Source of the DNA: Lunularia cruciata
Lineage: Eukaryota > Streptophyta > Marchantiopsida > Lunulariales > Lunulariaceae
Assembly: GCA_948567375.1 (NCBI GenBank)
Contig: OX419759.1
Coordinates: forward strand, 7,098,744 to 7,162,743
Length of the DNA: 64,000 nt
Reading direction: 5' to 3'
A program made the position numbers and the translations under genes. Numbering within the stretch: position 1 is the first letter of the stretch; each line of letters begins with the position of its first letter. Positions 1 through 64,000 of the stretch are shown here, one piece after another. The notes beneath the pieces are model-generated. The model was not told the DNA's origin, made no database searches, and saw only the letters and a list, made by a program, of their open reading frames with translations.

Positions 1-240
1 TCAAAGCTTGTTTGACCAACCAGATAGGACCTAGACCAGACAGGTCACCCATCCAAGTCAGTAATCCAAGGGTGGAGCTTGCTGACATGTCACCTATCTG
101 TGTCCCTAATCCTATGATGGAGCTTCCTTGGAGGAGATCCTCTTTGTCTATATAATAAAGAGAAGGTGCTCCCTTGGGGCATCGAATGTTTGAGTGTGCA
201 ATCTGTGTTTTCTCTCTTCTCTTGTCCTCGGAGTATAACA
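1..240 (+). repeat. 3' end of an LTR (family S), cut by the window edge
   Basis: This stretch matches the last part of the nested LTR at 2152-2889 and of its counterpart at 16279-17018. It includes a TATA-like CTATATAATA and ends in AGTATAACA. The corresponding place in copy B (about 13958) runs on without interruption, so this LTR was inserted into copy A only. Whether it is a solo LTR or the end of a full element lies outside the window. Confidence 0.75.
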
Positions 241-2151
241 CTCATCCATACATCTAGATCATCCAAGTCCAAAACTAAAGAAGCATCTCAACAAATGGTT
301 GCAAGTAAATCTGGATCTTGTCCATAGAATAGAAAGTAAGGAGAGAAGGATGCTAAGGAGGCTTGCCGACTGAACTGATAGCCCATGGCCAACCAAGGTA
401 AATGGAGATCCTAATCTCCCAATTGGCCTCTCTATAAACCATACTTTTGCAATCCTCTCTTCATCGTCTGAACCACTCTCTTTGCTAAGTCATCTGCCTC
501 AATGTGATCTCGAGAGGTAGTATGATGATCAATCAAAGCCTTGTCACATAAGACCTGAAACTCCCCCAAGAACTCTATACCTTGATCAATCAAAACCTTA
601 GTTGGTGCACCAAAATGACTAAGAACCCGGTCTAAGAACAAGTAAGCCATTCCTTCACTAGACTTGTCAAGAAGTACCAACAACTCAGTCCACTTGGAGA
701 AGTGCTCCACCATCACCAAAACATATTTTTGATGTCTCACGATCAATAGTAAAGGTCAGGAAAAGTCCAAAATCCAATAGTAACCCAATCCCATGATAGG
801 TAATGAGTGCAACTGTGGCATAGGAGCATTAAATGATGCTCTAACTTGGTCACAAACCACACATCTAGCAACAAACTACTATACATTGGTCTGCATATTG
901 CACCACCAATACTGACTTGGGAGTAAGCTATATGTATGCTTTACTCCAAAATGTCCTAGCTCCTCATGAGCATGACGGACCAATTGTAGTCTTTGAGAGG
1001 GAAGTGGTATTACTTTCACTCTACTATCTTCCCATAGATGCAAAAGGTGTCTACCCTCCAATCTAAACCGTTTGGCTTGCTAAAGAACATTGTTTCTCTC
1101 TTTGGCCCAATTGTGCCACCCACAACACTAGTGCAAAGATAGTCCATCATAAAGATATCATCATGAATGTCTTGCTGGACTATACCAATATCTTCACTCT
1201 CTAGATCTATGACTTCAATAACTCGTCCTATATGTGCTGAGAGAGATATCACCAAAATCTCAAAAAATACACACAAAAAGGCAGATGCATGCCAACCTTG
1301 CACCATCTCCTCATCTGAGTCACAATACCAACATACTTTGGTCTAATCTTGCTGGCTGGTACATGGGTTTCTACTCAACCCATCTGCATCATGATTCACC
1401 ACTCCAAGTCTATGAATAATAGTGAAATCATACTCTTATAAAATTAGAGCCCATTGTGCAAGCTTTCCTAAAAGCTTGTCGGACTCCATCAACCACTTCA
1501 ACAGTTGATGATCAATAATGAGAGTGAAGGAGCTACCAAATAGGTAACATAAAAAATGTGATATTGCCCAAATGGCTGCCAAACACTCTCTCTCATATGA
1601 ACTATACTTTGCATCCGCTGAATTGTTGGAGCAACTAGCATAGGCCACCACAAACTCCTTCCCCTCATCATCATGTTGGGTAGCTTCAGTGCTTCAAGCC
1701 CCAACATACTCCATTCAATATGAACCTAAAATGGTCATCCTTTGATCTATCTCCTCAAAATAAGAGCAGATGTCAACCTCTCCTTTAGCTCTACAAAAGC
1801 TCTCTCCTACTCATCTCCCCAAACACCACTCATGTGTAAGCTTGGTCAGCTTTGTCAAGGCCTTGGCAATGGCACTAAATCCTCTAACATAGCGGCGATA
1901 GAAGTTCACCAACCCAAGGAATGCTTGCATTGTGCTTACATCCATAGGCTGAGGAATACGTGCAATAACCTCCACCTTGGTCTACTGAACACCAAGTCCT
2001 CAGGGTAGATAGTGTGATCCAAATACTCAACTTGCTCATGGAAGAACATACAATTCCTAGGATGTTATTTGAGTCCATGAGATCTCAACCTCTCAAACAC
2101 CTCCAACAATGTCTCTCATGCTCCTCCACAATAGTGCTATAGACCAAAATG

Positions 2152-2889
2152 TGTAATACCAAGAGCTATCCACATGATCTAGATGTGAAATTTGGTTTGG
2201 TAACATCCAGAATGATGTTATACATGATGGTTAAAATAGATCAGATAGAAGTATCACCAAAAGAGTACTTCTACTAATAGTGCAGAAATTGAAATAGACT
2301 TGAGAAGCTTACCAATAGCTAGACATATGATTTAAAGGTGGGAAATGGTTTGGTAATATCTGGAAGGATGTTACACATGATGGACTAAACAGATCAGAAA
2401 GAAGTATCACCAAAAGGGGACTTCTATTAATAGAGTAGGAATCAAAATATGCTTGAAATATTTGAAGGCAATTTTGGAGGCCTAAACGGATGAATTAGGC
2501 CTCGAAAATGTGCAAAGTCCTCCTCCTCTTTGGAAAAAAGGCTGGCCTTCCCTCCTCCCTACTTCGGCTCATCAAGAGCTTTCCAATGGTACCTTACTCA
2601 TGTGATTTTGAGATGCCTACAGGAAAATTTCCTAAAAGATTCCCTCCGGTCAAAGCTTGTTTGACCAACCAGATAGGACCTAGACCAAACATGTCACCCA
2701 TCCAAGTAAGTAATCCAAAGGTGGAGCTTGCTGACACGTCACCTATCTGTGTACCTAATCCTATGGTGGAGCTTCCTTGGAGGAGATCCTCTTTGTCTAT
2801 ATAATAAAGAGAAGGTGCTCCTTTGGTGCATTGAATGTTTGAGTGGGTAATATGTGTTTTCTCTCTTCTCTTGTCCTCGGAGTATTAAA
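2152..2889 (+). repeat. Solo LTR (family S) nested in the pol region of A
   Basis: The block is 738 bp, begins TGTAATACC and ends about AGTATTAAA. It is flanked on both sides by AAATG (2147-2151 and 2890-2894), a clean 5-bp target duplication. It contains two diverged copies of a block about 90 bp long (near 2190-2280 and 2338-2433), plus a TATA-like CTATATAATA near its 3' part, followed by what would be R/U5. Copy B carries the same LTR with the same target duplication at 16279-17018, so the insertion predates the A/B split. Confidence 0.85.
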
Positions 2890-3879
2890 AAATGTCATCA
2901 TTATAGCACCAAAATCCAATCCAGCTAGGATCCTATCCATGACTCTCTGGAACTCAGAAGGAGCATTCTTTAGCCAAAATGGTAAGAACCTCCATTGATA
3001 TAACACATCCTTGGTGTAAGGATCAATAGCCCAAAATATTACCTTGGACTTATCCTCCTCCTTGATTGGCAATTGATGATTCCCGCTCAAAGATCCAAAG
3101 TATTGAAGATGTTTGCATGTACAATCACATCAAAAATCTCCTCCGCTACAAGCATGGCATACAAATCAGCCTTGGTCTGTTAGTTGATAGGACGGTAATC
3201 TCCATACATCCGCCTATCTTTGTAGTTTCCAGGCGTGTTCTTCTTGGCTGGCATCACTATAGTTGATGTATACTCTCCATGTGAGATCTCCACCAAATTA
3301 GCCTCAAAAAGGTCTCTACTCTGGCTCTAAATCAATGTCCTCTCCATGGCACTATAGTAATAAGGACGTTGAAAACTAGTGTATTGCTAAACAACTCAAT
3401 CTGCATACCAAGTTCTTTTAGAGCACCCAAATCCTTCATTTTGAAGGAAAAAAAACTTGTGTAGCTCCTCAAGAACCTCCAAACCCTCAGTCTTTCCTCT
3501 CCAATAAGCTGGGATCCAAGATCTGGCTCCCAAGTATCCTCTGTAACCGTCACAAGAGTGGAAGACGCATTGACTGGCTGCTACATTGGGCCCTTGGGAG
3601 CAGTAGTGTCATGCCTCCGACCACTAGAGGTCCCAACCTTTGTGTGAAAAAATCCCTCCACTCTGGCTGCAAGCTCCACATGTCCTCTACCTGCATCCCA
3701 AGTGGACCAAGGGTGTACTCCAAGTAGCCCATGCTCACCTGGATGGACTCCAAGTAGACCACTCTCCCTAGTAGCTACTTGCTATGTCCCAAGAATACCA
3801 TGTCCACTCGGTCCATCACCCCCAACATGTGCATGAATCGTCTTGTTAGGCATCAAGCTTACAAGTGTCTGAGTGGTGA

Positions 3880-4862
3880 TGCCTATCAACTGCATCCTAT
3901 GCTGCTTTGCCAAGCCAAGGCTCACAATCTAGGTCAAAAAATTCAGGTCCATAGCCTGACCTAACACCTGATGCTTGGATGCCTCTAACACTTTTGGAAT
4001 GATGGTAATACCATGAAATGTGAAAACTAATTGCTCTCTCTCTCTCTCATCAGCATTAGGCTCCACTTACTACTATAATTGTGAGTCTTAAACCAGTCTA
4101 GGACCTCCCTCTTGAAAATCATGAGAGCTTGGGAAACTCATAAGTGTGTGAAAAGTAGCTCTAGGCTGTCCAACTAGGTTCACCACTACCATAGGTGACC
4201 TATTAGCCACTACCACTATTTGAGACTAACGCTCAACATCCAAGATGTCATCAACAAGGATGTGGTCTAGTCATTGAATCCCATCATATGCATGTTGTAG
4301 AACCTCTTTGGGTAAGAGGTTTATCCACCAAAGACAAAGATGATGAGCTCGTGATCCCACTCTAGCTGCATCTAACAAAACATAGGTCCCATGAAAGAAT
4401 GGACCTAATGTGTACTTGCCACCACCCGGGTAGAATCACCCATCAAAGAGATGTTCTCCAAAATGTAAGCTGGAGAAATAGACAAATGAACTTGGAGATG
4501 TCGTAGTATCCGTAACATCTCCCAAAACACACCAGGACAAGGATTTTGAAGACCCAAACCTTGGCCAACATGTGTATGTCTTTGACATGGCCATCCAAAA
4601 ATCACCAAATGAACAGGCCCATCTCTCTCTAGATCATACACCCCCAGTAAGGAAATGTTTGCTGGGAGGGCTTTCTGGTAACCTTTGACTGCTGACATTG
4701 GTAATAACTTAGGATAGAGGTAGGCCAAGTGTGCCACATGATGTAAAGAGACTTGCCTAATAGTCTCATCTCTCCACATACAAGTACCTCTGTACTCGTA
4801 TACCCGCCTGTATACCACAACTAGTCCAGTGCTAATCCCACCAAACAATTCCAATAGACATA
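3880..4862 (-). mobile_element. C5-cytosine DNA methyltransferase-like domain inside fossil A
   Basis: Motifs of the C5-methyltransferase family appear in canonical order on the minus strand. There is a motif I-like LELFGGISTGL near 4860-4825. PCQ in the context VIFGWPCQRHTHVGQG sits near 4600-4560 (motif IV, which supplies the catalytic Cys in this family). YILENI lies near 4465-4447 (motif VI-like). DAARVGSRAHHL lies near 4370-4330 (motif VIII-like). NLVGQPRATFHTL lies near 4200-4130, in the target-recognition region. VLGQAMDLN is near 3980-3945 (motif IX/X-like end). The domain lies directly downstream of the protease-like region and upstream of the reverse transcriptase, so it belongs to the element and is not a captured neighbour. 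It is a decayed fossil. Assignment to the C5-methyltransferase fold is strong. The target site and past activity cannot be judged. Confidence 0.85.
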
Positions 4863-7800
4863 CTTCCTTTACTAGATACTGCTAAGCAATGAGTGTGGTA
4901 TCCAAAGGTGTCAAAGTAATCAACTTTGGAGGCTCATCCTCATACTCATCTCCTGATGGTACGAAGGTTCTACTCCAAGCCTATTGCACTAATTGATCTG
5001 CATGCAGATGCAATGCCTCCTCTAAACTCCACAATGTAACATCTAAGAAGGATAGAATAATCCCTCTTGTACTCCAAATCCAAGTGATCTCTTTTGGTAC
5101 TTGAGTATCCTCTACATGGGCATTCCACTCTAACAAGTCACTAGGCCAAGTAACAACACCACTAAAAGCTAAAACTAATGCTGCCATGGTCTCAGACTAT
5201 AGTGGGCCAAGATTACCAATACTAAAGCATACGGGTAGATGATATACTTGTCCCTCACCAGACTGCCAACCTGGTCTATAGGAGACTGTCTCCTCCCAAT
5301 AGTCAATGCTGAAACCCATGGAGCATAACACTGCTCCCCCAACTAGGACATTGTATGACTTAGCTATTTTTGTAATTGCCTGAGCTCTCACTACTGAGCT
5401 ATCAATCAGATGACCAGGGTGAACCTAGATAACAACCTCCCCACGTGTGATGTATTGTATCAAACCACCAACTAAAGATGTTTGGATCTGAAATGGACAC
5501 CTCTTCACATTGGTCTTCCGCAACTCTAGACCGACTACTATAGCCTTCCCAAACATAAGAGGCTACGCACTAGGGCCTAACAAGACTCTTTATGGTGTAT
5601 AGGCCTTTCTTGAAGGTCCCACCAGATGGAAAATCCCCCTTTGGTTATCCAATAGGACAACACCAAGTGTGAACCATGCTATCTCAAAGGCCAGTCTCAT
5701 TGGCAACTCCTCTAGTCTAGCTATTGCTGCCTGCCATAAACTATTGGTTGTTGAAAAAATCTCATGCTCCTCAACCAAGTCAGCTCTACTATCAACCACC
5801 TCTACTCTAGCAGTAGGAACTATATCATCCCTATTCTCACAAAGTGTGGCAGCCAAACGGAACACTAGAGCTGGATCAACTCCCAATGTAAACATGTTAT
5901 TGGTTGAAAACAAAGTGCACCGCATAATTACCTAAGCCGCCCAATATCATGCTAGACTCAATATGTGTAGTAGCAGGTGGCTGACTAGCAAGTAGTATAT
6001 CATGCACTCCATCACCACCTACCACACCTACACTGGGATGTCTAGGAGCCATGGATGTTGTTTGCAATGCCTCAAATAGCATGAAAGATTAGGGAAGTCT
6101 GACATGCTCCCAACCTCTCCTCTTTGTGGGTCCAACTCCATTGATACCCCTCTAGGCTCTAGAGCACGTACAACACTCCTAGTTATTGTTGCAAATGCAT
6201 CCACTTGTGCTATTTTGCACAGGAAGTCCAATGCATCTCTATCACCAACATATGAGGTGGAAGTTTCAACAAATCTAATATCCTCTGAGCAATAGCCATA
6301 CTAGCCAATCTCTTCTCCAATTGCTCAATCTAAGTAGCCATAGTTGTATCAAAAGTAAGGGCAAGTATTTCACCCCTACTAGGTGTAGATCCTCTACCAC
6401 CACCTCTACCACCTTGTCCTCCATGACCTAGAGCTCCTCTACTACCTACCATAACAACCCTACCACTCCGTAACTATGGGTGTAGATCAAAGCATCAATC
6501 ACTAGAATGACCATATCTGTGACAATGCTCACACTATCTCTATGCTAGTTATGACACACTAGAGGTATTAGGTCCATTGCCTTGAGTACCCTCTCTCCTA
6601 TGGTGAGGTCCACCACAGGTTCAACAAGCAACACCACCATTCATTAGCTACTGCTGACCCTAAAATGAAAGTAAGGGTCTAACTACAGTAGGCCCTCCAC
6701 TTGCTCCATAAGATCTAGGCTATCCACCCTATCCTCAAAAACCAACTAGGCATGGTGCACTCTGCTGCACTCTAGAAGAAGTAACAACTGTGGATGAGGT
6801 CTCCCTACCAAATCTAGATGTCACCACCTTCTATTCCACCATGTTGAGCTCAATACGCTTAGCCAAACTAAAGACCACTACCAAAGTAGGCAAAGTAGCC
6901 AACAACAATGTAACATCACAAACTCTACGTCACAACTCCTTGTCTAGTATCCCATACCAAAACTGGATTGCTTGGGCCTCAGTAACTCCTTGAGTGAAAT
7001 TGATCAGCCACCTCAGGGAGTGTATGCCTTGCGTAAGCTCTCTCCAGACTTCCGTTGGAACTCCTGCAAGCTCCTTAGCTTGTCAGTCTGCACTCCTTGG
7101 TAGTTCTGCCTCAAACACTAAAAGAACTCCACCATGGGATTAACCTCCAATACCACACCACCTACTATAGCGATACCTCCACTTGTAGTAGCATTATCTG
7201 TAGCTAGTGCACCACCACTAGCTCCACCAATGCTACTTGAGCTAGAACTCATGGGTATTACCAATCTACTCTTGAAAACCGAGCCTAAAGTGATCAACAC
7301 ATAGTTCAAAGACCAATATTGTCTCCATAACTCAATCTCCTCCAAATTAGCTCTTGTGAACTTATGGTAGTAATCCATTGGTGGACCCTCCATATGCTAA
7401 AACAACCACTTCCATGCCATGAGGGGTGTAAACAAAGTTGGGTTCCGCATCTACTGTTTACCACACCAACTATCAAACTCATGGATGAAGTCATCCAACT
7501 CAATGGTACCCATTGTATTAAAGTAACACCTAGGGCCTTTAGAGGCTCCACAAATCTAGTCCATGTCCCACAACAATGGTCCAGACACACCAAGTGATCT
7601 CTCCATTGAATTAGCTCTTGTATCAAAATCCAACTCAGAGTCAATCTCCTCCTTCATTGGACCTGAAATATAGGTTGATACCGAGCACCACTCCAAGTAA
7701 ACCCGTTGCGTACTACAAGGCTAATTCCTCTAGAATCCCTAAAGAACTCTATTGTGACAAAGTAATAGTAACTGCAATCGCAAACCGGAACGACAAACTG

Positions 7801-8319
7801 CAACCGCAAGTACCTCACCAGCTCTAGCCAAAATTTGCAACTTCAAAACTCCTCCAAATCTAGCAAAGCTCTTCCAAATTCGGCCAAAATCTGATGTAAA
7901 ATCCAACAAAAATCTAATGTAAACTCTAAATTTGGCTGATTGCCAAATCCTCCTCTAACTCTCCACTCAAGCCAAATTGAATTAACAAATTTTCCAAATC
8001 ACAAATTCATGAGAATAGGTTCCCAACTCCACCTTCAATTTTACTTTTTGAGCGAAACTTGCAACAAATTGGTTCTGCCTTCACCTCTTGAGCTCAAAAT
8101 CACAACCACTCCTCAAAAATTACTTCTTATTTGCTCAAAAATTGGCCAACACTTTTGCACAATGTTTGCCTTATTGCAAAATCTGCATCAAGCAATGAAC
8201 TTCTGCACACCACGGAAAACTTGAACTTTGATCAAGCTACCAATGATCCAATGCACTTGGAGATACCACCAACACTCATAGTTTCTATATCCAATTTCTC
8301 CATGACTTCACTTCTTTTA

Positions 8320-8771
8320 TGTAATTAGATCGTTTACAACTCTCAAATCAACTCAACTCAAATCAATTTTCGATTTGTCACTCTATAAACTACCAACAAT
8401 TGGGCACTCATTACAGTCAAGTCACACCCACTCTAGCTAAGAGAATCCAGGTGATGCTCGCCGGTCTTTGTCCATCACAACCAATAACTCAAAGGCTCAA
8501 CATCAAAGAAGTGAGCTCTCTTGAGCTACACTTGGAAAGTATACCATTGGACTCGAGCTAGGTTTGAAACCCTAATGGTCCCATTGACGGCACACTTGAT
8601 GGTGCAAACAATGCAAAGTGATGGTGTGCCCCATTGTAAAGTCAATACCCCAAACACAAAATCTGACCATCAAAAAGTAGTCTATGGGAAACTACTGAAA
8701 TACTTTTAACTACTATCACTACAAGTTCAGTGTCCAAACAATCTAGATGCGACACTACAAATAACATGACA
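8320..8771 (-). repeat. Right (5') LTR block L of fossil A
   Basis: This 452-bp block runs from TGTAATTAGATCG to ACATGACA on the plus strand and is repeated at 22487-22938 and, more diverged, at 12714-13170. On the minus strand the internal region starts next to its inner end. The inner flank in copy B reads ATCAGAG, a partial match to the initiator-Met tRNA primer site. AAGTG follows the outer end. It probably represents only part of the original LTR, because the left-hand LTR of B has extra sequence (block X). Confidence 0.7.
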
Positions 8772-9346
8772 AAGTGCAGCACTATGCAAGAAGGGAAAGA
8801 GAGTATAATTACATATAATTCTTTTAAGGATTTGGTGTTTATAATAATACAGTCAAGAGGAAAATTCATTTTGATCGAGTATTAAGTTACATTATAGATG
8901 ATATAGATAAGAGTAGACTTGATAATCTGAAATGATCAAATTATATAAGAGGATATTATGAGTAATTAACAATAGCAGATATTATGATCGGATTACAACT
9001 GAGGATATTATGATCAAGCTACAATGGCAGATATTATGTTCAAATTACAACATTGGATATTATGATCAAGCCACAATAGCAGATATTAGGATCGAAATTA
9101 CAACAGTGGATATTATGATCGAGCTACACTAGCAAATATTATTATTGTGAATTCCATACAAGAAATTTTTGGAAAAGATCACTATGAATTCTCTTGAATG
9201 GGTTGCAAGTAGAGAAAGAAAATACAAAGACATCCAAGCATACAAATTATCTAACAAAGTTATCTCTTTGTTATTCAAAACATAGAATGTTATGTAGTTA
9301 TGGATAGAGAGTTTAATTTATTTGTAAAATTTGGTACAAGAACTTA
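8772..9346. repeat. Flank shared by A and B, with a short tandem repeat
   Basis: This sequence beyond the outer LTR is repeated after copy B at 22939-23461, with few differences. It therefore marks a duplication larger than the element. Within it, 8945-9140 carries alternating 26-base units built around GATATTATGATC (a 52-base higher unit). Copy B has one 52-base unit fewer. No gene is seen. Confidence 0.75.
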
Positions 9347-12300
9347 GATACTCAATTTATTGTTAGATTAATTGAATAATGGCATGTGTCATCTTATATA
9401 GCCTTATTCTCACTATTAGAGTAAAGAGATATAGATATAGACTATTTACTTAATAGCACACGTCCAACTTTATGCTTACTAAACATAAGTATAGTTTCTA
9501 AGAAAGTCTAACCGAAACAATATACTTTGAACTGAGAAAAAATAGTATGTATGCATCATATTAGTGCAAAAATCCCAATGATTCATAGTTGATGTTCAAG
9601 AGAACAAAAGACTCTATATAATTATTGTTGCACTAATACCAGAGTAGAAGACTAGAACCCAAAATAATATGTTAGGATGTTCCTTTGGTCAAGAGAACCA
9701 TAGACTCCATCCATCTCATTCTTACTTTGATATCAATGAATTTGAGAGAATGAGTTAAGACATGTTTGCTTACTATAATAGATTCCACCTATCTCATTCT
9801 TTTTTTGAAACCAATATATAATCTAAAAGAATAAATAGAGAGGATACAAGAGAAAAGATTGACAAACAATTGAATATAATTATATCAAATGATAAAGGAG
9901 AATGTTTACTTCATAGCAAAGTTAGTTATTAGCTACCTAACCAAATTACTTCTTAGTAAAGTTACTTATCCTAATAGAAAGTTCCTTTTCATGTAAGTAA
10001 GTTATGTATGAGTGTATGTAAATTCCTAAGTACTTTTAGACACTCATATCCAAAGTTTCAATAGGTATTTTATCAAATATCTGTGGAATTTTTAATAATT
10101 TACATGAAAGATTCTACTAAGTTATTATGATAAGTTTTAATATGTCATATAGAAGAGTACCAGCTACAAATTTCAAAGATAAGTTCATACAAAAATTAAA
10201 AGATAGTGATAAATATACTACCATCAATTATTATAATATGAGCAACATTCTTAAGATCTTTACAAAAACTTGATTAATAAAGTTGAGTATGAGTATAAGT
10301 GGTAAGAAAAATTTGTTATCGAGTAAAATAAATTAATTCAAAGTAGATAAGGGATGAGAAGTTTGTTTAGATTTGAAATTGCTCATATGTAGAATACAAG
10401 AAGATCTTAATTAGTAAATAAGCTTATGACTTATATTATAATTTTCTATAAGTTTTAACGAGAGGAATAATTTTATAATTTATGAGAAATAGAGTATAAT
10501 ATAGCTTATATTCTTATAATAATCCATATAATATGAATATAATGATAAGTTCATACTTTGAGGAATAATTTTATAATTTATAATGGTATTTGGAAAAAAC
10601 TCCCTATGATTTTAAGTGGTATGTAATCTAAAGTTTTTTATTCTATTGATATTATATGTAGCTTCATTTAATTTTAAATTAATGAAATTATGATAAATTT
10701 ATAAACAAAAATTTAAATTCTTACATTACTTGAACATTATATTTTTTAGATGTAATTTTTTTAAATTATATGAAATTTTTTAGAGATTTAATTTATGTTC
10801 AATACAAAATTATATGAATTTTTTAGAGATTTAATTTATGTTCAATAAAAAATTATATTTCATACTTATGGTATTTTCCTAATAATGAATATATCAACTT
10901 CCTTCCTTTTTGAGTGCTTCTTATCACTTAGAAATTTATATCTTTTTAGATATAATTTTTAATGGTGTATATATTTTTTGAGAGATTTGATTTACATTGA
11001 CATATAAAAATCATCTTTCATATTATGTTATTTATGAACTATGGACATATTGACTTCCTTCCAATTGTAGTGTTTTTATGATTTATTGCAAACTAATTTT
11101 CTGTACATTTAAAGTTAACTACATCTAACGACGATAATTGATCAACTATCTGTTACTAATATTTAAAAATTTGTTTCATTCAAGTCACATGCTATCCACT
11201 CACACATAACACATGCTTACAGATTACAATTATAAGGTACATTCATATATCTAAAGATATTAATGCATGACATAAAAGACCATTTTAGAAATAAAAGACA
11301 TATGAATGGAATGATTACTATAACTAATATTTATATATTACCTATATATGAATAAAAATTTATTTTAGATAAAATGATGGATTATTTTTTATATCTATGT
11401 CAATTCTTGTATCATTATCATATCCATACAACTATAACATAATATATGAAATGAGAATGTCCAATTCATCCTTATGATCAAATTATTCCTTAATTCCCAA
11501 TGTATAAATATTAAATAATTCTATTAAATATATTTTATAAATATAAATAAAATCTCAACTAAGTTGTAATTTAGGCTACAACCTTTATTGAGCAAATTAA
11601 GTTCTTGAGCTTGCTTAAAGACTTAACTCAACTTAAAGTAGCTACTCTTATCAAATGACTTTTGATAAGCTAACTAATATAAAAGGTAATATAAGAATTA
11701 TTATTATTTATATTAAATAATTGACCCTACTTTCCCTTCAATACCCAAAAACATAATATTAGCAACTCATGAGTTTAATCCTAACTTAGATTTGCATATG
11801 TTAATCATTGATTAAAGTGAAGAGAAAGGACTATTGCATAGCAAATTGGAAGGATGGGAAGACCCCATCAAGCAGTACAAGGGTGAGATAAAATAGGTAA
11901 AATGGGACTAAGTCTCAATAGTGTTGATTGATCACAATTGATTAAAGTAAACTTTGGTTGCTTCTGGAAAGAGTGGTCTCTCAAGTACTCAATAACCATA
12001 ATATATATTCAAGTTAATATGTCAAGATGATATGCTCTTATGGTGTGCTTTCCAATTAAGACTATCCTTATGTATCCGTTAATATGGTTATATCTATTTA
12101 AATTGATATGTAACATGATATACTCTTATGATGTACTTTTAAGCAAGATTACCTTTATATAATAAATTAACATGGTTCTTCCAAATTCCAAGGAACAACT
12201 ATATTGTGTAAGAAATAATTTATGAATAATTTGCATGATCAAGCGAGAGAAGTACAACTCATCATAAATCTTTGTAAAGAGTTGGAAGTATTACAAGAAC

Positions 12301-12635
12301 AAAATAGATGAAAAAGGTAAGTATTATAATTAGTGATCATAATATATCCATATTTATTATGAATTTGATTTAAAACCTTTCAAATATTTCAAAATTCTAG
12401 TGTAATACTTTGATTTCAAAATGAAATATTCTAACATATAGTATTATATATATTTATATTATCATTTAATTTTAATTTATTCATGGGTGTTGTTGGGATG
12501 TATTTTTAAAATTTTATTCAACATATGTATTAAGGTATTTTTGATTTATATTAATTTTTTAATTTGTTTGTAATGATAAAGATAGTCTACTGTTGATACA
12601 CCCACTATATCTCAATTATTTACTTGTAAGTTGTT
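9347..12635. other. AT-rich intergenic stretch
   Basis: This is strongly AT-rich sequence with no recognisable coding region. Near 9.6-9.8 kb there are three degraded stretches resembling the primer-site end of LTR elements, such as ACTAATACCAGAG and TTGATATCAATG. A short dispersed repeat sits at 11849-11928 (listed separately). The remainder shows nothing I can name. Confidence 0.5.
11849..11928 (+). repeat. Short dispersed repeat (GGATGGGAAGACCCCATCAA family)
   Basis: About 75 bases align well with the reverse complement of 38750-38825, starting AAGGATGGGAAGACCCCAT. The first 19 bases recur at about 42472. No known element was recognised. It could be the conserved end of an old transposable element. 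Confidence 0.55.
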
Positions 12636-13272
12636 GTGCATATATACATCACTATCAACATCATACACTATATAAGCACAACTCACACATAACTCATACA
12701 TAAACTCTAAAGTGTCACAATAATCAGATCGTTTATAACTCTCAAATCAATTCAACTCAGATCAGTACTTGATCTATCACTCTATAAACTGCCAACAATT
12801 GGACATTCATTACAGTCAAGCCACACCCACTCTAGCTAAGAGAATCCATGTGACGCTTGCGAGCCTCTATCCACCATAGCAAGGAACTCAAAGGCTAAAC
12901 ATCATAGAAATGAGCTCTTTTGAGCTACACTTTGAAAGTATACCCCATGGACTTGAGCTAGGTCTAAAACCCTAATGGTCCCACCAACGGCATACTTGAC
13001 GGTGAAAACGGTGCAAAGTGACAATGGGTCCCACTTTGAAGTCAATCCCCAAACACAAAATTTGATAGGAGGAAAGTAGTCTATGGGAAACTATTGAAAT
13101 ACCTCTAATTACTATCACTGCAACTTCAATGTTTGAGCAATCTAGATGCGACACTACAAATGGCATGACAATTATCATGCGTATATACATTGTTACACAA
13201 CATACATCATTGTCAACATCATACACTATAGAAGTACAACTCACACATAAGTCATACATAAACTCTAAAGTG
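12636..13272 (-). repeat. Left (3') LTR region of B, block order X-L-X
   Basis: Block X (about 80-95 bp, on the minus strand starting TGRCACTTTAGAG) occurs at 12636-12716 and again at 13176-13272. Block L (12714-13170) lies between them. The minus-strand sequence just inside is G-rich (GGGGGG near 13278), as expected of a polypurine tract next to an LTR start. The simplest reading is an LTR of X plus L (about 555 bp) followed by the start of a second LTR. An alternative is that L inserted separately. AAGTG at 12709-12713 matches AAGTG after the right LTR (22939-22943), but X itself ends in this sequence, so its status as a target duplication is uncertain. Confidence 0.6.
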
Positions 13273-15300
13273 CCAGAGTTGCCCCCCTAGCTGGCGGTAA
13301 GATCCCTCTAACTCCAGATAGCCATCCACTCCAAGTATATGGTATACCCTATGATGGACAAAGATCAGAAGGCCAAGTGCTATAGAGCACCATTGTTAGT
13401 CGCTTGTCTGCAATCTATGCCATATAAAGAATGAACTAGCTATAGGTCAAGTACATCTAGGATATAACCACTATCTATAAGGAACCACCATGAGAGGAGG
13501 AGTCATACATGCCATATGCCATCCTCTCAAATAGTTATCACACACTAACATAATAGCAGCTCCACCAAAAGAGCCACATAACATAGACCTCAAGCTTGCA
13601 CGTACTAGTGCCAAGCTTGGGTCCATAATACCATCAATGTTTGGGAGGTGGCATGGCGCACAATTGCACACATGATCCTTCCAAACAACACCATCATGTC
13701 CTTTCAACACAAGGACTCCAGATGGCAAAACCTCATGCACTCTCAAGATAGTACGGCCTGTCAAAACATCAAGTGTTGTCAATATTGTCTATTGTAGATA
13801 AACATAGTCTCCTAGATGAAATCAATGGATTGAAGGTCTATAACCTCCTCCTCAAATGGTAGCATAACATAAAGTATCTCTATGTTGAGCAATCACCAAG
13901 TTCTCAAAGGCCATCAACATCACTCTCCAAAAGATCTCTGCCCACTTAGAACATGCGCTCATCCATACATCTAGATCATCCAAGTCCAAAACTAAAGAAG
14001 CATCTCAACAAATAGTTGCAGGTAAATTTGGATCTTGTCCATAGAATAGAAAGTAAGGAGAGAAGGATGCTAAGGAGGCTTGCCGACTGAACTGATAGCC
14101 CATGGCCAACCAAGGTAAATGGAGATCCTAATCTCCCAACTGGCCTCTTTATAAACCATACTTTTGCAATCCTCTCTTCACCGTCTGAACCACTCTCTTT
14201 GCTAAGCCATCTGCCTCAATGTGATCTTGAGAGATAGTACAATGATCAATCAAAGCCTTGTCACGCAAGACCTGAAACTCCCCCAAGAACTCTATACCTT
14301 GATCAATCAAAACCTCAGCTGGTGCACCAAAATGACTAAGAACCCGGTCTAAGAACAAGTAAGCCATTCCTTCACTAGACTTGTCAAGAAGTACCACCAA
14401 CTCAGTCCACTTGGAGAAGTGCTCCACCATCACCAAAACATATTGATGATGTTTCACAATCAATAGTAAAGGTTCGGCAAAGTCCAAACTCCAATAGTAA
14501 CCCAATCCCATGATAGGTAATGGGTGCAATTGTGGCATAGGAGCATTAAATGATGCTCTAACTTGGTCACAAACCACACATCTAGCAACAAACTACTATA
14601 CATTGGTCTGCATATTGCACCACCAATAATGACTTGGGAGTAAGCTATATGTACGCTTTACTCCAAAATGTCTTAGCTCCTCATGAGCATGACTGACCAA
14701 TTGTAGTCTTTGAGAGGGAAGTGGTATTACTCTCACTCTACTATCTTCCCATACACGCAAAAGGTGTCTGCCCTCCAATCTAAACCGTCTGGCTTGCTAA
14801 GAACACGATCTCTCTCCTTGGCCCAATTGTGCCACCCACAACACTAGTGCAAAGATAGTCCATCATTAAGACATCATCATGAATGTCTTGCTGGACTATA
14901 CCAATATCTTCACTTTCTAGATCTGTGACTTCAATAACTCATCTTGTATGAGCTGAGAGAGATATCACCAAAGTCTCAAAAAATATACACAAAAAGGTAG
15001 ATGCATGCCAACCTTGCACCATCTCCTCATCTGAGTTACAATACCAACATACTTTGGTCTAATCTTGCTGGCTGGTACATGGGTTTCTACTCGACCCATC
15101 TGCATCACGATTCACCACTCTAGGTCTATAAATAATAGTGAAATCATAGTCTTATAAAATCAGAGCCCATTGTGCAAGCTTTCCTAAAAGCTTGTCAGAC
15201 TCCATCAACCACTTCAACAATTGATGATCAATAATGAGAGTGAAGGGGCTACCAAATAGGTAACATCAAAAATGTGATATTGCCCAAATGGCTGCCAAGT

Positions 15301-15710
15301 TGTAACAATATGGAGTTTAGCGACGAAGTCAGTCGGGCTCACAAAGTAGCACATAAGACAAATTAGCCTAGAATATTACGGAAGTATCTAGGAAGCTTCT
15401 TGGGAAGCTTCTTGGTCAGCTTAGCTTGCACCTTAAGTAAGTAGCTTCTAGAAGCTTCCAACTAGCTTAGCTTGCACGCCAAGTAGGCGGCTTCTAGAAG
15501 GAAGCTTCTTGAGAAGCTTCCTAGTTAACTTGGCTTGCACTCTAAGAAAGCGGCTTGAGGAAGCTCCTTGAGAAGCTTCTCAAGGGCCTTGTAACCTATA
15601 AATACCAAAGCCAAAGCTCATGCTAGGCATTTGGAGTTTTCCCTCATTCAAGTGTCCCAATGTGAGTTTCCATTCTCCTATTTCTCTCCTTGGTTTCGGT
15701 CTTTTATACA
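15301..15710 (+). repeat. Solo LTR of family C nested in fossil B
   Basis: This 410-bp block starts TGTAACAATATGGAG and ends in TTTTATACA. It is rich in AGAAGCTTC-type motifs. It matches, in opposite orientation, the LTRs of element C at 48305-48742 and 53506-53788. Copy A has continuous sequence at this place (near 1598), so this insertion postdates the A/B duplication. No clean target duplication is visible. Confidence 0.8.
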
Positions 15711-16278
15711 AACACTCTCCCTCATATGAACTATACTTTGCCTCCGCTGAATTGTTGGAGCAACTAGCATAGGCCACCACAAACTCCTTCCCCTCATCAT
15801 CATGTTGGGTAAGCACTGCTTCAAGCCCCAACATACTCCATTCAATATGAACCTGAAATGGTCGTCCTTTGATCTATCTCCTCAAAATAAGAGCAGATGT
15901 CAACCTCTCCTTTAGCTCTACAAAAGCTCTCTCCCGCTCATCTCCCCAAACACCACTCATATGTAAGCTTGGTCAGCTTTGTCAAGGCCTTGGCAATGGC
16001 ACTAAATCCTCTAACATAGCGGCGATAGAAGTTCACCAACCCAAGGAATGCTCGCATTGTGCTTACATCCGTAGGCCGAGGAATATGTGCAATAGCCTCC
16101 ACCTTGGTCTGCTGAACACCAAGTCCTCAGGGTAGATAGTGTGATCCAAATACTCAACTTGCTCATGGAAGAACATACACTTCCTAGGATGTAATTTGAG
16201 TCCATGAGATCTCAACCTCTCAAACACCTCCAACAATGTCTCTCATGCTCCTCCACAATAATGCTATAGACCAAAATG

Positions 16279-17018
16279 TGTAATACCAAGAGCTACCCAT
16301 ATGATCTAGATGTGAAATTTGGTTTGGTAACATCTAGAATGATGTTATACATGATGGTTAAAATAGATCAGATAGAAGTATCACCAAAAGAGTACTTCTA
16401 CTAACAAGGCAGAAATTGAAATAGACTTGAGAACCTTAGAACCAATAGCTAGACATATGATTTAAAGGTGAGAAATGGTTTGGTAACATCTAGAAGGATG
16501 TTACACATGATGGACTAAACAGATCAGAAAGAAGTATCACCAAAAGTGGACTTCTACTAATAGAGTAGGAATCAAAATATGCTTGAAATATTTGAAGGCA
16601 ATTTTGGAGGCCTAAACGGATGAATTAGGCCTCAAAAATATGCAAAACCCCCCTCCTCTTTAGAAAAAAGGCTGGCCTTCCCTCCTCCCTACTTCGGCTC
16701 ATCAAGAGATTTCCAATGGTACCTTACTCATGTGATTTTGAGATGCCTACAGGAAAATTTCCTAAAAGATTCCCTCCGGTCAAAGCTTGTTTGACCAACC
16801 AGATAGGACCTAGACCAGACATGTCACCCATCCAAGTAAGTAATCCAAAGGTGGAGCTTGCTGACATGTCACCTATCTATGTAGCTAATCTATGGTGGAG
16901 CTTCCTTGGAGGAGATCCTCTTTGTCTATATAATAAAAAGAAGGTGCTCCTTTGGTGCATCAAATGTTTGAGTGGGTAATATGTGTTTTCTCTTTTCTCT
17001 TGTCCTTGGAGTATTAAA
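16279..17018 (+). repeat. Solo LTR (family S) nested in the pol region of B
   Basis: This 740-bp counterpart of 2152-2889 occupies the same internal position and is flanked by AAATG on both sides (16274-16278 and 17019-17023). It has the same internal duplicated block and TATA-like CTATATAATA. Sharing the site with A shows common ancestry of the two copies after this insertion. Confidence 0.85.
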
Positions 17019-17999
17019 AAATGTCATCAATATAGCACCAAAATCCAATCTAGCTAGGATCCTATCCATGACTCTTTGGAACTCAAAAGGAGCATTCTTT
17101 AACACAAATGGTAAGAACCTCCACTGATATAACACATCCTTGGTGTAAGGATCAATAGCCCAAAATATTACCTTGGGCTTATCTTCCTCCTTGATTGGCA
17201 ATTGATGATTCCCGCTCAAAGATCCAAAGTATTGAAGACCTTTGCATGCCCAATCACATCAAAAATCTCCTCCGCTACAAGCATGGCATACAAATCAGCC
17301 TTGGTTTGTTGGTTGATAGGACGGTAATCTCCATACATCCGCCTATCTTTGTAGTTGCCATGAATATCCTTCTTGGCTGGCATCACTATAGCTGATGTAT
17401 ACTCTCCATGATAGATCTCCACCAAACTAGCCTCAAAAAGGTCTCTACTCCGGCTCTGAATCAATGTCCTCTCCATGGCACTATAGTAATAAGGATGTTG
17501 AAAACTAGTGTATTGCTAAACAACTCAATCCGTATATCAAGTTCTTTTAGAGCACCCAAATCCTTCATTTTGAAGGCAAAAAAACTCGTGTAGCTCCTCA
17601 AGAACCTCCAAACACTCAGTCTTTCCTCTCCAATAAGCTGGGATCCAAGATCTGGATCCCAAGTATCCTCTGTAACCATCACAAGAGTGGAAGACGCATT
17701 GGCTAGCTGCTACATTGGGCCCTTGGGAGCAATAGTGTCATGCCTCCGACCGCTAGAGGTCCCAACCTTTGTGTGAAAAAATCCCTCCACTTTGGCTGCA
17801 AGCTCAACACGTCCTCTACCTGCATCCCAAGTGGACCAAGGGTGTAATCCAAGTAGCCCATGCTCACCTGGATGGACTCCAAGTAGACCACTCTCCCTAG
17901 TAGCTATTGGCTATGTCCCAAGAATACCATGTCCACTCGGTCCATCACCCCCAACATATGCATGAATCGTCTTGTTAGGCACCGAGCTTACAAGTGTCT

Positions 18000-18995
18000 A
18001 AGTGGTGATGCCTATCAAGTGCATCCTATGCTGCTTTGCCAAGCCAAGGCTCACAATCTAGGTCAAACAATTCAGGTCCATAGCCTGACCTAACACCTGA
18101 TGCTTGGATGCCTCTAACACTATTGGAATGATAGTAATATCAGTGTGAAAACCCATTGCCCGCTCTCTCTTATCAGCATTATGCTCCTCTTACTACTATA
18201 ATTGTGAGTCTTAAACCAGTCTAGGACCTCCCTCTTGAAAAGCATGAGAGCTTGGGAAACTCATAAGTGTGTGAAAAGCAGCTCTAGGCTGTCCAACTAG
18301 GTTCACCACTACCATAGGTGACCTATTAGCCACTACCACTATTTGAGGCTAACGCTCAACATCCAAGATGTCATCAACAAGGATGTGGTCTAGTCACTGA
18401 ATCCCATCATATGCATGTTGTAGAACCTCTTTGGGTAAGAGGTTTGTCTACCAAAGACAATGAGCTCGTGATCCCACTCTAGCTGCATCTAACATCTAGC
18501 TGTAAACACATTAAGTCCATCCAAGAATGGACCTAATGTGTATTTGCCACCACCCGGGTATGAGAATCACCCATCAAAGAGATGTTCTCCAAAATGTAAG
18601 CTGGAGAAATAGACAAATGAACTTTGAGATGTCGTAGTATCCGTAACATCTCCCAAAACACACCAGGACAAGGACCTTGAAGACCCAAACCTTGGCCAAC
18701 ACGTATATGTCTTTGATATGTCCATCCAGAAATCACCAAATGAACAGGCCAATATCTCTCTAGATCATACACACCCAGTAAGGAAATGTTTGCTAGGAGG
18801 GCCTTCTGGTAACCTCTAACTGCTGACATTGGTAATAACTTAGGATAGAGGTAGGCCAAGTGTGCCACATGATGTAAAGAGACTTGCCTAGTAGTCTCAT
18901 CTCTCTCCACATACAAGTACCTCTGCACTCGTATACCCACCTATAATACCACAACTAGTCCAATGCTAATCCCACCAAACAATTCCAATAGACAT
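18000..18995 (-). mobile_element. C5-cytosine DNA methyltransferase-like domain inside fossil B
   Basis: This is the counterpart of the domain in A. Visible signatures include VERDETTRQVSLHHVAHLA (the region after motif I), GLGLQGPCPGVFWEML (just after motif IV), YILENISLMGDS (motif VI-like) and VLGQAMDLN near the distal end. It lies between the protease-like region and the reverse transcriptase, as in A. It is decayed. The presence of the domain in both copies at the same place shows that it was part of the ancestral element. Confidence 0.8.
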
Positions 18996-21900
18996 ACTCC
19001 CTCTGCTGGATACTGCTAAACAATGAGTGTGGTATCCAAAGGTGTCAAAGTAATCAACTTTGGAGGCTCATCCTCATACTCATCTCCTGATGGTACGAAG
19101 GCTCTACTCCAAGCCTATTGCACTAATTGATCTGCATGCTGATGCAATGCATCCTCTAAACTCCACAATGGAACATCTAAGAAGGATGGAATAATCTCTC
19201 TTGTACTCCAAATCCAAGTGATCTCTTTTGGTACTTCAGTATCCTCTACATGGGCATTCCACTCTAACAAGTCACTAGGCCAAGTAACAACACCACTAAA
19301 AGCTAAAACTAATGCTGCCATGGTCTCAGACTATAGTGAGCCAAGATTACCACTACTGAAGCATATGGGTAGATGACATACTTGTCCCTCACTAGACTGC
19401 CAACCTGGTCTTTAGGAGCTTGTCTCCTCCCAATAGTCAATGCTGAAACCCATGGAGCATAATACTACTCCCCCAACTAGGACATTGTATGACTTAGCTA
19501 TTTTTGTAATTGCTTGAGCTCTCACTACTGAGCTATCAATCGGATGACCAAGGTGAACCTAGATAACAAGCTCCCCACGTGTGATGTACTGTATCAAACC
19601 ACCACCTAAAGATGTTTGGATCTGAAATGGACACCTCTCTACATTGGTCTTCCGCAACTCTAGACCGACTACTATAGTCTTCCCAAACATAAGAGGCTAC
19701 ACACTAGGGTCTAACAAGACTCTTTATGGTGTATAGGCCTTCCTTGAAGGTCCCACTAGATGGAAAATCCCCCTTTGGTTATCCAGTAAGACAACACTAG
19801 GTGTGAACCATGCTATCTCAAAGGCCGGTCTCATTGGCAACTCCTCTAGTCTAGCTATTGATGCATGCCATAAACCACTGGTTGTTGAACAAATCTCATG
19901 CTCCTCAACCAAGTCAGCTCTACTATCAACCACCTCTGCTCTAGCAATAGGAACTGTATCATCCCTATTCTCACAAAGTGTGGCAGCCAAACGGAACACT
20001 AGAGCTGGATCAACTCCCAATGTAAACATGTTATTGGTTGAAAACAAAGTGCACTGCATAATTACCTAAGCCGCCCAACAACATGCTAGACTCAGTATGT
20101 GTAGTAGCAGGTGGCTGACTAGCAAGTAGTATATCATGCACTCCATCACCACGTACCACACCTACACTGGGACGTCTAAGAGCCATGGATGTTGTTTGCA
20201 ATGCCTCAAATAACATGAAAGATTGGGGAAGTCTGACATGTCTCCCAACCTCTCCTCTTTGTGGGTCCAACTCCACTGATGCCCCTCTAGGCTCAGGAGC
20301 ACGTACAACACTCCTAGTTATTGTTGCAGATGCATCCACTTGTGCTATTTTGCACAGGAAGTCCAGGAAGTCCAATGCATCTCTATCACCAACATATGAG
20401 GTGGAAACTTCAACACCCAAATCTAATCTCCTTTGAGCAATAGCCATACTAGCCAATCTCTTTTCCAATTGCTCAATCTAAGTAGCCATAGTTGTATCAA
20501 AAGTAAGAGCAAGTATTTCACCCCTACTAGGTGTAGATCCTCTACCACCACCTCTACCACCTTGTACTCCATGACCTAGTGCTCCTCTACCACCTGCCAT
20601 AACAACCATACCACTCCGTAACTATGGGTGTAGATCAAAGCATCAATCACTAGGATGACCATATATGTGATAATGCTCACACTATCTCTGTGCTGGCTAT
20701 GACACACTAGAGGTATTAGGTCTGTTATCTTGAGTACCCTGTCTCCTATGGTGAGGTCCACCACAAGTTCAACAAGAAACACCACCATTTATTAGCTACT
20801 GCTGACCCAAAAATGAAAGTAAGGGTCTAACTACAGTAGGCCCTCCACTCGCTCCATAAGATCTAGGCTATCCACCCTATCCTCAAAAACCAACTAGGCA
20901 TGGTGCACTTTGTTGCACTCTAGAAGAAGTAACAACTGTGGATGAGGTCTCCCTACCAAATCCAGATGTCATCACCTTCTCCTTCACCATGTTGAGCTCA
21001 ATACGCTCAGCCAAACCAAAGACCACTACCAAAGTAGGCAAAGTAGCCTACAACAACATAGCATCACAAACTCTACGTCATAACTCCTTATCTAGTATCC
21101 CATACCAAAACTGGATTGCTTGGGCCTCAATAACTCCTTGAGTGAAATTGATCAGCCACCTCAGGGAGTGTATGCCTTGCATAAGCTCTCTCCAACCTTT
21201 TGTTGGAACTCCTGCAAGCTCCTCAGCTTGTCAGTCCGCTCTCCTTGGTAGTTCTGCCTCAAACACTAAAAGAACTCCAACATGGGATTAACCTCCAATA
21301 CCACACCACCTCCTATAGCGATACCTCCACTCGTAGTAGCATTATTTTTAGCTAATGCACCACCACTAGCTCCACCAATGCTACTTGAGCTAGAACTCAT
21401 GGGTACTATCGATCTACTCTTGAAAACTGAGCCTAAAGTGATCAACACATAGTTCAAAGACCAATATTGTCTCCATAACTCAATCTCCTCCAAATTAGCT
21501 CTTGTAAAATTATGGTAGTCATCCATTGGTGGACCCTCCATATGCTAAAACAACCACTTCTATGCCATGAGGGGTGTAAACAAAGTCAGGTTCCGCATCT
21601 ACTGCTGATCACACCAACTATCAAACTCATGGATGAAGTCATCCAACTCAATGGTATCCATTGTACTAGAGTAACACCTAGGGCCTTTGGAGGCTCCACA
21701 AATCTAGCTCATGGCCCACAACAACGGTCTAGACACACCAAGTGCTCTCTCCATTGAATTAGCTATTGTATCAAAATCCAACTCAGAATCAATCTCCTCC
21801 TTCATTGGGACCTGAAATATAGGTTGATACCAAGCACCACTCCAAGTAAACCCATTGCGTATACAAGGCTAACTCCTCTAGAATCCCTAAAGAACTCTAT

Positions 21901-22486
21901 TGTGACAAAGTAACCGTACTGTAACCGCAAACCGGAACCACAAATTGCAACCGCAAATCACAACCGCAAGTACCTCACTAGCTCTAGCCAAAATTTGCAA
22001 CTTCAAAACTCCTCCAAATCTAGCAAAGCTCTTCCAAATTTGGCCAAAATCTGATGTAAACTCCAACAAAAATCTGATGTAAACTCTAAATTTGGCTGAT
22101 CGCCAAATCCTCCGCTAACTCTCCACTCAAGCCAAATTGAATTAATAGGTTTTTCCAAATCATAAATTCATGAGAATAGATTCCCAACTCCACCTTCAAG
22201 TTTACTTTCTCAGCAAAACTTGCAACAAATTGGTCCTACCTTCACCTCTTGAGCTCAAAATCACAACCATTGCTCAAAAATTACTTCTTCTTTGCTCAAA
22301 AATTGGCCAACACTTCCGCACACTGTTTGCCTTATTGCCAAATCTGCATCAAGCAATGAACTTGAACTTCTACACACCAGGGAAAACTTGAACTTTGATC
22401 AAGCTACCAACAATCCAATGCACTTGGAGATACAACCAACACTCATAGTTTTTGTACCTAATTTCCTGATGACTTCACTTCTCTGA

Positions 22487-22938
22487 TGTAATTAGATCGT
22501 TTACAACTCTCAAATCAACTCAACTCAGATCAGTTTTTGATTTGTCACTCTATAAACTACCAACAATTGGGCACTGATTACAGTCAAGTCACACCCACTC
22601 TAGCTAAGAGAATCCAGGTGACGCTCGCCGGCCTTTGTCCATCACAACCAAGAACTCAAAGGCTCAACATCAAAGAAGTGAGCTCTCTAGAGCTACACTT
22701 TGAAAGTATACCATTGGACTCGAGCTAGGTTTGAAACACTAATGGTCCCATTGACGGCACACTTGATGGTGCAAACAATGCACAGTGATGGTGGGCCCCA
22801 TTGTGAAGTCAATACCCCAAACAAAAAATCTGACTATCAAAAAGTAGTCTATGTGAAACTATTGAAATACCTTTAACTACTATCACTACAAGTTCAGTGT
22901 CCAAGCAATCTAGATGCGACACTACAAATAACATGACA
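22487..22938 (-). repeat. Right (5') LTR block L of fossil B
   Basis: This 452-bp block is nearly the same as 8320-8771. It runs from TGTAATTAGATCG to ACATGACA and is followed by AAGTG. On the minus strand its inner flank contains ATCAGAG, resembling a tRNA-Met primer site. Confidence 0.7.
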
Positions 22939-23461
22939 AAGTGCAACACTATTCAAGAAGGGAAAGAGAGTATAATTACATATAATTCTTTTAAGGATTT
23001 GGTGTTTATAATAATACTGTCAAGAGGAAAATTCATTTTGATCGAGTATTAAGTTACATTATACATTATATAGATAAGAGCAGACTTAATAATCTGAAAT
23101 GATCAAATTATATAAGAGGATATTGTGAGTAATTAACAATAGCAGATATTATGATAGGATTACAACTGAGGATATTATGATCAAGCTACAATGGCAGATA
23201 TTATGATCGAATTACAACAGTGGATATTATGATCGAGCTACACTAGCAAATATTATTATTGTGAATTCCATACAAGAAATTTTAGGAAAAGATCACTATG
23301 AATTCTCTTGAATGGGTTGCAAGTAGAGAAAGAAAATACAAAGACATCCAAGCATACAAATTATCTAACAAAGTTATCTCTTTGTTATTCAAAACATAGA
23401 ATGTTATGTAGTTATGGATAGAGAGTTTAATTTATTTGTAAAATTTGGTACAAGAACTTAA
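22939..23461. repeat. Right flank of B, duplicate of 8772-9346
   Basis: The sequence matches the flank of A until about 23461, then diverges into an AT-dinucleotide run. The tandem 26/52-base repeat (about 23105-23250) is one 52-base unit shorter than in A. This gives the right boundary of the large duplication. Confidence 0.75.
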
Positions 23462-24400
23462 TATATATATATTATTCTATATGAAATAAATTATAATTGA
23501 TACTTTTTATTTTTATAAATATAATTTAAGTTATACAAAAATAAAAAATATTTTCTCAGAAAAGGATAATCATAAAAAATAATACTTCTTTGCATATTGA
23601 ATAAGATATTTGCTAGATGATTTATATAATTATGATATTATAGGTGAAATATAAATAATTAAAGCAGATATAGATTTTAGCATTATCTTACGTTTGGAGG
23701 TTTTTCTCATATTTTACTTTCTTTTTAACATCTCTTTGGTTTTACTTCAAAACAAGAGGAAAAAATTCAAAATCCATATGATATGATATGTTGCAAACTC
23801 TTCTATACTATTTTAATTATGGTGTATAATTTTGAGCGATCGGGTTTGAGTTTCTCAACTAGCTTAAATTTATGGATTGTTTTATTACATTTCCCCTTAG
23901 ATAGACTGCAGTTCAAAATCTAAATATCAATTGTTTGGAAATTAGGATCAATAAATTTACACAAAAAAGAGGAATGAAATTTACAAGATGCATTCCTACT
24001 CTAGTCATGTATGAAAATCGATAAAGTTCTATTATGTGGACTGTATTCAGTCGATTTATTTCTTCTCTCCATAGATCAATTTAAGCCTTTGGTTCTCCTC
24101 TTTCTCCTCTTCTCTTTTATTCGAGTATTTTTTGCCAAGGCTATGCTCCATGCTTTGTATTTTAGTGCCAAGAATTTGTCTGACTTAATCTGCTACTGAT
24201 ATCATATAAAATTACCAGATATTACAGGGGAGTAAAATCTCAGGACGTTAAACGTGCCGGAATGAAGAACCGAGGAACCATGGTTTACCGACGGATGAGA
24301 TGAGATGAGATGGGGTCTTTCGTCATTACGGTTGGTTCCGAGATCAGTCGATAGACTCTGAGCAAATGAGAACGAGGGGTGTGGAAGGATGTGGTTGCCG
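23462..24400. other. AT-rich spacer, then gene-island edge
   Basis: Up to about 24.2 kb the sequence is AT-rich with no recognised gene or repeat. After that the composition becomes balanced, marking entry into the gene island. A 119-codon minus-strand reading frame at 24202-24561 has no recognisable features and probably overlies the promoter of the Tim-family gene. Confidence 0.4.
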
Positions 24401-24647
24401 GACAGGGAAACTGCGTCAGATAACGTGGTCGCAGTGACTACAGAGAGAGATATTATTCGTGATCTGGTGGAAAGAAACCTGCTCGCTCGGAACAGGCTCA
24501 GAACTCGGACATTGCGCCCTGTCACGTCACGCTTCCACTTGTGACTAACTTCTCGAAACACCGCTGCTAAGCTCGTGTGTCTTCGGAATTCAGCTTTAGT
24601 TCCACAAGGAAGGACTGGGGATTGGATTGTGAAGCAGAGCAGGGGAG

Positions 24648-27540
24648 ATGGCGATGGTCCCAGGAGATGGAGATGGAGATGGAGGGATCAGAGAAGGTCC
24701 ACTGGTGTGCGCGTTCAAGGGCATGGGAGATGCCCTGGCTGGTGCGGTGATGGGGTCGGTTTTTGGATTCGGTGAGGCGGAGGAGGATGATTATAATTTC
24801 GCAACTGGATTATATGGTTGGGCTGTGGATTGGTATGAATTGTGATGGAGGTTTGAATGCTGTGCCGTTTGGCGCTGGAATGTGGTCGAATTTGTAGGGG
24901 CAATGACGATTGGTTGTGGTGAATTTGAGGTTTCTGTCACTGAATGACTATTTCCTGGGTATTTGATTTAGAGGTTTTGGTTTCCCGTCGCACGGTGTAT
25001 CTTGGTTACCTCGTGATATGGTCGAGAAAGAGTCATCATGGGGTAAAAGTGATATACTTGGAAAGTGTTTCTTAACTGACCTAATTCTAACTCATGCACG
25101 CAGCGTTTCACGTAGAGATTCAGTCTCTTAATACCCGAGCACTGTCTTTACAAAGTTTTTTCTTAATCGTAAATTATTTATGGATGATTGTTGGAGTTCC
25201 AGTGTTAGCGATCACTCGTCTGCGTTCGCTGAGGCTTTTTTCGTTTGTTTTAAAGCAACTGGTGTACCGTTTGGTGTCATTTCACTTCTTTTCGATCCGT
25301 GTACCAAAAGGTCAAGGTTGTGGAAGCACTTGTAGACTTGACCTTCTTCCGAGGACCGACTCTGGAAAGAACGAATGTGATGACGAAGGACAGATAAATT
25401 GGGAGACGACTAGAAATGGTTCTAAAATAAGGAACGTGTGGGTTGGCTGGATCTTCAAATTGTAAAAGGATTAACTCGATAACGCAGGGTAACGAAGAAG
25501 ACCTATTGTCAACTCTGGCATGTCTAAGTTCTAATCCTCCATTAACAATCGGCGTCATATTGTTTTTAGGAACCTGTTGCCGGGAAGTTCCGCCTGGCAT
25601 TGCTGCAAAGTGCACATTTCACTAGTTCAATATATGCGGATAGCCGGTTTGAAAAGTGAATAGTTGTTTTCTCTGCTCTCCTCGTATTTCATCTTTGTCC
25701 ATCAGCAATTTGTTATGGGCCCGCTCTGGCTTGTTTGTAAACCATAGCAGGTGTCCATATTTTATCTCAGTAAATCAGTTTCCGGGTGCAATTTTCTGCA
25801 CTTCGGCTGCGTTGGACAAACCGAGTAACATTCTCCATTACCTAGACGAAAAGCTGCAGTTCAGGGATTGTTTACTCATTTGGTTTTTAGATATAATAAA
25901 CGCTTTCTATGTCGGCATCATAGACAACGAAAACCAAAGACGTTTCTTTTCATTTTCATAACCTAAAACCTTGGTTGAGATTTGATCTTGTAACATATCT
26001 GTAACTCTGGACACACGGAGTACCAGACCTGCTCTCTTCATAGGTGCTCTAATTAGCGGGTTGAAACGTGCAGGATCTGGCCTGTTCAAAAAGCAGGGGT
26101 TTAAGGTAGCGTTACGAGAGGGTGGAGGATCAGCAAAGGTAATCAGTCTTGAGTCAGAGATGCCGCCCGTTTGTCTGTTCTCTCGGATGTGTCTAACGAA
26201 GAAGGGCAGTGAGATATAGCACACATCGTATGCTTGTGAAGAATCACAGCGTTTTGAGCGCATAAACCTTAAAGGATGATGAACGCAAATACAGATTTAG
26301 TGTACTGAACGTTTGAAAAGTTTCTGTTCCTAGGCTATGTACTTTGTAGCCTTGTCGATCTCGGTGTTTTCCATTATAAACCCGTGGTTCACATCCTTTT
26401 GATTTTTCTTGCGTCTTTGCAAGCAGATGTCAATGACCCAGAAACATTGCTTTTTGTTTGTGTTAGACATTTGCTCTATTATCAGGAGTTCACAGTATCG
26501 TGTCGTGCTACTTGAGGAGGATACGCGGTGTGGAAGACGGTATACCAATCTCTCCCAATCGTCCTATGTTCATGAAAGGAAAAGAAGTTTACTGTATGCA
26601 CCAAACATTATCTCATCTTCGGTTTGCATCTGTGCGGTTTTAAGTGGGTGTGGATCTGCCGTTCTACGAACGGCTTCTGCTCCCATTACTAATATATGCA
26701 CAAAATAATTTATCTGTCTCGTCTTGACAAGAGTTGTCGTAGAAAGTTCTAACTGCCAAAGATATCTGTATCAGATCCTAGAATTAAGGGCGCTCGTAGA
26801 ATTAACGCCGTCTTTTGTGCTCCATATCAGCCTTCGGGAGCTACTGACTTCTAGATTTTGTATTGAACAGCTCTTAATGCAGGTATTGCTGGGTGTGCTA
26901 CCGGCCTTGCTTTGAGCACTCCAGGTATCCATGTCTTTTAAAACTAGCCTCTCGTTTCCTTTGTTCATCTTTTCCCGCATGGAAAGTGAAATCTGGTTTG
27001 TTCGGGATACCGCATGAAAGCCTTGTATAAGTTGAGCTGCTGCTAAGATTAAGCCTGTGAATGTTTTATGGGATGCTCAGGGCCAGCTTGCTCTTGACAT
27101 TCATTATGACAATCTTTCTCTATTTAGGCTACGGAAGATCTGATGATTACTATGACCATGATATATTGAAGATATTGAGACTACAGATGGTTGATCAGTG
27201 AAAGGTGTGAAGAGTGAATGCCCTTCTTGGTGTTTGAACATAATGTTCCTCACGACTTCGTCTGGAATGTGCTGCAGGAAGTCCTCAAGCTCTTCTTCAA
27301 AGTTGTGTTAGTTTCGGCGTATTTTCCTACATATTAGAGACGCTCAACCACAAACCCCGAGCTGCCAACGCCGCTACCATAAGTAAAGTTTCAAGGGCCT
27401 TCCAACAGCAGAAAAATATCCCGCAGTTGATGCAGGCTATGGTTCCAGTGCTTCCACCTTTCACCCTACCCCCCTTTCCAGGGATTTTTGCGCAATTTTG
27501 CCAGTCAAAGCGGGACGATGGGCAGTCTAGACCCTTTTGA
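24648..27540 (+). CDS. Tim17/Tim22/Tim23-family membrane protein, 5 exons, 192 aa
   Basis: The exons are 24648-24771, 26074-26138, 26467-26539, 26871-26924 and 27278-27540. All four introns have GT-AG ends, and the phases match and give an uninterrupted 192-residue protein. The family fold is seen in AGAVMGSVFGFG (residues 31-42), SGLFKKQGFK (43-52), TFALLSGVHSIVSCYLRRIR (64-83), ALNAGIAGCATGLALSTPGS (88-107) and PQALLQSCVSFGVFSYILE (108-126). These match, in order, the glycine-rich hydrophobic helices of plant Tim17/Tim22/Tim23 proteins of about 190-210 residues, of the type with LFKKKGFK after the first helix. Such proteins sit in mitochondrial or plastid envelope membranes, and some act in protein import. 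The exact membrane and partner cannot be told. The start is the first ATG in frame, just before an acidic/Gly stretch. The C-terminal third (127-192) is hydrophilic and variable. The gene converges on ferredoxin. Confidence 0.9.
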
Positions 27541-28882
27541 TACTGGTGTAGCTTTTCAGCTCACATCCTGACTTAGTGAGATTTCTAGTTGGACATATCA
27601 CACCCGATAGAGACCCTGGAAGAAATTGGATCTCTAGTTGTACATTGTCAACCAACATAGATTTTCTTGACATTGACTCGAAAGAAATTCTAAATGAAAT
27701 TTGCAAAGAATTACATTCCGAGTGGATTGTGTGCTCGGTTTCATGATTGGCTGGAACGAAATCTCTCCTCGGTTTCAGCCTGAGGTGTATCATGGTCACC
27801 TTGACCGTTGATACCAACTGAGAAGCGGTTTTGGAGACCATCATCCCCGGTGACCATACTACAGATCGGACTTCGTTCTTGATCGTTTAATCCAGTTCTT
27901 TGGCAGTGTTTTTGGGGATATGATCAACCTCACAATCTAGTGGGACGACGACATATAGCGTACCACACCATTACCTCTAGTCAAGGCAACGTTCAGTTCA
28001 GGGTCAGGTACTCCAATTTAAACTCGGTATTAAATTCGATTAGGTGCTATGCCAGTCAACCACTCGGGTTCGAGTAACATGCTCGCTTTCCTGCAATAGG
28101 AACAGTGAATCCTCATGTACCTCTGGTGGCCAATCCAGATCACACCAAATTCAGTTTTGGAGACCTTGAAGATAAATCTTTTAAGTAATTTTGTAAAATC
28201 CTGTTGCAAAAGTATTTTGCTTAACGAAGGTAATTAACGATATCAACAGGATATGGACGTCGTTTTCTCAAATCCGGTGTAGCCAACACTTCAACCATAG
28301 TACAAAAGTTCTTTATTAAGAGCTCTTGCATGAATCAGATGAGAATGGACAGATACTTCGACGTCTACCAGATAAGTAATTTGAATTCAACATCTTTGTG
28401 ACTATCATACATGCTAATCGCGGTCTGCAATTTTAGTAGGACACAGGTGGAATTCCATTTGTAAGTTGTAAGGATAATTGGACTGTAGAAATTTCTCGTC
28501 CATCAAAATAATACCTACGTAATGAATGTAGTGCACGCATTCGAATTGGAAATCAATTTCAAGGTATCTCATTTCCTAACGCAATACTCTTAACCGGAGG
28601 ACTCGTAAGTTCCGCTCTCTCATTCGTCTTGTCGCAACAGAAGTACAAGATAACATTTCTCATCTTCTCGAGCTCTTGCAAGGCCAAACTCTTGTCTCTA
28701 CAAAACTATTCTAAACCACGACGATCAACTCTACTGGAAATAACCGAACCGGTCTCGGAGATTGTCACACTTACTGTAAAGATTGCAGCGCCCGGCCGCA
28801 GATGGAGATTCGAGACACAAACCCATTCTCTACAATATTTTTCTCTGGTGAGATCGTGCGCTTCATCACTACCTAATGCTAA
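27541..28882. other. Intergenic region between convergent genes
   Basis: This is the region between the stop of the Tim-family gene and the stop of ferredoxin. It should hold both 3' untranslated regions. Short reading frames here, such as a 105-codon minus-strand one at 27527-27844, show no recognisable domain. No repeat is seen. Confidence 0.4.
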
Positions 28883-29374
28883 TCAATATAATTCCTCTTC
28901 CTTATGAGTATCGATAATAAGATCGGATCGAGGATAAGCAACGCACATCATGACGAACCCTCGGTCCATCTGACCGTCATCGAGAAAACTCTGTTCCGAT
29001 TGATCGACTTCGCCTTGTTTGATCACTCCAGCGCAAGACGAGCAAGCGCCTGACCTGCAAGAGTATGGCAAATCGATGTTCGCCTTCTCCACTGCGTCCA
29101 AGATGTACACGTCGTCGGGGACTTCAAGCACGTGAGTCCCGCTCGGAGACACCAGCTCCACTTTATACTTGTTAGCGTTGCAGATTACACGATTTTCTGG
29201 AGTTTTAAAGGCCGTGCGGTTCCTCGATGTCATGCAATCGCGGCTGAAGCCTAACTTTGGTAGATGGACGATGTCTCCTCCACCTTGCCGCAATGCTGTG
29301 CGCGAAGACGAGAACGGCACAGATTGGACCTGCTGTAACTGGATTGAGCTTGGAGAGACGAAACTTGTCGCCAT
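28883..29374 (-). CDS. FD: Plastid-type [2Fe-2S] ferredoxin precursor, 163 aa
   Basis: This is a small soluble electron carrier of the chloroplast stroma, taking electrons from photosystem I and passing them to ferredoxin-NADP reductase and other enzymes. The [2Fe-2S] ligands are Cys106, Cys111, Cys114 and Cys144 (spacing C-x4-C-x2-C-x29-C), in the context [12 protein letters not shown] and [17 protein letters not shown] and the C-terminal HKEEELY are also typical. Residues 1 to about 66 are Ser/Arg-rich with few acids, like a plastid transit peptide; the mature part of about 97 residues would begin near NKYKVEL. The gene is uninterrupted, as is common for plant ferredoxins. VMMCVAYP differs slightly from the usual VLTCAAYP of leaf forms. 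Whether it is a photosynthetic or a non-photosynthetic isoform is not clear. Confidence 0.95.
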
Positions 29375-31762
29375 GATGAAGATGGTTTATCCCCTCTATC
29401 CCAGAGATTGTGATAACGCAAATTCTATATCTCAAACCAGTAATCCAAGTTGACGGCGATCTTTTGGTCCAAAATTTCTTTTGATCTCAGGCCTGACACC
29501 ATCTGGAGACTCCTCAAGCGAGCATCAATGGATCTCTAAGTTTGCAGGACACTACCTGGAATTTTGAACATGCCGCGTAGACTTCAAGAGCATGTCAAAT
29601 AGCAGTGGCGGGCAGAGGGGGAAAGTACAGTACAGCGCATGAAACTCTACTGCATTGACGCGGCGAAGGTTTACAAGTTCCAGGATGGAGGAATCTGTCG
29701 CAAAATAAACCGTCAGTTTTGACCCGCAGGCAAATCAAGAAGTGCAGAGTGAGGCAGACATGCTTGTCTTGCCTATGAACCCCGTCTCCGCTGAGCATTG
29801 CCGTGATATCAGAGTTTCTTGAACGACTGTACAGAACAAAACTGTTACCCAGTCTTCCCTGTAGGACTAGTCACCAACTCAGCAGCTTATAACTCTCTCT
29901 ACAGTTCAACAGATTATAACTTTCTCCATTCATGAAAGCTGGTGACGCATTAATTATTATTATTTGGAGAGAGAATAGTAATTGTATTGGTGACAACGGA
30001 TGAAACTGCTTGTAATACCAGACTCTCGACCTTAGAGTCAGGCTTGGATACAAGTGAGGAGCAATCAAGAAGGACTGCATGATAACTACTCGGCAAAAGG
30101 TACATTTAAACATTACCAAGCAAAAGTGTGTGAATAGATAAGTCTACTCAGCAAAGGTACACTTTAAAAAGTTACCAAGCAAAAGTGGTACGAGGTTTGC
30201 TGATTCTGCCGATTCCGCGGAGCTACGGACTTCAGCAAGAACAAGCATATCCAACGCCCGGATTCAGATGCAGTGAACTGTTTGTTCAGGGGTACTCTGC
30301 TTGAATAAATGGATTCTAATTTGGTATCTCGAACATTTCCCGGACAGACCAGCGAAGTACCTGCAAAAAGCTTGAACTGGGGAAGAGGGCTGTGGAAGTA
30401 CGGTTACAATAAAATTCTTCACAACGCCAAAATCCTCCATTCATAACCTAAAGATGTGACAATGTACATTCATGAAAAGGTGACACTCGTCAGCAGAAAC
30501 TTGTCATTAATGTATTTGGAAGAAGTTGCACCCCTGGACGGGTGTAAGACCCTTCTCTACAACGAGGTAAGGTAAAGAAATGCCTCCGTTGATAACCCTC
30601 TACAAACGCAAATACTCGTACTTAAAGTTCCTCACGGTTCAAAACTGGGATGAGAGATGTGCATGGCTTCATAAACATGTGGAACTTGAAGTCCCTGAAA
30701 AGTTCAGTTACAAATGCATTTGTTCTCATCATCGTGGACAACTCCTTCAAACACCCCACAGAGGTTGAGCCTGTACACAAGTTCTCAAACTCGTCCAAGT
30801 ATTCAACAAACGTAGCATGAGTTGGGCTGCAAGCTCGGGGTCGTACAAAGATCTGCATATATACATGACAGCAAATCCACCGCCCAGCACACCGCGCGAT
30901 TCAACCAGAGCACCTAACTCATTTCTTGTGCCATCTGTAACCAAAATCTGTAACCTAAACCTGACTCATTTCTTCTGCCATTTGTAACCAAAGAGTGTGA
31001 AGCCAAAATCCAGAGGGCTTTGCTGCTACCCCTTGGAGCAACCTCGGTCCGATGATAAAGCCTCCGGTTGCAGGAATCAGGAGCATGTTCAGGGAACTCC
31101 GCACAAGAGTTTGGACTGGAGTCCTTCCATCTGTCTCCACCCGTCCTCACTCGCTCTATTGCAGCATTGCAAAAATGATAAATCTTTGTATCGATTGTGT
31201 GGCATCACAAAGAAAACTGTGAACGCAAATAGATGAGTCGTCTGAAAATCAGGAAGCCGCATTCTAACGTATGCACTTGCTCGTATGGTCCCCACATTCA
31301 GAGTCTGGTATGAGTGCAGAGAAGAACTAAAGAGCCTGGAACAAGAACCTAGCTCGCTACTAAAGATTCAGCCTTATGCAGCTCTATTCTATCTCAGTCC
31401 GCAGCCTAGACGGATGAGAGAAGTATTAACGTCTGTGTATCCTTTGAAATGCTAGTAGTACCATTCACCTTTGCGAAACTGATGGAAGTTTCTACAGTAG
31501 AATGCGCGTATCGGTCTTCGAGCTTTTCGAGGTCATGAAGTTCCTTGGTAGTCAGGCAAACCAGGCCGAGGGACCACCAAAAGTATCCATGTTCTTGATT
31601 TCTGGATCAGTGGGTTCCTCATCGTCCAAGAGACTAAGAAAATTCCAACACTCTATCTTTAGAGCTTCTTCACTGTGCGGTGGGCCTCTTTAGAACACAC
31701 TGAGGCATCCTTTATATCGGAGACTAACTTCTAGGTCATGGAATCTCCAGACAATTATAGTC
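29375..31762. other. Intergenic region, no confident gene
   Basis: The part next to 29374 should hold the ferredoxin promoter. On the minus strand, 30622-30858 reads as 78 codons with a protein-like composition (FVEYLDEFENLCTG and MMRTNAFVTELF), preceded by a plausible splice acceptor (ATATGCAG). I do not recognise it and found no partner exon. A short tandem duplication of CTCATTTCTTSTGCCATYTG occurs near 30920 and 30964. Nothing else is supported. Confidence 0.3.
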
Positions 31763-32824
31763 TCAGCTGGTTTCCATCATTTTACAACGTGCGGCCATAG
31801 TCCGAAATTCTGTAAGACTTAAAAAACCATCGTCATTCTCATCGAAAACGTCAATCATGTCCTGTATGTCCTCTTCTGACCAAAGGAAGTCATGGGATAT
31901 TGCAGCATTTTCCAAGTGCTGCAAAGAAAGAGCTCCTTGGCAGTTTCCAACAATGGCGGAAAAATAAGCATCAACTTCACTCATAGTAAAGTTTAAGTCT
32001 CTTGCGTTCTTCCTCTTCCTCGGCTTAGAAGGCCCAGCGGCTTTGCCCTCACTCTTGGCACCGGGGCTCTTCAAGCTCTCTTCTTCTTCGTCACCTTGTC
32101 TCATAGACATTTGGATTGCCTGCTCAAAATCAAGGTCTGTATCACCATCTGGATCACTAACCTTCGGAGATCCCAGCGTACTGGACAAAGCCTTCAGCCG
32201 AGGGCGTTTCTTAGCCACGTCTGTTCTCTTTCCTGATACTTCTCTGCTTCTCTTCCCTCTTACCTTCTTCACGGACAGCTGCAAATTTTCATCATCCTCC
32301 GGCTCATATGCCTCCTCTGCCTCTCCCTCCGACTCAGAACCACCACTGGGTTCATACTCATCGTCATCTTTTTTTTTCTCAACTTCATCCTCTTCTATTT
32401 CTTCATTAAGTTTCCTCCCCGTCCTCTTCTTCTTGATCTCTTTCCGCTTAGGGAAGAATGCACCACCAGAATCGCTCTCGGAAGGCTCTTCCGAACTATC
32501 ACTGGCCCAATCCACAATCTTCGAGGGTCTTTTCGCCCGAGTGCTGAGCCGAGTCGTTCTTCTTTGATACACATCACTACTATCTAGCTTCTCCTTGCCT
32601 TTGACACTCTGCGTCCTCGGTTTCTTAAAGACGGGTTGCAAAGCTGTGGCAATCTTGTGAACTTGAAGATTGGAAAGCATGTCTCGATTTCGTTTGACAC
32701 GTTCCAACCTTGCCCTCTCATACTCTGTTACATCCTCAGCTTCCTCTGGTTCTTCCTCTGCTTCCTCAGCGTCATCAGCTTCCGTCATTTGTAACATCTC
32801 CTCCTCTGTATTTCCGTCAGCCAT
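31763..32824 (-). CDS. Acidic nuclear protein with UIM-like motif and C-terminal EF-hand, 353 aa
   Basis: This single open frame has an ATG at 32824. The N-terminal 35 residues are very acidic, followed by TEYERARLERVKRNRDML (33-50), a short motif also seen at the start of some plant nuclear proteins. Several basic clusters could be nuclear signals (KKPR 67-70, KKKRTGRK 131-138, KKRPRLK 205-211, KPRKRKN 267-273), separated by Glu/Ser/Asp tracts (about 108-182). Residues 229-243 (TDLDFEQAIQMSMRQ) fit the ubiquitin-interacting motif pattern: an acidic run, then an Ala and a Ser four residues apart. Residues 328-339 form one canonical EF-hand loop (D328, N330, D332, G333, L335, E339), which predicts calcium binding. 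I infer a chromatin- or ubiquitin-linked nuclear role. I do not recognise a named family. No transmembrane segment or signal peptide is seen. Confidence 0.75.
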   Translation of the reverse strand: MADGNTEEEMLQMTEADDAEEAEEEPEEAEDVTEYERARLERVKRNRDMLSNLQVHKIATALQPVFKKPRTQSVKGKEKLDSSDVYQRRTTRLSTRAKRPSKIVDWASDSSEEPSESDSGGAFFPKRKEIKKKRTGRKLNEEIEEDEVEKKKDDDEYEPSGGSESEGEAEEAYEPEDDENLQLSVKKVRGKRSREVSGKRTDVAKKRPRLKALSSTLGSPKVSDPDGDTDLDFEQAIQMSMRQGDEEEESLKSPGAKSEGKAAGPSKPRKRKNARDLNFTMSEVDAYFSAIVGNCQGALSLQHLENAAISHDFLWSEEDIQDMIDVFDENDDGFLSLTEFRTMAARCKMMETS

Positions 32825-35252
32825 CGCTCAACTCCTTCCAATTCACGGAGGAAAGAGTGAACGGACCCACAAAAAAGCTGATGATAAACAGAACGCGACT
32901 GACTCTCCAATTTGAGCCACCTGCAGTTTGGCGGAAACGGCCGCCAAATTTTAACACATCAAACCAGAAGGAGAGCGCAATCCATTCCCCAAATTCCACT
33001 CTTGAGCAGAGTCGGAAAATTTCACGACATGTTCGCTCTCATAATCTGCATCCCGTTTGCTGATGTCTCCATAGTCTCAATTCTACTGGGGTTTAAAACC
33101 ACACTCTGTATAATCACCTAATCACCTCTTGAAGAATTGACATTGAATGCTCAGTACTCTAGAGCTGAATTGATTACACAGCCGATTGGGTTTCCCCGTT
33201 TGCAACAACAGAAAATGCTTATGAGACTCAGTTGGAATGTGCGAGTTAACAACAATCCCATTGCGTACAGAACGCAGGTAATGACAGTTATTTCACACCG
33301 GAGGACGGATCGAGTGCACAAGAATTCTCCGGCCTCCGGAATTCTGTGAGTTTGTGTGTCAATTTTGACGCCACCAGTTCTTGTCGACGTAACGTAGTCT
33401 GGCTTGTTGGGGTGAATGAACGACGAGCCTCTGTCCTTTTGTGAACGGACGGCGGTAAATTCCGTCCGTGTCTGCACTCAGATTCCGGACGGTTCTCTTC
33501 ACCACCGAGAGGGCAGTGAAAACGACCGGATTAGGAGCAACGGTTGCAAATTCCCTTTTGGCTTCAATTGCAGATCTTCAATTCGATGTCGAGTACGTAT
33601 GCTCGACATCGAGTGTTGTCACCAACACTCGATGCTTGATATACATATGCATATAGACATTGCAATTGGGTCATGTTTGTTGTTCGTCAGTTGCTATTGG
33701 GTCAACTGTTTATCATTTTTGTTGCTTCCTTTCGACAATCTTGGAGGATTGAGGATTGAGTTTATTGCATTTCTCAATTGTTCCTTGTCAGCGGCAAATC
33801 CCACCCCCTTCCTGCGAGCTGCAACTGGAAATGACAACGCCTTTCCACTGCTGTTGATGTTCAGATTTTGATGTATGATAGACTGATATCGACAGACATT
33901 TAACCGCAGACTGGGTAGAGTTCAAGAATCAAGGGTAACTGTCGATTGTACTGTCAAGCCTGTTTACTTTTCACTGAAAGTCAATGGAAGACGAACTGAA
34001 CCGGACAATGACCCAATCCGACCTATAACCAATGCATTGTTGAATTGCAGTAGACCCTTACCTTAGATAGTCGCATGTTCGGTCTCGAATGGTCATGCTC
34101 GAAATCATTAAAATTTCGTAAATTATCATGCCAAAGATAACAATAGTATACATTTCCTTCGGGTCAGAGTCAGGAAGAAATCATTGATCGAAGATCAGCT
34201 GCGGTAGGCCCGAAGACCGGAAACGACCAGATCCAATTTGATGAAGCATAGCGTCTACACTCCAAGTCACTGCACCATCTAAACGATGCCGCGTGACGAG
34301 GATGATCCGAAATGTCAAATTAACTACTGTGGACCAAAGAGTGACGGAGTCTACACTCATGAACATGTGACTACACTCTCCAGGAAACAAAGTACCGGTG
34401 AAATATGCCTCTTAATGAAGAATATGCTAACAGTAAACGAGCATGCCGCAGTCACTTCTCATGAAAATTTCTTGCTGTTGACCAAAAACAGAGAGATTCT
34501 GCGAGTGCAGTAAGGGTTGTTTGCACCCCACCATACTCTACTGTAGATGGGCCTTCTCAAGTGACGAGGCCATGGATTCCACACTAAATTCGTACCCGAG
34601 CTACAGTATGACAGAGTTAGAGAAAAGCGTTTGTAGTAAAAAGTTTAATAATACTTTTCTGAAATATATCTGGTTATTAAATTCTGAAGGAGCGTCTTGG
34701 GAGACCCCTCGGTGGTCCTCGGACCCACCCAGACTCTTGGCGTCTTCTTCCTATCTTGGATCCACTGTCCAGTGCTTATCTTGGAGCTCCCAACTCGAGA
34801 GCATACATAATAAACAACGGTCACAAGAAACCCTTGTTCTTTAGAACCTTTCTAACTTATGAGTTTCCGATGTACGAGACACCGCAATCGAGGCTTTCCA
34901 ATTGGGCCATGTGAAACTGTGAATCACTTCACCGGATTTCTACGACTTTTCGTGTTTACAAGTAGTTCCTGGGATTCAAGCTTATCAGCAAAGATGTTAG
35001 GTGCAGAAATCTAGCACAGATGACGTAATTTACGGGCTTCCTGTGGGGGACGCTATATGTGGTACTGCACAGCAAACATCAGTTGCTATTCAAACCTAAA
35101 TGATCTGGAGCTAACGCAGAAAGTATCATATTCAAGCTCTACGAATCTGCAATCGATATGTCTGTAGCACCTGGAGTGTGTCCTAAGAAACGCAGGTGAA
35201 TCCCCGTGCTGAATTAGAGGCTTGCAAAAGACTTTTATCAAGACGAAGTATC
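32825..35252. other. Intergenic region with stem-loop cluster
   Basis: The stretch just right of 32824 should hold the promoter of the EF-hand gene. A 151-codon plus-strand frame at 33416-33871 shows no domain, is overlapped by others, and is not called. Two overlapping inverted repeats at 33583-33634 are listed separately. The rest shows nothing I can support. Confidence 0.35.
33583..33634. repeat. Two overlapping perfect inverted repeats
   Basis: TCGATGTCGAG (33583-33593) pairs with CTCGACATCGA (33602-33612) around an 8-base loop that is itself TACGTA-based. CATCGAGTGTTG (33607-33618) pairs with CAACACTCGATG (33623-33634) around TCAC. The second stem reuses the last bases of the first, so only one can form at a time on a single strand. 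Confidence 0.85.
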
Positions 35253-35759
35253 ATGATTCCAGTCGGTTACCTCATACTGATCATAGTGCTTTGCGTCGGG
35301 TCCAGCATAGTTGCAATTGTCCTTGTTTTGAGGTTTCTGTGTTCCCGGAAAAAAATCCTATTCATGACATCGAAGGATGAGCTTATTTGTGAAGGAGGGG
35401 ATGGTGGTGGGAGTAGAGTCGGAGACAGAGACGAAGGGCAAGATTTAGAGAAAGGGGACATTGAGTCCGTAGATGGGGGCGAGGACGAAAAGCAGTCTGG
35501 CAACAAGACGTTCGATCGAGTGAGCAATCCAGGAGTTCATCTGTCCGATCATCTTACAAACGATCACACAAGCCACGCTTGGGATGTACATAATCATGTT
35601 GGAGATGGTAACTGGGGCCATACAGTAGTAGGTTACGGCTTTGGAGATTTCAACTGGGGTGATACAGGAGGCATGGATCATAGTAGTCGGGGCGATACGG
35701 GAGGCATGGCTACTGCTACACATAATTCTAGTTCTCCCAACTCAGTTGACAAAGTATAG
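35253..35759 (+). CDS. Candidate small single-pass membrane protein, 168 aa
   Basis: The open frame starts at an ATG at 35253. Residues 4-29 are a strong hydrophobic segment (GYLILIIVLCVGSSIVAIVL and on), followed by a basic stop-transfer cluster SRKK (31-34). This predicts an N-out or signal-anchor single-pass protein with a cytosolic tail. The tail is first acidic and Gly-rich (about 41-80), then rich in His, Asp, Gly and Trp, with repeated elements GDxNWG (118-122 and 131-136) and RGDTGGM/WGDTGGM. No catalytic domain is seen and I do not recognise a family. The frame could extend upstream in frame without another ATG. Orphan status and low complexity make this a candidate, not a certain gene. 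Confidence 0.4.
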   Translation: MIPVGYLILIIVLCVGSSIVAIVLVLRFLCSRKKILFMTSKDELICEGGDGGGSRVGDRDEGQDLEKGDIESVDGGEDEKQSGNKTFDRVSNPGVHLSDHLTNDHTSHAWDVHNHVGDGNWGHTVVGYGFGDFNWGDTGGMDHSSRGDTGGMATATHNSSSPNSVDKV

Positions 35760-38700
35760 AGCAGGTGCAGCCTTGTGCTGGAGTGGAGTGGGGGAGATTT
35801 CAGCTATGGCGAGACCTGACGTATGGTTAGCGACTGGAGAGAGTCACACCATTACCACCAGCCACATTTCTACTCGGTCCCTCTACATGCAAAATCTCCT
35901 CTAGACCGCCATAATCTGCTCCTTTTGACCATCTTCTGATGGTACGGGGGGATTAAGAAAATTCACATTTTGAAACTTAATCTCACAGCGAGCCAGAGGA
36001 ACAAGGTTTCGAAAGAGATTCATGACCACGGTGACTTCACAAATTTGAAGAACTTCCGCTTTACAATGACAAACCAATCAGATAGCAACTATAATCGCAC
36101 ACCTTGCTTTCCATCTAGTGTAGAGGGGGGAAGGAAAGGACAGACAAGACAGCTTGGTTCCAGAGGGGATCATGACTAACAGAGCACATCCATATATAGC
36201 TCTGCGACTTATGTACTAGGTAATTGCCTAGAATCATTCCTGAATCAGCGCAGAAACAGTTCAAACTGCGAGCTATGACCTACTGTAGAATCTCAGCATT
36301 TGGTGGTTGTCCATGAAAGATCATAGGTTAGCAACCAGAAAATAGATACTACCACATATCAATCATTCGTTTCCAGGAGTTTCTGATAGTATCCACTTTA
36401 TTTCCAAGCATTGCCATATACACTCTTCAGTCGCATGTGACTGGTTGACCTTAAGTCGCGTTCAAATCACACAAGCAATGTCATTGATTACAGTTGTTTC
36501 TTGGGTAAGCCGTAGTGCTTTACACTCAAGCAGATAAATCTTTGAAGAAATGAAGCCGAGCGAGCGGACTGTACAGCAGTTTTGCTGGTATGCGTTGACA
36601 ATAGATCATCTGTTTGCACAGGGAGGCAAGAATCTTTTCAAGCTAAGAAGGAAATCCTTGAACTGCTCTTAGAATACACTGTAGACATGGAGATGAAAGT
36701 ATTCGTATATGCACAATCGAGAGAACCTAAAAGCTTCATGCGCAACAATTCGACTCAGGTCACTTGTGGCGTCGTGAATCATCATGGCCTCCGCCTTTGA
36801 GTTAATTAGATGCACGGAGGTCCTATATCCTGGCATGTGCTTAGTTTGCGTTGGTTCTGTCTTCAGTGGGTGTGGATACGTCAGAATCTGCTTTCACTTC
36901 ACAAATATCCTGGCCTCATTCACACTTCATACTCATGTGCAATATGCAAAGGTGTGGTCTCACAAATGCTACTAGCTATTAAGATACGCACTTCCACTCC
37001 AATTATACTTATTAAGCACACCGGAACCAGCACTGTCGATTGTAAGCACACCGACATCGATGCTCAGGTCGCTGAATGAAATGAAATTGGTTGCTCAGGT
37101 AGTTGAAAAGTAAGAAAATAGTTCTAGTCCAAGTAACTTGAGCGCGTCAGTTTGCCATCATTTTATCAGAACTGAAGGGTGGAAGCATGTTTGAAGCAAT
37201 CAGTGTCAGGCATCGTTGAATTACCCAACATGTTTGGACTACTAGCTAAACACGTATCAAAAGAGTCTCAGGAAGATGAAATAAGCAAATGAGTCAACCT
37301 CAGTACATGCCATTGACTACTGGATAAGGAAAATTAGCATGCAAGTCGAACGTGGGGAAGTCAAGACCGGCAGAGCTATCATCTACCTGCAGTTAGTTGC
37401 ACCTATGAATCAGAACAAAATCGAGTTGTTCTTATCCAAGATAATGTGGACATCCAAAATAGGATAAGTGAACATGTCATGTAAAGCAAAACATCACGAA
37501 AAGCAACACACGTAAAGCATTGCATCCTAACAATTTATCAACATCCTTAAAATCCTAAACAATTTATCTACTTGATCTAATCTCGTGGAAAGGTATCTAT
37601 TACCATTAGAAAGTTTTATATCTTGGATTAGTTATTAAACTTTTCCAGAATTCTCTGAAGTCGTATACGTTCAGTAAACTTTGAGTGATTGCGAGACCAG
37701 ATTAGCTTGGCCTCGGACTACAAACACCGGCGCCTATGGTCACACGGTATATTGACATCGTGAAAATTTACCTTGCTCTACTTGTATCTTGTACTCTAAG
37801 AGCGTTGTAGTTCAGTTCATGGATATCGTCATTAAGGCAGTGTGATTGTTTGTCCCATCTTATTGCCTTTATGAGTACGAATGTGAACAGGCTTTGTAAG
37901 AAACTATCTAGATCTGGAACCACTATCATGTCAAGTGCAAAACTGCAGTATTTATCACTCTTTTATGAACTTTTGATAGTTTATTTCGGTCCATAAACTT
38001 TGATCCATGAAACAGTTGACTTGAATAATTTAGCGCTCAAGTGAACAGATGTAAATTGATAAAGAAATTGAGCCAACGTCGTGATTTCGAAGCAGTCTTG
38101 CGGTGGAGATGCTTGTGTAGTGCGTCTATGACTAAATTGCATGCATGGATATTGTTCTGTGTCTCAGGAGCTCCTGAATTCTTCCTCCCGCCCCTCCACC
38201 AACCCTCCATCGTCTGCGCGTGGACCTTACTCGCGGACATAAGGCAGCGAGCGACCAATTCCAATTATAACGATGAATCTTATAATACAGACAGACGATT
38301 TGTTCTGGATGTTCGATCTGTTTCCTCAACAATTTCATAGGATAAGCGGATTTTCAGATTTTCTAGCGTGGCATAAACTCATGGGGCAAGTAGATGTTTA
38401 GCTAATATAGCTAATAGCCCTAGCGGCTAGTATAAAAGATTAATCTTTAGTCACCACTTCTCGTTAGCACCATTTCAAAACAATTGTGAAGAGTGACTCA
38501 ACATACTTGCATACTTTTCTCTTCCTATATATATTATTGGAGCATGACTTGTGTCCCGCGGACCATTCCTTGATGAATTTTGGTAACTCCACTCTCAGTT
38601 TTCACTACCGTAATATAAAATCCTAGCTGTCACGTTACTGAGGTGCCATTAGTGGACATGCAGTTAGCATGGCGTGGGAGTAATCCACCTTCTCTGTCGG

Positions 38701-40616
38701 GTACAGAATCACTACGAAGAGTGTGTGCATGCCTACCTAGAGGAATGCAGACTCTATTGGGGCTTAGCCCCATGTTACCCTTTTTGTCTCTCCCTTGTAC
38801 GGCTTGATGGGGTCTTCCCATCCTTCATTTTTCCTACGCGGTCGCCTTTTACCTAGAGGAATGCACACACACTGCTTCTGCTTGCAATGGGAAGGATCAT
38901 TTCACAGTGTCTTCTGTTTATAAGGATCGGATTGAGTATGAGACAAGCTGTTTAGAACTGACAGATTTGGAGACCACTCTGTTTACCAGGTAAGAACGTT
39001 GAAGTCCGTATCAGCTTGCAGCTTCTGTGCTTTCGAATTCCAGCATGGTATTCCAGGAGCTGCTCTAGGTTTGAAATGCGCATGCTTCCATACTACATGT
39101 TTAAAGTCTAGAACCTAGTCCTTGTATTGCCTTGTATACAACATCGTCTGGCGGATCATGTCAGTTGACTTACGTAAATCGTAACCAGCGTTGCCAGTCA
39201 TGTAGATTTACAATATTTAGAGTTCGTGCTCTGCGGATTCCAGTAGGAGCTGACATGTGATCAATTTGATGTTTGTTAATCTACGAAATTCTTGGTCAGG
39301 TCCTCTTCACTTCACACGCTTAAAATATCAGATGCAGTGCCCTTCTGGTATTCTGAACTTCAATCGAAGTGGGCTCAATTATCAAGACAGTTTCACCATA
39401 TAATATTCTACCATAATATTCATATAATATTCTACCATATAATATTCAATTTTGATGGTATCCTACACGACAATTCATTAATATTCATCTGGGAATTGGA
39501 ATTCCGGAATGCTGATGATACACTCACCTTGCCCTTGGATGATTACCGGTGACTTGAATTTCAGTTTTCTTCAAGTTTTGCATCTGTTTCTTCTGCCAGC
39601 TGCTCTGTTTTGTGGGTATCATGAGGAGCTTGAAATTCTTGGTTTACAGAAGCACTATAACCTCTATGATCTTATGCAGACTGAGAACTTCAAGCTCTAG
39701 CGCGGCCTCAGATTGATCAGATACTTTTATGTATAATTAGTCAAGGATCTCCTTCTATAACCGAAATCACTAGAATTTGGACTTGGAGAATCGGGCCCTG
39801 GGATGATATATTCTTCAAGTCACTCGATCCAAGTAAGACGCATCAGAGATACAAGCGTATCTGTAACTCATTCCACACTGTATCCAGGCCCTAAATTCCA
39901 CACGGGGCACATTATCTGGCTGATTGATTTACATCAGAATCTTGTGTCATGCTATGATTCAGCCTCAGTGCGGTCAAAAGGAAATGGAAGACAGGGGCGG
40001 AAGTCGTAACTAGTAAGACAGAATATTAGTCGTTTGCCTGCAGATCTATGGAAACTTGAGTAAATAACGTCCTTGGTAGTGGAAAAGCTGCAACTTGAAG
40101 ACTAAGTTCTTGGATCTTGGATGTTACGAACAAAGGAATATGAATCCACAATATGCAGTGGCGACTCCCCTAGCAGGAGTTATTTATAGCCCTTCAATCA
40201 TCAATCTTGCCTCATGAATTCTTGAAGAGCCAAGGTAATGTTGCATACAGCAGACACAACATTTTCTATTGGTTCTGGAGTGATCATACATTGGTGGCTT
40301 CTGGATCACGAATTATGGTATAGACAGCACAGTAAATGATCGAATCTGTAGAGTGTGGTAGATCCATGAGACTGCACCGACAACCTTGTGAAGAAGCTGC
40401 AGTCGAAGTACCTCATCTTGGTGGCCCAATGTGGAACCAGTATTCTGTTGAGCTCTCTTGCATCTAAACTCTATATAGGTAGGACAAGCCACGATGTCGA
40501 TGATGAAGGTTATATTGTTTCAAAATTTAAACATTCAAAACTAACATCTTCAACTTGCGCTTCAACATAGTGGAGACAAAGTTTAGGACAAAGTACCTTG
40601 GCCGAAGTCAGGGTCG
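35760..40616. other. Long stretch without a confident gene
   Basis: Composition stays gene-island-like. Two exon-like pieces were noticed. 36582-36750 on plus reads RQESFQAKKEILELLLEY and ends near a possible donor. 38855-38993 on plus reads GKDHFTVSSVYKDRIEYE and ends exactly at CAG followed by GTAAG. Neither matches a family I know, and no full gene could be built around them. A short dispersed repeat lies at 38750-38825. Confidence 0.3.
38750..38825 (-). repeat. Short dispersed repeat, second copy
   Basis: The reverse complement aligns with 11849-11928 over about 75 bases (AAGGATGGGAAGACCCCATC and on). A 19-base piece recurs near 42472-42490. The identity is unknown. Being present both in the AT-rich repeat zone and in the gene island suggests a mobile origin. 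Confidence 0.55.
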
Positions 40617-42276
40617 ATGGTGGAACTGAGCGCTCTGCCAGCGAAGGAGAAACCAGGAGTAGAACAACCACGCGATAATCTGGAAAGGAAGAATAAATTG
40701 CACAAGCCTGTCCGTCAGAAATCGCTTCTGGTCAGTGATGAACTCCATGAGGCATATATCTCCGTTATTGCGCTTTCTCTCAAACATACAGTGACATTTA
40801 AGCATTTTGGAAATCGAATACCGCAGTAATCTTTCATCTAATTATTTTGCTTACAAGTTTATTGGACAAATGACGAATATAATGTCACATGGTAGATCTT
40901 GATAATACCGCAGCGGATACTCGCACTAGAATCCTTCCAAAACCGTACCAAATCCTCTTCTCTTTAAACTTACAATTTCATCAGCGAGACCAAAGTGGGC
41001 ACTGACTTCACTTTCAGGTTTGAAAGAACAGAGAAAGGTAAGCCCAAAAATATATTTGCGTGCGTACGGCATTTTCTTGCTTGAACTTATGATGACCATG
41101 AGTTACCAGTTGTAATTGTTTATTGCATGTCTTTTACGTCCCACATTGTCAATTTCATCCAATTTGCTCATTTAAACAGGTCATTGCTCTAGACTTGAGC
41201 AAGGAGGGTTACAATCTCGGAGCCCTTTTCATCGAGGAAGCGGGGGCGTTGCACAAGGTCGACTTCTCTGACTTTTACCTGCATGGATGCTCTCCTCGAG
41301 TTGGTAGCCCCAGGTACCATACCTTCATAGCTTCAAATTGTACGGATTGTATTGAATAGTAAACTTCGTGAAAGATTGCACTTTAAGTAGTTGTATCTTA
41401 AAATTCGAGAGATGCAATAGATCTGAACTGAATCCGACGTATAAGCTAAGCAATCGAAATGCTTGTCATTAAGCACTTGAGCAATGTCTTGCTTGAAAAA
41501 ATTCTTAGTTTTACGACAGCTAAAGTTTCATTCACCAATGCCCACAAGATGCGGAGGACTTCTGTAAGACCCGCAAATTTTAGGGAGTTGATAGAAACGA
41601 TCAGAAGAGATCGTGTCATGGAACAGAACTTCAAAGTCGCAATGAACGTTTGTTTTACATATCTGAGTTCTTATCACTTGACCCTTGGCCACAACTAGAT
41701 CTGTATTTCCTACACTGTTAAGTCCTACAAATTTGGGACTAGTCCTAAGAATAGCTTTCTTTCCGTTTGTTTCCTGCTGATCAGTATGTCTGTATGACGT
41801 ACAGACAGAGACGTACTTATTGCAGGAAAGGTTTAATGCTTATGACTGCGGAGGAAACTTATTACTGTGTTCGCGTTGTCCAACAGAGAGAAAATACTAA
41901 AAATGCTTTGTGGTGTGGAGCTTGTGTGCATGCAGGATGACAATCTTGGTCTCTTCGATTTGATATCCTCACAAAAACAACTGCCTCAACTATCACCCTC
42001 TCGCTCAAATTGGCCAGAATCAGAGGGGATACGATAGCACGCTGTGGCACGGTGCAGTCATTGCTTCAGATGATGAAACGCTTCCAAAGTACCGTCACAA
42101 CTACAAGACCTTTGTTCGAGATCTCAGCAACTATTTGGCTGCAGACGTTTGCCAGTGATTGATTTGCGAGAAGATTACTCTATGTCAAAGACTCGTTTGA
42201 AAAGATCAATTATCTTGCATTTCCCACACTTCCCAACGGGGACGTTATGCTGTTGCACGTTCGCTTTCTATTTTAG
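40617..42276 (+). pseudogene. Caffeoyl-CoA O-methyltransferase-like gene, probably a pseudogene
   Basis: Four pieces in order on the plus strand match the class I, cation-dependent O-methyltransferase family that methylates caffeoyl-CoA and related catechols. The N-terminal piece, from ATG 40617, contains QKSLLVSDELHEAYI (family: KSLLQSDELYxYI). The piece at 41180-41313, after a good acceptor (TTTAAACAG), reads VIALDLSKEGYNLGALFIEE and AGALHKVDF, then in a shifted frame DALLELVAP. The piece at about 42003-42155 reads GYDSTLWHGAVIAS and KTFVRDLSNYLAADV (family: GYDNTLWNGSVV and FVxELNKxLAAD). A last piece reads LPNGDVMLLHVR at about 42229-42264 (family: LPVGDGITLCRR). The SAM-binding GxFTGYS exon was not found, and the metal-site segment FVDADK is at best FTNAHK near 41534. 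The shift, missing exon and an early stop after LAADVCQ argue for a pseudogene, though a diverged multi-exon gene is possible. Confidence 0.5.
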
Positions 42277-43449
42277 AAATCACCTTATTCTGTTGGGTGG
42301 TGAGAAACGAATGTATGACATCAAGCAATGCAGGCAATGCACAATTATGTGCTGGGACCTCCAAAATCAAAGAGCATAGATGAGAACACGATCTCCGGGA
42401 ACCAGATAGGTGTTCTTCCCTGTCCGCAACGGAAGACACCACGGAAAGAGGCAAACGCGCAATAAACACAAAGGATGGGAAGACCCCATTTTGGGCTTCT
42501 ATACTCACCAAATTATTGGATTAGGTGCTTTAGTAACTCAAATAAATATCCAAGGCCGTGAGTAATCACTCCTTACTACATTGTATCATGGATCTAGTGT
42601 ATGTTTGGTTACAAATCACAACATACCATACCCTATAGTTACTCCACTATAATCAATGATTATCTTGGATCAAGTATAAGTATGCCTAGACAAGTGTCCT
42701 CTGTAAACATATCAATACTCTCTCCAAGCAAGGTATCCACTCTCTCACCATGGCAAACACTAGATCCATATAGTATTATGGTAACTATACTTTGTACTCC
42801 AAAAGGACACCATGTCATATGGACCATTGTTATATCTAGTGTAGAACTACACTCACCAGTATGAAATGAAGATGCAAATGGATGGACAAAACCTAAGTGA
42901 AACCTCATCATTGTATATAGGTAAATGGTACAAGTTGGAATGTCCTAATACATGGTAGAGCTAGGATCAAAGAGCTTTCACCCTTGCCTAAGCAAGAGCA
43001 AAGATGTGCTCTAGTAACTTGAGGAGTGTACAAGTCAACTAAGAAAGAATGTAAAGTATGTTGAAACTATTGCTCCATCAAGGAAGATTACAAGCCTCTA
43101 GGAAGCCACAAATGGTAAGGAAGCCACAAATGGTAGGTAATCTCATACCCGTTGGGATACATAGTCTCTCATTTGCTACAATAACATCTAGATAGAAAAG
43201 GATCACTTTTTGACTTGGTCATATATGTCTCGAAGATTGGCCTATCATCAACCACAAAATAAGAAGAATCCAAGAGAGCCCAACTATCCACAAATGCTAT
43301 AAGTGCAATCTTTGTCATAGATAGTAAGCCTACTACTCTGCACAAGATTGGTAGAGAGTTTATCTACATGCCAAATCCATTATCACCCAAAGTCTCCCAT
43401 AATCTTACTATCAAAAGCTCTCAAACTTAATAGGGAGGTAAATTCCACG
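42277..43449. other. Repeat-rich spacer
   Basis: This is the transition from the gene island to repeat-rich, AT-richer sequence. A 19-base match to the dispersed repeat lies at about 42472-42490 (AAGGATGGGAAGACCCCAT). No gene is recognised. Confidence 0.4.
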
Positions 43450-43735
43450 GGGAAAGTGATACCTAAGAGAACCATATTCTACACTTTGACATTTTGACTG
43501 CCATGCCTACAAGATGAAGCTTGGTAGTCACATGGTCAAAGGATTGCCTAATTTGATCTACAAGATGCACAATGTGTATATCGTTTGCCAAGGAATAAAA
43601 TACACAATCTTGCATGGAAAAAGTAATAGATAAGATAGCTCTAAAGGGAGCCATGGCAAATAAAGGATCTTTTAAAGGATCTCTAGGTAGAGTACAAACA
43701 ACTAACTCCAAGATGTAGATGCATTCTTGTGAACA
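43450..43735 (-). mobile_element. LINE-like reverse transcriptase fragment
   Basis: On the minus strand an 82-codon stretch reads CTLPRDPLKDPLFAMAPFRA, then SLANDIHIVHLVDQIRQSFD, then KLHLVGMAVKMSKCRIW. This matches the order of non-LTR reverse transcriptases: a QGDPLGPLLF-like block, the catalytic YxDD-like block (here LAND), then GLxVxxxKC. The catalytic motif is not intact (ND in place of DD), the piece is far too short for an element, and the surrounding frame is interrupted. It is a dead remnant. Confidence 0.6.
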
Positions 43736-45092
43736 ACAATGATGGTAGAAAAGGGCAGCAAGAGAGCTAATAAAGATACCTACTTGGTGACACTGTTTAT
43801 GTGATAGTTATTAACGTAGTGCTTTATTTGCTTGCATCACATGCTTTATTCCAAAAGGATGTGATTCTTTTGGGAGCTCTTTCATATTTAAAGACAATTG
43901 AAGAGTAGTAAATATCATTCAAAGTTAATATTAAAAGATGTACTTTTACTTGATTGCCAATTAAATTACTAATTGTGTGCTTAATTATCACATTCTTCTC
44001 AATATACCATTAAGATATAGAATTATGTAACTCTTATATATGTAATAATGAAGCCCGGCCAAAACAAGATCATTAAAAGTTTACACAAAGTAGTCAACAA
44101 ATCACAAGACCATTTTAACTCACATGTAAAGACTAGAAAAATGGCAAGTAAATAGTACCACAAAAATGAAATTATTTTATTTTTGGACGTGGAGCATGGA
44201 CTGCACAAAATTAGTTTGTAAAACCAATTTTCATGTAATTTCTTAGCATTAAATCTCAAGAGAATTTTATTCTTAAACATGATATAATAGTCATGGTAAG
44301 AAAATCAGTAGATTACTCATGCTTAGATAAAAAAAAAGATAATATAAGTCACTTGATTAAAACTACACACTTTTGTAATTTTGGTAGCATCACAACAAGA
44401 AGTTATTTAAATTTCCTTTGCTAAAATATAATTATATTTTGTACATTTTGTAGAGTTTGTATGTTAAAAAGAACACCTTTTTAGAAAAATAATATTTTTA
44501 CAGACAAATGTAATATCCTCCAACAATACCCCTTCGAAATATAAATTATTAAATAAATTATTAAATAAAAATAGTAATAACTCATTGCAAGAGAAATTAG
44601 TGCATGCATTGCTCTCCATATTTGGCCATACAACTTCAGTACTCACTGAATACTAAATAGAAAAAAGAGGTATTAAATAAAGCATATATTATACCACAAG
44701 TATGAATAATATTTATGAATTAGGGAGCATAAATGGTTAAGTAAGCTTTTTAAAAGTAGTCATAGCCTTCTACTTTGTATTCTCTGGTGATTTCAAACTA
44801 ATTCTTGCACATTATCCTCCTTAAGATCTATGGTAGTTTCACTACCATAGATAGATGTATAGAAGTATGAGAGTTAATGAAACATATTTTCATTACCACT
44901 TATACTTCTATGAAAGGCAATATCATTATATTAGAACATCTTTAACCTAATAATGCATGTGCTATACATTCTTATTGTATGGTTCTCCTTTGGTGAGAAC
45001 ATCTACACTTCAATAATATGAGTGCTTGACTTTCTTGTTGTATTGGGTTCTTCCTTTGTATATATCCTCTAACCTCTAATGGACTACACAAG

Positions 45093-45095
<3 letters not shown>
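43736..45095. other. AT-rich stretch, no gene seen
   Basis: This is AT-rich sequence with no recognisable coding region. The part just left of the (TA)n tract may be continuing LTR sequence of the A/B family, because block X lies on the other side of the tract. Confidence 0.35.

Positions 45096-45163
<68 letters not shown>
45096..45163. repeat. (TA)n microsatellite
   Basis: This is an uninterrupted alternating TA run of about 68 bases, about 34 units. It directly adjoins block X of an A/B-family LTR scrap. Confidence 0.95.
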
Positions 45164-45164
45164 T

Positions 45165-45345
45165 CAATATACATTGATGTCAACATCATACACTATAGAA
45201 TCACAACTCACACATAAGGCATACATGAACTCTAAAGTGTCACAAAATCTTCCCTAGTTGACGGGTAGGTCACTCTAACTCCAAATAGCCATCTACTCCA
45301 AGTATCTGGTATACCCTATGATGTACAAAGATTAGGAGACCGGTG
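45165..45345 (-). mobile_element. Scrap of the A/B Ty3/gypsy family
   Basis: Block X (45165-45242) and the adjoining polypurine-tract end of the internal region (to about 45345) align with 13176-13370 of B. Here X is followed directly by the (TA)n tract and not by block L. The match stops abruptly at about 45345. It is a broken remnant. Confidence 0.75.
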
Positions 45346-48304
45346 TTGCGGGGATTTGCAGGCCTCGAGAGTGCGTCGAGCACCTGGCTGCTCGTGCTTA
45401 GATTGTCTTAGTCATCGGTGGATTGTAAATTATTCCGAAGGCTGTTTTATGTTCTAATCTTCCATCCGGAACTAGCTTCCTCCTATTGATGGAATAGCCC
45501 ATCTGCGGTTGTTCTACCTGAACCTCTTTAAGGATTGGGTGGGCTTTGTTGCTAGTATGCAAGCCAAGGCCAGACTCATTCCAGAGCAGGTAGATCAGCA
45601 AGTTGATCTAACTATTCATACAAGATTGGAAGCTCTAAGAATGGAGTCATTCTTCCTAACACTACTCATAGTTCACAATGAACACATTCATCCACAAGCC
45701 ACTCAATTCTCTTCACATCCTCTTCTCAATATTTATAAGACTCGTGAGAAACAGCCAACTCTGGAATTTGGGAATTTCTCCTTACACTCTCCTATCCTCA
45801 CCTCTATGATATTCTCATCTTGAAAACTTCTACAAAGCATCTCCAAAGCCTTGCTGGTCTGTCATTCCACACTCAAGCATTGTTCTCCTTGCTGTCACTG
45901 CCAATTTGCATTGGTCTCCTTTTGAGCATTTGCTCTCCTCACTTCTGTTACCAAGCTTTGTCAACTCAAAATATTCTCTCAATTGCTTACTGTCCTGTCA
46001 ATACTTTTTGGCCTCTCTTCCAGAAATTCTTCCTCCACTAAGTTGTCAATTCACATTGGTCCTCTTGAAGATCTAATCTCCTCACTTTGGTCATTCATCA
46101 AGCTTTGTCAACTCAAAATATTCTCATATCAAAATCCTCTCTGCCCTATTTCACCTTAGCAGATCATTCTCTCAAATATCTTGTCTGCTCCCATCAATCA
46201 AACTTCCTCTCAAAGCTTTCTCATCAAACCCTTACTGGGCTGTCATTACCAACAGAGCTTTCTCTCAAAGCATCCTCGTAACCCGTATTGGTCTGTCATT
46301 ACCAACAGAGCATTCTTTTGAAGCTCTCCTGTCTGCTCTCATCAGTCACACTTTCCTCTTGAAGCTTTCTCATCAAACCCTATCTCTCTTTTCATCTCCT
46401 TAGCAGAGCATTCACTCAAAAATCTCATATCTGCTCCCACACTATCCTACCAACCTCCTTCTCATTTCTCTTCCTGCACTTCTATCACAGTCAAGACATT
46501 TCCCACTAGGAAATTCCAGTCTTTGCAATTTTGTCACGGTCAAGACTTCAGCTTGTTCAAAAATTCATTCTCTTTGTCCAACTTTCCACCTCTTGCACAT
46601 TTGCACTATGCTTCAAGAAAACTCTCTCTCCCTTTGTCCTATCAACTTCTCACATTCAAAAATTCATTCTCTCTGTCCAGCCAAGACATTCTCAAGCAAG
46701 CTTTCTAAAATCCATTCTCTAACCAAGTTCTAGAACCTGCACACATTTGTTGTCCTTTAGGAAACTTCTTCTGCCTTAGCTCTCAAATCAGTCCTTACAT
46801 TCACAATTTTCTCTTTGTTCAAGTTCTTGCAAACCCTTACACTTGAGAAAACTCCCTGCCCTTGTAGTGTCAAAACCCTACAATCCCTTTGTGAGAAGCA
46901 CTCCTTCTCCTATCCACTATCTAGGCCCTTTCTTGTGAAATTCAACTCCTTCAACCAATTCTCTAAGGGCCTTACTCTTGAGAAAAACTCCTTGCTCATG
47001 TAGTGTCAAAACCCTACAATCCCTTTGTGTGAAGCACTCCTTCTCCTGTCCACTCTCCAGGCCATTTCCTACAAAATTCAACTCCTTCAGCCAATTCTCA
47101 TAAGTGCCTTACACTCAAGAAAAACTCCTTGCCCCTGTAGTGTCAAAACCCTACAATCTCTTTGTGAGAAGCACTCCTTCTCTTGTCCATTATCCATACA
47201 ATTTCTTGCAAAATTCAACTCCTTCGTCCAATTCTCATAAGGGCCTTACACTTGAGAAAAACTCCATGCCCTTGTAGTGTCAAAACCCTACAATCCCTTT
47301 GTGAGAAGCACTCCTTCTCATGTCCACTATCTAGGCCATTTCTTGCAAAATTCAACTCCTTCAGCCAATTCTCATAAGGGCCTTACACTCAAGAAAAACT
47401 CCTTGCCTATGTAGTGTCAAAACACTACAATCCCTTTGTGAGAAGCACTCCTTCTCCTATCCACTATCTAGCAGGAACTCTTGAAAGCCATCTCACAAAC
47501 CCCTCCTATTGCCTTCTCTCAGCATCCCCAATATCTCTCCCTCCAAACCTTTCCCTTTATCCCTAAGTCTTCTTGCAAAAATCCCTTCTGTTCACCACCT
47601 TCTTCTTCTTAACTTCCTTTAACCATGTTCAGACTGTTTCTTGATGCATAAAACTCCCCTTTTGTTCTGTCCTTCTCAACCCTATTCACCCAGCATAACA
47701 GTCCCTTCTTCTTCTTTTCACATGCCCTCTTTTTTCAAAAAACTTTCCTGCCAACCCTCCTATCCTGCCTTGCTCCTTCAAAAACCTTCTAATTCTGTCC
47801 TGCTTAGGCTTTCTCTCCAAGCCCAAACCTTCCAATTCCTTCCCAAAAACTCTCAACTGTCAAGGACTCCTCTCCAAAGGCCTTCCGAAGCATTTCCAAG
47901 CTAGAAAAACTCTTTCTGCTCCGCCACTAAGATTGAAGCACTCTCCACTCCAACAACATAAAACAAAGTACTGAGCTTGTGTAACACAAATCAAGCTCCA
48001 AGTTTGTATAACACAAAACTAAGTGTTGAGGTTGTGTAACACAAAAGGAACTCTTGAGCTCACAAGAAATAAAAGAAACTCTCAAGCTTACCACAACAAT
48101 AAACAACTCTCGAGCTTTGCAATACATAGAAAATACTTCCCATGATGAGGTAGCATAAACAACTCTTGAGGCATATCAACATAAATCTTGAGTTCATTAC
48201 AACAACAAGAAGAGGAAAAACCTTCACACCAAAGCCTCAAGAGTACGTGTGGGCTATTTTCCCTAAGACACCAAGTGCTATCAAGCCTCATTGTTAGTTG
48301 TATG
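45346..48304. other. Pyrimidine-rich unassigned block
   Basis: The plus strand is markedly poor in G and rich in CT over roughly 45.6-47.9 kb. Local repeated phrases occur, such as AAGCTTTGTCAACTCAAAAT at about 45953 and 46093. It contains the 137-bp tandem array listed separately. From 47.95 to 48.3 kb it becomes A/C-rich. No protein family is recognised on either strand. It may be the non-coding leader of a retroelement. Confidence 0.4.
46830..47475. repeat. 137-bp tandem repeat, about five copies
   Basis: The phrase GTAGTGTCAAAACCCTACAA starts at 46864, 47000, 47137 and 47274, with a variant at 47411, giving a period of 136-137 bases. Units differ by several substitutions each. The reading frames through it (TLQSLCEKHSFS repeated) are a by-product of the repeat. 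Confidence 0.9.
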
Positions 48305-48742
48305 TGTAAAAGAAAAATATTGACGAGAGAAATAGGAGAATGGAAACTCACATTAGGACACTTGAATGTGGGAAAACTCCAAATGCCTAGCATGAGCTTT
48401 AGCTCTTGTATTTATATGGATCAATTACAAGGCTCTTGAGAAGCTTCTCAAGAAGCTTCCTTGAGCTGCTTTCTTGGAGTGCAAGCCAAGTTAATTGGGA
48501 AGCTTCTCAAGAAGCTTCCTTCTAGAAGTTTCTTACTTGGCGTGCAAGCTAAGTTAGTTGGAAGCTTTTAGAAGCTTCCTTCTAGAAGTTATCTACTTGG
48601 AGTGCAAGCTAAGCTAGCCAAGAAGCTTCAAAAGAAGCATACTAGATACTTCTAGATACTTCTAGAATATTCTAGGCTAATTTGTCTTATTTGCTACTTT
48701 GTTAGCCCTACTAACTTCATTGTTAAACTCCATATTGTTACA
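48305..48742 (-). repeat. 3' LTR of element C
   Basis: This 438-bp LTR runs on the minus strand from TGTAACAATATGGAG to CTTTTACA. It is dense in AGAAGCTTC motifs. A polypurine tract (minus strand GCAATGGGGGAATA) lies immediately inside. It matches 53506-53788 and the solo LTR in B at 15301-15710. Confidence 0.85.
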
Positions 48743-51700
48743 TATTCCCCCATTGCTAGTTGGTCACGTCCTCATTGCCAATGAAGCTTCAAACTCTTGG
48801 ATGGTAAGTTGTGCATTCTAGAGATGAGAAAGAGGCTTCCATGTGGTATCATGAAAGGTATATCCTTTCCAAAGGACCTTGTACTCCGTATGTTGTTGAT
48901 GGCCTTGTTGAATGTGACAACACGTAAGGATATAATCAAATTTTTACTCCTCATGATCATTGATAGGGATAGGAGGAGGAGGGGAGGTTGGACTCAAGAG
49001 GAAAAAGAAGAGGAGTCAAGAACAAAGGGTTTCAACTTGGAAACATGAAAGATAGGATGGATGCAAATAGAGAAGGCAAAGCAAGTTGATAAGCAACAAG
49101 AGAGACAATTTGGGTGACATCAAAGGGTCCTATCCAATTAGGGGCAAGTTTATGAACTTGGATATCAAGTAGGAGGGGTAGGTTACTAGAGGATAACATG
49201 ACTTTATCATCAACTTTAAAGGTGAGATCACAATGATGGTAGTCCGCATATTATTTCTGACAATTTTGGGCAACAAGGAGCTGAGATTTGGCTTGTTGAA
49301 GAGATTGGGAGATGGTGGTCAAGAAGGTTGAAGTATGAGGGACTTGAGATGGGGGCGGAGCAAGAAGAGAATCTAGAACAAGGGGATCTTGGCCAAAATT
49401 GAGAAAGAAAGGAGAAAATCCAATGCTTGCTTGTTTGGAATTGTTGTAGGCAAATTCTACAACTGCAAGACATTCATCTCAAATGGTATGGTAGACATTG
49501 ACATAGCACGCAACATATCTTCCAAGGTATGATTTGCACGTCCGGTTTGTCCATCAATTTGAGAATGATAGGCCGTGGATAAAGCAAGCTTGGTGCCGAG
49601 TTCTAGAAGAGTAGTTGCCAAAACTTACTAATGAATCAAGGATCATTGTCGAGATGAGCCCACATAGGATCCCATGATGCTTAAAGACATTGTCAAAGTA
49701 GATTTGCACTAAGTTCAAAGCATCTATGGTTTCAAAGGTTGGCGCCAAGTGTATTTACTTACTGAGCTTATCCAAAAACACCACAATTGCTATGTGTCCT
49801 TGCTTTGTCTTGGGCAAGGATGTGATGAGATCCAAGCTCACTTGTTCCCATTGAGCGGATGGAATGGGAAGTGGTTGAGGGAGTCTACTCGGCTTCTAGT
49901 TGATGGCCTTGTTGCATTGGCAGCTTCCACATGATTTGACAAACTCTCAAACATCTTGTGTCATGTTTGGCCACCACCATTGGCGTTGGAGGGTACCCAA
50001 GGTCTTGTCCACACCCATATGACCAACTATTGGTAAATCATGGGCTTCTTGACGATGCACAAGTTGGAGATCACCTTTGGCTGGAACATAGATTTGGTCC
50101 TCATGGAATAGAAGGCCTTCCTTGAAGGAGAAGGTGTTGTACTCCTTTTCACATGTTGTAAGAAGACCATGTACCATTTAGAAGAAGGGATCTTGTTGTA
50201 GAGCTAACTAAAACTCATTTTGGACCTTGGAGTCAATTGCCACTATTGTAATTGCCGTTGTGATGAGAAGAAGAGACTACAAAACAGGTCGTCATGATAG
50301 AGCATCAAGGATGACATGGAACAGACCTGGTTTGTACTCAAGTTTGATGTCAAACAGTTGGAGTTGCTCCTCCTATCAATGATGTTGACTCTTCATGTGT
50401 TCCAAGTGTAAGATCTGCAACAATGGTTTGTGATCAATTTGCATGATCACTTGTTTCCCATATTTTGGTGGCATATACCATTGCAAGTTGTTCCCAATAT
50501 TGAGCAGAGCAATTTCTTTTAGTTATATTTAGTTGGTGAGACACAAAGGCAATGGGATGTAGTCCATTTGGGAATTCCTATTGCAACACTGCTCCAATTT
50601 CAAAGTTAGAAGCATCAAAATCAACCACACAAGGTAGTTGAGGATCATATGGTTGAAGGATGGGTATTGAAGACACCATATATTTCAGCTTCAAGAATGC
50701 TTCTTCCGGCTTGGTGGTCCATTGGAAGCTCAAGTTCTTCACCAAGAGATTAGTCAATGGTGTATCCACATGAGCATAATAATGGATGAACCGTCGGTAA
50801 AAACTGGCCAATCCATTAAATGCTCGTACTTCTATAGCATCATTTGGAATAGGCCAATCAATAATGACCTTGATTTTCTCCTCTTTCATCTTGATCCCTT
50901 CTGATGAGATCTTGTGACCCAAGAAGGTGACTTCCTTTAGCCAAAAAGCACACTTCAACTTCTTGTAATGAAATTTCCATTATTGTAATTTTCTTAGGAC
51001 TTCTTGCATATGATTTACATGTTCTACCTTTATCTTACTATAGAATAAGATAGCATCCAAGAACACCACTACATACCCATTCAGTAGTCCATCCAATACC
51101 CAATGCATCTGATCCATGAAGACTATTGGAGCATTAGTGAGCCCAAAAGGTGGAACTCTTCACTCAAAATGCCCATACCTTGTGCAAAAGGTAATCTTTT
51201 GCACATCCTTCTTATCAATGGGGATTTGCTAATAGCCATTGCAAAGATCTAACTTGGAAAAGTATTGTGATCCACTCAATTGATCAAGCAAGTCATCAAT
51301 CCGAGGTAAGAGATATGCATTCTTCACTATTTTCTTATTGAGCCCATGATAATCAATACAAAAACAAATTCCTCCATCCTTCTTTGGAACAAATAATACC
51401 TCTCTCCAAGGACATGTACTATGTTGTATGAAGTCTTTCTCCAAGAACTCCGTAAGTGTTATTTGCAACTCCTCCAACTCTTTAGTGAAAGCTAATTGAT
51501 TGGTCTACTCACTGGAGTACTCCTTGGCAATAACTCAATCTTGAAGGGCATACCATGATTGGAGGGTAATCCCTTTGGCAGATCATCCGGAAACATGTCC
51601 GCAAACTCTTGAACTATCTAAGAAACCATTGCTTGATAAAGCTCTTGGCCTTCCTCATATTATCCTTGTACAATCGGCTCAATCCACACCACAAATATAG

Positions 51701-53505
51701 ACTTATCTTCCTCCAAAGCTTGCTCTATGACTGCTTCACTAACAAACCTCCCATTTAGGGACTCATCTCTCTTCAAAGCTTGCTCCATGGTTGCCTTCTT
51801 GGCAAACTTCCCATCTTGCGACTCATCTCCCTTCAAGGCTTGCTCTATGGCTACCTTCTTGACAAACTTCCCATCGTGGGACTAACTATTCTTAGGTGTC
51901 TTACTCAAAGATGCCAAGCAACCTAATCAAAAATTCCTACCTTGGTATTGTACTTGAATTTGTCATTGGGTCCAATTAAATTGAACCTTATGGTGTTCAA
52001 GCCAAGGTAGATCTAGAATAATATCATAGAGTAGAGGTGCCACTAGAAACCTCATACACTCCAAAAACTCATTCCTAATCTTGAGGGTAACAAGATGCGA
52101 GGTATGGAATGCTGAACCCTTTCTACCATCCGCCATCATCAATCTACTTCCAATTATTGGCTTGATAGGAATACCCAATTCCTCTGCTACTTGCATAGAC
52201 ATGTAATTCTCCAAACTTCCAAAATCAACCAAAATCCTACAATCTTCATTAGATATTGTACCTTGCAAGTGAAGCAAACTTGCATAAGTCGAGCCTTCAA
52301 TCTCATTGGAACTAATCAAAATCCTAGTAGGCGGCTCAAAATCTCCTATTGGGATTCCTTGTTTCCCTGATCATTTTGCTCCACAAACTCCATCTGGGCA
52401 ACTTGTCGAGGTTGCCCATTCTTGAGTGAGCATTTAGCAATACGACGTCCCAATTGGCAACAATAAAAACAATCACTATTTTATTGCAATTTCTCTCTAT
52501 CTGCAATGCCAAGTGGTCTTTATTGAATGACATCAATCTCCATTGGTGTCGGCTCCTCCACCCGTATGTAGTGTATTGGTAGTTTTTGTGGAGGTTGAGG
52601 TCAAGACCAAGTTGTTGCAACCAAGGAATCAAAACGTTTGGCCAATTGCATGGCTTCCTCCAAGTGTTGTGGCTCTTGTATAATTACCTCTAATTTGGTT
52701 CTTGACTTCAAGCCCCTCACAAATTGAACTAGAGCTTCACCTTCTAGGATATCTGGAATTTTCATGATGGTGTTCTAGAATTGCATGATGCAACTTCTTA
52801 CAAAGTCAATCTGTTTCAATTCTACCAACCTATCTTGTGCAGCTCGTGTGACATTTATAGCTTAGAACCAATTAATTATTGCACTCTTGAATTTTACCCA
52901 TGTTAAGATTGGTACAAAAATTTTTCATTCAGCTCGCTCTACCCGGAATCTCCACCATAGCTTTGCTACTTTATCCAATTGGCTAGAAGCCAAAAGAATT
53001 TGTTTTTGCTTATCTTGTAGATTGGTAGCTTCAAAATAACACTCATAGTCAAACACAAAATTCTCCACTACACCAGAGATATTCTTGCCTTCAAATACCT
53101 TGGGTTTCAAGAATTGAATCTGCTTTTCTCCTTCTTGAACGGATACTCTTTCTATGTGCTCTTGTCACCAAAGATCTTGTTCATCTAACAATAGAGTAAG
53201 GTGCTGAATTTATAGTTGCATAACAAGGATAACATTGTGCATTACTGCTATGGTTGTTACTCTATCATGCCACTCCTAATCCATCTAATTTACTAATACA
53301 TAGAAGCAGCATGTCCATCATTCTCCATAAGTTACCACGGGAAGCACCAAGGGTTCCTCAGATATGGTGATCATATGCAGAAAGTCTTGTCCAAAGTGTG
53401 AGGTAATGAATTACTTGAAACAATACTTAGGTAGTACTTGAACATGGAAATCCCAATGGTTTGGTGGTCTAAATTCCATTTATCCCATTCTTGCACTGAT
53501 ATCAA
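48743..53505 (-). mobile_element. Ty3/gypsy LTR retrotransposon fossil C (internal region)
   Basis: On the minus strand, from right to left: primer site next to the 5' LTR (minus TTGATATCAGTGC, near 53490-53505, tRNA-Met-like), gag (about 53.1-52.4 kb), protease (about 52.3-51.97 kb, with ILVDFGSLENYMS and LPWLEHH), reverse transcriptase (about 51.5-50.9 kb, with FVPKKDGG and KLDLCNGY), the RT/RNase H connection (about 50.95-50.55 kb, with FLGHKISSEGIKM and VVDFDASNFEIGAVLQ), integrase zinc region (about 50.1-49.95 kb, with GHMGVDKTL) and integrase core (about 49.75-49.5 kb). It is broken, with roughly ten or more breaks. The 5' LTR is cut by the junction with D. Confidence 0.85.
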
Positions 53506-53788
53506 TGTAAAAGATCGGATCGAGGAGAGAAAAAGGAGAATGGAAACTCACATTGGGACACCTAAATGTAGGAAAAACTCCAAATAGCTAGCATGAGCTT
53601 TGGCTCTTGTATTTATGAAGATCATACAAGGCTCTTGAGAAGCTTCTCAAGAAGCTTCGTTGAGCCACTTTCTTGGAGTGCAAGCCAAGTTAATTGTGAA
53701 GCTTTTCAAGAGCTTCCTTCTAGGAGCTATTTACTTGGCAAGCAAGCTAAGTTAGTTGGAAGCTTTTAGAAGCTTCTATCTAGAAGTT
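53506..53788 (-). repeat. 5' LTR of element C, incomplete
   Basis: The sequence matches 48305-48742 from the inner end (minus CTTTTACA) outward until about 53788. There it joins directly to the LTR of element D. The outer part of this LTR is absent. Confidence 0.8.
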
Positions 53789-53792
53789 ATCC

Positions 53793-54391
53793 TATATAGA
53801 GATAAAGGATGGTTTAATATTAGTTATAAATTTATTCATAGTTAAAATAGAGTAGACCTTACTTTAGAAGAAGTAGAAAAGATGAGCACTACTATTTTGG
53901 ATTCTAGTGTTTTGATTTAGTATTATTCCTAGTTGTTTGGCGTTGAGGAAAGAATTGAGAACTCTTAGACCCACAAGTCTTTTTGTTTCATTCTCCTATA
54001 GTCCAAGCATAACCCATGTGAGAGAATCCTTGACTCAATGGTTAGATCAAGATAAGACCACATGCTTAGGGGAATATTCTCATATTATAGATATTCTTTT
54101 AGAATTTAGACTTTATTTGACTTTTAGCATAGTAACTTGAATTACTATTATAATTAGTAACTTTGGTGCATATCTATTTCACAAGTATATAAACTAGGAG
54201 TGATGAGGTACTCATTATCCTTTTATTTGCAACTATCTCTCTCATTGAGTTCTCTAGTGAGCAATGGTTTGAGTCTTGGAGTGTTAGCCTTGGAAGAGCA
54301 TGATGAAGTTGGAATTCCTTGTCTTCTTAGTCCATAGTATCCTACCATAAGCCATAAGAGGTTTGTCTTGAGCAAGAGATAGATTGACTCA
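53793..54391 (+). repeat. 5' LTR of element D, incomplete
   Basis: The sequence aligns with 60819-61509 from TATATAGAGATAAAGG to the terminal GACTCA. The first part of the LTR, seen at 60819 onward, is not present here. The two LTRs differ noticeably (about one base in ten or more by eye), so D is an old insertion. Confidence 0.8.
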
Positions 54392-57300
54392 TATTTTTGA
54401 TTTTGTTGCCAAGATCTATCTAGAAGGCAACATAATGTTCCACCTATAATTCTATACTAGACATAAGAGCTCACTTGGAAAGAACATTAGGAGAGGATAG
54501 AGCAAATTAATGTTTGATAACTTGGACCCATTTACATAACTTATAGTTCATTATGATGTTTTGGAGGTGATATTATATATACTATACACTTCAAAGGATT
54601 TATAGAGATTGTGTGAGGTGGATTGTAGATTTTTGAGGTTTTTGTGATTTTGGGCAAAATCTCAAGTTTGAGATCTAGACTTGAAATTTCAGAGAGGATG
54701 GCTTGGACCATGTGTTATGTGTGACACTTAAAATTATTGTAAGGGTTGATACACATGTTGAGCTATAATTTTTGGAAGGTGGTAGGGAAAACTATTCTTG
54801 CAAATTGTGTACTCTTTGGAATTTTTTACAAAGTTTTCCATTTCTTCATTTTTCATTTTCTTAATTTGAAAATTTCCAAGAAAATTCAATGCATATTATA
54901 TTACCTTTTGGTCCAAGAATTAGGGAGAAATCATTCTTCTGCAAGAAATTATGAGTTTTTAAAGTGATGGGGTGATTTTGAGACCAAATATGAAATATGT
55001 GTGCTGAATAGAAAGGTTCCTAGGCCAAATGGCTCAATGAAAAGACCTGAAATTTTTCTTAGGAAAATACCTTGGTTTTTTAATTAAGTATGTAGAGTTA
55101 CAAAGGATTATGACATACCAATTGAGAGAATTTAGTGACTGTGAGGAGGGGTCAATTTTGGAGAATTGAGATCTCATGCATGAGGAGTGTAAGAGCAACC
55201 AAAAGCATGTTTGAGTGTTTACACTCATCTTGGAAATATAGAAGGTCACCAAGAATGGAAGTTGAGGCTATGCAAGGGTTTGAGTTGATTGTAGGGATGG
55301 ATTTGAGTAAAATAGAGTTTAGAATAGAATTTGAAGAGAGTTAAGAATAAAATTTGAAGAGAGTGTTAAGAGGATCCAAAAATCAACACTACTTGGAGGA
55401 AAGAGTGATTCTGAATACTTTTATGTGGAGAGAAGTGATATAAATCAAGTTCATGTCCATTGACCTTTGAGAGTAAGAGATTGAGAGAAAAGGAGGTCTA
55501 CTTGGGATTGCATGTTGGACCTTCTTCACTAAGATTAGGAGGGAAGAGTTTTAAGATCAAGGAGTTTGTTAGGTTTGTGGAGTGGAATTATTTCCAAAAA
55601 GACATAATGTAGTGTAGTGGAGTAACAACACTTTTGGATACTTTGGTAAAAGATCTTTGAGAGATTCCTAGTATAGCTACAAAGAAATTACCATCTTCAT
55701 CAGCTAGTTTTCAAGATAGAGATAATCTTTCAACTTATAGATGAACTATCTTTGAAGTTTTGATTAATATGCACTCTAGGATTTTATGTTGCTATAGAAA
55801 TCTTGAAGTAACCTAAACCTTTTGTGTTCTCTTAGTTGGATTACTCTCAAATGGTATTAATCATGTATATACTCTATTAGTTATAGAGTGAGAAAAAAGA
55901 AAGAAAAGATTGAGAGAAAAGAGAAAGTGAGGGGCTAAGATGGGAAAACTTCTAATTTTCTTTAGCCAAGATGGAGAGGATATGGAAGTCTTTGTGAGAG
56001 ACGTCAAGAGAGCTTCCATAAGAAACAATGAGAGGAGGAAGAATGAGTGGGCCTTGTTGTTACCATATTTCTTTGAAGATGTAGCACATAGTATGAGTTA
56101 CATGGAGTGAGTTAGAATACCAAAAGAAAGAGAGGAGATATGGGCAAGAAGAGACTTGAGAGAGTTTGACTATAACACTCATTGAGAACTTACTTCAAGA
56201 TGAGAGTATGAGCAATTGATGAGTGAGGTTACCTTTTTTAAACAAGGAGATGGAGAGAAAGTGAGAATCTATGCAAAAAGAGTGGAGAAGTTAAAGTCCA
56301 AGTTTCACATAGTGTTGAGGAAGAGTGGAGATGATATGGAGACTACTATGATTGTCATAGGAGCCATGCTAACCTAGAATTTTGTGAGAGGTTTGAGAAC
56401 ATAAATTAGAAGCAATGTGATATATGAGAAACCTTCTTCCAAGGTTGAAGCTATCCAAGATTGCAATTTGTATGGAGGAGAGTTTAGAAAAGGGATGAGA
56501 GTGATTTGGTGATGAAGGAGTTGTGCACCCTTCTCAAAGTTACAAATGTGGTGGACTCTAATACTTTGGTTACAAGGGTTGCACCACAAGTAGTAGTTGC
56601 TTTGGTTCTTGCATATCTACCAAAAGATTCACTTCAAACCATCACAAAAACAACTTGCAGATCTCAAGATTAATGTAATAAAATTATAGGAGAAGAGAGA
56701 TGTGGATCATAATGTAAGGAGAGGACCTAGGAGTTATGGAAGATATCCATATAGAGGAGGCCAACCAACCAACAATTTCAATGATAGAACTTGTTTTGGT
56801 TGTGGAAGAAGAGGTTACATCCAAGGGTATTGCACAAATTCCAATTACCATGGAGGAAGGGTTTATGAGGGAGCCAATAGAGTGAAAGAGGAGAGGTAGT
56901 GAAACCCAAGTAGCTCCTAATCCAAACAAAGGTAAGGGGATAGCATCCATAGATGTGGTGGAGAGCAAGTATGAGAAGGGAGAAAGCTCAAACTCCAAGA
57001 GTCTTAATTTGGAGCTTTTGACACAAGAGAAGAAGAGAGCTCATTTTGCAAAGGATGTTCACTCTTCTCAAGGATTTACTTCAAGCAAGGATACTCCTAT
57101 GTCTACTAGGAGCACTCGCACCTCAACATTATCAACAACAAAGACTCCAAGGAAGAAGTTGGGGATGGAGGATTTCTTGATTTCAAAGTAACAATAGAAC
57201 TACAATGTGTTGGAGGATGTTCGTAGTCACAAGGCTAACATCATAGTGGTCCAATTGATTGCTTTGAACCCTACCTTGAGAAAGGAGCTTAGAGATGGTT

Positions 57301-60300
57301 TGAGTTCTACAAGAAGCAAGAAGAAGAAGAAGGCAAAAGTTCTAGTACCAATGGGGGTGGTGGATGCCAAGCCAGCACTATGGGAGGCTTGTGAATATGC
57401 CTCCAAGATTGATGTGAGAGTGAATGGTCACAACATCAAGGATGCATTGGTTGATGGAGGATCAGCAATGAATGCCATGTTAGAAAGGTTGATGAAGAAG
57501 TTGAGTATGATACCCTCAAGACTTTCAACATTTGTGGTGAGCATCGTAAACAAGCAACAAGTTTGACCAATAGGGGTGATGGATAAAGTGGTAGTTTCAG
57601 TTATGGGAGTTCAAAATCTCATGACTTTCCAAGTCTTGAAGGATTCAAGCTATGACTTCTTGGGAGGCCATGGTTGAGAGCAGCACGCACAACTGATCGA
57701 TGGCACAAAGGGTACTTGAGGATTGGGCCATCAAACCATAGAGTCACAGTTCCTGTGACTAACACCACCAACACTTCACATTCAAATACACCATCTTTTG
57801 ATTATTGGGAATCAGATTCTAAAGAAGGAGCTTCAGGTGTGGACATAAGTATGGAAGAGGAGACTTCCACGGAGGAGGATGAATCTGAATCTGATTCTGA
57901 TGTGTATCCTTTGTGTGCTATGGATTTTGCACCTAAGGTTGAGTTTTGAAAGACCCAGATAAATCACCATTGACACTTGAGGAGGTAGAGAGAAGGTTAG
58001 CTACCCTCAAGTATGGCCCAAATGTTACCAAGGAGGAGAAGGTGAGATTTGAGGAGATTTTCTGCAAGTTCATCCATGTGTTTGCTTTTAGTTACAAGGA
58101 TTTGAAGGAAGTCACCTTGGAGGAGCACAAGATAGAGGTGGAGTCACATGCAAGACCAATCCGCCAAAAGCAATGTTGCATTAGCCCACCAATATCTTTG
58201 GTTGTGAAGGAGGAGATTGATAAGCTCAAAGAGGCTGGATTTATCTTTGAGGTGGAGAATTCAGAATGGATGTCTCCAATTGTCATTGTGAAGAATAAGA
58301 ATGGCAAGCTTTGGGTATGTGTGGATTACAAGAAGCTCAATGTTGTTACCAAGAAGGACTACTACCCATTGCCATTCATTGATGAGATCTTGGAGGAGGT
58401 TGCAGGTCATGAGAGGTATAGTTTTGGAGATGGTTATAGTGGATACAACCAAATCAAGATTGCACCAGAGCATCAACAACTCACCACGTTCACCACACCT
58501 TGGGGAACTTACGCTTTCAAGGTCATGCCTTTTGGGCTTTGCAATGCTCCAGCCACATTCCAACGTTTCATGAACAAGGTATTTGAACCTTTCATTGGGA
58601 AATTTGTGAGAGACTTCATTGATGACTTTTGTGTCTATGGGAGCAAGGAGGAGCACTTTGAGCACCTAATCAAAATCTTGCAATGCTTGGATGAGGCAAA
58701 TGCATCACTCAACCCAAAGAAGTGCATTTTTGGATGTGAAGAAGGTCTACTTTTGGGGCACATCATCTCCAAGGATGGAATAGTAGTCAATCCTGAGAAG
58801 GTGAGGAAAATCTCAGACCTTCTATTCCCTTCAAGCTTGACAAAGTTACGCCAATTCTTGGGGGTGGTTGGGTACTATAGGAGGTTCATCTTCTCATTTT
58901 CCAACAAGGCTTATGCATTGACCATCTACATGAAGAAGGGTGTAGATTACATGGTGATTTTGGAAGACAAGGAGGCTCTCAAAGCTTTTGAGGAGCTCAA
59001 GCAATCCCTTGTTGTAGCTCCAATTCTTGCTAATCCTGATTGGAGTAAGCCTTTCATCCTCTACATTGATGCTTCTAATGTAGCTATAGGATGCACTCTT
59101 AGTCAATTAGACCAAGATGAGCATGATCATCCAATAGCTTATGCTAGTAGGCAGATGGTTTCAGCAGAGAAGAACTACTCTGTCACGAAGAGAGAAGGGT
59201 TGGCAGTGATCTTTGGTCTCAAGAAGTTTAGACACTACTTGATTGGAGGGAAAGCCACCATTGTCACAGATCACAAGGCTCTGAAGTACATCTTCAACAA
59301 GCCTAATGTTGAAGGGAGACTAGCAAGGTGGATGATACTCTTGTCTGAGTATGACTACACCATTGAGGATAGGCCAAGAAAGAAACATGCAAATGCTGAT
59401 TTGTTATCTAGAGCCTATGATCATGATGGAGATGAGCCAGTGGATGATTCCTTCCCGGATGAGGAGCTCATGACAATCTCAATCACTCAAGAGGTTCCAA
59501 TGGAGTACAAGGAGATTGTAGATTTTGTGACAAGAGGTAACTATCCAGAAGTGATGCATGCTAGGGAGAGGAAGGCCTTTGCAGCAAGATCTAGACCTTA
59601 CACAATGGTGGAGGATATCCTTTTTCACCAAGGAGCAAATGGTCTACTTCAAAGAGCAGTGGGTAAGGAAGAGTCTATTCTACTCATAAAGGAGTTTCAT
59701 GAAGGTTTAGTATGTGGAGGACACTTTGCAAGAAAGGTGACTGCTTTCAAGATTCTAGATGCAAGTTACCATTGGAGAGGGATTTTCAAGGATTGTCTTG
59801 ATTATTGCAAAACTTGTCATGTTTGTCAAGCTTTTGCTAGAAAGTCTACATCCACTCCACCACTTAGATCAATTCCATTGCTAGGACCTTTTGAGAAGTG
59901 GGGAATTGATTTTCTAGGTCCTCTCAATAGAACCCCAAGGAACAATCGGTACATTGTGGTAGTTACTGATTACCTTACCAAGTGGGTTGAGGTTAGACCA
60001 TTGAGGGACAAGAATGAAGATGAAGTGGGTAGATTTCTTTATGAATGCATTATCACTAGGTTTGGATGCCCTTTGGAGTTGGTTTCTGATAGAGGAGGAG
60101 AGTTTATAGGAAGCATAACTACAGCCATGCTATGACATTTCTCTATCACACATAGAGTAACTACATCCTATAAGCCAAATTCCAATGGCTTGGCAGAGAG
60201 AACCCATCAGACCTTGTGCATGATGTTGGCCAAAGATGCAGAAATGGAGGGGGTTAAACATCATTGGGACAAGAGGATTCATGCAGTTTTGTGGGAGTAT

Positions 60301-60818
60301 AGGACAACCATGAAGACTTCCACCGGATATTCTCCATTTCAATTGGTATATGGTATTGAGTCTACCTTACCTATTCAGTTTGATCTTCCTACCTTCCAAA
60401 GCATTCATAGGAGATTGAAGAAAGCACAAGGAGGTGATGTAGAGAAGTCAAGGAAGGATCAACTCATGGAGTTGGAAGAGGCAAGAGCAATTGCTATGGT
60501 ATGAGTGGAGCAAGCCCAAAGGAAACAAAAGGAGAGCTATGACAAGAGGCAAGGCAAGAAGAAGGTGGAGACTTTCAAAGAAGGTGATTGGGTAGTGTTG
60601 TTTGATTCCATTCGATTCAAGAGAGTGCAAAAGAAGTTTTTGCCTAAGTACTTTGGACCTTTCATAGTGGAGAAGGTGTGGGGCAATTACACCTATGATC
60701 TCAAGGAGTTGGGAAGAAGACACTTTGATAGGATTAACCATGATAAGTTGAAAATGTACCATAGAAGGTAGAGAGACCTTCACTTTGAGGACAAAGTGAA
60801 AACTTAGTCCGGGGGTAA
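54392..60818 (+). mobile_element. Ty3/gypsy LTR retrotransposon fossil D (internal region)
   Basis: On the plus strand the order is leader (54.4-55.9 kb), gag (about 55.9-56.9 kb, with a zinc-knuckle-like FGCGRRGYIQGYC), protease (about 57.35-57.6 kb, with ALVDGGSAMNAM), and a long pol block (about 57.9-60.8 kb). Pol shows reverse transcriptase (VCVDYKKLN, MPFGLCNAPATFQRFM, FIDDFCVYG), RNase H (LYIDASNVAIGCTLSQ, VTDHKALKYI), an integrase zinc region (HxxH then CKTCHVCQ) and an integrase core (WGIDFLGPL, VVTDYLTKWVEV, VSDRGGEF). A polypurine tract (GTCCGGGGGTAAA) precedes the 3' LTR. The integrase style suggests a non-chromoviral lineage, but this is only a guess. It is the best preserved element in the window, yet broken, with roughly five to ten breaks. 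Confidence 0.9.
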
Positions 60819-61509
60819 ATGTAACACCCATTTGTGCATGTGTGTGGTATTGTGATATTTAGCTTGGTATTACAAGTACTTAAGAGATATTATTTATATA
60901 GAGATAAAGGATGGTTCTATATTAGTCATGGTTAGCTAAAGTTATTCATAGCTAAGATAGAGGGGACCTTACTTTAGAGGAAGTAGAAAAGATGAGCACC
61001 ACTATTTTGGATTTTAGTGTGTTGACTTGGTATTATTCCTAGGTGTTTGGCTTTGAGGAAAGAGTTGAGAACTCTTGGACCCGCAAGCCTTTTTGTTTTG
61101 GATTCTTCTTTAGTCCAAGGATAGCCCATGTGAAGGAATTTTTGACTTAGTGGTTGGATCAAGATAAGACTACATGCTTAGGGGAATATGCCCATGTGAA
61201 TAGATATTCCTTTCTACTTTTTGACTTGACTTGACTTTTAGTCTAGTAACTTGAGTTACTATGGTAATTAGTAACTTTGGTGCGTAACTATTTCACAAGT
61301 ATATAAACAAGGAGTGAGGAGGTACTCATCATCCTTTCATTTGCAACTATCTCTCTCTCATTGAGTTCTCTAGTGAGCAATGTCTTGAGTCTTGGAGTGT
61401 TAGCCTTAGAGGAGTATGATGGAGTTTGGGTTCCTTGCCTTCTTAGTCCATGGTGCGCTACCATAATAGCCATCAGAGGTTCATCTTGAGTGAGAGACAG
61501 GCCGGCTCA
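60819..61509 (+). repeat. LTR shared by D (3' side) and E (5' side)
   Basis: This 691-bp block runs from TGTAACACCC to GGCTCA. It follows the polypurine tract of D and directly precedes sequence homologous to the pol region of the same family. It thus serves as the boundary between D and E. Confidence 0.85.
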
Positions 61510-64000
61510 TAAATCTAAAGTAAATCACCTTAGAAGAGCATAAGATAGAGATGGAGTCACATGCAAGACCAGTCTTCCAAAAGTAACATTGCATTAGCAC
61601 ACTAAAATCTCTAGTTGTGACAAAGAAGATTGATAAGCTCAAGGAGACTAGATTTATCTTTGAGATGGAAAATTGAGAATGGATGGCCCCAATTTTGATT
61701 TTGAACAAAAAGAATGGCAAGCTTTAGGTATGTGTGGATTACAAGAAGCTCAATGTTGTTACTAAGGACTATCAACCTTTTCCATTCCATGATAAGATCT
61801 TGGAAGAGGTTATAGGTCATGAGAGGTATAGTTTTAGACATGGTTATAGTAGGCATAAGCAAATCAAGATTTCATTAGATTATCAAAAATGTGCCACATT
61901 CACCACACCTTGGGAGACTTATACTCTCAAGGTCATACCTTTTGGGCTTTGCAATGCGCTAGCCATATTCCAATGGTTCATGAACAAGATATTTGAACCT
62001 TTCAATGGGAAATTTGTGACAAACTTCATTGATGAATTTTGTGTCTATGGGAGCAAGGAGGAGCAATCTGAGCACTTGATCAAGGTCTTGCAATGCTTGG
62101 ATGAAGAAAATGCATCACTCAACCTAAAGAAATGTATTTTTGGTTGTGAAGAAGGTCTACTTTTATGGCACATCATCTCCAAGGATGGAATAGAAGTTGA
62201 TCATGAGAAGGTGAGGAAAATTCTCAAATCTTCCATTCCCTTCAAGCTTGACAAAGTTACATCAATTCTTGGGGATGGTTGGATACTATAGGAGGTTCAT
62301 CTTTTCATTTTCCAACAAAGCTTTTGCATTAACACTCTACATGAAGAAGGATGTAGAATACATTGTGATTTTGGAGGACAAGAAGGCTCTCAAAGTTTTT
62401 GAGAAGCTCAAGCAATCCCTTGTGGTGGCCCGAATTCTTGCTAAACATGATTAGAGTAAGCCTTTCATCCTCTATATTTATGCTTCTAATGGAGCTATAG
62501 GATCTACTCTTAGAAGATTACACCAGTATGGGCATGAACATCTAATAGCTTATGCTAGTAGAAAATTATTTTTAGTAGAAAAGAATTACTAAGTCATAAA
62601 GAGAGAAGGGTTGGCAATAATCTTTGGTGTCAAGAAGTTTAGACACTACTTGATTGGAGGGAAGGCCACTATTATCACAAATCATAAGGCTTTGAATTAC
62701 ATCTTTAACAAGTTTAATATTGAAGGGAAGCTAGCAAGATGGATGATACTCTTGTTTGAGTATGACTACACTATTGAGGATAGGCCAAGGAAGAAATATG
62801 CAAATGCTAATTTGTTATCTAGGGCCTATGATCATGATGGAGTTGAATCAATGGATGATTCTTTCTTGGATGAGGAGCTCATGACAATCTTAATCACTCA
62901 AGAGGTTCCAATGGAGTACAAGGAGATTGTGGACTTTGTTACAAGAGGTAACTATCTAAAAGGGATGCATGTTAACAAGAAGAAGGCCCTTGCAGCAAGA
63001 TCTTTACCTTACACAATGGTGGAGGATATTCTTTTTTGCCAAAGAGCAAATGGTCTACTTCAAAGAGCAGTGAGTAAGGAGGAGTCTATCCTACTCATAA
63101 AGGAGTTTCATGAAGGTTTAATGTGTGGATGATACTTTGCAAGAACGATGACTATTTTCAAGATTCTAGATGCAAGTTACCACCATTGGAGAGGTATTTT
63201 CAAGAATGGTATTGACTGTTACAAAACTTGTCATGTTTATCAAGCTTGTACTAGAAAGTCTACTTCCACTCATGCCCTTAGATCAATTCTATTTCTAGGA
63301 CCTTTTGAGAAGTGAGGAATTGAATTTGTAGGTCCTCTCAATAGAACCTCAAGGAACAATTGGTACATTATGGTAGTGATTGATTACCTTACCAAGTGGG
63401 TTGAGGCTAGACTATTGAGGGACAAGAATGAAGATGAAGTTGGTAGATTTCTTTATGAACATATTATCACTAGGTTTGGGTGCCTTTTGGAGTTCATTTT
63501 GGATAAAGGAGGAGAGTTTACAAGAAGCATCACTATAACCATGCTACAACATTCTTTATTACACATAGAGTATATATATCTCTAAGCCAAACTCCAATGG
63601 CTTGACAAAGAGAACCAATCAGACCTTGTGTATGATATTAGTCAAAGATGCAAAAATGGAGGGGGCTAAACACCATTGAGACAAGAGGATTCATACGATT
63701 TTATGGGAGTATAGGACAACCATGAAGACTTCTACCAAATATTCTCCATTTTATTTGATATATGGTATTGAGGCTACCTTACCTATTCACTTTGATCTTC
63801 CTACCTTCCAAAGCATTCATAGGAGATTAAAGAAAGCACAAGGAAGTGATGTAGAGAAATCAAGGAAGGATCAACCCATGGAATTGGAGGAGGCAAGAGC
63901 AATTGTTATGGTTCAACAGGAGCAAGCCCAAAGGAAATAAAATGAGAGCTATGACAAGAGGCAAGGCAAGAAAAAGGTGGAGCTCTTCAAAGAAGGAGAT
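61510..64000 (+). mobile_element. Ty3/gypsy fossil E, pol part only, runs off the window
   Basis: This is a second copy of the D family. Directly after the LTR the sequence matches D from about 58105 onward, so the leader, gag and protease parts are absent. The order is reverse transcriptase (about 61.7-62.3 kb, with FIDEFCVYGSKEE), RNase H (about 62.45-62.8 kb, with LARWMILLFEYDY), integrase (about 63.1-63.6 kb, with DYLTKWVEARLLRD) and a post-integrase part up to the window end. It is more decayed than D, with many breaks. Confidence 0.85.

Follow-up and report, generated by a model that had tools for sequence, protein, structure and literature searches.

A locus in the genome of the liverwort Lunularia cruciata raises the question why a transposon should carry a DNA methyltransferase, the maker of its own silencing mark. 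The window, a stretch of 64,000 nucleotides (assembly GCA_948567375.1, contig OX419759.1, positions 7,098,744 to 7,162,743), had been predicted to hold at 3880..4862, on the minus strand, a fossil C5-cytosine methyltransferase (MT) domain within a Ty3/gypsy element, and the host genome to harbour a possibly large lineage of such elements. Two related copies, A and B, are found in the window, with the following features:

8322..8771, minus strand: 5' terminal repeat A1 of copy A, about 450 bp; 81% identical (blastn) to its counterpart in a genome copy and 95.8% to A1 of copy B
3584..7809, minus strand: decayed ORF1 of copy A (gag, zinc knuckles, linker, protease region, MT); 69-77% identity (tblastn) to the 1428-aa ORF1 of another copy in the genome
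5166..5658, minus strand: retropepsin-like protease region of copy A, position interpolated; relatives P0027, P0031 and P0058 have aspartic-protease Pfam matches
3895..4881, minus strand: DNMT3-type MT domain of copy A, predicted from profile, phmmer, tblastn, family alignment and fold; ends approximate
3581..3583, minus strand: in-frame TAG of copy A at the MT/RT junction, context TAG-CAG-CCA (tblastn and junction alignment)
1178..3580, minus strand: reverse transcriptase (RT) and RNase H of copy A, broken by a nested insertion (tblastn; RT_RNaseH 9.9e-23)
2141..2900, minus strand: nested insertion in the RT of copy A, ends approximate; 95.8% identical to 16268-17029, with the same flanks and the same site in copy B
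237..1106, minus strand: integrase of copy A (tblastn 79%; rve 2.9e-8)
22489..22938, minus strand: 5' terminal repeat A1 of copy B, preceded by ACTT (sequence comparison)
17713..21955, minus strand: decayed ORF1 of copy B, with the MT at about 18016-19015 (tblastn)
17710..17712, minus strand: in-frame TAG of copy B, context TAG-CAG-CTA (junction alignment)
14894..17709, minus strand: RT and RNase H of copy B, with the nested insertion 16268-17029 inside (sequence comparison)
13450..14796, minus strand: integrase and C-terminal PHD finger of copy B, decayed (tblastn 82%; PHD alignment)
13173..13278, minus strand: internal repeat B1 of copy B (repeat comparison)
12721..13170, minus strand: internal repeat A2 of copy B (repeat comparison)
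12632..12720, minus strand: 3' terminal repeat B2 of copy B, followed by ACTT (repeat comparison)

The window segments 241-9346 and 13958-23460 form a segmental duplication of two units of about 9 kb, about 14 kb apart and 94-95% identical, both with the old element, the insertion nested in it and the flank. Because they share this identity, the nested insertion and the flank, copies A and B are read as one old insertion that was later duplicated. The RVT_1 match of copy A (9.1e-4) lies below the cut-off, and Pfam gave no match for the linker and protease pieces of the window. In copy A, a repeat akin to the nested insertion (1-236) removes the 3' part of the integrase, whose PHD end lies outside the window; in the PHD finger of copy B, several zinc ligands have been lost.

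The repeat that interrupts both copies, up to about 760 bp long, occurs at three window sites (1-236, 2141-2900 and 16268-17029); the latter two represent one insertion doubled via the duplication, and the first cuts the copy A integrase. Other Ty3/gypsy RT/integrase remains lie at 49383-51363 (minus strand), 58015-60372 (plus strand) and 62224-63784 (plus strand), with 28-35% identity to the family, and the ORF1/MT query had no match at these three places. At 45149-45343 lies an isolated 195-bp piece, 83% similar to the element's 3' untranslated part.

In copy A, the motifs quoted in the original prediction are all present on the minus strand from about 4881 to 3895, in a decayed Ty3/gypsy element and between the protease region and the RT. 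Their order is I (LELFGGISTGL), IV (GWPCQ), VI (YILENI), VIII (AHHLCLWW) and the C-terminal block VLGQAMDLN, as assigned by alignment against complete family members and DNMT3A, and the domain starts near 4881, slightly beyond the range initially given. Copy A ORF1 contains several frame changes and 38 stops, summed over alignment pieces of which a few overlap. The window piece alone reaches only E=0.002 and 18 bits against PF00145, under the 22-bit cut-off of Pfam, and among its PDB matches DNMT3B (0.38) comes behind an unrelated Kelch protein (0.048); such weak scores are what a decayed copy may give. The 158-aa open piece at window:4408-4881, searched with phmmer, matched 7 proteins among 19 candidates, with E-values down to 1.3e-45 and 41-57% identity, and five of the seven carry a precomputed PF00145 match. 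Judged by these sequence relatives, the MT domain in the window is not a chance resemblance.

The type of the enzyme was assigned from complete copies elsewhere in the genome. One of them matched DNMT3A in the PDB by phmmer (E=1.2e-8) with an alignment across motifs I-VIII, and its last MT motifs align to DNMT3A in a second stretch that is not significant on its own. A profile of 12 MT sequences ranked DNMT3A (3.9e-23) before DRM (3.5e-10), HhaI (2.4e-8) and the tRNA C38 enzyme (2.9e-6). An AlphaFold2 model of the MT (pLDDT 88, pTM 0.90), submitted to Foldseek, returned only DNMT3 entries among the best 50 rows listed (3A, 3B or 3C, some with 3L), with a best E of 3.0e-18 and TM-scores by query of 0.61-0.68 among the matches listed. 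Motifs I, IV, VI, VIII and IX/X stand unrearranged in DNMT3 order, with motif I before VIII-X, unlike the rearranged DRM. In the 41 complete MT domains, the catalytic cysteine is present in 40 (one gap) and the EN of motif VI in all, and motif IV reads mostly PCQ or ECQ, as against PCN in human DNMT3A. The MT is thus a predicted DNMT3-type C5-cytosine methyltransferase catalytic domain, which by profile and model appears nearer to DNMT3 than to DNMT2, DRM or bacterial enzymes; for DNMT1 the comparison consists of the profile and fold rankings, the tree holding no DNMT1 or CMT row. The host genome also contains a DNMT3-like exon, L029 (G000:C7:31989700-31990300), with the motifs LFDGIGG and GGFPCQDLS. 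By their motifs, we take L029 to be a DNMT3-like, L030 a DRM-like and L032 a CMT/MET-like host exon.

On these points the original prediction holds up: alignment to complete members and DNMT3A bears out the ordered motifs, the matches for RT, RNase H, integrase and MT bear out a Ty3/gypsy element with a built-in C5-methyltransferase, and the stops and frame changes show the window domain to be a fossil of a family with complete open copies elsewhere. The proposed check by a C5-MTase profile gave a divided answer, with the window piece below the cut-off and the complete copies and the 12-sequence profile firmly matching DNMT3A. The alternative of an unrelated family with a chance PCQ is contradicted by the domain's relatives and by the profile match.

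In the source genome (565.8 Mb, 74 contigs), the MT query matched at all 150 scored places, drawn from 10,814 first-look candidates and including the window and the second window copy, with 72-100% identity (81% for copy B), and the open frames around these matches reach 1428 aa. A PF00145 search of the genome, in which 123 of 2,161 candidates were scored, matched mostly over profile positions 48-120, like the element. Ten further genome copies were taken as pairs of stretches selected for long open frames; 15 fetched copies served for comparing MT and junction, and ten for the RT. ORF1 is 1428 aa long in two of the ten and consists of a gag-like region that matches Retrotrans_gag at only E=0.055, followed by zinc knuckles, a protease region with L-D-S-G and then the MT. 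ORF2 of one copy gave Pfam matches to RT (1.5e-33), RNase H (7.9e-37) and the integrase domains H2C2 (3.7e-19) and rve (3.5e-13), and the best PDB match of the integrase query is Ty3 Gag-Pol (2.7e-23). The domain order PR-RT-RNaseH-integrase and the kind of RT and integrase are those of Ty3/gypsy elements.

At the very C-terminal end of the ORF2 integrase lies a PHD finger (Pfam 8.2e-11), whose PDB neighbours include CHD4, KMT2D, PHF12 and KDM5. A 71-residue PHD query matched in full in eight of ten 3' stretches (one with a stop) and partially in L028; in L026 the match is decayed and on the opposite strand. Chromoviruses are Ty3/gypsy elements with a chromodomain at the integrase C-terminus; in the one copy examined, Pfam found no chromodomain at this place, only the PHD finger.

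ORF2 follows ORF1 in the same frame, separated by a single TAG at an identical place in 15 of 15 fetched copies and also present in both window copies. Directly after the TAG, 13 of the 15 copies have CARYYA, the exceptions being L002, with TAA next, and L008, with a shifted hexamer. A pattern that required CARYYA and left the stop codon free found 1,197 junctions in the genome (597 + 600), where the reversed control gave 0 and 1, and at the 100 of these places listed the junction codon is TAG in 96, TAA in two, TTG in one and GAG in one. Beyond the TAG there is no Met before codon 48 and no stop for at least 74 codons (10/10 copies). The available part of PMC3542737 gives UAG_CAR_YYA as the tobamovirus type I readthrough motif. 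Readthrough of the UAG is the likely way in which RT and integrase get expressed, and the MT would then be made in the proportion of Gag. As had been foreseen, the genome hosts a large lineage of Ty3/gypsy elements with a built-in MT.

The ends of the elements are unusual. Repeat A, about 450 bp, occurs at both ends, with 89.4-99.4% identity over 319-540 bp in nine of ten pairs; no A1/A2 pair was found in the tenth copy. Repeat B (106 bp) stands after the 3' A and also just before the same A, 97% identical in the copy measured. In window copy B, as in all nine fetched copies that were readable, two B units flank A2. The resulting layout is A1-ORFs-B1-A2-B2, with the outer ends TGTC...GACA. The four base pairs before A1 equal those after B2, as target duplications, in nine of ten copies with both ends (L009, L011, L013, L015, L019, L021, L023, L027 and window copy B; unequal in L017); for L025 no 3' end could be located. 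The B1-A2 joint is exactly the palindrome GACA-GC-TGTC in four of ten copies and has at least one change in the other six. No complete identical LTR is present at both ends, A1 standing at the 5' end and B1-A2-B2 at the 3' end, and on its sequence the family is classed as one with a Ty3/gypsy-type pol and unusual ends. Plain LTRs, the first reading, were rejected, since independent copies share the sequence past the 3' repeat and have it upstream as well. The end of A2 before B2 varies between at least two positions (about 449 or 540 bp; L010, L028 and others), as if B2 had been added by template switch.

Across the 15 copies, the MT shows dS 0.056, dN 0.022 and dN/dS 0.40 (105 pairs), and the RT of ten copies a dN/dS of 0.33 (45 pairs), values that include neutral change after insertion; since the ten copies were chosen for long open frames, ages and dN/dS lean towards the young and intact. 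A dN/dS for gag-PR (ratio of means 0.71, median 0.43; 36 of 45 pairs, with nine pairs more than 25% apart skipped) was set aside, the rows having been compared ungapped. The family evidently includes young copies. In copy B, A1 and A2 are 84.7% identical, and relative to one young copy both fossils show C-to-T change at 0.37 of CG, 0.34 of CHG and 0.09 of CHH sites, with T-to-C at 0.04. This pattern is as expected after plant-type methylation and fits host enzymes equally.

A protein search with the MT part of ORF1 yielded 54 proteins from 7,988 scored candidates, among them 15 from Marchantia polymorpha (60-74% identity), Sphagnum fallax (50%) and Closterium sp. NIES-53 (35%). In type A relatives, gag-PR-MT stands at the front, with the same domain order in Marchantia; the Closterium relative reads gag-PR-MT-RT, with no stop at the junction. 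Type B relatives have RT-RNaseH-MT-integrase, with a PHD finger where the protein is long enough, and P0062, which has a long branch and an unstable tree position, carries the MT ahead of the RT. A search with integrase and PHD finger matched 448 proteins, and the best 120 listed include Chlamydomonas reinhardtii, Volvox, Pleodorina, Tetrabaena, Haematococcus and Chromochloris. These 120 comprise 115 new proteins, of which 93 contain an MT (with rows from Chlamydomonas, Volvox reticuliferus, Pleodorina, Tetrabaena, Haematococcus and Chromochloris), eight lack one but do have RNase H and integrase (their gap measures 196-222 aa, the median of 64 MT-bearing proteins being 661 aa), and 14 are incomplete on the MT side. 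Since the MT-less proteins are nested at two points among the MT-bearing ones (FastTree, local supports 0.94 and 0.39), the MT was probably lost in some algal-type elements. The aligned Cys is missing from 11 of 83 further MT domains, in seven of them through gaps.

In some algal-type tails, outside the window, a further domain follows the PHD finger (P0151, P0152, P0127, P0135 and others). By a strict motif search, 10 of the 115 have DPFxGxG and TSPPF/TSPWF-like motifs of the sort known from amino (N6A/N4C) DNA methyltransferases. The best Pfam match of this domain, D12 (E=0.0037), is below the cut-off, and a profile search of the PDB gave nothing better than 0.027, to a histone; its AF2 model (pLDDT 88.6) has as best Foldseek match the adenine-N6 methyltransferase M.TaqI (E=2.9e-5), among other SAM enzymes.

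The MT tree (51 rows; Sphagnum below the length cut) separates type A (96/84) from type B (99/93), and the RT tree (24 rows) agrees, placing Closterium next to the liverwort rows (84/63). This split between liverwort-type and algal-type elements in both trees would fit old vertical descent, one of the two routes, vertical or horizontal, envisaged in the original prediction. Set against the host enzymes, as had been suggested, 20 transposon MTs form one clade (99/99), the outside rows being only the host DNMT3-like exon, host DRM and human DNMT3A; a tree of two separate MT captures, joining type A with these three rows, is not rejected (AU p=0.104). A scan of IMG/VR with the MT alignment gave 67 pattern stretches, none of them confirmed. 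With relatives in liverworts, moss and green algae, MT-bearing elements look old and widespread in green plants. It is conceivable, at somewhat short of even odds, that one DNMT3 capture before the chlorophyte/streptophyte split founded a clade combining MT, PHD-finger integrase, DIRS-style split-repeat replication and DDE integration, which spread in green algae, mosses and liverworts, the MT being reshuffled and at times lost.

As a whole, the locus is best explained as a fossil copy of a DNMT3-bearing Ty3/gypsy-type family whose MT would be packaged and methylate the element's own cDNA and whose PHD finger would steer integration (probability about 0.66). Most ribosomes would stop at the UAG, giving Gag-protease-methyltransferase, and a few would read through and add RT and integrase; with stopping the rule and readthrough rare, the MT would be made at the Gag level and packaged in the particle. 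It would then methylate CG sites of the new cDNA before integration, which may mark the copy as host-like or silent. The PHD finger would read histone H3 tails and steer integration, in place of the chromovirus chromodomain, and the internal B1-A2 unit would restore ends lost in transcription. According to the available text of PMC5890265, SymbioDIRS-Dnmt3, a related kind, conferred de novo CG methylation in yeast, and KnitGypsy-Dnmt3 gave no methylation there, a result its authors considered inconclusive. The eight of 115 proteins without MT count against the explanation, the MT appearing dispensable in them.

A chance chimera, in which a single gypsy copy has a host DNMT3 gene, whole or fragmentary, next to or inside it, is hardly credible: the window, it is true, holds only decayed copies, but the MT keeps its in-frame place in every fetched copy and the junction recurs 1,197 times, Marchantia and others share the domain order, and the transposon MTs stand apart from the three outside rows. 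Action of the MT on RNA, either the element's genomic RNA or host RNA, instead of DNA would be in keeping with the tRNA enzymes among C5-MTase folds, with the departure of motif IV from PCN and with the RNA methylation that the 2018 authors raised for SymbioLINE (PMC5890265, in the part available); the rank of DNMT3 far above DNMT2 in both profile and fold makes it distinctly unlikely. Less probable again is an MT that has lost its catalysis and is retained for structure or binding within the particle. The near-complete conservation of Cys and EN and a dN/dS close to that of the RT speak against such a role, even though the MT is not essential in MT-less algal-type relatives and some further domains lack the aligned Cys.

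The remaining alternatives concern what methylation achieves and how ORF2 is expressed. Methylation could be a form of self-restraint or serve the host, silencing new copies and lowering damage without protecting the cDNA, an option that the accessible text of PMC5890265 names and that the C-to-T excess of old copies at CG and CHG would suit. Host enzymes can account for these scars equally well, so that the excess does not separate self-restraint from cDNA protection, and this alternative is considered rather unlikely. ORF2 would also be expressed if translation began at codon 48 or after splicing, the TAG being merely the end of ORF1. The Met at codon 48 lies ahead of the RT core, and the readthrough hexamer is missing in two of 15 copies; the stop-free continuation in frame right after the TAG, the prevalence of amber under a pattern that left the codon free, and the Closterium relative without a stop all favour readthrough, and reinitiation or splicing seems an outside chance of much the same order as self-restraint.

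Among published elements, the nearest in kind is KnitGypsy-Dnmt3 of Klebsormidium nitens (de Mendoza et al. 2018, PMC5890265), to which the family is likened by description and not by sequence, and which matches the charophyte precedent named in the original prediction. A figure legend gives it Gypsy domains with a DIRS-like repeat layout, and an unrearranged DNMT3 is further common ground; it is because of the DIRS-like repeats and the DNMT3 in a Gypsy element that the two are set side by side. The DNMT of KnitGypsy-Dnmt3 is reported in the paper to be under purifying selection. Unlike the element as described, the Lunularia family has its MT in ORF1, upstream of an amber codon; the main text, so far as available, does not mention a PHD finger, and its single 'stop codon' concerns Symbiodinium. 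According to its authors, the K. nitens lineage acquired KnitGypsy-Dnmt3, whereas relatives of the Lunularia family reach land plants and chlorophytes, a distribution which suggests a trait far older than a Klebsormidium-lineage event. K. nitens names occur neither among the 54 MT-search matches nor among the 120 listed of the 448 integrase-PHD matches.

Other retrotransposon-borne DNMTs are SymbioDIRS-Dnmt3 and SymbioLINE-Dnmt of dinoflagellates, which, in the part of PMC5890265 available, are tyrosine-recombinase or LINE elements of other hosts. PAT elements likewise have A1-B1-A2-B2 split direct repeats, and some PAT/DIRS elements carry a methyltransferase (PMC4157794, in part); these elements use a tyrosine recombinase, make no target duplication and are without integrase, whereas the DDE (rve/H2C2) integrase and 4-bp duplications keep the Lunularia family outside DIRS/PAT. 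The available part of PMC12344493 places some DNMT3 members within retrotransposons of streptophytes and dinoflagellates. In the accessible portions of a literature that took in few subscription journals and included PMC12344493, PMC6453930, PMC10952607, PMC5784723 and PMC5408684, neither such elements from liverworts, mosses or chlorophytes nor a Ty3/gypsy integrase with a PHD finger were described.

Being large, with young copies and with relatives in the model Marchantia, the family renders the purpose of the MT testable, and its gag-side MT ahead of an amber codon, together with PHD finger and split repeats, leads to specific testable predictions. Compared with chromoviruses, a chromatin-reader module sits at the same place, with a PHD finger instead of the chromodomain, and the family does not belong among them on that character. 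DNMT-bearing gypsy elements are a kind already known, and what marks out the Lunularia family is the amber junction, the PHD integrase, the 4-bp duplications with split repeats and the distribution.
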